Source: a virus. Taken from it: 39,011 bases of DNA. Positions within the stretch are counted from its first letter, which is position 1. Each line of letters opens with the position of its first letter. Location of the stretch: the IMG/VR virus record IMGVR_UViG_3300036852_000367, positions 1 to 39,011 of that record, one strand, 5' to 3'. This document shows positions 1 through 39,011 of this stretch, one piece after another. The translations under genes and the position numbers were made by a program. Below the pieces are notes generated by a model, which saw nothing but the letters and a program-made list of their open reading frames with translations, was not told the origin of the DNA and searched no databases.

Positions 1-210
1 GCATGTTGTGCACCGCGCGGTCCCTGTCGAATAGAGCCTCGTTGCGGCGCATGAAGAGTCGGTAAACGGTCTGCGTTAGTGACACACCGCCCTCTCCGTC
101 CAGCTCGCGCTCGAACTCCCACGACCTGCCAGGAGGTCCCGGGTGCTCCCAGACGTTGTCCTCTAGGCATGTGCCGTCCTTCAGACAGAACAGTTCGCGC
201 CCGGTAGTAT
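1..210. repeat. Left copy of the 210-bp end repeat
   Basis: These bases recur at 38802-39011 in the same orientation with one difference (G at 128, A at 38929). The repeat lies inside the portal gene and joining the two copies keeps the portal frame open. It therefore looks like the overlap of a circular or circularly permuted genome rather than a separate element. The difference is silent: a glycine codon reads GGC in one copy and GGT in the other. Confidence 0.95.
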
Positions 211-1012
211 CCTCGTTGATCTGCGAGCGCCATCCCTGATGAACTCGCACGACGCGCCGCATGACCATCTTTGACTCGTTGCGAGCGCTCGGGGTAGGGC
301 TGTTGCGATTGTCGGCGTATCGAGTCTGCGATTGAACCGTTTCGACGGCTGCCAGAATCTCTGCCGACTGACCCGGGTATCGAGAGCACAGCCACTCGGG
401 GTCACGCCAGATGGTTCGGCAGAGAGTGAGTATCTGCCCGTAGCGCCCCGAGCGAACGATGCCGAGCGTCAGCCCATCATCGAGTTCAGCCTCGACCTTG
501 CCGTCTCCGGGGAAGGCGAATACCCAGTACTGACCGGTGGCACACGTGCTGATGGTTCCGCCGTGCCTGTGCAGTTCGTTGATGTTGCTGAACTGCCCAT
601 GCGGCAATTCAAACTCCGCCATCAGCGTTTCGTCGATGGCTTCCGCGGCAAGACGCTGTTCGAAGGTACCATCAGTGCTAACCATCTGCGGAGCTGGATT
701 GTCGTTGGCAAAACTCTTGCTGACGAACGTGTTGACCATGCGGCGCACGGTGTTGACGATGACCGGCACCTCGGCACCATCCCATACCTGGTCGTCGAAC
801 CCAGCAGTGCTCGCCATGTACTGGCTGGTCAGCGTCACGCCGTCGTAGGCGCAGCTGAACCGGTAGGCTTTGCTCGCCTTTGCCCAGTTGCCAGTCATGC
901 TCTCCTGACACCATGTCGCCAGAAGCTTGCACGCCTTATCAGTCGATTCCTGCCAGAAGCAGGACGCCGGTATTGCGGCGTTGGTTACGCGCTCTGTTCG
1001 TCGTTTACGCAC
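1..1012 (-). CDS. Portal protein, N-terminal part (split by the window ends)
   Basis: The minus frame is open from a stop at 1019-1021 down to base 1 and continues in frame at 38801. The whole gene (1012 to 1, then 38801 to 37819) is 1995 nt, about 664 aa, close to P22-class portals. The portal forms the dodecameric ring at the head vertex through which DNA enters and leaves. I chose GTG at 1012 because it overlaps the upstream stop by 8 nt, like its neighbours. ATG at 898, preceded by AGGAG at short spacing, is a real alternative and would give 626 aa. Recognisable stretches include SKAYRFSCAYDGV and HQGWRSQINEDTTG. The assignment rests on size, composition and position next to the scaffold and terminase genes; I see no single diagnostic motif. 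Confidence 0.75.
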   Translation of the reverse strand, partial: MRKRRTERVTNAAIPASCFWQESTDKACKLLATWCQESMTGNWAKASKAYRFSCAYDGVTLTSQYMASTAGFDDQVWDGAEVPVIVNTVRRMVNTFVSKSFANDNPAPQMVSTDGTFEQRLAAEAIDETLMAEFELPHGQFSNINELHRHGGTISTCATGQYWVFAFPGDGKVEAELDDGLTLGIVRSGRYGQILTLCRTIWRDPEWLCSRYPGQSAEILAAVETVQSQTRYADNRNSPTPSARNESKMVMRRVVRVHQGWRSQINEDTTGRELFCLKDGTCLEDNVWEHPGPPGRSWEFERELDGEGGVSLTQTVYRLFMRRNEALFDRDRAVHNM

Positions 1013-4000
1013 GGTTGGTCACGCCTTTGGCTATTGCTGATAGTCCCCTAGCCTCTGGCGCTTGTTCACTCGGAGGCTTCAAGTTGTCCATCTTCATCCC
1101 GGCTCCCGCCGGCCGCCGCTGCTCGTACTGCTGTATGAACTGCGCGGCTTTCCAGGACTGTCCCGGTCCTGCGATGCCGTCGCTCTGAAACAGTATGTCG
1201 AGCCATTGCTTGGTCTGCGCAGGCATCTGCGAGTAGTTGTTTGCCGCTTCCTCGGTGACAGCAGCGAGCAGACTCTGGTAGGCGCCCGGCTCTACCACGG
1301 CGAGCGCTTTGACCTGGGCAGGCGTTGCTGAGCCATTGCCTACGGCTTCTACCACGGTCTCAGGATTCATGGCCGAGTTCCACACCACGGCGAAGTCACG
1401 CAGCGCGCTCTGGCTCGGAGGGATGCCACGGGGATAGGCGATGCTCGTTTGGATGCCGGCGGGCAGGTTCGCTGTGACGTACGACGTGGCGCGCATGACG
1501 TGGGCGGCCATGTCCTGAAACAGCTTCGGGTTCTCGCGCGGCAGGTCGCCAAAGCTTTCGGCCATGGCGTTTGGCAGGATGGTAGGGTCCCGCTGTAGCT
1601 CGGCCAGCATATGGCTCCGTGCGGCGAAGGCCTCAGCAGGTCCAGGGAAACCCTCAGAGAACGTAGCGAGAGCACCAGGCGCTACCTTGCCCACCGCAGC
1701 CGATCCACGCTCTACAGCGCTCATGGCCCCGCGCGCCAGCTGCCGAGCGGAGGCCTTGATGGCTGCCTGACCGCTGGCGTCGAGGCTTCCCCACAGGAAC
1801 CTGGCTCCCTTCACGGCGAGGCCCATGCCCGGTATCGCGTGTCCGATAGCCCGCTCAGCAATCCACTCCACGGCTTCTTGACCGGCTTCTTTCAGAAACG
1901 ACTTCTTGGGCGACTCTGCCTTGGCGGACACCGGTGCGGGCGCAGGAGCGGGTGCGGCGCGGGAGGCAGCGCCAGCAACGTCGTCAGCTAGTCCCATACT
2001 GTCCCTGATGCGCTTGGCATCCCCAAGCATGCGCTCCGCCACCTTGTCCTTGCCGCCACCCAGATCCCACTTGGCGCGTGCCGCGGCGCGGTCCTCCAGC
2101 GCCTCTGCTAGGGCCGTCAGCTGCTCTCGGCTGGCCTGGCTAAGGTTGGCCGGGTCAAAGCCTTCCAGTGGCGCCTTGGGCATTCTGGCATGGGCGCCAT
2201 CGAAGTCCGCCATGGCCTCCGCAGCTCGTCCGAAAAGGGACTGGTCGGTGACCCCTTTCTGTAGCGCGTCGATGGCCGATTGAGGGGCTCCGGCGGCACG
2301 AAGTTCCCCGAGCGCCTGACTGGCACGCTGCATCGTGTCGAGCGCTCCCTTGGATTCGAGCAGGTCGTTTGCCGCCTTCCGGAGCAGGTCACCCGGGCCG
2401 CCTCCGACTGCTAGGGGAGACGAAGGAGGGGAAGGAGGGCCGACGCTTCCGGCCGCTTTGCCGCCCTTTCCTACTGGAATCATCCCCTCAAAGACTACCT
2501 GCTCCTTGCCGCCGTGCTTGATGACTACCCGTCCGTAGATGTCCTCTCGCCCCATCTCCCGGGCGGCAATCATGCGAGTTTTCCCGTTGTGGAGAGTGAT
2601 GGTGTTGTCGGGCTTAATCTCAAAGGTGGGCTCGTTCTTGGCATTAGCCAGCCGCCCCGTCTGTATGAAGTCCTGACCCTCTTTGATTTCGTCGACCAGC
2701 CCGCGCTGATACTTGCTGAGCCGGTCCGAGCCGCCGTAATGGGAACGAGTCACTACCCGCGACCTGCCCTTTTCGGGAACGAAGTCGTCCAGATTCCAGT
2801 CGCGAATATCGATGGGGGAACCGTCCTTTGGTTTCCAACCCTCTGGAAGCCCCTCGTGAATGCGAGCTCCGTTGCCGGCTCGCTTGGCCGTTGGCGCTAC
2901 GGGCTCGGTGTCGTTCGCCGCCTTCAGCGGGATGTCCCCCTCGAATATGACCTTACCAGTTTCACCGTCGACGTACCGGCCGTGGATGGTGTCGCGCCCA
3001 AGCTCCTGAGCGGCGGTGAGCCGGTGGCGTCCGTCGCGAAGCACGAGGTCCCCGCCGTCATTGACCAGTGTGATTCCGCCGGAAGCGTCGTTGGCTGGCA
3101 TCTTGCCGGTGGCCGCGAATTCGGGATGCTCTTTCAGCTTGGCAACCCGAGCCAGGTCGTCTGCACCTTCGATGGGCAGAGCCTTAAGATCCTCCAGCGA
3201 CTTGCCAGCCAGGCTCACCGGGGCGGTGGCAGCCGGAGCTGCTGCGACAGGAGCAGGTGCTACGGGCTCCAGTTTGCCAGCCATTACGCGCAGGTCCTCA
3301 GCCGTCTGGGTTGCCCATTGCGTCTGGTTGGGCGCATCCTTAGGCATCAGGCGCTTGAGCGTTGCATTGTCCAGGTCGCTCTTGACTAGCGACTCCGGCG
3401 CCCTGGTGGCCACGTCAGTTACTTCCTGCTGGACTCTCTCCAGATGCGCCGGTGCGTTATTGACCAACACGGCATCACGGGCCGGGCCTGGGGGTAGGCT
3501 GTCCACAGACTTCGTGGCGCGCGCTGCAGCCTTGGCTTCCAGCTGCACGCCGACATTCTCTCCGACCTCTCCAGCAGCCGCCGCCACGGCGCTGTCTGCA
3601 GTGGCCAGCGCTCGCGATCCACGGCGCAGTACAGCCGGTATTGCGGCAGAGAACAGCGCCCCGCCTATGCCGGCGATGGCCACATTGCTGGCGTTTAGCT
3701 CCCGGTTCTCCCATTGGGCCTGCGCGTTCTCCTCTGCTAGGCCTGCTCCCACTCCTTCAGCTGCGCCCACGACCGCAGCTCCTGCGCCAAGCGCGCCCGC
3801 TGCGCCACCCGTAATAGCCATCGGGATTGCGCTGCCAACAATGCGCGCTCCGAGCGCCACGCCAGGCGACGCCTGTTCGAGAGCCGCTCGCCGTTCTTCT
3901 GCTCCTTCACCAAAGTCCTCCTTGCCGATTGCGCCTGCCGTTGCCGTATTCAGACCAAGCTCAATGGCGCCACGTGTCTGCGCCTCAGTGGTGGAATTCT

Positions 4001-4205
4001 CCAGGAACTTGGCGCGCTTCTCGATATCCTCTGGAGTGGCAGGCTTCAGTCCGCGAGCGCTCAGCGCTTTCTGCTGCGCGTCGCCTAGCGCATCCTTGGC
4101 AAAGACCTCAATCTTGCCGTCCTGACCAACGAACGTGGCCGCGCTCTGGTCCGCGGCGCGAGCGCGCAGTTTCTCCCAAGGCTTTGGCTCTTGCTGCTCG
4201 GCCAT
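1005..4205 (-). CDS. Large internal virion (ejection-type) protein with duplicated ParB/Srx-like motifs
   Basis: This 1066-aa protein has the features of podoviral ejection proteins, which are packed in the head and pass into the host envelope during infection. Residues about 110-165 are glycine/alanine-rich and hydrophobic (IPMAITGGAAGALGAG), followed by a second hydrophobic stretch (VAIAGIGGALFSAAIPAV), which suits membrane insertion. Near residue 388 is DGRHRLTAAQELG and near 537 is NGKTRMIAAREMG. Both resemble the GxxR-containing core of ParB/sulfiredoxin-like domains, which is unusual in a virion protein. The rest is helical and alanine-rich, with proline/alanine linkers. ATG at 4205 overlaps the upstream stop (TGATG), and the stop overlaps the proposed portal start. 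Enzymatic activity of the ParB-like repeats is unproven. Confidence 0.7.
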   Translation of the reverse strand: MAEQQEPKPWEKLRARAADQSAATFVGQDGKIEVFAKDALGDAQQKALSARGLKPATPEDIEKRAKFLENSTTEAQTRGAIELGLNTATAGAIGKEDFGEGAEERRAALEQASPGVALGARIVGSAIPMAITGGAAGALGAGAAVVGAAEGVGAGLAEENAQAQWENRELNASNVAIAGIGGALFSAAIPAVLRRGSRALATADSAVAAAAGEVGENVGVQLEAKAAARATKSVDSLPPGPARDAVLVNNAPAHLERVQQEVTDVATRAPESLVKSDLDNATLKRLMPKDAPNQTQWATQTAEDLRVMAGKLEPVAPAPVAAAPAATAPVSLAGKSLEDLKALPIEGADDLARVAKLKEHPEFAATGKMPANDASGGITLVNDGGDLVLRDGRHRLTAAQELGRDTIHGRYVDGETGKVIFEGDIPLKAANDTEPVAPTAKRAGNGARIHEGLPEGWKPKDGSPIDIRDWNLDDFVPEKGRSRVVTRSHYGGSDRLSKYQRGLVDEIKEGQDFIQTGRLANAKNEPTFEIKPDNTITLHNGKTRMIAAREMGREDIYGRVVIKHGGKEQVVFEGMIPVGKGGKAAGSVGPPSPPSSPLAVGGGPGDLLRKAANDLLESKGALDTMQRASQALGELRAAGAPQSAIDALQKGVTDQSLFGRAAEAMADFDGAHARMPKAPLEGFDPANLSQASREQLTALAEALEDRAAARAKWDLGGGKDKVAERMLGDAKRIRDSMGLADDVAGAASRAAPAPAPAPVSAKAESPKKSFLKEAGQEAVEWIAERAIGHAIPGMGLAVKGARFLWGSLDASGQAAIKASARQLARGAMSAVERGSAAVGKVAPGALATFSEGFPGPAEAFAARSHMLAELQRDPTILPNAMAESFGDLPRENPKLFQDMAAHVMRATSYVTANLPAGIQTSIAYPRGIPPSQSALRDFAVVWNSAMNPETVVEAVGNGSATPAQVKALAVVEPGAYQSLLAAVTEEAANNYSQMPAQTKQWLDILFQSDGIAGPGQSWKAAQFIQQYEQRRPAGAGMKMDNLKPPSEQAPEARGLSAIAKGVTNRA

Positions 4206-5740
4206 CAGTATTGTTCTGCCTGTTCAGCAGGAGCCTCGGGCGCTGCATTCTTCACGGCGTCCTCCTGGTCTGCGATGAGCTGATCGAGACGCTGCAGGCT
4301 TCCAGGGATATCGCTGTCGTTCTTGGGCATACCGAGCGACTGAACCATGTTCTGCGTGTTCTTGTTGTTTGGCTCTCTAACGAGCCGCATCAGGTTGCCG
4401 ATCTCCAGCTCTCCGAGAGCGGTAGCCGCTTCCTTCTGCTCGGGCGGAAGCCCGCCAAAGAACTCCTGAACGCTGTTGGCGCCGAGCTTGTCCTGCCAAC
4501 CAACGACGCCCTGCAGAGCGCCGCTCTTGCTTGCGCGCTGCAGCGTGTCGCGCAAACGGTATAGCTGCCGCAGATTGGCTTGGTCATCGTGCTGAGCCTT
4601 GGTCGGCTTCGCGCCAGCGGCAGGCCCGGTCTGTGTGGAATTGACCGTGTTGCGCGCGTCCGTCTTGGTAACTGTCGTCGCAAGCATCTTGGCCCGGTCC
4701 TCATCGCGCAGGTCTGCTTGCAGCCGCTGTTTGGCCGCCGCAGAGTCGAGGAACGTAGCTTCCTCTGCAGAGCTAGCCAGAAGCTTGCGAGCCTCCAGCA
4801 CTTGCGCAGCAGCCTCGTGCGCATCGCTCGCCGCGCTCAGCATTCCTGCCTGCGCAGCTTCCGCGCTCTCACCTGCGGACTCGATGCGCTGCTTGCGCTG
4901 GTCTTCCTGCTGCTTGATTGATGCCTGCACCATCTTGTCAATCATGTCGTACGGCTCGACAGCGTAGCCACGCCCACGGGCAGCGTTGAGACGAGCGACA
5001 CCAGAATCGAGTGCAGCGAGTGCACCTCCTAGACCTGCGATGAAAGCCCACTCCTGCTTCTCTCCGCCCCATGCTTGGGATGGGTCAATTTTCTGCGCGC
5101 GAGCCGCCTTGCGCTCTTCAAGCGCCGATGAGTAGGCCTGCTTGTACTGCTGTTCGGCATCAAGTGCTCCGACCTGGCGCTGAAAGCCAGACTGATAGTC
5201 CTGCTTGGCGCGAGCCTGGCGCTGCTCGGAGACCTGCTGCCCAGCCTGCCGCTCTGCATTGATGGCGGCGTTGGTATCGGCAGTAGTCTTTGCGCCTGCA
5301 GATTCCAGCTTTGCTTTGCTGGCTTGATCCATTCCAGAGGTGGATGTGGAATGTTGGTTAGTGGTCTGCGTTTCGCTTTTCGTGGCCATTGCCGGGCCGC
5401 CCCCGGGCTGGTCGATGAGCGTGGCGCGCGGCTGCCCAGCGGGGGCGATAGGCGGAACCGTTACGGGCGCCTTTGGCTGATCCGGTAGCACCGTCGGGTT
5501 GTTCATCGGCCCGACCGTGCTCGGCTGCGCCAATGCCGCTGCGTCGTCCGTGCTCACTCCAGCGAGCGAGTTCTGAACAGGAGCCGGAGACTGTGGCGGG
5601 GCAACGGCCGCGTAAGCCTCCGGAGACGGCGGCTGCATCTCGCGTTCGAACGATCCATCAGGGTCGATGAGGTGAACCGTCGGCCCACCCTCGTGCTCGA
5701 TGGTCGAGTAGCCGTCAGCGTGGCGCGTATACTTTGGCAT
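4205..5740 (-). CDS. Probable ejection/internal virion protein, coiled-coil rich
   Basis: This predicted 511-aa protein starts at ATG 5740 (MPKYTRHADG), which overlaps the upstream TAA by one base; the frame is open further upstream but enters the preceding gene. Residues 1-130 are proline-rich and probably disordered. Residues about 150-400 are Ala/Gln/Glu/Arg-rich and should form long helices or coiled coils, and a short hydrophobic patch (FIAGLGGALAAL) lies near residue 230. No enzymatic motif is visible. Its place between two other long alanine-rich proteins, just upstream of portal in transcription order, matches the ejection-protein cluster of podoviruses. The precise role is inferred from position and composition only. 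Confidence 0.65.
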   Translation of the reverse strand: MPKYTRHADGYSTIEHEGGPTVHLIDPDGSFEREMQPPSPEAYAAVAPPQSPAPVQNSLAGVSTDDAAALAQPSTVGPMNNPTVLPDQPKAPVTVPPIAPAGQPRATLIDQPGGGPAMATKSETQTTNQHSTSTSGMDQASKAKLESAGAKTTADTNAAINAERQAGQQVSEQRQARAKQDYQSGFQRQVGALDAEQQYKQAYSSALEERKAARAQKIDPSQAWGGEKQEWAFIAGLGGALAALDSGVARLNAARGRGYAVEPYDMIDKMVQASIKQQEDQRKQRIESAGESAEAAQAGMLSAASDAHEAAAQVLEARKLLASSAEEATFLDSAAAKQRLQADLRDEDRAKMLATTVTKTDARNTVNSTQTGPAAGAKPTKAQHDDQANLRQLYRLRDTLQRASKSGALQGVVGWQDKLGANSVQEFFGGLPPEQKEAATALGELEIGNLMRLVREPNNKNTQNMVQSLGMPKNDSDIPGSLQRLDQLIADQEDAVKNAAPEAPAEQAEQY

Positions 5741-6801
5741 TACCAGAGACCACTTTGCTTGCCGGCAGCATATGTACCAACAGCCGACTTTGCAGTGCCA
5801 GTTAGCGCACCTACGACATCGAGGAAGCCGACTTCCTGGCTTTGCTTGAACTGTTTCCACTGCTGCTCAAGGCCGGCCTTCCGCAGAGCCTCCTGAGCTC
5901 GCGCGGCCCGTTCCTGCTCGGAAAACTGAGACCAATCGAGCTTGAGGTTCTCCAGCGCAAGCTTGGCCTGCGAGAGGAACTTAGCCTCGTCGCTAGTCAG
6001 CGTCATGTCCCTGCCAAGCGCCTGAGAGATTCCCTGCGCCACTTCCAGACCGGTGTTCGTTTCAGCCTGCGCCTGCTGCAAATCCTGAGCTCGCGTCCCG
6101 CCGGCAACGTCAGCGAATTGCCCGGCGGTCTGCGCCATGAGCTGAGTGTTCTGCCGCTGCTGATTGACGGCGTCGTTGGCAGCCGCGCTCTGAATGGCAG
6201 GAGCTTGCTGGATAGCCTGGAACATGGCCGCTTGCCGGGCTCCTGCGCCACCAGGAGCGCTACGAGCTACGGCTAGCGTCTGGCTCGTGGCGCGCTTGGC
6301 ATTCGCGTCAGCAGCCGCGTTGGGGTCGTATGCTGCCAGCTTGTTATATATGTCACGCTGCATACCTAGCGCTTCGTTCTGCGTTGCGCGTGCCTGGTCA
6401 GCCTCCGTCGTGTCGAGCTTGACGTTGCCGTATCGGTCTACGATGTCATTGGTCTGACCGGTGCGCGTCTGCGCTGCGCCCTGTACGGGGGCGCCGATGT
6501 CTTCTATAGTTGGGATTGAATTCATCCCGGCATCGCCTAGTGGCGATTGACTACCCTGATCGGCATCTGGAGCAGTCGCGTAGGTGTCGGTTGGTTCAGC
6601 AGGAGGTGGGGTAACGTATCCACCAGATTCGGCATCATACTTTTGCCCGTTCGGGATGGTCATTCCCGAGGCGTTATCCATGTAGTAGCCCGGCGGGACC
6701 CATTGCTTGAACTGCTTGTTCCAGACGTAGCCAGGGCCTGGCGCAGTCCCGCCCTCTTGATTGGCGATGTGCTGCTGAGCGTTCTGTGAGTAGTCGGCCA
6801 T
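5740..6801 (-). CDS. Probable ejection/internal virion protein
   Basis: This 353-aa protein starts at ATG 6801, which overlaps the previous TAA (TAATG) and has GGAGTGG upstream. The first 130 residues are Gly/Pro/Tyr-rich with repeated aromatic patches such as PGYVWNKQFKQWVPPGYY. Residues about 130-310 are Ala/Gln/Arg-rich helices. The C-terminus (FLDVVGALTGTAKSAVGTYAAG) is weakly hydrophobic and glycine-containing. It forms a coupled run with the 511-aa and 1066-aa proteins, as expected for the three-member ejection set of P22- and T7-like phages. No sequence motif ties it to one named ejection protein. Confidence 0.6.
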   Translation of the reverse strand: MADYSQNAQQHIANQEGGTAPGPGYVWNKQFKQWVPPGYYMDNASGMTIPNGQKYDAESGGYVTPPPAEPTDTYATAPDADQGSQSPLGDAGMNSIPTIEDIGAPVQGAAQTRTGQTNDIVDRYGNVKLDTTEADQARATQNEALGMQRDIYNKLAAYDPNAAADANAKRATSQTLAVARSAPGGAGARQAAMFQAIQQAPAIQSAAANDAVNQQRQNTQLMAQTAGQFADVAGGTRAQDLQQAQAETNTGLEVAQGISQALGRDMTLTSDEAKFLSQAKLALENLKLDWSQFSEQERAARAQEALRKAGLEQQWKQFKQSQEVGFLDVVGALTGTAKSAVGTYAAGKQSGLW

Positions 6802-7151
6802 TACGGGTTCCACTCCGCCGAGTCACCCACCCACCACTCACACAGAATCTGCACCGCGCCGCTGCCGGACTTGACGATGGTCTTGATGGGTCGAGTTAGC
6901 ACGATCACGGCGTTTGCAGGGACGCTCACCGTCTTGCTGATGTCCGTGCCCTTCTGCAGGTCCTCTTGCAGGAACACGATATCAGCTGCAGCCGTGGTGC
7001 CGATGAACGTGACCGTCTGCGGCGCATGCTTGGGCATCTTGGTCACGGTCCTGAGGTCCGTGTCAGCCGCCATTCCGCTCGCGCTGGCGATGACGTGGAA
7101 AGCGTCGCTTGGGCGCGTAAGGTCAGGTTTGGGTGCGGGCTTGTTTGCCAT
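6801..7151 (-). CDS. Small beta-rich protein of the tail/ejection cluster, function unknown
   Basis: The gene encodes 116 aa. ATG 7151 is chosen over the TTG one codon upstream because AAGGAG lies about six bases before it. After a proline/lysine-rich start the protein is dominated by alternating hydrophobic residues (TVTFIGTTAAADIVFL, NAVIVLTRPIKTIVKSG), which suggests a compact beta-sandwich. It ends with an aromatic tail (CEWWVGDSAEW). It lies between the nozzle-like protein and the ejection genes and overlaps the stop codons on both sides, so a minor virion or assembly role is likely. I do not recognise the family. Confidence 0.6.
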   Translation of the reverse strand: MANKPAPKPDLTRPSDAFHVIASASGMAADTDLRTVTKMPKHAPQTVTFIGTTAAADIVFLQEDLQKGTDISKTVSVPANAVIVLTRPIKTIVKSGSGAVQILCEWWVGDSAEWNP

Positions 7152-10100
7152 CAACGTCTCCTTGCATCGCCCATTCTCTTGGGCCCGTCGTCTTCAGTGT
7201 AGTGCACCTCAATGGCGTTGCACCATGCCTGTTTGGTATTGGAAGCAGTCGATGTGATTGAAAGGCGCAGCTCGAATCGGCTGACGTCATCGCGGTTCGG
7301 GGCCCACTCCAGGTCGAAAGGGTCTCCAGCGGAGTATCCATCTGCGGCGAGCAGGTCCTGTGTCCCGAGCGACGTAAACGACTGGTCATCGGTATACTTG
7401 ATGAGAAGCTCAGCAGTGCAATCTCCCTGGTACACGCCAGTTGCCAGCATGCGCTCTACACCGCCAGCGCCAGCGCTCCCGGTGCGCGCCACATTGCCAG
7501 TGTCGACGGTCAGTGGCACCGCCGTTCCCGAGCCATAGTCAGAGTCCTCCAGATAGACAACGCCGCCCTGTAGGTAAGCCAAGCGACCGTCGTGCTCGGC
7601 CAGGGCATCGACCACGCCGACGTCGTCAATGAACCATTGGTCCGTGACCTGATCCCAAAGGGCAATCACGCCGTCATCGCCTGCATCGTTCTGCAGAGCC
7701 AGCGCCACGCATTGCTGGCCCTTCACATGGCACGCAGCCATGACGTTAGGGAACTCCAGCATCGTATCCTGAATCTCCAGTCCGACCGGCTTGGGCGCGC
7801 CTCCTGCCCACAGGTATAGTTGGTCGTCCTCCAGCTGGAACATGACGCCTTTGCCGAACTCGACCACAGACCGCCAGCCGTCAGCACGCATGCCGCCATC
7901 GCTCGGGATTCGGTACTGGCGCTGGAACTCGCCAATGCCGCGGATGTCAGGTCCCGAGCCATTGAGCAGCCATAGTTCACGTTGGGTGGCAAGAAGCCAG
8001 CTCTGAGCGAACCCCATTGCCTGCTCCAGCTCACCGCGCTGAACGCGCCCCTCGAATGCAAGGGTCCCGTTCTGCGCATAGGACACGGTCTCATCGGGCT
8101 GCAATGGCTTGCTGATGTTCCACTTGCTTGGAACGTGCAGGCCGCTGGACATGAGGCACTCGTTGCCGATGCTCAGATACTTGGCCGGCTGCGAGGCGTG
8201 GTTGTCCAGCGGTGATTGCACCTGCGTGTAAAGGACCTCCTGGTCCACCAGCGTAGAGTCCGGCATAGTGTCCACGAACGAGACCGTCTGACCCGCAAAG
8301 AACGACTGGTCTACGCTCATGGTCGACACGAGCTGCAGCAGCGAACTCGGAGTCTCGACAGTATCCACGACGTCAACCGTATTGCGCCACAGGCGGACCC
8401 TGATGCTGGAGCCGTCGTTGATTGTGCGAGCATTCAGGCGCATCGACAGGGGCACGCTGACGACGACTGTATTCGTATCCTCTGCGGCCCCCATCGTGAC
8501 CTCGAACGGAAACGACACAGGCCCTCGCGAGATGTCTCCGTTCGCATCGACGTAATCCCAAGTGGCCACGTACGTGTACGTGTGGCTATTGTCGAGCGTT
8601 CCTGTGGAGTTTGACGGCGTGATGCTCAGTATGCGCGGGCGCTCCAGCCACCCAGCCTCAGAGAGCGTCTTGCCGTCGTACTGCAGCACGATGCCGCCGC
8701 TGATGTAGAGGTTCCCGGCCATCTCTACCATCTGTCGGCGTGCCGTACTCCCGAGCTCAAACTCGGTCACATCGGGAACCTCGAAGCCGCTCGCGTCGAA
8801 CAGGCAACGGCACCAGTAGTACTTCCCGGTTGTGGCGTCCTGGGTCATGTCCGGCAGGAATTGGAAGAATCGCCCGGTCACTCCCAAGTCAGGAGCAGCC
8901 TGCGGGACCACGATATTGGAGAGCGTCGCGAAGTCTGTAGTGAGAACTGTTGAGATGACTACCACATCTCCGACCGTTCCCGAGAAGGCCACGTCTCCGA
9001 TGCGCTTGACGGCCAGCAGAGCCTCACCATCCTTTACGATGGGAGTGCTGGCTGGCAGCGAGTCACGGATAACGCACATGCGTCTCACGCTTTCGTCGTG
9101 ATCTGCAGGCCTATATGTGGCAAGAATCACAGCGTTGCTACTCGTGGGAACGCCGTTTCTGACAGCATGCATTGAGATAAGAATCTCGTCAGCGTCGTAT
9201 CTGCACACTCCCACTGAGAACGAAGTGGTCTGAATATCGTCTGTGGACTGAGTGGTTGCCCCGTACGGAGGTGCGCCGATGGTGGCTCCCGTGCTCAGAA
9301 CGTACGAGAATATTTTCAGGTCACCGCCGTGCGAGCAGACGACGGTTAGCGTGTCGCTCGTAACGTCCGCTTCGATGGCAATTGAGTCAGGGTCTGAACC
9401 AAGCGAGATGTTCGCGTACTGACCACCGCTCGGCGTAACTACCGCAAGCGAGCCATCGTACCTGCGAACCTGGATAACTCCTGTGCCTACGTCCTCTACC
9501 ACTGCTAGTGCGATGCCGTCTCCGCCCGTGACTGTGCACACGTTGAAGTAACCAAGCGTCTTGGCTGCGACAGTGATAAGCGCCGTGGCTACCTGGCTCA
9601 GCGTTGTGCTCGTTCCGGGAGTGTATGTATAGCCGAAGAGTTTCAGCCGGGTACCTCCGCCACCCGTCCCGAAGTCCGCCACAACCACCACCAACTTTGA
9701 TGCTGTGGTGGTGGCACGTCCTTTCTGAGGAATGTGGTTAGCAGTGCCGATGCTCAGCGACGAATGGGTCATCAGCTGGCCAGTCTCAGCGAGCACGATG
9801 CGAGCGTATTGCTGTCCCGTGATGCCGGACACGGTGTCACCGCGCGCTTCCCAAGTCATCAACACGTGGCCCCCAAGTGCTGAGCATGCCGCAGCGCGAG
9901 CCCCGCCAGTGGTATCGCCAAGAATGCCCAGGTCACGCAAGTCAGTGGCACTCGGCAGTCTGCGGGCGACGTTCGCCGTAGCGCGCTCAGTGCTGGCCCT
10001 CCAAGGCTGAGCGGTCAGACCCGTGTACTCGAACAGGTCGACGGCGTACCCGGGTCCTAGTTGTCCAGACCCTGGGCGCTCGTCAATGTCACCCAGAGCG

Positions 10101-10333
10101 ACCAACCTGCTATTGAGAGAGGATAGGTCGTACGCAATCATGAGGGTAGAATTCGCCGGAACGAATGCGTTCTGAACCTTCATCGACAGTGCCGTGTACC
10201 CCGCACGAACCCTGATTCGCCCTTCCCGGTCGAGCCTGCCGTTGATGACAGCTCGCAGCTTGTCAGAGCCGAGCAGCCGCTGGTCTAATTCTTGATGGCA
10301 GCCGCTGTTGAGCGGGATGGTAATCTTGGGCAT
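7151..10333 (-). CDS. Large tail protein, probable nozzle/stabilisation protein
   Basis: This 1060-aa beta-rich protein starts at ATG 10333, overlapping the endolysin stop (TGATG); no clear ribosome site is seen, so it probably depends on coupling. The N-terminus (GSDKLRAVINGRLDREGRIRVRAGYTAL, here split as LRAVINGRLDREGRI and RVRAGYTAL) resembles proteins annotated as packaged-DNA stabilisation or nozzle proteins (P22 gp10 / T7 gp12 role), which usually open with a list of parameter-like strands. The remainder has many repeated short strands with Asp/Gly turns, as in beta-propeller tail nozzles. Such proteins close the portal channel after packaging. The assignment relies on size, the N-terminal pattern and the position next to ejection genes. 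Confidence 0.6.
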   Translation of the reverse strand: MPKITIPLNSGCHQELDQRLLGSDKLRAVINGRLDREGRIRVRAGYTALSMKVQNAFVPANSTLMIAYDLSSLNSRLVALGDIDERPGSGQLGPGYAVDLFEYTGLTAQPWRASTERATANVARRLPSATDLRDLGILGDTTGGARAAACSALGGHVLMTWEARGDTVSGITGQQYARIVLAETGQLMTHSSLSIGTANHIPQKGRATTTASKLVVVVADFGTGGGGTRLKLFGYTYTPGTSTTLSQVATALITVAAKTLGYFNVCTVTGGDGIALAVVEDVGTGVIQVRRYDGSLAVVTPSGGQYANISLGSDPDSIAIEADVTSDTLTVVCSHGGDLKIFSYVLSTGATIGAPPYGATTQSTDDIQTTSFSVGVCRYDADEILISMHAVRNGVPTSSNAVILATYRPADHDESVRRMCVIRDSLPASTPIVKDGEALLAVKRIGDVAFSGTVGDVVVISTVLTTDFATLSNIVVPQAAPDLGVTGRFFQFLPDMTQDATTGKYYWCRCLFDASGFEVPDVTEFELGSTARRQMVEMAGNLYISGGIVLQYDGKTLSEAGWLERPRILSITPSNSTGTLDNSHTYTYVATWDYVDANGDISRGPVSFPFEVTMGAAEDTNTVVVSVPLSMRLNARTINDGSSIRVRLWRNTVDVVDTVETPSSLLQLVSTMSVDQSFFAGQTVSFVDTMPDSTLVDQEVLYTQVQSPLDNHASQPAKYLSIGNECLMSSGLHVPSKWNISKPLQPDETVSYAQNGTLAFEGRVQRGELEQAMGFAQSWLLATQRELWLLNGSGPDIRGIGEFQRQYRIPSDGGMRADGWRSVVEFGKGVMFQLEDDQLYLWAGGAPKPVGLEIQDTMLEFPNVMAACHVKGQQCVALALQNDAGDDGVIALWDQVTDQWFIDDVGVVDALAEHDGRLAYLQGGVVYLEDSDYGSGTAVPLTVDTGNVARTGSAGAGGVERMLATGVYQGDCTAELLIKYTDDQSFTSLGTQDLLAADGYSAGDPFDLEWAPNRDDVSRFELRLSITSTASNTKQAWCNAIEVHYTEDDGPKRMGDARRR

Positions 10334-10773
10334 CAGGGGGAAGCCTTGCAGAACATCCACATCTCGCGAGCACGCCGTGCCAGCAGCGCATCACTCGGGT
10401 GCCCACCGGCCTTGCTCCAGCGGACGAATTCACACCCTGCGCCGCGCACGTCTCCAGCGTTAAGCTTCTTGACTAGAGTTGAGGCCTCGAACCCGGAAGC
10501 TCCCACGTTGAACGCCAGCGATACCATCGCATCAAACTGTCCCTGGGTAATCTGAGGCACGTGGATAGCCCTGTCTACGGACTCCTCGAAGTGCCGCAGG
10601 TCGGCGCGCAGCAAGTCGTCTGCATGACTCTGGGTGATGACCATCCCCTGCTTAACGTCCCTGCCAGTATGTCCAACGCCAATCGTCCAAATACCAACCT
10701 GGTCCTGGTAGGCAGCAAGACGGCAGCCCTCTTCGGCAATGATGAAGTCGATGCCAGCGGGCGATGTCTTCAC
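10333..10773 (-). CDS. Endolysin, T4/lambdoid-type lysozyme (GH24)
   Basis: This 146-aa muramidase cleaves the beta-1,4 bond between N-acetylmuramic acid and N-acetylglucosamine. The catalytic pattern is clear: E15, D24 and T30 have the same spacing (9 and 6 residues) as E11, D20 and T26 of T4 lysozyme, within AEEGCRLAAYQDQVGIWTIG. The FNVG-type motif (LAFNVGASGF) of the family follows. No signal peptide or SAR helix is present, so the protein should be cytoplasmic until a holin opens the inner membrane. ATG 10773 overlaps the upstream stop (ATGA), and the gene lies in a lysis cluster with the 59-aa membrane protein. Confidence 0.93.
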   Translation of the reverse strand: MKTSPAGIDFIIAEEGCRLAAYQDQVGIWTIGVGHTGRDVKQGMVITQSHADDLLRADLRHFEESVDRAIHVPQITQGQFDAMVSLAFNVGASGFEASTLVKKLNAGDVRGAGCEFVRWSKAGGHPSDALLARRAREMWMFCKASP

Positions 10774-11024
10774 TTGGTCACCTCTGCCATGAAACGCTCA
10801 GCAACGTCAGTGGCCGGCCGCTGCTGCTCGGGAATTACAGACGGCTCGGGCTCGGTCAGTGGAGGTTCTTTACCGCCATTGTCAGCCTTGCGCCCCATGA
10901 ACTCCTGCCACTCGCGCTGCCGGCGCAGCTGCTCGTTTCGTGCCTTGCCGTAGCGCTGCTCGCGCTCGCGGCGACCTGCTTCGCGTCCAGCTGATACGGG
11001 GTCCCAACCAGCGAGCTTGCTCAT
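10770..11024 (-). CDS. Small charged protein of the lysis cluster, function unknown
   Basis: This 84-aa protein is highly charged: residues 10-45 are Arg/Glu-rich and helical (REAGRREREQRYGKAR) and the second half is Pro/Glu-rich. It has no membrane segment or lipobox, so it is not an obvious spanin. It overlaps both neighbours by the ATGA pattern and lies between the holin candidate and the endolysin. I do not recognise the family. Confidence 0.55.
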   Translation of the reverse strand: MSKLAGWDPVSAGREAGRREREQRYGKARNEQLRRQREWQEFMGRKADNGGKEPPLTEPEPSVIPEQQRPATDVAERFMAEVTK

Positions 11025-11089
11025 TGATGACCGTCCCCGATGAGGCTTAGGCGGCGCAGTGCCCGCTCCGAAAGCTGTCCGGCAGTCAT
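11021..11089 (-). CDS. Possible 22-aa ORF between holin and the charged protein
   Basis: A short frame from ATG 11089 (MTAGQLSERALRRLSLIG) ends in a stop that overlaps the next start by the ATGA pattern used throughout this operon. There is no convincing ribosome site, and the frame is open further upstream into the holin gene. It may be a real tiny gene or only the spacer of the lysis cluster. Confidence 0.2.
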   Translation of the reverse strand: MTAGQLSERALRRLSLIGDGHQ

Positions 11090-11118
11090 GGTATCCGTCT
11101 TGCTCCTGAGCTCTGAGG

Positions 11119-11298
11119 TCAGTCTCCTTGCTTCAGAATCGACTTCAAATCTGCGATGCGCGCAGCTTGGCTTTCGGCGAGCTGCTTTTCCAGGTCCTGG
11201 CACCGCGACCAGATTTTGTAGACCGCGAAAGCCAAGGCTCCTGCCAATGGCCCGGAACCAACGAGAGAGCCAACTATCTGTTGCGACCATTGATCCAC
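11119..11298 (-). CDS. Holin candidate (single membrane helix)
   Basis: GTG 11298 with AAGGAG a few bases upstream begins a 59-aa protein. A hydrophobic segment (IVGSLVGSGPLAGALAFAVY) is followed by an amphipathic, charged C-terminal helix (CQDLEKQLAESQ, ending LKSILKQGD). This pattern, one N-terminal transmembrane helix and a short charged tail just upstream of the endolysin, is common among small phage holins. The same frame is open further upstream to 11520, but that part lacks a ribosome site and looks like non-coding extension. A pinholin or regulatory membrane protein are alternatives. Confidence 0.6.
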   Translation of the reverse strand: MDQWSQQIVGSLVGSGPLAGALAFAVYKIWSRCQDLEKQLAESQAARIADLKSILKQGD

Positions 11299-11537
11299 AA
11301 TTCTCCTTCCAGGACCCCCATACCACGTGGGTCGCAGGATACCCGGGTTAAGGCGTTCAGGGAATGTCGTTTTTTGCTGGACAGCCTTGCGCGACGCTTT
11401 TTGCCGTGGCTTGCTTGGCAGAGTTGCCGGGCGGCATGGTGCGCACCGAGATGATGCGACGGGTGTGATTGGCCTCTTGAAACACCGCCGGCAACTTTTC
11501 TCTAAAGGCTCGGCGCTCACGGCCGTTCATCTCAAGT
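11299..11537. other. Sparse spacer between lysis genes and the rightward cassette
   Basis: This 239-bp stretch holds no secure gene. It contains one doubtful leftward ORF (11357-11530) and two T-tracts after short GC-rich pairings on the plus strand (around 11354-11374 and 11393-11402). It probably contains the promoter of the rightward cassette, but no convincing -35/-10 pair was identified. Confidence 0.4.
11357..11530 (-). CDS. Doubtful 57-aa ORF upstream of the holin
   Basis: ATG 11530 opens a basic 57-aa frame beginning MNGRERRAFREKLPAVF. Codon use is plausible and the orientation matches the lysis genes. However, the start is only seven bases from the oppositely oriented ATG at 11538 and no ribosome site has room at proper spacing. 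At most one of these two divergent starts is likely to be efficient as drawn. Confidence 0.3.
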   Translation of the reverse strand: MNGRERRAFREKLPAVFQEANHTRRIISVRTMPPGNSAKQATAKSVAQGCPAKNDIP

Positions 11538-11789
11538 ATGCAACGCTACCTGCAAGCCTCTCGCGAAGTTCAAGTCTCCAGCCGCCACCGCATGGCGCAC
11601 GGTTTCGATGTCATCGAATGTGCGCTCAGCAAAGAGCAGGCTGCCAATCTCGCCTCTTGGGACCGCCCGGCGCCCAAGGCCACGCTACCAGCCACGCCCG
11701 CGGCTCGTCACCGTCATGAACCAGTGTCGCCCTTCCGCCGCCTGACTGACACGCCCGCTCGTCGCTTCCAAGGTTGGAGGATCCCATGA
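11538..11789 (+). CDS. Arginine-rich small protein, first gene of the rightward cassette
   Basis: This 83-aa frame ends in a stop that overlaps the next start by ATGA, which supports it as the first gene of the cassette. The product is rich in Arg, Ala and Pro (e.g. RPAPKATLPATPAARHRHE). A weakly conserved-looking segment, GFDVIECALSKEQAANL, lies near residues 22-38. No ribosome site is evident. Function unknown; it could also be chance reading in GC-rich DNA. Confidence 0.4.
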   Translation: MQRYLQASREVQVSSRHRMAHGFDVIECALSKEQAANLASWDRPAPKATLPATPAARHRHEPVSPFRRLTDTPARRFQGWRIP

Positions 11790-12076
11790 ACAAATCACTG
11801 GCCTCAGAGTTCCAGGTCCACAAGTACGCTATAGGAGAAGACAGGTCTCTGATCAGGATGCCAGTGGGCGCTCGCGTGCTGACCGTCCAGATGCAGGGCG
11901 ATAATCCCCAACTATGGGCGCTTGTTGACGTGTCCAAAGGAACAGAGGTGCGAGAGTTCCTAACCATAGGAACGGGTCACACTTTACCAATCCCAGCGCA
12001 TCGACTCACCTACGTGAATACTTTCCAGATACTTTCAGGAAGGCTCGTGTTTCACGTGTTCGAGGTGGAGCAGTGA
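11786..12076 (+). CDS. DUF7352-like small phage protein
   Basis: This 96-aa protein starts at ATG 11786, with GGAGG five bases upstream; the in-frame ATG at 11774 is too close to that site to be preferred. The pattern HKYAIGEDRSLIRMPVGARVL, then PQLWALVD, then FLTIGTGHTLPIP and a closing LVFHVFE, is that of a widespread small phage family (DUF7352 as I recall it). The function of that family is unknown. All expected blocks are present, so the gene looks intact. It is coupled to the genes on both sides. Confidence 0.7.
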   Translation: MNKSLASEFQVHKYAIGEDRSLIRMPVGARVLTVQMQGDNPQLWALVDVSKGTEVREFLTIGTGHTLPIPAHRLTYVNTFQILSGRLVFHVFEVEQ

Positions 12077-12327
12077 TCCGTTTCGCATGGCTCGCCGACG
12101 TGCTCGGCATCCGAGAGCAGATTCCGTCGTCCTTCGAGATGACGTTGACTCCCTACACAGAGGACGACTCTCCTACAGAGGAATGCTCTCCTCCTACACT
12201 GCCGAGCCCTGTCAGTGCTGACACGGCAATCGAGCTGGCCAACGAAGCTGCTGACGCTCACGACTTCGAGACTGCCAAGGCCTGGATGCAGTTCGCAAAT
12301 CACGCATGCAGGCGATTCCCACTCTGA
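12073..12327 (+). CDS. Hypothetical acidic protein
   Basis: This 84-aa protein starts at GTG 12073, which overlaps the previous TGA (GTGA) and is preceded by GAGGTGG. The N-terminal half is Thr/Glu/Pro-rich and likely disordered. The C-terminal half (IELANEAADAHDFETAKAWM) looks like a pair of short alpha helices resembling a single TPR-type hairpin. No family recognised. Confidence 0.55.
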   Translation: MIRFAWLADVLGIREQIPSSFEMTLTPYTEDDSPTEECSPPTLPSPVSADTAIELANEAADAHDFETAKAWMQFANHACRRFPL

Positions 12328-12338
12328 AAGGAACCACC

Positions 12339-12635
12339 ATGAAAGCAATCACCGCATGCTGCTACGTCGCAGCCGTATTCACAACCGCTGCACCTGTGGC
12401 TGCAGACACAGCGCCTACGACACCCAACGACTCGCCGCACAACATCCTGGTCGCCTTCACCGTACCGTCTGGTCCCCCTGCAGTCATCGGGCAGATGGTC
12501 GACGACCCTACGTGTTGGCAGGTCGCTCAGCTGCTGACCAAGGGAGCCCCGAGCCAGGTCTTCTTCTGCATCACAGGCAGCGACCTGAAGTCCTCCGTGG
12601 GCAAGGCGGTCATCCCGAAAGGGGCGCGCTCGTGA
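12339..12635 (+). CDS. Predicted secreted small protein
   Basis: This 98-aa protein starts at ATG 12339, preceded by AAAGGAA. The N-terminus MKAITACCYVAAVFTTAAPV followed by AADTA is a typical Sec signal peptide with likely cleavage near APVAA-D. The mature part would be about 75 residues with two cysteines (DDPTCWQ and FFCITG) that could form a disulfide. A phage-encoded exported protein outside the lysis and structural sets often acts on the envelope during infection, for example in superinfection exclusion, but there is no direct evidence for that here. The following gene overlaps by GTGA. Confidence 0.65.
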   Translation: MKAITACCYVAAVFTTAAPVAADTAPTTPNDSPHNILVAFTVPSGPPAVIGQMVDDPTCWQVAQLLTKGAPSQVFFCITGSDLKSSVGKAVIPKGARS

Positions 12636-12901
12636 ACCAGGGCCATTGCTCGCAGCCATCGTGCCCCGAGTGCGGGCAGCCTGTGCCGATGATGCGTGGC
12701 AAGGGGCGCCCTCGTAAGTACTGCACTGACAAGTGCCGCTACGATGCCCGCCTGGTGGCTCAGAACGCGGCTCACAGGGATCGATACGCGCAGCTCCGGG
12801 AAGCAGGAGCCACTCCCATCGAGGCGTTCCACGGGCGCGACCAGGGAACTTTCATGAAGATGATGAAAGCGCTCAAGGCCGGCGAGCGCCCGTCGTTCTG
12901 A
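12632..12901 (+). CDS. Small zinc-ribbon protein
   Basis: This 89-aa protein starts at GTG 12632, overlapping the previous TGA. It has a four-cysteine zinc motif (CPECGQPVP, then KYCTDKCRYDAR) like many small phage and bacterial DNA-binding or scaffold zinc ribbons. A basic helical segment and a C-terminal GTFMKMMKALKAGERP follow. The motif suggests nucleic-acid binding or protein interaction; the target is unknown. Confidence 0.6.
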   Translation: MNQGHCSQPSCPECGQPVPMMRGKGRPRKYCTDKCRYDARLVAQNAAHRDRYAQLREAGATPIEAFHGRDQGTFMKMMKALKAGERPSF

Positions 12902-12906
12902 TAGTC

Positions 12907-13077
12907 ATGAACGCCAACACGACGCAGACACTGGTTCCCGCGAGCTACGACGCCCTGGAGTGCGAGGTGTACACCCTGCTCTCGGACTTCACCGAACGTG
13001 ACACGATGCAACCTCCCCCGTCCGTTCAGATTGGCCTGGAGCTCGAATGCGCCGGGCTGGAAGTGGAGTGGCAATGA
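12907..13077 (+). CDS. Hypothetical acidic 56-aa protein
   Basis: ATG 12907 opens a short acidic protein (MNANTTQTLVPASYDALECE). It ends in a stop that overlaps the next ATG (ATGA). No clear ribosome site lies upstream, and the five-base gap after the previous stop suggests reinitiation. No family or motif recognised. Confidence 0.5.
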   Translation: MNANTTQTLVPASYDALECEVYTLLSDFTERDTMQPPPSVQIGLELECAGLEVEWQ

Positions 13078-13283
13078 CCCATGCCCAGTTCGTGCGCAAT
13101 GTGCTGCTGATGGCAGCGAGCTTCGTAATCTCCGCCGGCATCGTGTCCGGCGTGTTCGACAACCACCGCCCATCAGGGCAGAAGGGGGCCACATGGCCGC
13201 TATCCAAGCATCCTACACGTTCACACCCGCACTCCCCAATGGGAGCACCATCACAGTTTCAGGAAACACCGAGTCCGAGGTGA
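13074..13283 (+). CDS. Small single-pass membrane protein
   Basis: This 69-aa protein starts at ATG 13074, overlapping the previous stop. Residues about 8-27 (VRNVLLMAASFVISAGIVSG) form one hydrophobic helix, followed by a basic, Pro/His/Ser-rich tail. The tail overlaps the next gene by 91 nt in another frame, so selection on that part may come mainly from the neighbour. A membrane role in host-cell modification is possible but not shown. Confidence 0.5.
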   Translation: MTHAQFVRNVLLMAASFVISAGIVSGVFDNHRPSGQKGATWPLSKHPTRSHPHSPMGAPSQFQETPSPR

Positions 13284-13378
13284 AGCAAGCAGTCAAGGCA
13301 GCGCTTCTCACGAAGCAGACATCGCAGCAGACAGGACTGGCGGCAATCGAGCAGGCCGTATCGGAGATGGATCAGTAG
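13193..13378 (+). CDS. Hypothetical 61-aa protein, last gene of the cassette
   Basis: ATG 13193 is preceded by an excellent AAGGGGG. The product MAAIQASYTFTPALPNGSTI continues with a strand and helix pattern (ESEVKQAVKAALL), as in a small alpha-beta fold. It begins inside the preceding gene (91-nt overlap). The strong ribosome site makes this the better supported of the two frames. Function unknown. Confidence 0.6.
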   Translation: MAAIQASYTFTPALPNGSTITVSGNTESEVKQAVKAALLTKQTSQQTGLAAIEQAVSEMDQ

Positions 13379-13573
13379 ATTCTTCTCAAGCCACGCAGGG
13401 AGTGGCCGTTCACATCATCAAGGGCAACGCGATAGCGACCCGAGGCCCAACGCGCAAGCGGCCCGCTCCGGCGGATAGGGCAGAGTCAAGCAGGCCTACC
13501 GACTCAAACAGCTGGCCGCAGGCGGAGTGGACTGGAAGCCACCTAACCGGTACCGGGTTATCAGCGGGTAGCA

Positions 13574-13599
13574 AACGCCTCGGAGCAATCCGGGGCGTT
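13574..13599. terminator. Hairpin between convergent cassette and fibre gene
   Basis: A 10-bp stem (AACGCCTCGG with CCGGGGCGTT, one T-G wobble) encloses a six-base loop. It lies between the end of the rightward cassette and the end of the leftward fibre gene. A moderately T-rich stretch follows on the plus strand. It probably terminates the cassette and may work in both directions. Confidence 0.6.
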
Positions 13600-13605
13600 G
13601 CTGTT

Positions 13606-15204
13606 TCAGTTGTAGATATCCACGAGCACGGATCCCGTTCCTCCAGTGCCACCTGCTCCGCTGGTAACAGTTCCGGCACCGATTCCACCTGTTACGTTGC
13701 AGCCACCACCGCCACCGCCACCGCCGCCGGGGAAGCCACCATCGCCGCCGGCAAATGCTGTCTGTGGCGTGGATCCGCGTTTGCCGCCGCCTCCGCCACC
13801 GCCAGCTCCGCTGAAATAGCGCACGTTCGTGGAGTCTGCCCCGTTGCCGCCGGCCGAGGAACCACCGGTGCCTGCCGTGCCGCCCGAGCCACTTTCGCTC
13901 ATGCCCGAGGTCACGCCGGAAGCACCTCCCGCGCCCCCGTTTACGCCGGTTCCGGAACCCGTACCGCTGGCTCCTCCGCCACCACCACCGCCTCCGCCGC
14001 GTGCGGATTGCCCGCCAGCGCCGCCTAGGCCTGTTGTGGTCACAACTTGTGCGCGCCCGCCACCCGCGGCCCCGCCGTAATTCGAGGACGTCCCCGGGAT
14101 GGTATTGGTGGTGCTGGCAGGGTCGGTAACACCAGACCCTCCTTCTCCGTCAGTGGCGCCTGGAGCCTGACCAGGTCTTCCTCCGATGTTGGTTGTACCA
14201 GCAGATATCACCTTTCCTATGACACCTGCGGACCTGGTACCGCCGCCGGTTCCGCCCATTGCCTGGGCGGTACCGGCAGCCGTTGGACCTTTTCCCGGAC
14301 CTCCTCCGAAAGCGGTCAAGAACGCGCCTACAGACGTGGTCCCTCCCACAGTGCCATCGTTGCCTGCCAGGGCTACCGTGCCAGACGCCGCGTTTCCTTT
14401 GGTACCGGCAGCGCCAACCACGATTGCCAACGGTAGGGCCGCAATGATTTCGGCTCGGCTAGTCCAGACCGGCGGGTGCATCGCGGCACCGCCGCCTGAC
14501 GTGCCTCCGGCTCCTTGGCCATCAGATACGTTGGTCCCGCCGCTGGCGCCACCTCCTCCGCCGCCCTGGCCGTACCAGCAGAACCATTCGCCAGACGGAA
14601 CATCCCCAGACGTTGTCCAAGTCGTTGTACCGACCGGGAAATCTCCGAGCGCGGTGGACATCGTGTCGATCAGGGTGAAGCCCACCCCCGCTGCCCCCGT
14701 CGGTCCAGTGGCGCCCGTCGGCCCGGTCGGCCCAGTGGGCCCCGTCGGGCCAGTGGCACCTGCGCTTCCGGAAGTACCTCCCGGTCCCGAGTACCACCCA
14801 TCGATGCCGTCACTAAGGAACCGGATGTATCCGGTCTCCGTGTACGTGGCGCGCGGCTGCTGGTTGACCTTACCTGAGGTCACAAGGGCGCCATTGGACC
14901 TGGATGAGCTCGTTACCGTCAGAGCTCCCCTGGAGGCGTCTAGCTCGACTGTGACGCTATCCCCGATACGGGTGCCCCTGGCAATCGGCAGCAGCAGGCG
15001 CTGTCCCTGCGTGCTCGGGAACAGCCTCAGCACGTCTCCCACCTTGGCCGTCACGACCGACTCCTGGTGGGTCGTCATCGGCGGCGGCAGTGGCAGCGCC
15101 AGCGCCAGGTCAGCCGCTATCCGGTCCAGCTCAGCGAAGATGCCCGCCGACTGCTCGTCAGTCAGACCAGGCAGGTGCCGTGAAGGTCTGCTCTTCTGGC
15201 CCAT
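13606..15204 (-). CDS. Tail fibre with collagen-like and glycine-rich domains
   Basis: This 532-aa protein follows a 280-aa putative fibre gene. Residues 1-140 are ordinary sequence. Residues about 145-170 are collagen-like GPT/GAT triplets (GPTGPTGPTGATGPTG), which trimerise in many phage fibres. From about residue 190 to the end it is extremely glycine-rich, with runs of seven or more Gly, and it closes with a short hydrophobic strand (SVLVDIYN). This is like glycine-rich distal fibre or adhesin domains that fold as polyglycine II bundles. It probably binds the host receptor. ATG 15204 has no clear ribosome site, but it follows the upstream stop by three bases, so coupling is likely. Simple-sequence structure may make this gene prone to length variation. 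Confidence 0.75.
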   Translation of the reverse strand: MGQKSRPSRHLPGLTDEQSAGIFAELDRIAADLALALPLPPPMTTHQESVVTAKVGDVLRLFPSTQGQRLLLPIARGTRIGDSVTVELDASRGALTVTSSSRSNGALVTSGKVNQQPRATYTETGYIRFLSDGIDGWYSGPGGTSGSAGATGPTGPTGPTGPTGATGPTGAAGVGFTLIDTMSTALGDFPVGTTTWTTSGDVPSGEWFCWYGQGGGGGGASGGTNVSDGQGAGGTSGGGAAMHPPVWTSRAEIIAALPLAIVVGAAGTKGNAASGTVALAGNDGTVGGTTSVGAFLTAFGGGPGKGPTAAGTAQAMGGTGGGTRSAGVIGKVISAGTTNIGGRPGQAPGATDGEGGSGVTDPASTTNTIPGTSSNYGGAAGGGRAQVVTTTGLGGAGGQSARGGGGGGGGGASGTGSGTGVNGGAGGASGVTSGMSESGSGGTAGTGGSSAGGNGADSTNVRYFSGAGGGGGGGKRGSTPQTAFAGGDGGFPGGGGGGGGGCNVTGGIGAGTVTSGAGGTGGTGSVLVDIYN

Positions 15205-15207
15205 GGC

Positions 15208-16050
15208 TCAGAACGTGATGGTGCGCGGAGGGTAGAGCCCGGCCATGCGGCGACGGTCGGCTACGGACGGGATGCCGTTGCAGTAGAAGCAGGATGCCCA
15301 ATCGATAGTGTCAGCGTCTGACGCGGATGCGTTCCCACAGGCAACAGCTATAAACGCATTGCCGTCGAAAATAGATGCCGGCATCGCACCTACTGATTCC
15401 GTGACAATGCGCGTCTGCAATACGAGGTCTGAATAAATCTTCCCGCGGTCTGCTGTTGGGCTACCGCCGAGCACTAGCAGCGGGTCGAATATCCACTCCA
15501 GCCAGTGATATCCCGCGCCGACTAGCGTGCTGGCCACGGCGTTGCGGCTGGTCGCGCCTCCCACTCCTGTGGCATTGCAGGTCAATCCGATATTGTCGCC
15601 GCCGGTGGTTCCGGAGACACAGATAATGCGACCCTGACCGCCTGTCGTATTGTTGTGCGAAAAGTACGTGCCGGCTCCGGTAGTATCACCATTGGCATCT
15701 GGCTGGCGAAACCAACCACCTACATACGTCGCACCGGTCCACCCCGCTTGCACTGCCCCAGACACTATGCGACTTGGGTTTGGATCCGTCTGTTTGCGCA
15801 TCCGGAACTGAGTAGAATTATTCTCAGAGAGCACTGTCGGCTGGTTCGCCACCGTGGCCTGCACGAGGTCGAACGTCGTGTGCAGGTTTCCCTCAGGCAC
15901 CTTGAACGCAGCTGTGCCAATCCCGCTGGCATTGCGCGCGTGCCACCAATATCCGTTGGTGAGCACCGTGATGTCACTCAGGTCATCGGTGGCACGAGAC
16001 TGCTGAACCATCCTGCCGGCGCTGCTGCGCGCGTAGCCACGCCCGGTCAC
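15208..16050 (-). CDS. Putative fibre/lectin-like virion protein
   Basis: This 280-aa protein starts at GTG 16050, overlapping the upstream TGA and preceded by GAGG. It is beta-rich and aromatic, with patches such as NGYWWHARNASG, TYFSHNNTTGG and WLEWIFDP that resemble concanavalin-like jelly-roll (LamG-type) carbohydrate-binding folds. It ends ARRMAGLYPP-like (RRRMAGLYPPRTITF). Position directly before the glycine-rich fibre supports a role in adsorption. The lectin fold is inferred from pattern only. Confidence 0.55.
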   Translation of the reverse strand: MTGRGYARSSAGRMVQQSRATDDLSDITVLTNGYWWHARNASGIGTAAFKVPEGNLHTTFDLVQATVANQPTVLSENNSTQFRMRKQTDPNPSRIVSGAVQAGWTGATYVGGWFRQPDANGDTTGAGTYFSHNNTTGGQGRIICVSGTTGGDNIGLTCNATGVGGATSRNAVASTLVGAGYHWLEWIFDPLLVLGGSPTADRGKIYSDLVLQTRIVTESVGAMPASIFDGNAFIAVACGNASASDADTIDWASCFYCNGIPSVADRRRMAGLYPPRTITF

Positions 16051-16805
16051 CCGTTGTACCTCTTGGACCGGCGCATCGTCTGCCCGCCTGTGTTGACGAC
16101 CTTGGGCACGTAGCGGCCAATCTTCGTCTCGCACACGGCGCGCTCAATCTTGGCCATGTCTCCGCGCTTGCCGGCGTTGCGGTCGCGCACACTGATACGG
16201 GCAACCATCTCCCACACGCACCAGCGAAAGCCGAACTCGCTCGGGAAGACCAGAATCTCGTCGTCATCAAGCGCGCTCACCCAAACAGGCAGGTAGCTCA
16301 GCTTGAAAACGCCGGTCGTGCTGAATGGGGCCAGCGCAATCTTGCCAGCGTCAACGTCGTACTCGGTGCCATCGACGCCCTCGATACTGGTAGGTGTGCC
16401 CTGCTTCTTCACAGAGTAGAACAGCGGTCTGCTATTGGTCGACGACCTCTCGGGAAGAACGTCGCGCAGACGCGACCAGTCCACCGGTGTCAGCGACTCC
16501 CATCGCTGCCCGCTGTACACGTCGATGCGCCGAATCTCATGGGCCAGCGTCGGCCAGTCGATGAGCGAGTAGTTCTCGTTGTCATCGGCGCGCTCCGTGG
16601 GCAGATCGTCCTGCTCGGTTTCCTCGATGTAGAACGGGAAGTCCCTAGATGTCAGCTCTTCACGGAAGGCCTGGATGACGCTGTTCAGCTCGGCGTTGAT
16701 GTCGTCGTTGGGATGGCGAAACGTGTCGCCATCTCCGATGGTTCCGCCAATGCCGGCCTCGAAGACGACGGCGCGGCGGAACTCCGCGAACGTCTTCTGA
16801 ATCAC
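16047..16805 (-). CDS. Head completion/neck protein, P22 gp4-like
   Basis: This 252-aa protein starts at GTG 16805 with an AGGG-type ribosome site. It opens with MIQKTFAEFRRAVVFE and continues with an alternation typical of head-tail adaptors (RHPNDDINAELNSVIQAF, WPTLAHEIRRIDVYSG, FKLSYLPVW). Near the C-terminus a helical region (CVWEMVARISVRDRNAG) is followed by a basic tail. P22 gp4-type proteins bind the portal after packaging and hold the tail nozzle. The position between head genes and fibre genes fits. Confidence 0.65.
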   Translation of the reverse strand: MIQKTFAEFRRAVVFEAGIGGTIGDGDTFRHPNDDINAELNSVIQAFREELTSRDFPFYIEETEQDDLPTERADDNENYSLIDWPTLAHEIRRIDVYSGQRWESLTPVDWSRLRDVLPERSSTNSRPLFYSVKKQGTPTSIEGVDGTEYDVDAGKIALAPFSTTGVFKLSYLPVWVSALDDDEILVFPSEFGFRWCVWEMVARISVRDRNAGKRGDMAKIERAVCETKIGRYVPKVVNTGGQTMRRSKRYNG

Positions 16806-16807
16806 GC

Positions 16808-16960
16808 TCAGCTACCCTTGCCGCGACCCTTGGGAGTCGGCATGGCCTTCTTGTCGCCCCGCGTTTTGGGCGCTGCCGTGGGCTTTCCGCCGCCCTTCGC
16901 TACTGCCTTGCCAGGCTTCGGAGTTGCCATCGGTCCCCAGTTACCTTTGCCCTTGCTCAT
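16808..16960 (-). CDS. Small, strongly basic 50-aa protein
   Basis: ATG 16960 overlaps the stop of the previous gene (ATGA). The product is made almost only of Lys, Gly, Pro, Ala and Arg (MSKGKGNWGPMATPKPGKAV), with no acidic residue except one Asp. It lies in the head-gene run next to an acidic protein. DNA or RNA contact inside the head is plausible, but no family is recognised. Confidence 0.6.
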   Translation of the reverse strand: MSKGKGNWGPMATPKPGKAVAKGGGKPTAAPKTRGDKKAMPTPKGRGKGS

Positions 16961-17235
16961 GACTGCATGTCTCCCATGTCTGTGCCCTCTTCGGGCTCGT
17001 TCTCGTCGTATCCGCCTTCAGTGCAGGCCTTTACGAATCTTTTCAAGGCAGCGGCAGCGCCAGCCGTGTCACCCGACTTGAGCGCACTGGCCAGGTCAGT
17101 GGCATGCTGCATCTCTTCGTCGGAGACCTCGCCGTCTCCCTTGGGCTCTGGCGCCGCGGTATCAGCCGGTTCCTCGCCAGCCTTGGGCATGCCGCCCATA
17201 GCGCCCATCATCTCCGCCATGTCAGGTTTGGCCAT
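16957..17235 (-). CDS. Small acidic protein of the head cluster
   Basis: This 92-aa protein begins with a methionine/glycine-rich stretch (MAEMMGAMGGMPKAG), continues with an acidic linker and contains two helices (MQHATDLASALKSGDTAGAA, FVKACTEGG). It overlaps the genes on both sides by ATGA. The strongly acidic pI contrasts with the basic 50-aa and 45-aa neighbours. No family recognised. Confidence 0.6.
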   Translation of the reverse strand: MAKPDMAEMMGAMGGMPKAGEEPADTAAPEPKGDGEVSDEEMQHATDLASALKSGDTAGAAAALKRFVKACTEGGYDENEPEEGTDMGDMQS

Positions 17236-17372
17236 CAGCCCTTACGCTTCTTTCCGCGTCGAGCCACAGCATATGCAATGGCGACCGCTTGCTTGGGCTT
17301 CTTGCCTGCCCGAATCTCGGTCTTGATGTTGGCTTCGCGAGCCTTCTTGGAACTACCCTTTTTGAGCGGCAT
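17235..17372 (-). CDS. Basic 45-aa phage protein (MPLKKGSSKK family)
   Basis: ATG 17372 opens a 45-aa protein starting MPLKKGSSKKAREANIKTEI and containing KPKQAVAIAYAVAR. Short proteins with this start and a KQAVAIA motif are widespread in phages and prophages, usually near head genes, and have no known function. The stop overlaps the next start (ATGA). The pattern match is strong in spite of the small size. Confidence 0.75.
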   Translation of the reverse strand: MPLKKGSSKKAREANIKTEIRAGKKPKQAVAIAYAVARRGKKRKG

Positions 17373-17401
17373 GGTCCGCCTCCCGTCCCGTAGTATCACA
17401 A

Positions 17402-17436
17402 GCGCCCCCGAGCCCGGGAGAGAAACCCAGGGGCGC
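17402..17436 (-). terminator. Strong hairpin after the 297-aa virion gene
   Basis: In leftward RNA, GCGCCCC pairs with GGGGCGC, with an inner GGG/CCC pairing around the loop TTTCTCT. The hairpin lies between two leftward genes, just after a probable abundant virion gene. No long U-tract follows (TTGTGATACT), so it may be a partial terminator or an mRNA-stabilising structure that sets relative expression. Confidence 0.5.
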
Positions 17437-17443
17437 CAGTGAC

Positions 17444-18337
17444 TCAGTCGACAGCGAGCACGAAGGACTCGCTCTTGCCGATGTAGAGCTCGACCTGGTG
17501 GTACACGTTGTCAGTGGCGTCGTACCCAATGTGCAGCTCGACGTGAGTGGAGTTCATCACGAGCGCGCAGCTGGGAGGCGGCTCGATGTAGAAGCTAGCT
17601 TCCAGACGACCATCGTCGTCAAACCCGTCCGCGGAGGGAGTCGCCGTGTCACCGGTGAAGATGCTCATCGTGGTCCCGTTGACCGGGTAGCACATAGCGT
17701 GCAGCTGCTCGGTCACGGTCGCCACGTCGGGAGCCGCATTGACCCCGAGCACCCGGCGCCGGACCGTGTTCGTGGTCGAGTTCTGACGAGCCCGTGGATG
17801 AGTCAGCGTGGCGGTGTTCGTCGAGATGTCACCGATGCTCGACCCTGCCGTGCTGCCAGTGGTGTCAGAGGTGCCCACGACCGTGGTTACCGCTGTATCA
17901 CTGGAGTCGTAGTTCGCCACAGCATGGCAGAGCCCATACTGCGCGCTGGTGCCGTTTAGATTGGCAGCAGCGTTGACCAGCCGAGCCGTGCCGAGCAGCA
18001 CCGGAGTCGTCGCTCCAGCCACATACTGCTCGTACTCGTGGACCCATCGCTCAGTGCCGTTGCGCGAACGAACGCGCCAGCGAATCTTTCGCACCGTGCT
18101 GGCCGCGAAGGTCACGCCCTTGTCTGTCAGGTCTATGCACTCGCCAGTCTCAGCCGCAGTCGTCTTGGCCTCGACCGTGAAGTCCGGGCGCTGGAGCAGC
18201 TCGGCGCGCGCGGTGAGCCGCTCTGCCGCAGTGCCGGCGCCGAGCACGGCAAGTGCAAGCTTACGGGCCATGCTGGCCTGGTCACGAGTGGTTGGGTCAA
18301 ACGACCCGATTACGGGATTGGTCAGGGAAATCGTCAT
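17444..18337 (-). CDS. Probable virion protein of the head cluster, function unknown
   Basis: This 297-aa protein begins MTISLTNPVIGSFDPTTRDQ. It has one helical region (residues 20-50) followed by a long beta-rich, Thr/Ser/Val-rich part (SDTAVTTVVGTSDTTGST). Four spaced cysteines are present. The composition resembles capsid decoration or tail proteins rather than enzymes. It lies between the lipoprotein-like gene and a strong hairpin, within the head genes downstream of the coat gene. I do not recognise the family. Confidence 0.55.
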   Translation of the reverse strand: MTISLTNPVIGSFDPTTRDQASMARKLALAVLGAGTAAERLTARAELLQRPDFTVEAKTTAAETGECIDLTDKGVTFAASTVRKIRWRVRSRNGTERWVHEYEQYVAGATTPVLLGTARLVNAAANLNGTSAQYGLCHAVANYDSSDTAVTTVVGTSDTTGSTAGSSIGDISTNTATLTHPRARQNSTTNTVRRRVLGVNAAPDVATVTEQLHAMCYPVNGTTMSIFTGDTATPSADGFDDDGRLEASFYIEPPPSCALVMNSTHVELHIGYDATDNVYHQVELYIGKSESFVLAVD

Positions 18338-18355
18338 GTCGACCTTTCTGTCGCG

Positions 18356-18562
18356 CTAGTGCGCGAGCCCTGCGTCGGCGCCAGCCGAGCAGGTTTTGAG
18401 CCGAGCCGCCACGTCCCGGACGTCACCCACAGTGATGTCGTCCGGATTGGCGGGCATGTGGTTCAGAGCTTCGGCCAGCACAGTGGCTTGGCACTGGACC
18501 AGTTGATTGGTGGACGCGCCGCATGAAAGTGCCAGCACGGCCAAAAGCATGATGTTTCTCAC
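18356..18562 (-). CDS. Putative lipoprotein, 68 aa
   Basis: GTG 18562 overlaps the previous TGA (GTGA) and has GGAG five bases upstream. The N-terminus MRNIMLLAVLALSCGAS has a short positive region, a hydrophobic core and a cysteine in an acceptable lipobox (ALSC). After lipidation, about 54 residues with two more cysteines (VQCQAT, LKTCSAG) would remain. A lipoprotein inside the head-gene run is unusual; envelope-located exclusion lipoproteins or outer spanins are possible analogues. It could also be a simple signal-anchored protein. Confidence 0.5.
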   Translation of the reverse strand: MRNIMLLAVLALSCGASTNQLVQCQATVLAEALNHMPANPDDITVGDVRDVAARLKTCSAGADAGLAH

Positions 18563-18966
18563 GTGTACTCCAACAGCAGGATGAGCCTGCAACGCGAGTC
18601 TGTGTTTGGGTCGGTGAGCGCGCCGTTGGTCTCGAACTCTGCGAAGCTCACCGTGCATGTGCCAGCCGTTGCGCTCAGGTCGCGCACATTGGCGATGCGG
18701 TAGTCGGTCGGGTCAGACACGTCTGCGGTGACGACCTCCAGCGAGCAATGTAGCACCCAGGCTCTGTCGCACTTGGGGAACGTGATGCTCGTGAGACCAG
18801 TTGTTCCCGAGTCTGCCACCGGCGTGGCCACGCGCGGGTCCTGGTCGCTCTGCGCAGTGTCGAGCGTGACCTGCCCGCTAGTTCCCGAGTAGGTCCACTC
18901 CAGTTTCCAAACGGTCTGGTCCTTGCCGGTCCCTTGCAGGACGCAGCCTGTGTTGGGTAGGCCCAT
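18559..18966 (-). CDS. Beta-rich head-cluster protein, function unknown
   Basis: This 135-aa protein starts at ATG 18966, one base into the upstream TAA, with GAGGG upstream. It is dominated by beta-strand patterns (TVWKLEWTYSGTSGQVTLDT, RAWVLHCSLEVVTADV) and ends with a hydrophobic strand (CRLILLLEYT). Such small beta proteins near the coat gene are often decoration or adaptor proteins. No family recognised. Confidence 0.5.
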   Translation of the reverse strand: MGLPNTGCVLQGTGKDQTVWKLEWTYSGTSGQVTLDTAQSDQDPRVATPVADSGTTGLTSITFPKCDRAWVLHCSLEVVTADVSDPTDYRIANVRDLSATAGTCTVSFAEFETNGALTDPNTDSRCRLILLLEYT

Positions 18967-19478
18967 TACCGCGCCCTCTGTAGGTATTCGATAGCCTTCA
19001 GCATAACGCTCACATTGTCCTTGAACTGGCCCATACCCTGGTTGCATAGATTGCAGAGCCAGCCGCGGAACAGTCCCGTTGAATGGTCATGGTCTAGGTG
19101 AATTGGGCGATCTGCGTTTCCGCAGACCTCGCACGAGACGTCACTGGGCATGCGCTCTGGAGGATTGATGCACCCGATGCGCTTCCAGCGAGCCTTGTGC
19201 CAGTTTGAAGGCAGCTTATCGAGCCGCGCTCGTTCTGCCGCCTTTTGCTCAGGAGTCCAATTAGCGCGGCGCGTGCGTTCGCGTTCGGCGTTCCGCGGCC
19301 TGTCAGCGTGCTCCGCTTGGTAGCAGTTATTGCAGAGACCCTTGGCATACATCGGCCTGTCGGGGTGGCATGGCGCAAGGATACACTTATCGGTGCGTTT
19401 CCAGCGCTGATAGCAGTTGATGCAAAGGCCATGTCCGCCGTACTTCTTCTCTGGGTGACAGTCTGGTATTCGCGCCAT
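18966..19478 (-). CDS. Endonuclease VII-like HNH nuclease with N-terminal zinc repeats
   Basis: This 170-aa protein ends in a recombination endonuclease VII-type domain: CEVCGNADRPIHLDHDHSTG, then RGWLCNLCNQGMGQF. The core includes the HLDHDH metal/catalytic block and paired Cys-x2-Cys zinc ligands. The first 60 residues carry two zinc-knuckle repeats (CINCYQRWKR and CNNCYQAEH, each preceded by a CHP element). T4 endonuclease VII resolves branched DNA during packaging, while many phage relatives act as homing nucleases. Insertion directly after the coat gene fits either role. ATG 19478 lies behind a short hairpin and an AT-rich stretch. Confidence 0.8.
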   Translation of the reverse strand: MARIPDCHPEKKYGGHGLCINCYQRWKRTDKCILAPCHPDRPMYAKGLCNNCYQAEHADRPRNAERERTRRANWTPEQKAAERARLDKLPSNWHKARWKRIGCINPPERMPSDVSCEVCGNADRPIHLDHDHSTGLFRGWLCNLCNQGMGQFKDNVSVMLKAIEYLQRAR

Positions 19479-19488
19479 AGCCGTGCAT

Positions 19489-19512
19489 ATAAAGCACGCG
19501 CAATAGCGCGAA
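19489..19512 (-). terminator. Short hairpin after the coat gene
   Basis: The leftward RNA contains CGCGC-TATT-GCGCG a few bases after the coat stop, followed by TGCTTTAT. It may attenuate transcription into the nuclease gene, which would keep coat expression much higher than its followers. It is short and lacks a strong U-tract. Confidence 0.35.
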
Positions 19513-19516
19513 TCAA

Positions 19517-20809
19517 CTACGAAACGTCTGTGTCATGCGAAGCATGAGCGAACGGAGCCCCGAAGCCAGTCGCGACCTTCGAGATGGTGCGCACCTCGTA
19601 GGTGTTGCGGCCGGGCATCAGGTGGATGATGCTGCCCGAGCCATCCGGGATGGTCTCGAACAGTCGCCCCGAAGCCGTGTACAGCTTGAGCAGCCCGGTG
19701 TTCAGAATGAACGCGCGCCCCTTGTTCTTCCCGGGGTCGCTCACGAACGCCGTCTTGCCGACCGCCGTGCGCACGTAGAATGCCTCGTACCCGGACTCGG
19801 TGCTCTCGCCAACTTCGCGCCGCACCTTGTCTTCCAGTTCCTCCGCCGCTGTTCCCCAGTCCTCTGCGTTGTAGACGACCAGAAGCTTGCTAGCGTCCGC
19901 CTTCTTGAGCCCGCCACGCGCATGCATCAGCGTGATGAGCCGCTTGGAACGCTGCAGAATCGAGCCCGTCTCCAGGTTCGAGGGGAGCCGGAAACCGCTC
20001 AGGATGGTATCCACTGACCGGTCGACGTTGTGCAGTGTGTCGCTCGCCGCTGACGAGGGCAGGAACCGCTCGTACGAGGTGATGATGCTATCCGGGTCGC
20101 CGTCGGTGTACTCACCGAGCTTGAACACGTAGTAGTTCGTGTCGTCCACCCAGGAGCCGGGATTGCCTGCCGTGCTGGAGTCGACAGGCGCTACCTGCAC
20201 GTACCCAAGGATGACGTCGCGCGCGATGACCACAGCCGGCTCGCCAACGATGTCGCCGTCGGTCGTGCCATCCGTGGCGCTGATGACAATCTGGTCATCG
20301 ACCTGGAAGTTTCGCGCATCACTCGGGTCTGCGAATCTCAGGGAGAAAGAGGGGAACCCGGTGGGTGTGCCAGCCGTTTCCTCGTATTCACCGAAGCCCA
20401 TTGCCAGGCCTCCGCGACCCATCAGCTTGTCGCTGAGGTTCTGGCCCTCGCTGGCCATTCCCTTGTCGAACTCGGCTTCCAGAGCTCGGTCCGCAGCTGC
20501 CTGGTCAGGCCGGGACTGGATGACGTCAGCGACGTCTACCTGGATGCTGCCGACGTGCTCACCGAACGGGTGCTGCCAGCGGAAATGCTTGCTGCCGGCC
20601 GCCTGAGCCATCGCCTGAGCGTCGGTCAGGTTGCCAGAGAAGCCACGCGGACCGGATAGGTAGAACTTCTCTTCGACGGGGCCGCCGCCCTTCTCCTCAA
20701 TGTCGACCATGTCGAAAAGAGGAGTGTCTCGGATGGCCGAGTCGTTCGTGAGGTCGTTGTCACCGAAAGTGACGTTGATGAATTGGAGGCTGAAACTGAG
20801 ATCTGCCAT
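19517..20809 (-). CDS. Major capsid protein (coat), HK97-fold candidate
   Basis: This 430-aa protein is the best coat candidate: right size, first in the structural run, preceded by an untranslated leader and followed by a hairpin. The N-terminal region (FINVTFGDNDLTNDSAI) leads into a charged, helical middle (RPDQAAADRALEAEFDKGMA) like the spine helix of HK97-fold coats. A strand-rich insertion (residues about 160-230) follows, then a domain with GFRLPSN and LITLMHARGGLKK. The C-terminal part (GSIIHLMPGRNTYEVRTISK) resembles the final A-domain strands. The start at ATG 20809 has CGGAG nine bases upstream. The scaffold candidate is far away in the map, which is atypical. Confidence 0.7.
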   Translation of the reverse strand: MADLSFSLQFINVTFGDNDLTNDSAIRDTPLFDMVDIEEKGGGPVEEKFYLSGPRGFSGNLTDAQAMAQAAGSKHFRWQHPFGEHVGSIQVDVADVIQSRPDQAAADRALEAEFDKGMASEGQNLSDKLMGRGGLAMGFGEYEETAGTPTGFPSFSLRFADPSDARNFQVDDQIVISATDGTTDGDIVGEPAVVIARDVILGYVQVAPVDSSTAGNPGSWVDDTNYYVFKLGEYTDGDPDSIITSYERFLPSSAASDTLHNVDRSVDTILSGFRLPSNLETGSILQRSKRLITLMHARGGLKKADASKLLVVYNAEDWGTAAEELEDKVRREVGESTESGYEAFYVRTAVGKTAFVSDPGKNKGRAFILNTGLLKLYTASGRLFETIPDGSGSIIHLMPGRNTYEVRTISKVATGFGAPFAHASHDTDVS

Positions 20810-21003
20810 GCTGGCGGACTCCGTGAATCATGTCGGCTACAGGCGTCTGGCCTATACAGCGGCTTGATTTGACGGAGCCTGCCTTGGCTCGACCGGTCGC
20901 GCTTGTGCGCTTTCTCAGTGACCGGGCACCGTTATGACTAATGGCTCAGGAGCGCGGCATGACCCGCAACCGGCTCCCAAGCCACGGACCATGCCTACTA
21001 GGT
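20810..21003. promoter_or_regulatory. Leader region of the coat gene
   Basis: This 194-bp gene-free stretch precedes the coat gene and should hold its promoter, but no convincing -35/-10 pair was found. At 20893-20925 a nested inverted repeat (CCGGTC with GACCGG enclosing GCGC-TTGT-GCGC) could fold as RNA in either direction. A role in terminating upstream accessory transcription or in leader folding is inference. Confidence 0.4.
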
Positions 21004-21324
21004 TCACCGGACGTTGTCAACGGCTTTCGACAGAAACAGCGCAAACGCTCGACCATGAGCGTCACAAAAATGCCTCAATTCCTCTCCTAACCTTGGGTCA
21101 AACAGCTCGTCCTCTTCGTCTTCCAGGTACGATAATTGATTATAAGTAACCAGCAGTGACCCATGGAACTCAGGTATTCCATGGCGCGACGAAACGCGAA
21201 TCTCTGTGTCACCATGTGTCGTTTGATGGTGTGCGACAACCGGGAATATGGCGTTGAACAGCGGCTGCCAAACCGCCACGTACGACCGGAACTGATTACA
21301 CAACTGCTCAGGAGTGATGCTCAT
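21004..21324 (-). CDS. Hypothetical 106-aa protein
   Basis: ATG 21324 has AGGAAGG seven bases upstream and overlaps the preceding gene by 17 nt. The protein mixes aromatic and acidic segments (FRSYVAVWQPLFNAIFP, LEDEEDELFDPRLGEEL) and ends in a helix (GRAFALFLSKAVDNVR). It has no signal peptide, zinc motif or P-loop. No family recognised. It is the last gene before the coat leader. Confidence 0.55.
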   Translation of the reverse strand: MSITPEQLCNQFRSYVAVWQPLFNAIFPVVAHHQTTHGDTEIRVSSRHGIPEFHGSLLVTYNQLSYLEDEEDELFDPRLGEELRHFCDAHGRAFALFLSKAVDNVR

Positions 21325-21913
21325 TGCTTCGCCTTCCTAGCCCTCCAACGGAGTGCTTTGCAAGTGCAATCAGCTCGCGTGCGAACGCCTCGGGCGTGGC
21401 GCTGGCCTCGCGCTTCTCAAGCGTAACAGTGGCGCTGTTGCGCTCCCAGTTGAGCTCGAAAGGCGGGCGTGCGCCGCAGTAGAGCAGCCATGTACGCTTG
21501 CGCGCACCGTGCCCGTAAGCGTGTTGCCAGACTTCACACACCCAGTACGTCGAACCGTCCTGAAAAGTGGTACCGACCCACCCGTTCCCGAAGGGTTGCA
21601 CAAGGCAGTGCACGTACCACGCATGACTTCCCGCAGGGTGCTCGAGCACGCCGCCATACTTGCGCACTGACGCCAGCGCACTCTCGAAACACCCGCCGTC
21701 GTCTCCGCCCGGGTACCACGCCGGGCGCTGGCGGCCGTAGCGCTTCCAGTTCACAGCGGCCATATTCACCCACAGATTGCACGGCGGGTGAGCCACGACC
21801 GGATGCGGTCCGGCGTACAGTCGGGCGTCGTGTTGCTCCCCCCAACACTGACTTCGCCCCAACAACTGCGGGTAGATCCCAATCATATCCACGAACAGCG
21901 CCGCGGCGTTCAC
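21308..21913 (-). CDS. Minimal C5-cytosine-methyltransferase-like protein
   Basis: This 201-aa protein starts at GTG 21913, overlapping the previous TGA and preceded by AGGAAGG. In order it shows VVAHPPCNLW (compare motif IV, PPC), GGVLEHPAGSHAW (compare motif VI, ENV/ENP), and QHAYGHGARKRTWLLYCG (compare motif VIII, YGxPQxRxR). The same block order marks C5-cytosine methyltransferases. The normal motif I and a large target recognition domain are absent or highly diverged, since full enzymes exceed 300 aa. The PPC cysteine is in place, so catalysis is possible. I recall similar short proteins in phages but no established function. Confidence 0.5.
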   Translation of the reverse strand: MNAAALFVDMIGIYPQLLGRSQCWGEQHDARLYAGPHPVVAHPPCNLWVNMAAVNWKRYGRQRPAWYPGGDDGGCFESALASVRKYGGVLEHPAGSHAWYVHCLVQPFGNGWVGTTFQDGSTYWVCEVWQHAYGHGARKRTWLLYCGARPPFELNWERNSATVTLEKREASATPEAFARELIALAKHSVGGLGRRSNEHHS

Positions 21914-22287
21914 GACTTTGCCTTCCTGGCCCTCCGCTGGGCCACGCTCTCGGGAATCTCGCTCGGCTTGATTGGCTCTCCAAGCATCATCTCGGGCACG
22001 GCCACGCCGAGCCCCATCTCCTTGCGCTTGTCCCGGACGCGCTTTTCAATCTCCGCTCTTTCGAGCAGCGCCTTCGCCTTCGGGTCGTCCGCTGCCCTCC
22101 GCTGAGCTGCCAGAATCTTCTTGCGCTTCTCCGGAGATAACCCGTCGGCAGTCTGCGCAACCAGCGCTGCTCGGTCTGCCTGAGCGCGCGCGCGCATCTT
22201 CTTGGCACGTTCCAGCGTCTTCTGCGCGCTCGCCTGCTCCCTGTTCGCAGCGCGCAACCTGCGCTGCATCTTGGTCATCGCTGCCAT
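21910..22287 (-). CDS. Basic coiled-coil protein, function unknown
   Basis: This 125-aa protein starts at ATG 22287, with AGGAG seven bases upstream; the frame is open further but enters the neighbouring gene. It is Arg/Lys/Ala-rich and should be almost wholly helical (QRRLRAANREQASAQKTLER, VRDKRKEMGLG). A short hydrophobic loop (VAVPEMMLGEPIKPSEIP) interrupts the helices. No family recognised; nucleic-acid binding is possible from the charge. Confidence 0.5.
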   Translation of the reverse strand: MAAMTKMQRRLRAANREQASAQKTLERAKKMRARAQADRAALVAQTADGLSPEKRKKILAAQRRAADDPKAKALLERAEIEKRVRDKRKEMGLGVAVPEMMLGEPIKPSEIPESVAQRRARKAKS

Positions 22288-22427
22288 CTCTGCTCTCCTG
22301 TTTCTGCCAACGCCGCCACGAAGCACGCGCCGAACGCAATCACCCACAACCAATGCAGTAGCCCACATGCCCACAGCGCCAGGTACAGCGCAAGCATCGC
22401 ATACCCTCCAGCTACAACTGACTGCAT
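22275..22427 (-). CDS. Small two-helix membrane protein
   Basis: This 50-aa protein consists of two hydrophobic helices (YAMLALYLALWACGL and LWVIAFGACFVAAL) and a short charged tail. The start at ATG 22427 is preferred because an earlier in-frame ATG would add a non-hydrophobic leader. The only ribosome-like site is AAAGG at long spacing. A second holin or an antiholin is conceivable, but it is far from the lysis genes. Confidence 0.45.
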   Translation of the reverse strand: MQSVVAGGYAMLALYLALWACGLLHWLWVIAFGACFVAALAETGEQRWQR

Positions 22428-22494
22428 CGCGTGCACACCTTTCCGCGCATGAAAGTCAGGTGAAACCAGCACAGACAGCGCATGCATTGTGCGG

Positions 22495-22902
22495 TCACAT
22501 CCACCTCGTTACCGGCGCAATCCACCACATCAGTTCCTCTACCACGCCGAGCAGCGCTTGCGTCATCTGCTCTTGCTTCGCTCCCAGCGCTGCATGCGGC
22601 TCGGTCAGTACAATGAGCTCGTCACACGGTGGCGGCGCTCCATCGTGCAGCGCCTGCCACTTGCGCAGCGCACGCGGCACGGCAACGCCCTCGATAACCC
22701 ACGAACCGGGCAATTCCAGCCAGTGCTGCGCCACCCAGAGGCTATTCTCAGACCAACTCAGGTCGAGAGGAGCGCCTGCGACGCCAGCAGGGCACAGGTC
22801 CTGCGGGTCAGTGCACAGATGCCGGCATCCGCGCTCTGAGGCCAGTCGCATGCCCATCGAAGTCTTACCCGTCTTGGGACCACCCACGATGAGTGTCCTC
22901 AT
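22495..22902 (-). CDS. P-loop NTPase/kinase-like protein
   Basis: This 135-aa protein starts at ATG 22902, preceded by a GGAGGAGGA site and overlapping the previous stop. MRTLIVGGPKTGKTSMGMRL is a clear Walker A region (GGPKTGKTS). SWVIEGVAVPRALRKW resembles the substrate-binding part of small adenylate-kinase-like proteins, followed by CDELIVL as a possible Walker B-like strand. Very similar short P-loop proteins occur in many phages with unknown substrate. It lies among regulatory and modification genes. Confidence 0.7.
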   Translation of the reverse strand: MRTLIVGGPKTGKTSMGMRLASERGCRHLCTDPQDLCPAGVAGAPLDLSWSENSLWVAQHWLELPGSWVIEGVAVPRALRKWQALHDGAPPPCDELIVLTEPHAALGAKQEQMTQALLGVVEELMWWIAPVTRWM

Positions 22903-23090
22903 GTTCCTCCTCCTCCGCCGCCAGACCAATTGGGCATCTTGGTGGACAACACAACGCTCGTTGTGCTGCCTCCGCCAATGATTGCGCCATTCAGCTCGAT
23001 GCTATAGCTAACGCCAAGTAGTCGTATGGCATTAATGATGCGTTCCTGCTCATCAGCGTCCTTTGCGTTTATAATCACCTTGATTCGCAT
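22899..23090 (-). CDS. Hypothetical 63-aa protein with glycine tail
   Basis: ATG 23090 overlaps the previous stop. The protein opens with a strand-helix pattern (MRIKVIINAKDADEQERIIN, AIRLLGVSYSIEL) and ends with a run of seven glycines near the C-terminus. The fold looks like a small alpha-beta unit. No family recognised. Confidence 0.5.
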   Translation of the reverse strand: MRIKVIINAKDADEQERIINAIRLLGVSYSIELNGAIIGGGSTTSVVLSTKMPNWSGGGGGGT

Positions 23091-23302
23091 CAGCAGGCCC
23101 CCTGTCGGCAGATAGCGCTGTCCTTGCGCGATCCGCACCGCTCGCACGGCGCCGGGCGCAAGTCTCGATTGAACCTCTTCTCCCACCGGTACAGCTTAGA
23201 GTGGCTGATCCCGATGAGCCGTGCCGCTTGCCGCATGTTTCCTCCAGCTGTCTCGATTGCGAGCCTCATGTGGTCCTCCAGAACCTGGTCCAATGTCTTC
23301 AT
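23090..23302 (-). CDS. Fis-type HTH protein with C-terminal zinc knuckle (1)
   Basis: This 70-aa protein starts at ATG 23302 (MKTLDQVLEDHMRLAIETAG). The helix-turn-helix GNMRQAARLIGISHSKLYRW is the classical HTH_8/Fis pattern found at the end of NtrC-type activators and in Fis. It is followed by CERCGSRKDSAIC, a probable zinc knuckle. It overlaps an evidently related protein upstream. Such small Fis-like proteins probably bind DNA as dimers and regulate transcription or DNA topology. Confidence 0.75.
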   Translation of the reverse strand: MKTLDQVLEDHMRLAIETAGGNMRQAARLIGISHSKLYRWEKRFNRDLRPAPCERCGSRKDSAICRQGAC

Positions 23303-23538
23303 CGCGGACCTGCCGGGCATCTGTGGTCAGGCGCTGTCGAGCGGCACTCAATGCAATATGGTGGCTGTCGGTCAGGCCTTCCGTAACCCCATCTATTCAG
23401 CTTCTTGAGCAGCGCTCCTCGTGTGATTCCCAACGCCATAGCTGCCCTGGTCATATTGCCTCCGGAGCGCTGCAGCACTTGCAAGCAGTACGTCCGGCAC
23501 AGCTCGTCCAGCGTCACTGTCGAAAAGTCGTCAGACAT
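23299..23538 (-). CDS. Fis-type HTH protein with C-terminal zinc knuckle (2)
   Basis: This 79-aa protein starts at ATG 23538 (MSDDFSTVTLDELCRTYCLQ). The HTH GNMTRAAMALGITRGALLKK is again of HTH_8/Fis type. It is followed by YCIECRSTAPDHRC, a Cys/His zinc knuckle. The layout TLDEL/helix, GNM-HTH, zinc is shared with the next gene, so the two look like tandem paralogues. They may bind related sites or form a heterodimer. The ATGA overlap makes co-expression likely. Confidence 0.75.
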   Translation of the reverse strand: MSDDFSTVTLDELCRTYCLQVLQRSGGNMTRAAMALGITRGALLKKLNRWGYGRPDRQPPYCIECRSTAPDHRCPAGPR

Positions 23539-23773
23539 CGTCTGGATCAATCCCATCTGCCCAGTACTCGCGCTCTGCGTGCGCCTTGCTCGCCTCACGG
23601 TCGCTGGACGCTCGAGACTCATAGGCCATCTTCGCAAGGTCGATGCGAGTGGCATTGGCACTTTCCTGGCTACGGCGCGACCTAGGGCCCCTAAATGCGC
23701 ACTCTCTGCACCAGAGACGTCCCTTGCACTCGATGAAAGCCAAACATCCGCACTCGCAATATTCGTTCTTCAT
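23531..23773 (-). CDS. Small zinc-ribbon protein
   Basis: This 80-aa protein starts at ATG 23773, with GGGCGGTTGGGG upstream. The N-terminus has two zinc pairs (CECGCLAFIEC and LWCRECAFRG). The C-terminal half is charged and helical (RASSDREASKAHAEREYWAD). It overlaps the first Fis-like gene by 8 nt and probably belongs to the same regulatory unit. Function unknown. Confidence 0.6.
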   Translation of the reverse strand: MKNEYCECGCLAFIECKGRLWCRECAFRGPRSRRSQESANATRIDLAKMAYESRASSDREASKAHAEREYWADGIDPDDV

Positions 23774-23920
23774 CCCCAACCGCCCTTCAATTCAGTCTTA
23801 TCACGTTACGCTTGCGGTGCAACCCGTTACACAGGGATTGCATCCGGCAACGAAAAACTGTACGTCGCTCACGACTCGTCCACGGTGCAGATTGCGCAAA
23901 CCGCCAGAACAGTCCTTGGA
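23774..23920 (-). promoter_or_regulatory. Possible leader/promoter of the zinc and Fis-like genes
   Basis: This 147-bp stretch is the only gap in the accessory run upstream of these genes. In leftward orientation, TTGCAC and GATAAGACT lie about 16 bases apart shortly before the gene start, which could be a weak sigma-70-like promoter. A 23-codon frame with two cysteines is also present but is not called. Confidence 0.3.
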
Positions 23921-24100
23921 TTAAGCGTCCCTGGTCCTGGCGGAACTGACAGTGTCGTCCCCTGCATCAGCGTCCACAGATCTCGGAGCAATCTTCTGAG
24001 CTGACAGCGGGTCAAACAACCACTCCAGCGCTTCCAGGCTGACGCGGCTCTGCAGTGCGATACCGCAGAGCCGCTGTTGGTTCACACGCAACTTGCGCAT
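23921..24100 (-). CDS. Hypothetical 59-aa protein
   Basis: ATG 24100 overlaps the upstream stop (TGATG). The product begins MRKLRVNQQRLCGIALQSRV and has a short helical motif, then an acidic, Asp/Ala-rich tail. No ribosome site of its own, so it probably depends on translation of the preceding tiny membrane gene. No family recognised. Confidence 0.45.
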   Translation of the reverse strand: MRKLRVNQQRLCGIALQSRVSLEALEWLFDPLSAQKIAPRSVDADAGDDTVSSARTRDA

Positions 24101-24204
24101 CAGAACTTCGACGGAGGGAAGAACGCACGCGCGATGCCGAGCGTGATGCCGATGAGGGCTCCGCACAGCGAGAATGCGGCGAGGGCGATGATGAATGGGC
24201 TCAT
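24100..24204 (-). CDS. 34-aa membrane peptide
   Basis: ATG 24204 with AAGGAA seven bases upstream opens a 34-aa peptide made of one hydrophobic helix (FIIALAAFSLCGALIGITLG) and a short C-terminal tail (ARAFFPPSKF). It is coupled to both neighbours. Similar tiny membrane peptides in phages can act as holin-like, exclusion or host-modifying factors; none can be assigned here. Confidence 0.5.
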   Translation of the reverse strand: MSPFIIALAAFSLCGALIGITLGIARAFFPPSKF

Positions 24205-24503
24205 GTGGGTTTCCTTCGGTTGTAGGCGTCGATGACGTCCTGCACATGTAGTACGACCAGTAGCGTTGCGCAACGACTCCAGCGCTGATGAAACGCTTTC
24301 TGGCGAGGTGTTAACTCGCGTGCGCTAGGTGGTTTGGATGGGGACTTGATTTCAACGCACCAAAGCGAACCATCCGGTCCACATGCAACCAAATCCGGGA
24401 ATCCGTCTCCTGCAGAACTGGTGTCATGCACAAGCCAGCCACAAGCGCGCAGGCCATCAACAATTGATGTGTGGTTGTCATCAACGCGCGCCGCTCTTCT
24501 CAC
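24201..24503 (-). CDS. VRR-NUC-type endonuclease
   Basis: This 100-aa protein starts at GTG 24503 with GGGAG six bases upstream. It has the PD-(D/E)xK signature of the VRR-NUC family: VDDNHTSIVDGLRACGW with the leading acidic/NH region, then GFPDLVACG (catalytic D) and LWCVEIKSPSKPPS (catalytic E-x-K), and LTPRQKAFH at the end. Phage VRR-NUC proteins are stand-alone nucleases thought to cut branched DNA. All catalytic positions appear intact. Confidence 0.8.
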   Translation of the reverse strand: MRRAARVDDNHTSIVDGLRACGWLVHDTSSAGDGFPDLVACGPDGSLWCVEIKSPSKPPSARELTPRQKAFHQRWSRCATLLVVLHVQDVIDAYNRRKPT

Positions 24504-24522
24504 GGTGTTCTCCCAAGATGAT

Positions 24523-24965
24523 TCACTCGCTCTCCCCCTCCTGCCCCGTCGGGTCGGCGGTGAGGGACTTGATTGCGTTGCGAATGGCAGCTCTGTCGCT
24601 CTGCCCTGAGCGCAGTATCTGGGAGCCTCGCAGCACCGTCAGCGCCTTCTCCACCCGCTCCCGGAGTGCCGACTCCGAGGCGCTGGCGGAGGACAATTGC
24701 TTCGCCTGCAGTAGTGCCGCTTGCGCGTTCAGCCCGGGCGCAAGCTGTACCGACTCCGCTCCTTGTCGATGCGCCAGTCTCGCTCGGTGTCCCGCTCGGC
24801 CTTGACGGCGGCGAGTTCGGCGCGGAGTTGGTCCTCCTCGTGCTGCGCGGCCACGGCCATCTCGCGTGCGATGTCCGGGATGACGCCCAGTTCCGTGTTG
24901 CGCGGGTCGCTCTCGGACTCCCATGCGCGCGCGAGTAATCCGCAGGCTCGGGTTATGGCGCTCAC
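24523..24965 (-). CDS. Coiled-coil protein read in two frames (candidate -1 frameshift)
   Basis: GTG 24965 (overlapping the upstream TGA) opens a frame of 78 codons that ends at 24729 just after RYSLRPG. The -1 frame continues with protein-like sequence (AQAALLQAKQLSSASASES) to 24523. Immediately before the first stop lies C CCG GGC (24732-24738), which has the X-XXY-YYZ form needed for -1 slippage. The joined product would be 147 aa, helical and charged throughout. Either this is programmed frameshifting, a true frameshift mutation, or two separate genes. The second frame has no good start near the junction. Function unknown. Confidence 0.45.
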
Positions 24966-25567
24966 GGCTCCGTCCCCTCTCCCGGGCCAGCGCCGGGGCT
25001 CGGGGCAGGGGTGAGGGCTGACAGAATCGGCTCCCAGCCGGGCCAGTGCGGATGCTCGCGCCTAGCCATATCCACCGCTTTCCGCACGGCCGCGAGCTGG
25101 GCTTCGGCGGCCTCAGCGCGCTGGTAACAGTCGACCAACTCGGCGAGTTTCTGCATCGCTTCGGCCAGCTTGTTGTCGCGCTCATGGTTGCCAATTAGTT
25201 CGCGCGCCGTGGCGTCGCTGCCTTCCTTGTAGCCGCGAGAGTAGGCCGAACTCGGCTCCGGTGCGGCGGGCGGCACGTACAGCGCCGTTTCCAAGCCGAA
25301 GTCCTGCACGAATCCGGGCGCGGGATTGATGCCGAACTGCTCGGCGTAGTGAGGCTCCGGTGCGGCCGGCCCGATCTCGACCGACTTACCGCGCACGTGC
25401 CAGGCTTGCGCGGCGGGCTGTGCTGGGGCGAGGGCGAGGGCGAGGAAGGCGTCAGTTGCCTCTACCGGGCGCCCTCCAGTGCGCCACGAGCCCAGCAGCG
25501 CGGTCGCTTCGTTCAGTCGCTGCTCTAGATCGCACTTGAGCGGCCGCTTCTGATTCTCATAGGTCAC
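24962..25567 (-). CDS. Hypothetical 201-aa protein
   Basis: GTG 25567 overlaps the previous TGA and has GAGGTG upstream. The N-terminal part (LEQRLNEATALLGSWRTGG) is helical, the middle is Pro/Ala-rich (LALAPAQPAAQAW), and the C-terminal part is a long coiled-coil-like helix (LAEAMQKLAELVDCYQRAEA). It ends PSPGAGPGEGTEP. It is coupled to the frameshifted coiled-coil gene that follows. No family recognised. Confidence 0.5.
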   Translation of the reverse strand: MTYENQKRPLKCDLEQRLNEATALLGSWRTGGRPVEATDAFLALALAPAQPAAQAWHVRGKSVEIGPAAPEPHYAEQFGINPAPGFVQDFGLETALYVPPAAPEPSSAYSRGYKEGSDATARELIGNHERDNKLAEAMQKLAELVDCYQRAEAAEAQLAAVRKAVDMARREHPHWPGWEPILSALTPAPSPGAGPGEGTEP

Positions 25568-26385
25568 TTAGGCACCTCGCATCGAGACAGAATCTCTTCC
25601 AGAGCCGTAGCTGCTAGAGCGTAGAGCGCGCGGCGAGCTGCGTAGGCGTCGGAGGCGGCAGAGGCGGCGTCGGCGGAGGCGGAGGCGGCGGAGGCGTAGG
25701 CGTCGGCGGCGTAGGCGGAGGTGGCGGCGGAGGCGGCGGAGGCGTAGGCGGCGGCGGCGTCGGCGGCGTAGGCGGCGTAGGCGGAGGAGGCGGCGGAGGC
25801 GTAGGCGGCATAGGTGGAGGCGGCGGAGGTGGCGGAGGCGGAGGAGGCGGAGGCGGCGGAGGCATAGGCGGCGGCGGCGGCGTAGGCGGCGGCGGCGTCG
25901 GCGGCGGCGGCGTCGGCGGAGGAGGCGGAGGAGGCGGAGGAGGCGGAGGCGCGCTCCGCAGTCCACTCCTTCGGTTTTGGCTCGTCTCCTACCAATCGTC
26001 GCGAGTAAAGCGCAGCCACCCGTTGGCACGATTGCGACTTCGCGCACTCCCCCTGCGATAACAGCCACACCAGGAACCTGTCAGCGGCAAGTGTTGTGTC
26101 GGCGCCAGGGTTCAGCGCGGATGCGACTCGACCGGGCCAATCAAGCGCTATCTCGTTCGTTAGCCCTTCGTGAATATTGTCGACCAATCGCGCAATGCGC
26201 AGGTCAACGCCGAGCACGCGCGAAAACTCGTCGTGCGAATAGTTGTCCAGGCTGCACCCAACGGCGCAACCCTTGCCGTTTGAAAACCCCGTTCCCTGCA
26301 CGATTTCGTCTGCAGCTCGGTGCTTCGCGATGCGATCTCGTACGACGTCCTGTTGCCCTGTTGGCCATGCGATGTGTTGTGTCAT
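25564..26385 (-). CDS. Protein with long Ala/Ser/Tyr-rich repeat
   Basis: ATG 26385 with GGGAG seven bases upstream starts a 273-aa protein (MTQHIAWPTGQQDVVRDRIA). Residues 1-140 form an ordinary domain (KGCAVGCSLDNYSHDEFSRV, WLLSQGECAKSQSCQRVAAL). Residues about 150-255 are nearly only Ala, Ser, Tyr and Asp in short repeats (ASSASSA, YAAYASAAS, DAYASAAS). The C-terminus (ALYALAATALEEIL) is helical. Because of GCC/GCG-type triplets, the other two frames of the same strand are also open over this region but encode poly-Arg/Leu and poly-Pro, which are shadows. Related repeat proteins occur in other phages with unknown function. Confidence 0.65.
   Translation of the reverse strand: MTQHIAWPTGQQDVVRDRIAKHRAADEIVQGTGFSNGKGCAVGCSLDNYSHDEFSRVLGVDLRIARLVDNIHEGLTNEIALDWPGRVASALNPGADTTLAADRFLVWLLSQGECAKSQSCQRVAALYSRRLVGDEPKPKEWTAERASASSASSASSADAAAADAAAAYAAAAAYASAASASSASATSAASTYAAYASAASSAYAAYAADAAAAYASAASAATSAYAADAYASAASASADAASAASDAYAARRALYALAATALEEILSRCEVPK
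25640..25955. repeat. GC-rich imperfect triplet/hexamer repeat tract
   Basis: This tract is made of variants of GGCGGAGGC and GGCGTAGGC. It encodes the Ala/Ser/Tyr repeat of the minus-strand gene. Such tracts are liable to slippage and to assembly error, so the exact repeat number is uncertain. Confidence 0.8.
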
Positions 26386-26453
26386 TGGTTCTCCCTGTGA
26401 TGGTGTGGCATGGGTCGCTTGACAGTGCAAGACGTTTGAGCAATACGTATGGC
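26386..26453. promoter_or_regulatory. Divergent control region between the two transcription blocks
   Basis: This 68-bp region separates the leftward accessory block from the rightward replication block. TTGACA at 26419-26424 (plus strand) is a perfect -35 element; the best -10 with 17-bp spacing (26442-26447) matches TATAAT at only three positions. An 8-bp palindrome ATACGTAT lies at 26443-26450, with matching GC pairs beyond one mismatch. It sits just before the ribbon-helix-helix gene and is a candidate operator. The rightward transcript would have almost no leader. Confidence 0.5.
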
Positions 26454-26624
26454 ATGGCAAGACGATTCACGGAGCCCAAAAGCATATCAGTTCGACTCAC
26501 TGCGGAGGACAGAGACAGACTCGCTTTCGTTCAGGAGATGCTGACCAGAATGACCAAGCGCGCATCTACCGAGTCGGATGCGCTCCGCTACTGCTTGGCG
26601 GCCACTTTCGAGAATGAGAGCTGA
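26454..26624 (+). CDS. Ribbon-helix-helix (Arc/CopG-like) regulator candidate
   Basis: This 56-aa protein starts at ATG 26454. After a basic start (MARRFTEP), KSISVRLTAEDRDRLAFVQ gives the strand and first helix and TESDALRYCL the second helix of a ribbon-helix-helix fold. Such proteins bind DNA as dimers through the paired beta strands. No Shine-Dalgarno site is apparent and the gene may be leaderless. As the first rightward gene next to the divergent control region, it is well placed to autoregulate or to control the early block. Confidence 0.6.
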   Translation: MARRFTEPKSISVRLTAEDRDRLAFVQEMLTRMTKRASTESDALRYCLAATFENES

Positions 26625-26625
26625 C

Positions 26626-26991
26626 ATGAACCGTTTCGCGATCATGCGACGCGACGGATTCGCGTGTAAATACTGCGGAGCCAAAGCAAGCGAAGGCGCA
26701 AAGCTCCATATTGATCACATCCAGCCTCGCAGCAGAGGAGGCACAGAACATCACCTGAATCTGGTTACAGCATGTGCCGAATGCAACCTCAGCAAGGGCG
26801 CCTCTGAGCCAGAGTGGGAGCCGTGCTCGCCAATGCTAGAGGAGGATGGATATGGTTGGCACGGTTGGGACGAGAGGGGTTGCCAATCTTGGTACTGCTC
26901 AACAGAAGCCGATGAGGACTGTTGGGCAGAGTTTCTGAAGGCCAACGGAGAAATGCCTGAACCAAAGCGGGAGACATTTGGATGTCTCTGA
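26626..26991 (+). CDS. HNH endonuclease
   Basis: This 121-aa protein starts at ATG 26626, two bases after the previous stop. MNRFAIMRRDGFACKYCGAK leads into HIDHIQPRSRGGTEH and LVTACAECNLSKG, a complete HNH core with paired Cys-x2-Cys zinc ligands and the HxxH region. The C-terminal 50 residues are acidic and aromatic (YGWHGWDERGCQSWYCSTEA) and probably form a small accessory domain. It may be a homing-type nuclease or serve in replication/recombination. The next start overlaps its stop. Confidence 0.8.
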   Translation: MNRFAIMRRDGFACKYCGAKASEGAKLHIDHIQPRSRGGTEHHLNLVTACAECNLSKGASEPEWEPCSPMLEEDGYGWHGWDERGCQSWYCSTEADEDCWAEFLKANGEMPEPKRETFGCL

Positions 26992-27719
26992 CCTTCACCA
27001 AGCTCTTCTCTAGCATCACCGAGTCGACGGTTTGGATGCTTCCGTCTCATACCCGGCTTGTATGGATTACGATGCTCGCCATGTCCGACCGGCATGGGCT
27101 TGTATTCGGCAGCGTGCCCGGACTTGCACATCGAGCTCGTGTGACTCCTGAGGAGTGCCGTGATGCTTTGGAAACCCTCATGGCTCCGGATCCTGATTCT
27201 CGCACTCCGGATAATGAAGGGCGAAGAGTTGCCCAAGTGGACGGCGGATGGGAGCTGCTTAACTACTCGAAGTATCGAGCTATTCAGGATGCTGAGACTG
27301 TCCGAGAATCAAAACGTCTCTATATGCGCCGCGAGAGAGAAAGTGGAAGTTTTAGTTCCACTGACTCCACAGTGGAAAAGGAGCCTCTGCCTCTGCCTCT
27401 GCCTCTGCCTCTTGGATCTGAATCTGATCCGGATAAGAAACGCGTTCGGAAGCGCCGCGAGTTATGGCACGTGGTTCCTGAGTCGTGGGGTATGTCTGAT
27501 AAAACAAAAGCAAAAACAATGGCTTTGCTTGGCAAGCAGTTCGATGTGGAGTTGGAAAAGTTCAAGGATTGGGAGTTCACGGTAGCCAAGTCCGATCCGG
27601 ACCGAGCGTGGCGCAATTGGGCTCGACGCGCGGCCTCCGGGCAGATGGCGCCTAGCGGTTCATCGGGCTACGTCAGCAAACTAGCTCCTGCACCCAAGCG
27701 CAGGGGGATCGACTGGTGA
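26982..27719 (+). CDS. Phage replication initiator/replisome organiser-like protein
   Basis: This 245-aa protein starts at ATG 26982, overlapping the HNH stop, with GGGAGA eight bases upstream. The N-terminal 120 residues match a widespread phage replication protein: SLTFTKLFSSITESTVW, then HTRLVWITMLAMSDRHGLV (winged-helix type), GSVPGLAHRARVTPEE, and MAPDPDSRTPDNEGRR. A linker follows that includes five Pro-Leu units from a hexanucleotide repeat. The C-terminal part (WRNWARRAASGQM) is like helicase-loader or DnaT-like regions. It would bind the origin and recruit the helicase encoded next. Confidence 0.75.
   Translation: MSLTFTKLFSSITESTVWMLPSHTRLVWITMLAMSDRHGLVFGSVPGLAHRARVTPEECRDALETLMAPDPDSRTPDNEGRRVAQVDGGWELLNYSKYRAIQDAETVRESKRLYMRRERESGSFSSTDSTVEKEPLPLPLPLPLGSESDPDKKRVRKRRELWHVVPESWGMSDKTKAKTMALLGKQFDVELEKFKDWEFTVAKSDPDRAWRNWARRAASGQMAPSGSSGYVSKLAPAPKRRGIDW
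27383..27412 (+). repeat. (GCCTCT)5 hexanucleotide repeat in the initiator gene
   Basis: Five perfect copies of GCCTCT encode part of the Pro-Leu linker. Being a multiple of three, changes in copy number keep the frame. A short inverted repeat (GGATC/GATCC) follows within 20 bases. Lambdoid origins lie inside the initiator gene, so this is a possible origin region, although the repeats do not look like classical iterons. Confidence 0.8.
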
Positions 27720-28990
27720 CCGACGACCTTCGCGCAGAGCTCTGGAAGCTCGAACAGCGCTTGTTCGAGAGCTGGGTGTGCGGGCCTGCTTTTCGCGAGC
27801 GATGGACTCCAGACCCTCGTGACTTCGATACGCTCAAGCATGCCGCGATTGCTCAAGCATGCGCGACTCTCGCAGCCGAAGGCGTCGACGGAGACGCGGT
27901 CCAGGGACCCTACCGAGGTGGCAACCTGGAGACCGCGCTGAGGCGCGTCATCGTGCGCACCCCTGAGCTTCAATCCAACTGGCCGGACAACGAGCATCCG
28001 CTTCACGGTGGAGTGGAGTGCAAGGACCCGGACGCCGAGTTGCTCCGCTGGAGGGAGCTGCGATGCCTAATTGCTCTGCGCAGGAGCCTCGTGGATGAAC
28101 TTTCAAGGCTCTCCCCTACCTCCTCCCTAGACTTAGTTCGGCGAGCGATTCTGGAGGCATCCTCGCGCACTTATGTAAGTGGAGCGATTCGCACCATGAC
28201 TCGCGCCGAGTGGAGGCGAGCTGGAGCAGAGGCAATGAACGGGGACCCTACACTTGGCTCGCCAAGCGGGTTCAGTTCGCTGGATGCGGAGACGGGTGGA
28301 TTGCGTTGCGGAACCGTCTGGGTGCTCGGGGCTCCTACCAATTGGGGCAAGTCATCATGGCTGCTAGCGGTTGCAGACCATTGCGCTTCAATCAACAGGT
28401 CGTGCTTGCTGGTCACGTGTGAAGACGACCCGGTGATGCTTGCGACTCGTCACGTGTGCCGTGCCGCGGGAGTGAGAGGCTCTAATGCCAGACATGGCAG
28501 GCTGACACCTGACGAGCATGATGCTGTGGCTCAGCTGCTCAGCAACACGCCGTCCGATACGAGTCCAGTGATTGCAGACGGACGTGGGAAGCCAGTCGAG
28601 CTAATCTGCCAGGAGCTGCAGCGCCTGAACGCCCTGCACCCCATCAGCGTCGTTCTCATCGACTACTTGCAATGCATCACGACCAGCACCAAGACAGACG
28701 ACAGACGCGGACAGATTAACCACATCGCTAGGTCTCTGACTGACACCATCAAGGGGATGGGCGCCGCCGGCGTGCTGGCATCTCAGCTGACTGGAGATGA
28801 CATCCGCGAGTCACGGGACGTCGAGCATGCGGCTGAGGTGGTCCTCATTGGTCGCAAGGACAATGGGCGCATGAGTCTGTTCGTGAAGAAGAACAAGAGC
28901 GGCCCGAACGACCAGGAGATTGAACTCACATGGGACTCTGTGACCGGTTCGTTTGCAACGGGAGATGGCTATGAGTCGATGTTTGATTGA
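27716..28990 (+). CDS. DnaB-type replicative helicase
   Basis: This 424-aa protein starts at GTG 27716, overlapping the previous TGA, after AGGGGG. The N-terminal 150 residues resemble the DnaB N-terminal helical domain. The RecA-like core has GAPTNWGKSSWLLAVADHCA (Walker A), CLLVTCEDDPVML, VVLIDYLQCI (Walker B) and a final VVLIGRKDNGRMSLFVKKNK, as in DnaB-family helicases. It should load at the origin with the initiator. No primase is encoded in the window, so host primase is presumably used. Confidence 0.88.
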   Translation: MTDDLRAELWKLEQRLFESWVCGPAFRERWTPDPRDFDTLKHAAIAQACATLAAEGVDGDAVQGPYRGGNLETALRRVIVRTPELQSNWPDNEHPLHGGVECKDPDAELLRWRELRCLIALRRSLVDELSRLSPTSSLDLVRRAILEASSRTYVSGAIRTMTRAEWRRAGAEAMNGDPTLGSPSGFSSLDAETGGLRCGTVWVLGAPTNWGKSSWLLAVADHCASINRSCLLVTCEDDPVMLATRHVCRAAGVRGSNARHGRLTPDEHDAVAQLLSNTPSDTSPVIADGRGKPVELICQELQRLNALHPISVVLIDYLQCITTSTKTDDRRGQINHIARSLTDTIKGMGAAGVLASQLTGDDIRESRDVEHAAEVVLIGRKDNGRMSLFVKKNKSGPNDQEIELTWDSVTGSFATGDGYESMFD

Positions 28991-29255
28991 ACCCCCTGGA
29001 TGGCTGTGCGACATGCTGCGTGTTGGAGCAGAAGATGCGCGCTCCGCAGAGATTCCAGAGTGCAGTGCCAGCAATCGACAGCTGCGGATGTTCGTTGCGG
29101 GTTGGATGTTAGGTGGTACCAAGGAGTCGATGCGAGAGGCATTGAGCATCTACGAGGCCGCCGGCAATGGTCTGCTAGATAGCGAGCGGCAGGGGCGTCT
29201 TACAGACGAGATGATTACCGACGAGTTCCGTCGGCTTGTAAGGGAGACACGATGA
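28971..29255 (+). CDS. Hypothetical 94-aa protein
   Basis: ATG 28971 is preferred because GGGAG lies six bases upstream; it overlaps the helicase end by 20 nt. The protein opens MSRCLIEPPGWLCDML and contains VAGWMLGGTKESMREALSIY, then an acidic C-terminus (LTDEMITDEFRRLVRE). It is helical with no recognised motif. The stop overlaps the next start by ATGA. Function unknown. Confidence 0.55.
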   Translation: MSRCLIEPPGWLCDMLRVGAEDARSAEIPECSASNRQLRMFVAGWMLGGTKESMREALSIYEAAGNGLLDSERQGRLTDEMITDEFRRLVRETR

Positions 29256-29716
29256 ATACGATTGCATACGTCCGAGAGTTCCACGAGGCGTTCGATATCC
29301 CGGTGCGCTCCAAGCCGTCATTCCCTGATGCGCGCGAGCACACAGATTCATCACTCGACACCATAGAGAAGCTGCTGACGATTGCGCAGCGAGAGGCGAG
29401 CAGCACGGCCAAGACGGGCTGCCGCATGTGCCTGCGCATGGCGCTGGAGCTGGAGGAGCTGCGCGAGCTAGCAGAGTCGATGCGCTTGCGTGACCTAGAA
29501 GGCGCGCTGGATGCGCAGGTGGATAGGGTCTATATCTTACAAGGAACATCACTGGAGTTGGGTCTTGCTGGAGTATCAGAGGAGGCATTCAGGCGCGTTC
29601 ATGCGGCGAATATGCTCAAACTAGATGAGAACGGAAAACCGACGGTCGACTCTAAAGGAAAGGTGATTAAGCCGCCAGGATGGGTTGCCCCAGACCTGAG
29701 TGACTTGGTACTCTGA
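29252..29716 (+). CDS. MazG-like / PRA-PH nucleotide pyrophosphohydrolase
   Basis: This 154-aa protein begins MNTIAYVREFHEAFDIPV and has the helical MazG-type core: LEELRELAESMRLRDLEGAL with its metal-binding acidic residues, LDAQVDRVYILQGTSLELGL, and the closing FRRVHAANMLKLDENGKPTV. The last 25 residues (KVIKPPGWVAPDLSDLV) match the usual C-terminus of the phage group. Such enzymes hydrolyse nucleoside triphosphates or related signalling nucleotides. In phages they are thought to control dNTP pools or alarmones. The domain appears complete. Confidence 0.82.
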   Translation: MNTIAYVREFHEAFDIPVRSKPSFPDAREHTDSSLDTIEKLLTIAQREASSTAKTGCRMCLRMALELEELRELAESMRLRDLEGALDAQVDRVYILQGTSLELGLAGVSEEAFRRVHAANMLKLDENGKPTVDSKGKVIKPPGWVAPDLSDLVL

Positions 29717-29719
29717 AAC

Positions 29720-30178
29720 ATGAACGAGGAACAGTTCTGGGCAAATATGGACAAGCGCGGTCCTAGCGAGTGCTGGCAGTGGCTCGGACGCAGGCTTCCA
29801 CGTGGCTATGGCGTGCTGAGTTTCAATAGCAGGGCTTCTTATTCTCATCGCTTATCGTGGGAGTTAGAGAACTGCCCAATCCCTCGCGGTCTCTGTGTGT
29901 GTCACAGATGCGACAATCCTCCGTGTTGCAACCCAGCGCACTTGTTCATTGGCTCCCAGAGAGACAACATAAGGGACATGATGAGCAAGGTCAGGAAGCA
30001 TCAGACTGTACCTGTGCGCGGAGAGAGAGCTAGCGGTGCAAAACTCTCTGACGATGACGTGGTTGCTATGCGCTGTTTGCGCATCGTCGGAGCGCTATCG
30101 ATGGGTAAGCTGGGCCGGATGTTTGGAGTCGGCAAGTCACAGGTGTGCCGGATACTTAACAGGCAGAGCAGGGTTTGA
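29720..30178 (+). CDS. HNH homing-type endonuclease with C-terminal DNA-binding domain
   Basis: This 152-aa protein begins MNEEQFWANMDKRGPSECWQ. It has the HNH_3 type core: YSHRLSWELENCPIPRG, VCHRCDNPPCCNPAHLFIGS and a following DNIRDMM. The C-terminus (SDDDVVAMRCLRIVGA, LGRMFGVGKSQVCRILNR) is a helix-turn-helix typical for homing endonucleases of this class. It lies free-standing among small replication-block genes and probably moves as a homing element. All zinc and HNH residues seem present. Confidence 0.85.
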   Translation: MNEEQFWANMDKRGPSECWQWLGRRLPRGYGVLSFNSRASYSHRLSWELENCPIPRGLCVCHRCDNPPCCNPAHLFIGSQRDNIRDMMSKVRKHQTVPVRGERASGAKLSDDDVVAMRCLRIVGALSMGKLGRMFGVGKSQVCRILNRQSRV

Positions 30179-30372
30179 AACAGCTGAGGCTTGACCGGTA
30201 CATCCCATCGCACTGGAAGAGTTACATCATTCGCCCTGTAGGATTCGACACGCGCGACGGTGTCATCCTTGGGTATGTGCTCTGGGCTGCCGACGAACAG
30301 CAGGCGCGCACAACAGCAGAGAAGCGTTGGGGACCAATCGAGAGCGTGGAGTTGGATGACCCACAACCCTAG
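30175..30372 (+). CDS. Hypothetical 65-aa protein
   Basis: TTG 30175 overlaps the previous TGA (TTGA), with GCAGGG just upstream. The product begins MKQLRLDRYIPSHWKSYIIR and looks like a small alpha-beta protein (GYVLWAADEQQARTTAEKRW). No family recognised. Confidence 0.45.
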   Translation: MKQLRLDRYIPSHWKSYIIRPVGFDTRDGVILGYVLWAADEQQARTTAEKRWGPIESVELDDPQP

Positions 30373-30407
30373 TGAACCGTTTCGGATGAACCAAATTGGC
30401 AATCGTG

Positions 30408-30438
30408 CGCCGCCTGATTGCACGGGCTACAGGCGGCG
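30408..30438 (+). terminator. Hairpin in the replication block
   Basis: A perfect 9-bp stem (CGCCGCCTG with CAGGCGGCG) encloses a 13-base loop, in the only notable gap of the rightward block. No T-tract follows, so it may be a pause, a processing site or an mRNA-stabilising structure rather than a complete terminator. Confidence 0.4.
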
Positions 30439-30464
30439 GTAAACCAACCGTTCATAGGAGTAAC

Positions 30465-30599
30465 ATGGCAACGATGACACGAGCACAACGCATCAGACTC
30501 ATTCAGAAGGACCTGCGCATCGCGCGAGCCGAATGCAAGCACGAGATGGTGCTGCAGCTCATCGAGGAGTTGGCCATGGTGTGCCGAGGTGAGTGGTAA
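30465..30599 (+). CDS. Hypothetical 44-aa protein
   Basis: ATG 30465 has a strong AGGAG four bases upstream. The product is basic and helical (MTRAQRIRLIQKDLRIARAE, MVLQLIEELAMVC). The excellent ribosome site after a hairpin suggests independent translation. No family recognised. Confidence 0.6.
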   Translation: MATMTRAQRIRLIQKDLRIARAECKHEMVLQLIEELAMVCRGEW

Positions 30600-30778
30600 T
30601 GTCCAAGAAGACCATCGACGCCTACAAGCGCTACCGGGCATCCCTCAACAGGCCAGTGCTGGACCCTGTCGACGTATACAGAGGAGCATGGTGGACAGAA
30701 ACTAAACCTGTTCAATCCGGTGAGGAAACAGAAGCGCCAGCCTCAAGCAAGACGCTGGTGAGCCATTTGGATAAGTGA
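30599..30778 (+). CDS. Hypothetical 59-aa protein
   Basis: ATG 30599 overlaps the previous TAA (TAATG), with GAGGTGAG upstream. The protein starts MSKKTIDAYKRYRASLNRPV and has a short acidic/Ser-rich C-terminus. No family recognised. Confidence 0.5.
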   Translation: MSKKTIDAYKRYRASLNRPVLDPVDVYRGAWWTETKPVQSGEETEAPASSKTLVSHLDK

Positions 30779-31041
30779 TGACCGAGCACGACGAAACCAA
30801 GCCGCCAGTAGCCAAGTGCGCCAGCAAGGTCTGCACCAGATTCCTGAACTTCCAGCGCGTGTACAACGTGTGGCTGTGTGGGTGCGATGCGTGCCTAGAC
30901 GCTGATTGCGACGGGCGCGGCTACTACCGCACAGACCCGAGCGGCAGCGGCAAGACGGCTTGGGAGGCATTCGAGTCGTACTGCGAGAACGCCGATGTTT
31001 TACCGGACGACATTCTGGTCACAGGGGAGATGCACGTTTAG
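30778..31041 (+). CDS. Cysteine-rich 87-aa protein, possible zinc protein
   Basis: ATG 30778 overlaps the previous TGA (TGATG). Seven cysteines occur within about 40 residues (AKCASKVCTR, WLCGCDACLDADCDGRGY), which suggests zinc binding. The C-terminal half is acidic and aromatic (WEAFESYCENADVLPDD). Ribosome site weak; reinitiation likely. Function unknown. Confidence 0.5.
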   Translation: MTEHDETKPPVAKCASKVCTRFLNFQRVYNVWLCGCDACLDADCDGRGYYRTDPSGSGKTAWEAFESYCENADVLPDDILVTGEMHV

Positions 31042-31554
31042 ATGAACATGTGCCGATACCCAGGGTGCTCTAACCCAGCAGCCAACGAGAGAGCGCACTG
31101 CAACTGGTGTGATATGCACAGGGTCGCAATCAGGAACAGTAGGCCTATGCGGCGCATTGCCAGGGCGGCAGTCAAGAGCCTTGGCCTGCCTGATGCTGCG
31201 CGCGTCAAGTCCCCAAATCCGTACGACCACAGGTTGCCACCTCGCAAGCGCAGCGAAGGCCCGATGCGCCCCGCTGAGAAGAAGTGCCCGCAATGCTACG
31301 ATATGCCGTGGGCTCGTACGAACGAGCGCCGCAACACGGTGTCTGGCGACAGTGCTGCGGAGGGCTCTCCTGTGGTTGGAGCGAATGGTTTATGCCTCGG
31401 ATGCGGGCTACCGTGGGCTCCTGAGCCCAGGCCTGAACTGTGCGGCACGGTGCGCAGCAGTGCCGGCATCTGCGTTGACCATGGGTTGGTAGAAGGCATA
31501 CCAGTTGAGTTCAGAGGTCGCAGAAGCGACGGGAAAAGGAAAGCAGCAAAGTGA
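31042..31554 (+). CDS. Multi-zinc-knuckle protein, 170 aa
   Basis: ATG 31042 directly follows the previous stop. Three Cys-rich units are visible: MCRYPGCSNPAANERAHCNW with a following CDMHR, KKCPQCYDMPWAR, and LCLGCGLPWAPEP. Linkers are basic (PPRKRSEGPMRPAEKK). The repeated x-MPWAR / LPWAPEP ends of the second and third units suggest internal duplication. It could bind nucleic acid or host proteins. The stop overlaps the exonuclease fusion start. Family not recognised. Confidence 0.5.
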   Translation: MNMCRYPGCSNPAANERAHCNWCDMHRVAIRNSRPMRRIARAAVKSLGLPDAARVKSPNPYDHRLPPRKRSEGPMRPAEKKCPQCYDMPWARTNERRNTVSGDSAAEGSPVVGANGLCLGCGLPWAPEPRPELCGTVRSSAGICVDHGLVEGIPVEFRGRRSDGKRKAAK

Positions 31555-33278
31555 CACGAATCGCATTGGTAGATTTCAGCCACGCATTGCGCGTGCAGTA
31601 CCACGTCAGGACACCAGACGGGACGCCGACGGCAGCAGGTGAGAACACGCTTCAGCAGCTGTCTGATTGGAGGCGCAGCTTCGACCACGTCATCGTGTGC
31701 CTCGACTCACCACCGTACGCGCGGAAGCAGATTCTTCCGACGTACAAGTCGAGCCGCGAGCGCGACGACGGGTACCATCTCGTGTGCCGTTGGACCAAAG
31801 ACAGGCTCGTCAAGGATGGTTACAGCATCGCTGCGCATACAGGATCAGAGGCGGACGACGTGATTGCCACACTCGCCAAGCGACTGTGGGATCGCAACAT
31901 GAGCGCGTTCCTCATCGGCGGAGACAAGGACATGGCGCAGTGCGTGCTCGACTCGGAGACGCAGTGCGTGCGCATCATGGCTCCACTCGGCGGAGGTAAG
32001 TGGGAAGAGCGCGACACCGAGTGGGTGAAGACCAAGTACGGAGTCACTCCGGACCAGATGGCATTGTTACAGGCTCTGACAGGCGACTCCACCGATGATG
32101 TTCCGGGCATCGCTGGCATTGGCCCCAAGGGCGCAGCAAAGCTCATCAACGAGTACGGTACCATCGAGAAGATGCGCATCGCGGCCGTGGCTGCGCTCGA
32201 GGAATCGATGAAAGAAGGGGCCAAGCCGCTGGCCTCGTTCTGGAAGAAGTTCCTTGCCGGGTCGCCCGAGCTACCGAAGTGGCTTTCTCTCACCACACTG
32301 CGCTCGGACGTGCCTCTGGATGTTGACGCGCTGCTGGTAAAGCAACCCATTCAACCGCTCATGGCTACGCCGGAGAACATCGAGCACGGTGACGCATGGG
32401 AGCCGAGTGCCGAGGAACTTCAGGAGGAGCGTGAGATGCTTGCGCCGGAGGATGTAATCAGTGGCCCAAAAGTCACTACGCCAGACCAGCGCGTAACGAC
32501 GGGTACGAGCGCGGATGCGACTGTGATGCCTGCTCCTTCCGACGCTATGTCTGGCAGCAATCCAAGAAGCAACAGCGACACCGGGAAAGGATGGGCAAGC
32601 TCTGACCCAAAACCTGCGGCTGGCCCTGCCGAGTCTACCCAGCCTGCTCCTGCGCCATCATCACTGCCAAGCAATGGCACTGCGCAGCGTGCGAAGCAGC
32701 AGCCAGTCTCAGAAGAACCGGTTTCTATCGTGGTAGATAGGCCTGCGCCGCCGTCGTGGGCACTAGCGCTGCAGCCTGCGTCCGTAAAAGAGGCTGACAT
32801 ACTCTCAGCCAAGTTGTTCAACTCCAGGCACTACAACCAGTTCAGTCATGCCCCTGGGGTTCTCTCTGTGATTCTGAAAGGCAGGGAGCTTGGTCTTGGA
32901 GCAATGGCAGCTCTGGAGATGTTCTTCGTTGTGAAGGACCGTCCATACCCTAGCGCCAAGGGTCTGATGGCTCTCGCAGAGCGCGACCCTAACTGCGAAT
33001 GGATCATGGTTACTAGTGCAGACGACACTCACGCTACTGTGAAGACCAAGCATCGCAAAGCTGGGCTTCTTGAGTACACGTACACAGCAGAGAGAGCGCG
33101 CAAGGCCGGATACTTCACGGGTGGCAACAAGCACAACTGGAACACCATCACCCAAGAGATGCTCGAATCTCGCGCCTCTAGCAAGGCAGTCAACCGCTGG
33201 TACAGGTCAGCCACGTTCGGGATGCATAGCTACGAGGAAGCAATCGATACTGAAGGAGTTGAGGTGGACAATGAATAA
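31551..33278 (+). CDS. 5'-3' exonuclease (FEN type) fused to RecT-like annealing domain
   Basis: This 575-aa protein starts at GTG 31551 (GTGACACGA, overlapping the previous TGA). Residues 1-240 are a PolA-N/T5-type exonuclease: ALVDFSHALR, VCLDSPPYARKQILP, GSEADDVIATL, GGDKDMAQ and the H3TH motif TDDVPGIAGIGPKGAAKL; all metal-binding acids are present. Residues about 290-405 are a Ser/Pro/Ala-rich linker. Residues about 410-565 (VILKGRELGLGAMAALEMFF, YPSAKGLMALAERDPNCEW, ESRASSKAVNRWYRSATFG) resemble RecT-type phage annealing proteins. Exonuclease plus annealing protein form a recombination pair in lambda and Rac; here they seem joined in one chain. The exonuclease part is certain, the annealing part less so. 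Confidence 0.75.
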   Translation: MTRIALVDFSHALRVQYHVRTPDGTPTAAGENTLQQLSDWRRSFDHVIVCLDSPPYARKQILPTYKSSRERDDGYHLVCRWTKDRLVKDGYSIAAHTGSEADDVIATLAKRLWDRNMSAFLIGGDKDMAQCVLDSETQCVRIMAPLGGGKWEERDTEWVKTKYGVTPDQMALLQALTGDSTDDVPGIAGIGPKGAAKLINEYGTIEKMRIAAVAALEESMKEGAKPLASFWKKFLAGSPELPKWLSLTTLRSDVPLDVDALLVKQPIQPLMATPENIEHGDAWEPSAEELQEEREMLAPEDVISGPKVTTPDQRVTTGTSADATVMPAPSDAMSGSNPRSNSDTGKGWASSDPKPAAGPAESTQPAPAPSSLPSNGTAQRAKQQPVSEEPVSIVVDRPAPPSWALALQPASVKEADILSAKLFNSRHYNQFSHAPGVLSVILKGRELGLGAMAALEMFFVVKDRPYPSAKGLMALAERDPNCEWIMVTSADDTHATVKTKHRKAGLLEYTYTAERARKAGYFTGGNKHNWNTITQEMLESRASSKAVNRWYRSATFGMHSYEEAIDTEGVEVDNE

Positions 33279-33498
33279 CCGATACGTCACGAACTATTGC
33301 CGACACGTTGGCGACGGCGCAACGCCTGCCACTGGAGCAGTATTAACCTTCGACGGAGACCCGCCGGAGGTTGAGCTGTCGCATTGGGCCTTCTGGCACG
33401 TGCCAGAAGGTCAGCGAGCGGACAGGTTCAAGGGAAAGCTCATCGGAGAGAGCGACAACATGCGCCGCGAGCGGCTCTCAAAAGGAGCTGACAATTGA
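33271..33498 (+). CDS. Hypothetical 75-aa protein
   Basis: ATG 33271 overlaps the end of the fusion gene (ATGAATAA) and is preceded by GAGGTGG. The product MNNRYVTNYCRHVGDGATPA contains a strand-rich middle (VLTFDGDPPEVELSHWAFWH) and a basic C-terminus. No family recognised. The stop overlaps the next TTG start. Confidence 0.55.
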   Translation: MNNRYVTNYCRHVGDGATPATGAVLTFDGDPPEVELSHWAFWHVPEGQRADRFKGKLIGESDNMRRERLSKGADN

Positions 33499-33806
33499 CA
33501 GTTCTTCACTTATCTCGGCACATGTTCCACCAGCAGCTGGCTGATGGTCTTGAGTTCCGAGTGCACATCAACCTCCGAGCTCCAGGAGTGTATGCGGGGA
33601 CGGCTGAAAGGGGCATTATTGCCTTCGGAGGAGACGTGCCATGCGGCAACCTGCATACTGACGACGAGGCTGTGTACGCCGACCTGAGGTTCTCCGGAGA
33701 GTGGATGCCAGTGCGCATTCCGTGGTCAGCAATCGTCAGCTTTCTCAGCGCCGAGAAGACCGCCGCCCTGAAAGCCGGGACATCATCTCGGACCGGCGTG
33801 AATTAG
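33495..33806 (+). CDS. SspB-like protein (candidate ClpXP adaptor)
   Basis: TTG 33495 overlaps the previous TGA. This 103-aa protein follows the SspB fold pattern: LADGLEFRVHINLRAPGVYA (strand pair), RGIIAFGGDVPCGNLHTDDE, VYADLRFSGEWMPVRIPWSA and IVSFLSAE. Cellular SspB has ...GQIVLNIAPRAVGNL... then a ...VRFNARFGG...VSVPLAAVLAIY... segment, which aligns well by eye. SspB delivers ssrA-tagged and other substrates to the ClpXP protease. The ClpX-binding tail of SspB is not evident. It overlaps the terminase gene tail-to-tail by 62 nt. Confidence 0.5.
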   Translation: MTVLHLSRHMFHQQLADGLEFRVHINLRAPGVYAGTAERGIIAFGGDVPCGNLHTDDEAVYADLRFSGEWMPVRIPWSAIVSFLSAEKTAALKAGTSSRTGVN

Positions 33807-35229
33807 CCTTAAGCAATGACTTGTTGGCAGCCGCATGGTCGCGCTTGACCTGTTCTTTGGCCCAGTCGCGGCTGCCAATCTTCGGTCCGAGGTCGAGTTC
33901 TGTTAGGTGCTGCTTGGCAGCAAGGATGGCATAGTGGCAAGCATCGAGGCTGTGGTCGTGGTAGCCCGTCATGTGGTCGAACCGCCCATTGGATTTGCGC
34001 TCCTTGGGAACGCTACCCAATTGCTCAACAAGTGTCTGGCACCGCTCGTGGATATGCAGCGTTCCGTTCGCCAGCATGCCGTCCAGCATCCAGATTCGGT
34101 CCTCTTTCTGGCCTGCCTTGACTACAGGCTGAATGTCGAGTCCGTACGTCTCTGCCAGCGTATCGATTGTCAGTTTCCCGCCGCCTCCAGAATCCCCATG
34201 CGTGGTGCCCACGTTGTACGCTTTTTGGAACTCCCTAGTAATCGCTACGACGTCAGGCACCTTGAGACCAGATTCCTCGTACGTTTCCAAGACGTGGCCG
34301 TGGTGTATGTACCTAGCGACATTCGTCACTGCGTCGACAGATTCCGTAAGAGCCCAGCGAATCACTACCCAGGCACAGGGGTGGTCGGACCCGAGGTCTA
34401 GGCCAAGCGTAGTGTATCCTCCGAGCGGCATCAGGTGCATCGGATGCACGATGTTCTTCCAGTGCGGGTAGGCTAGCCCGTCGCTGTCCACGCAGAATCG
34501 GCCGAACCACTCGCGCTGTATTACCGAGTCAGAGCGCTTCATGCGCTGCTGTCTGCAGTACTCATCCACAACAGCATCAGCCCTGCCATCAAAGAACAGA
34601 TTATTGAAGATGGTCATGTGGTGCACGGATGCGCCGAACTCGCTCACTCCAGAGTTGCCGCCGCACATCTTGTTCCAGTAGCTGCCAGGCACGTAGTCAG
34701 GGTTACCTGACATCAGGATGCCTCTGCCGCCCACTCCCTGGAAGTCTGCCGTTGCAGGGCCAAAGGTCTCGTTGATGCCTCGCTTGAGTAGGTTCGCTGC
34801 TATCTTTCCGCACTCGTCGACGTACAGCGCTGGTATCTTCAGGCCTCGTCCCTTCTCAATCTCGCTCTTGCTTCCCCAACCGTAGAACTGCACGCATCCG
34901 CCACCTGGAGTGAATACCTTGTGGTCTCCCAGATTGTAGTGGAGCTTGAGATTGTGCTCTGCATCCAGCTGCCTGATGTACGGCATTAGGATATCGAGTC
35001 CGTTCGTGATGCTGGATGAGCAGTACGGTATGCTCATGCCAGCGAACTGGTCGGCTACCATCAGCGACTCGGCTGCAATGAGCACGCTCTTGCTAGAGCG
35101 GCGCCCGCCGAATACGACGCGCAGGAGCGAAGGGTCATCCACGACGGCCTGCTGTCGTGGGTACAGGAAGTCTGTGAAGTCTATCGACCCTTCGATGTCC
35201 TCCAGGATACTTTCACAGTCTCTGTACAC
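33745..35229 (-). CDS. terL: Terminase large subunit
   Basis: This 494-aa packaging motor starts at GTG 35229, overlapping the HNH gene. The ATPase domain has VVFGGRRSSKSVLIAAESL (Walker A) and PALYVDECGKI (Walker B, with catalytic Glu). The nuclease domain has TLGLDLGSDHPCAWVVI (first Asp), THGDSGGGGKL and YHDHSLDACHYAI (last Asp), as in RNase H-fold terminases. The protein pumps DNA through the portal and cuts concatemers. Its C-terminus is basic (RRSEMMSRLSGRRSSRR). The 3' end overlaps the SspB-like gene on the other strand. In transcription order it is the last structural gene. Confidence 0.93.
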   Translation of the reverse strand: MYRDCESILEDIEGSIDFTDFLYPRQQAVVDDPSLLRVVFGGRRSSKSVLIAAESLMVADQFAGMSIPYCSSSITNGLDILMPYIRQLDAEHNLKLHYNLGDHKVFTPGGGCVQFYGWGSKSEIEKGRGLKIPALYVDECGKIAANLLKRGINETFGPATADFQGVGGRGILMSGNPDYVPGSYWNKMCGGNSGVSEFGASVHHMTIFNNLFFDGRADAVVDEYCRQQRMKRSDSVIQREWFGRFCVDSDGLAYPHWKNIVHPMHLMPLGGYTTLGLDLGSDHPCAWVVIRWALTESVDAVTNVARYIHHGHVLETYEESGLKVPDVVAITREFQKAYNVGTTHGDSGGGGKLTIDTLAETYGLDIQPVVKAGQKEDRIWMLDGMLANGTLHIHERCQTLVEQLGSVPKERKSNGRFDHMTGYHDHSLDACHYAILAAKQHLTELDLGPKIGSRDWAKEQVKRDHAAANKSLLKANSRRSEMMSRLSGRRSSRR

Positions 35230-35734
35230 GGGAGCGCCTGCCCCTGATTGGTCTTATGGGGCATCCTTGAATCAGGAATTCCAAAGGAGTCTGATCGAGC
35301 TTGCTTACATTGCAAAACTGGCATGCCATGACGATATTGTTGGCCGTGTTTGCCCCTCCCCTGGACATCGGGTGGCAGTGTTCAATCTGCAGTTTATCGC
35401 ATGGCTCTAAGCAATAAGAGCATATGCCACCGGACTGATCGGTTTCCAGTCGTATATCTTCTGCCGTCAGGTCGCTATGAACTCCAGCTATCCTGGCCTT
35501 GTCTTTCTGCTTCGAAGCAAGCAATGAGTATGGCTCTCTACGTTTCCACGCATCCTTTTGAGCCTTGTCTCGCGCAGGGTCTTTCTCTCTGTATCTAGCC
35601 TGTGCGGCTCGGTTCTTGCCAGGGTCCCTATCTCTGATCTCTTGGCTCTTGCATGCCTTGCACAGGTGCCGACAGTATTGTGGCTTCACTCCGCAGCGGA
35701 TGCAGTCACCAATGTTTATTCTATCTCTAGCCAT
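35213..35734 (-). CDS. HNH endonuclease between the terminase subunits
   Basis: This 173-aa protein starts at ATG 35734, with AGAGG just upstream, and overlaps both terminase genes. The N-terminus has zinc pairs (CIRCGVKPQYCRHLCKACKS). The HNH core is CSYCLEPCDKLQIEHCHPMS, RGGANTANNIVMACQFCN. HNH proteins next to terminase, such as HK97 gp74, are required for efficient packaging cleavage in several phages, so a packaging role is more likely than pure homing. Both roles remain open. Confidence 0.85.
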   Translation of the reverse strand: MARDRINIGDCIRCGVKPQYCRHLCKACKSQEIRDRDPGKNRAAQARYREKDPARDKAQKDAWKRREPYSLLASKQKDKARIAGVHSDLTAEDIRLETDQSGGICSYCLEPCDKLQIEHCHPMSRGGANTANNIVMACQFCNVSKLDQTPLEFLIQGCPIRPIRGRRSRVQRL

Positions 35735-36224
35735 TGTCCTCTTCGTGCGCGGCGCGCAGCTGGCGAGTCTCTGCCTGCCAACCTTCAGCGCGCACCCAGC
35801 CTGTCTTCTTCAGAACAGCTCGCAGGCGCGGGCTTGGGTTAGCCAGCATGGCCTCCAGGTCGTCCGTGCGCTTGGGTCCCTTAGCTGACGCCAACAGCTC
35901 CGCGCCTGAACCTATCTTCCAGCGGAGCTTGATCATCTCGAAAATGACGCGAGCCGTGTTCGCTCCCATCGGGCTGCGCAGCGCCTGCAGGTAGGCGCCG
36001 TACATCATCTTCCCGTGGTCTGCCTCCGCTTGGCACATGGCCTCAGCGAAGCGCTCTAGCACGCGCGGAGCATTCGGCTGTTGGCCACGACGAATCCAGT
36101 TCTTGACCGTGTCGACGCTTACGCCCTGTGACGCGCAGACCGTCTCGAATGTGGGGTGCAAAGGGACTGCCTCAATCAGTCCCTTCATCAGCTGGACATC
36201 CCAGACTTCTGATTCATCCGCCAT
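35727..36224 (-). CDS. terS: Terminase small subunit
   Basis: This 165-aa protein starts at ATG 36224, overlapping the upstream gene by 11 nt. The N-terminal helix-turn-helix (HPTFETVCASQGVSVDTVKN followed by WIRRG) would recognise the packaging site. The middle is helical (EAMCQAEADHGKMMYGAYLQ) for oligomerisation, and the C-terminus (VRAEGWQAETRQLRAAHEED) may contact TerL. Length and position one gene before TerL support the call. Confidence 0.8.
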   Translation of the reverse strand: MADESEVWDVQLMKGLIEAVPLHPTFETVCASQGVSVDTVKNWIRRGQQPNAPRVLERFAEAMCQAEADHGKMMYGAYLQALRSPMGANTARVIFEMIKLRWKIGSGAELLASAKGPKRTDDLEAMLANPSPRLRAVLKKTGWVRAEGWQAETRQLRAAHEEDNG

Positions 36225-36891
36225 CGATGACCACCACGATCTCAGACCATGGGGTAAACGCTAGCCGGCGCCCTTCCCGCCAGGTGAGATGCACAGTGCC
36301 GCCAGGCGTGTAGCAGGCGATGTCGCGCTTCTTGCAGCCTGCTTCGTAGAAGACCTTACGAACGAACTCGCCGGGGCCCACGTCGAGCACGCGCTCGGCT
36401 CGCAGCCTTACGCTTGTCTTGCGAGCATCGTTGGTAGCCACACCTCCGCTGGTTGTCATGCGAGGCAGAATCAGGTTCGACCTATTGAATACGAGCCTGC
36501 CCATGGCCACGTCATCTGGCTCTGTCATGACCTGGCTGCAGAGCGGGCGCGGAAAGATGTCGAGCTCCTCACGAACCGAGCAAAGCATATTTTTCCACAT
36601 GAGCGTGTAGAGACCGTTCGGCAGAACGTGTCCTACCTGCCCAAGGTCGAAGCCGACAATGGTGCCAGTGAGCACCTCTGGACGGTCGCGTCCGCTGCCA
36701 TAGGGCGTGCCGTTGCCGAGCGCCACCACCTCTCCGAATGCGAATTTGTCGCGAGCTGCAGTGACCTTGTAGATGTAGGGATTCCCAGTTTTGACGTCGC
36801 TTCCACGGCTGTCCAGCGGGATACCGTGTAGCTTCGCATGTAGGTCGGGACGCGGGCGGATGAGAGCCAGGTCATGAGCGGGGCGCATCAT
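36214..36891 (-). CDS. GroES-like co-chaperonin, apparently with two GroES-type domains
   Basis: This 225-aa protein starts at ATG 36891, overlapping the scaffold stop, with AGAGG upstream. The N-terminal half fits GroES: MRPAHDLALIRPRPDL, GEVVALGNGTPYG, DRPEVLTGTIVGFDL, LYTLMWKNMLCSV. The C-terminal half shows a second copy of the pattern: SNLILPRMTTSGGVATNDAR (mobile-loop-like with SGG), RVLDVGPGEF, CKKRDIACYTPGG, FTPWSEIVVVID. Phage co-chaperonins (T4 gp31, RB49 CocO) replace GroES for coat folding, and two-domain forms are known in plastids (Cpn20). Its place among capsid morphogenesis genes agrees with coat-folding work. Confidence 0.65.
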   Translation of the reverse strand: MMRPAHDLALIRPRPDLHAKLHGIPLDSRGSDVKTGNPYIYKVTAARDKFAFGEVVALGNGTPYGSGRDRPEVLTGTIVGFDLGQVGHVLPNGLYTLMWKNMLCSVREELDIFPRPLCSQVMTEPDDVAMGRLVFNRSNLILPRMTTSGGVATNDARKTSVRLRAERVLDVGPGEFVRKVFYEAGCKKRDIACYTPGGTVHLTWREGRRLAFTPWSEIVVVIDGG

Positions 36892-37871
36892 CCGCGCCTC
36901 TTTGCGATGATGCGTGCGGCCGCTGCGTGGCGTTCCTCGAACGACTTACCAGAGGTGCGTGGCTCCGGAGCTGGCTTGCGCTCGGAGCGTTCCTTGCTCG
37001 CTGCCGGCGCTGGTTTGGTCTCCGGCTTTGGCGGCGGGTCGGCCAGCTTCGCCACTGGCTTCTTCAGTCCAAGCGCTTCTGCCTCAGCCAGCTTGGATGC
37101 GACCACGGCATCCCCTGCCTGCTTGAAGGTGATACGGAACGCCTTGGCACTCGGATCCCATGCCCGCTCCAGTTCTTGCAGAACGAGCTCAGGTCCGTTC
37201 TTGAGCTTGAGCACGTCGTGACCTGTGAGTTTGGCTGCTACGTTCTTGACGGCCGTCTCTCGCGTTGCGCCCTGCTCGCGCGCTTCCTGCTCGCGCTTCT
37301 TCTGAGCCTCGAATTCGCGCTTCTCCTTCGTGAAGTTGTCTCGCTCTTCCAGCTCCTTCAGCTTCTCGGGTGAGAGCCCCGCAGTGGCGCGCGCAATCTT
37401 CTGGGTGATGGTGGCAAAGTCATCCTTGAAGATATACTGAATGTACTTGGCAGCGGCATGGTAGTTCTTGGCGTCGTATTCCTTGGCTGCAGCCTCTGGG
37501 TCGCCGAACCTGGACTGTAGGGAAGCCTCAGCTCTAGCCACGGCTGTCTCGCGCGTGGTTAGCTTGGCCTCCTTGGCAGCGACTCGCCGCTCGCGCCGCT
37601 CTGCGATGGCATGCCGCTTGTCCACGTCAGAAGCCTTCTTGGCTTCGGGATCCGGCTCCTTCTTCTCGGGCTCCGGAGTGGACGTAGGCTGGTCGTCGGC
37701 AGCGGGAGCAAGCTTCTCCTTGGGAGGCTCCTTGCCCGTGCGCGCGGCAGCCTTTGCCTGGCGTTGTGCGAATGACGCATCCCGCTCTTCGCGAGACTTG
37801 TCGCCTGTGGTTTTGACTTCAGGCTGGGGCGCTTGCGCCGCCTGCTCCTGGGGTTGCTGCTGGTCCGCCAC
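36888..37871 (-). CDS. Scaffold candidate, charged helical protein
   Basis: This 327-aa protein starts at GTG 37871 with GGGAG six bases upstream and overlaps the portal 3' end by 53 nt. It is highly charged and mostly helical: an N-terminal Gln/Pro/Lys/Glu-rich disordered part, a central coiled coil (HAIAERRERRVAAKEAKLTT, ERDNFTKEKREFEAQKKREQ) and a basic C-terminus (HAAAARIIAKRRG). Such composition and position next to portal are typical of internal scaffolds that guide coat assembly and bind coat by a basic C-terminus. The coat gene is not adjacent. Confidence 0.65.
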   Translation of the reverse strand: MADQQQPQEQAAQAPQPEVKTTGDKSREERDASFAQRQAKAAARTGKEPPKEKLAPAADDQPTSTPEPEKKEPDPEAKKASDVDKRHAIAERRERRVAAKEAKLTTRETAVARAEASLQSRFGDPEAAAKEYDAKNYHAAAKYIQYIFKDDFATITQKIARATAGLSPEKLKELEERDNFTKEKREFEAQKKREQEAREQGATRETAVKNVAAKLTGHDVLKLKNGPELVLQELERAWDPSAKAFRITFKQAGDAVVASKLAEAEALGLKKPVAKLADPPPKPETKPAPAASKERSERKPAPEPRTSGKSFEERHAAAARIIAKRRG

Positions 37872-39011
37872 TACTTGCTCCCGGTGGTGGAGGCGCGCCG
37901 CCGGCCATGGCCGCTAGCTCCGCCTCACGTTGCATCTCTTGGTCGATTAGCTCGGTGCACTCATCCATGAATCGCTCGAAGTAAGCGAGCTTGTTCTGCG
38001 GAGCACCCTGGTCGATTGCCTCGTCGTACTCGTAAGAGCAGATTGACAGCGCTGCGGCAAGTCCTTCCTTGCGCCACCACTTGAGTGGAGAGCGATAGAA
38101 GTTGGGCTGCATCATCTCTTCAGGAGTGGCGCGCAGCCACTTACTGCACCGCCCTTCGACGGATGACTCAACGCGGTATGCCTTATTCTCCGCATGCGAT
38201 TCGTCGAATGTCTTCCAGGTCTCTACCAGGTCTGCACCTGTGAAACGCCCTGCCGGGTCCTGAAGCAACCGCTCAGCCTTCTCGAGTCGCGCTTTGGGGG
38301 AATCCTTCTCCTCCGAAGCTGGCTTGATTCCAAGAACGTACTTGGAATCATCGAGGTCTAGGTCATCACCGGTCAGCTGACGGCGCTTCTTTGCGTCTCC
38401 CACCCAACGGCTGTACTTGTTCTCGACGACCTTCTGCAGAGCCCATATGAACAACTGTGCGCAGTCAACGGCACGGAATTGAATGAGCCGTCGCTCGGCA
38501 TCAGCGAAGTTCTCCGTGTAGTAGCTGGCAGTCAGAGATTCATGCAGACCGCTCGTTGTGCCCGGCTGGCGCGCTCCGGATGTCTGCGCCTTGGCGATGC
38601 CAGTCACGTCGTGCATGTGCTCGCCATAGCTATTGACCAGGTCCGTGCTGGCCTGGCTCAGATTCGGCATCTCGAATGCCTTTATGGCAGAGTTGACGTT
38701 GCCGGTAATCTCCCAGATGGCAACGCCCGTTGCGCCTTGAATCTGAGAGTTGAGCGCCTCAGATTCGCCGGTGCCTTTCTGGCAAAGGAAACCAACGAGC
38801 GGCATGTTGTGCACCGCGCGGTCCCTGTCGAATAGAGCCTCGTTGCGGCGCATGAAGAGTCGGTAAACGGTCTGCGTTAGTGACACACCGCCCTCTCCGT
38901 CCAGCTCGCGCTCGAACTCCCACGACCTACCAGGAGGTCCCGGGTGCTCCCAGACGTTGTCCTCTAGGCATGTGCCGTCCTTCAGACAGAACAGTTCGCG
39001 CCCGGTAGTAT
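37819..39011 (-). CDS. Portal protein, C-terminal part (split by the window ends)
   Basis: This is the remainder of the gene that starts at 1012; 38802-39011 duplicates 1-210. Visible segments include TQTVYRLFMRRNEALFDRDR, NMPLVGFLCQKGTGESEAL and WVGDAKKRRQLTGDDLDLDD. After about 38750 it is helical and acidic, typical of the portal stem/wing and barrel regions. It ends in a Gly/Pro/Ala-rich tail (MAGGAPPPPGASSGGP). The last 53 nt overlap the scaffold candidate. An ATG at 38886 exists but is internal, because the frame continues upstream through the join. Confidence 0.75.
   Translation of the reverse strand, partial: TTGRELFCLKDGTCLEDNVWEHPGPPGRSWEFERELDGEGGVSLTQTVYRLFMRRNEALFDRDRAVHNMPLVGFLCQKGTGESEALNSQIQGATGVAIWEITGNVNSAIKAFEMPNLSQASTDLVNSYGEHMHDVTGIAKAQTSGARQPGTTSGLHESLTASYYTENFADAERRLIQFRAVDCAQLFIWALQKVVENKYSRWVGDAKKRRQLTGDDLDLDDSKYVLGIKPASEEKDSPKARLEKAERLLQDPAGRFTGADLVETWKTFDESHAENKAYRVESSVEGRCSKWLRATPEEMMQPNFYRSPLKWWRKEGLAAALSICSYEYDEAIDQGAPQNKLAYFERFMDECTELIDQEMQREAELAAMAGGAPPPPGASSGGPAATPGAGGASAPA
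38802..39011. repeat. Right copy of the 210-bp end repeat
   Basis: Identical to 1-210 except A at 38929 instead of G at 128. It lies within the portal gene and marks the circular join. Confidence 0.95.

Follow-up and report, generated by a model that had tools for sequence, protein, structure and literature searches.

The window, i.e., the whole stretch of DNA that was analyzed, comprises the 39,011 bases of an IMG/VR virus record with a GC content of 61%. A 210-bp terminal repeat joins the ends of the record, with 99.5% identity between the repeats; on account of this end repeat, the window very probably represents a complete phage genome of approximately 38.8 kb, either circularly closed or permuted. 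Recognized genes include those for the terminase large subunit (33745-35229; PF17289, E=1e-6), a lysozyme-type endolysin (10773-10333, minus strand), an HNH endonuclease, a DnaB-like helicase, and a 5'-3' exonuclease. Since no tape-measure-like gene was seen in the window and a nozzle-like gene is present, the phage would appear to be podovirus-like. The terminase had no relatives among 50,697 phage records, and searches with either the terminase or the nozzle-like protein found no related phages.

The gene under study (1005..4205, minus strand) encodes a 1066-residue protein, presumably of the ejection type, with tandem ParB/Srx-like domains. The order on the minus strand is endolysin, a nozzle-like protein of 1069 residues, a protein of 117 residues, two proteins of up to 357 and up to 551 residues, the focal protein, and a presumed portal protein of 664 residues. 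The 1069-residue product (7151..10360, minus strand) was assigned as a putative nozzle/stabilization-like tail protein from an N-terminal pattern and has no family match. The presumed portal gene runs across the 210-bp repeat, its first part (2..1012, minus strand) continuing at 38801..37819 (second part, 37819..38801, minus strand); it was named from its position and one weak fragment match (E=0.087), which the full 664-residue protein does not reproduce. The products of up to 357 residues (5740..6813, minus strand) and up to 551 residues (4205..5860, minus strand) are Ala/Gln-rich candidate ejection proteins, both without a family match, and the focal gene comes last in a run of three such Ala/Gln-rich genes that lie between the nozzle-like and presumed portal genes.

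This gene order fits an ejection-protein interval, the nozzle and portal identities being themselves predictions. By analogy, a group of three large, Ala-rich products encoded next to the nozzle and portal genes would represent an ejection-protein arrangement, like the clusters encoding gp14-16 of T7 and gp7/20/16 of P22; the proteins of these phages differ from the focal protein in that no sequence match was found and that the available parts of the literature report no ParB/Srx domain for them. Solely gene position and composition make it plausible that the focal protein is packaged in the virion and injected. It would then rank as the largest internal protein of the ejection type and would be packaged close to the portal before being ejected.

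The focal open reading frame and its tandem repeat

The codon-position composition of the focal open reading frame is the same as that of the neighboring genes, and its start codon overlaps with the upstream gene's stop codon, the junction reading TGATG. The encoded protein contains 18% Ala and no Cys and consists of an Ala/Gly-rich hydrophobic N-terminal part, the ParB/Srx-like pair in the middle, and an Ala-rich C-terminal part. A hydrophobic Gly/Ala-rich stretch spans residues 129 to 147 (3765..3821, minus strand), and the strongest hydrophobic stretch of the protein spans residues 175 to 193 (3627..3683, minus strand). Comparison with curated families recognized none, including single-sequence hmmscan against Pfam, and the Pfam scan of the whole protein revealed no recognizable HTH or nuclease domain; the ParB/Srx pair is the only recognizable domain content. 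No relatives were present among the 50,697 phage records, and full-length and domain searches of phages, plasmids, and viral and genome contigs gave no close relatives. Matches to Azospirillum and Acidiphilium plasmids were dropped, as the inspected sequences were unrelated and lacked the ParB core.

The two domains, each of approximately 90 residues with approximate borders, comprise residues 333 to 427 (copy A; 2925..3209, minus strand) and residues 492 to 578 (copy B; 2472..2732, minus strand), in agreement with the span of residues 330 to 580 proposed in a preliminary description of this DNA. The duplicated motifs that it had placed about 150 residues apart were both found, namely the P motif DGRHRLTAAQELG of copy A (residues 391 to 403; 2997..3035, minus strand), with the GxxR arginine at R395, and the P motif NGKTRMIAAREMG of copy B (residues 540 to 552; 2550..2588, minus strand), with the corresponding arginine at R544; their spacing is 149 residues. 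The segments said to follow them are likewise in place: IHGRYVD at residues 407 to 413 and IYGRVVI at residues 556 to 562, followed by the C-terminal hairpins VIFEGDIP of copy A (residues 419 to 426; 2928..2951, minus strand) and VVFEGMIP of copy B (residues 570 to 577; 2475..2498, minus strand). GxxR, the phosphate motif of the superfamily, is kept in both copies, as GRHR (G392 to R395) and GKTR (G541 to R544).

Over approximately 100 aligned residues, the copies share 35% identity (bl2seq, E=4e-14); their local score is 115, whereas none of 2000 shuffles scored above 49. The occurrence of GxxRxxAA twice is by itself unremarkable, since shuffling this Ala-rich protein gives it a P of 0.02; the remarkable feature is the full-length repeat, not the bare string. 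Duplication is the best explanation for the origin of the two domains. No third copy is present in the focal protein.

Probable assignment to the ParB/Srx superfamily

Two comparison sets were used. The first consists of related domains retrieved with a nucleotide pattern encoding the motif; it contains proteins of phages (L011-L024, L029-L035) and of a Desulfobacterota family (L036-L064). A number of these proteins are clearly ParB-like: four ParB PHROGs match that of L019 (best E=0.0013), and SbnI (6nr6) is the best sequence match in the PDB (E=0.005) to a profile of the phage group, i.e., of domains with DGRHR. Because this set was selected by the motif, similarity to it proves little alone. 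When DGxHR was masked, most of the score of copy A against the other phage ParB-like proteins vanished; with copy B, where DGxHR is missing from the outset, Nodularia gp029 and the L019 protein nevertheless ranked above chance-motif controls. The model of the Desulfobacterota ParB-like family hits two places in the focal open reading frame (30.4 bits) and none of the other open reading frames of the window above noise. The second set, 29 chromosomal ParB domains, was gathered via Pfam PF02195 and not by the motif. Against it, a profile of both copies scored 25.0 (P=5.5e-4), with the GxxR motifs aligned in register; the best of 60 column-shuffled decoys reached 16.9. ParBc_2 (PF08857), considered as a further unselected set, yielded no members from the genomes sampled.

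AlphaFold was used to predict the structure. With the single sequence of the two-domain region, the run gave a pLDDT of 41, which was unusable, and the model was discarded. Copy A was then modeled with an alignment of 20 rows containing the window copies and fetched relatives, yielding a pLDDT of 75, with values of 82 to 87 across most of the core; note that this model leans on an alignment of relatives chosen by a DGxHR-type motif. It features, in order, a helix, two strands, a helix, and two strands, and the helix at 66 to 74 begins in the GxxR motif, after a strand. In VIA-align 2, the best 24 PDB entries are all ParB/Srx proteins, with Z-scores from 5.3 to 3.0, which are modest values; unrelated entries reach at most 2.4. 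These 24 entries comprise Srx, ParB, KorB, Noc, SerK, SbnI, and the ParB-like 1vk1, with an rmsd of 3.8 over 73 residues for sulfiredoxin 6ky4 (Z 5.3) and of 4.6 over 72 residues for ParB 7o0n (Z 4.6). Foldseek returned the same sulfiredoxin 6ky4 as its best PDB entry (probability 0.66, E 0.5), and many of its viral matches are named ParB/Sulfiredoxin. Since the alignment given to AlphaFold guides the modeled fold, the fold match is support and not proof, and function lies beyond what a fold search can show.

Together, these lines make it highly likely that both domains adopt ParB/Srx folds, and the fold along with two intact GxxR motifs (R395 and R544) is well supported by computation. The two copies of a ParB/Srx-type core envisaged at the outset are supported by motif, unselected ParB profile, and predicted fold. 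That the resemblance comes down to a motif that arose by chance or convergence within a phage-specific fold is quite unlikely. Such an explanation would account for the single-sequence model without a confident fold, the weak similarity once the motif is masked, and the missing Pfam match (copy A reaches a ParB PHROG at a sub-threshold E=0.087), but it is countered by the presence of two copies, by the match to the unselected ParB profile above all decoys, and by top structural matches that are exclusively ParB/Srx.

Within the superfamily, three identities were rejected. Sulfiredoxin was dismissed because the focal protein has no cysteine, so that the catalytic cysteine of GCHR is missing. 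A canonical ParB CTPase was rejected since the ENxxR motif that follows GxxR is absent from the whole protein; the Pfam scan gave no HTH match. The ParB/Noc/KorB CTPases resemble the window domains in profile, in register on GxxR, and in predicted fold but differ in ENxxR, in the HTH, for which the focal protein gave no Pfam match, and in their DNA-clamp architecture. DdrB-ParB identity was rejected because PF18763 gave no match to the focal protein at E up to 10 (positive control, P1 DdrB, 2.1e-39) and because the profile of both copies scored 11.7 against the DdrB-ParB profile, within the decoy range.

Nearest known systems and possible functions

ParB/Srx domains are already known from virion-associated or injected phage proteins. 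They have been described in large injected phage proteins, and in phage polyvalent proteins the ParB-like domains are frequently encoded next to virion genes; DdrB of P1 is processed and packaged in the head (PMC5512222). Polyvalent proteins (Iyer et al. 2017) are characterized by several different effector domains on a single injected polypeptide. The focal protein resembles P1 DdrB (PF18763), which is packaged and presumably injected, in combining a predicted ParB/Srx domain with large size and a late-gene position, but it has GRHR and GKTR in place of GNGR, its domains are in tandem, and no metallopeptidase domain was seen in it. The free serine kinases SbnI and SerK share the DGxHR motif and the ParB/Srx fold with the phage domains, whereas the focal protein has no visible counterpart of the C-terminal part of SerK and kinase residues cannot be placed in it; direct matches of the window copies to SbnI or SerK were not significant.

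NTP binding is a general property of the ParB fold: across a range of surveyed proteins with this fold, phage proteins included, CTP, ATP, or GTP was bound, and mutation of the arginine of GxxR, the P motif, served as the loss-of-binding control (PMC12704722). Because of this survey and the virion-gene precedents (PMC5512222), we favor the reading of the focal protein as an ejection-type internal protein of a podovirus-like phage carrying a tandem NTP-binding ParB/Srx module, which as a whole has about an even chance of being correct. By analogy with the superfamily, the tandem domains would bind a nucleoside triphosphate, the identity of which is not predictable from sequence. Of the two, copy A, with DGRHR, may be more likely to act as binder or enzyme, and copy B, with NGKTR, more likely to serve as a regulatory or dimerizing partner. 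The most likely use of the injected domain would be in a step that requires NTP during entry or immediately afterward, e.g., in host takeover or counter-defense; direct nuclease action would be only one option among such uses.

A possible but less likely alternative is that ParB/Srx-like folds have been reused within the internal core for purely structural or assembly purposes, for instance in portal contacts, without nucleotide chemistry. Copy B has lost both the D and the H of DGxHR, the focal protein shows nothing recognizable as a second catalytic motif, and the VFEGxIP hairpin is common to the two copies only and absent from the other aligned ParB-like sequences, all of which would be in keeping with a structural role, as would the description of ejection proteins as poorly conserved and mainly forming conduits (PMC8954989). 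Such a role does not readily explain why both copies, despite differences at 65% of positions, have retained the arginine of GxxR and the AAxExG helix, and the occurrence of similar domains in unrelated large phage proteins suggests activity.

For the ParB-like domains of polyvalent proteins, roles as NTP-regulated DNases or in NTP sensing have been proposed (PMC5512222). That the focal protein, too, is injected and works as an NTP-regulated DNase or as an effector of host takeover, as suggested for DdrB-like domains, is unlikely given the PF18763 and DdrB-ParB profile results above, and sequence cannot predict nuclease activity. The large size and the late-gene, virion-side context do match the published pattern (PMC5512222), and the 1875-residue protein of L016 combines such a domain with HEALGH, a metallopeptidase-like sequence of the HEXXXH form described for polyvalent metallopeptidases (PMC5512222). 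More speculatively, and with a slim chance at best, the tandem module could be a nucleotide-sensing switch that, on meeting NTP in the cytoplasm after ejection, causes the ejection conduit to open or to be released; or it could be injected as a decoy for defense proteins of the ParB type, e.g., for GmrS (DUF262/ParB_n) of type IV restriction; GmrSD restriction enzymes of the ParB_n type are targets of injected T4 proteins (PMC12373910).

Under the favored reading of an ejection protein with an NTP-binding module, injected or virion-borne ParB/Srx domains would extend beyond the DdrB family to a candidate ejection protein of the podovirus type. New are the tandem arrangement, the subtype distinct from DdrB, the VFEGxIP hairpin in both copies, and the presumed podovirus-type ejection setting, all of them in a phage for which no close relatives were found. 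Residues 330 to 580 with their two arginines offer a small, concrete target for studying nucleotide binding in genome entry or early counter-defense. Parallel architectures are found in the 1875-residue protein of L016 and on the IMG/VR contig of L019/L025, where a protein of 1235 residues with one such domain is encoded in a tail-gene region, its gene following tail genes and two smaller proteins.

ParB-like domains in other phages and in Desulfobacterota

Two phage proteins from outside the window carry a ParB-like domain with the DGRHR motif. The first is gp029 of a Nodularia phage (538 aa; L004:2032-3648, + strand); downstream of its gene, after a few small genes, comes the one for the prohead scaffold and peptidase. 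The second, a protein of 1875 aa (L016:8250-13877, - strand), combines the domain with a HEALGH (HEXXXH) sequence and is not recognized by Pfam; it looks like a polyvalent protein. The ParB-like proteins of approximately 370 aa in the Desulfobacterota sequences collected by DNA pattern (L036-L064) form one conserved family, which features the pattern GSVGRYHDFDSQF ... LDGNHRxAAAKELGR and is, within the scan made here, nearly confined to Desulfobacterota genomes.

Apparent exonuclease-annealase gene and terminase region

The 575-aa product of 31551-33278 (+ strand) appears, from its domain matches, to be an exonuclease-annealase fusion, with a 5'-3' exonuclease at residues 5 to 259 (PF02739 and PF01367) and, C-terminal to it, a RecT-like annealing region at residues 441 to 543 (phrog_4171, E=8.8e-8). 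The exonuclease and terminase genes converge, and the interval that separates them holds a 22-base palindrome (33389-33410), a perfect inverted self-match that is possibly a bidirectional terminator. At its start, the gene for the large terminase subunit overlaps with an HNH/endonuclease VII-like gene (35213-35734, - strand).

Tail fibre candidate and record ends

The 532-aa protein encoded at 13606-15204 (- strand), with collagen-like GPTGPT repeats and a C-terminal part very rich in glycine, is likely a tail fibre. The window ends in a 210-bp direct repeat (1-210 and 38802-39011, one mismatch between the copies), which is crossed by the presumed portal gene.
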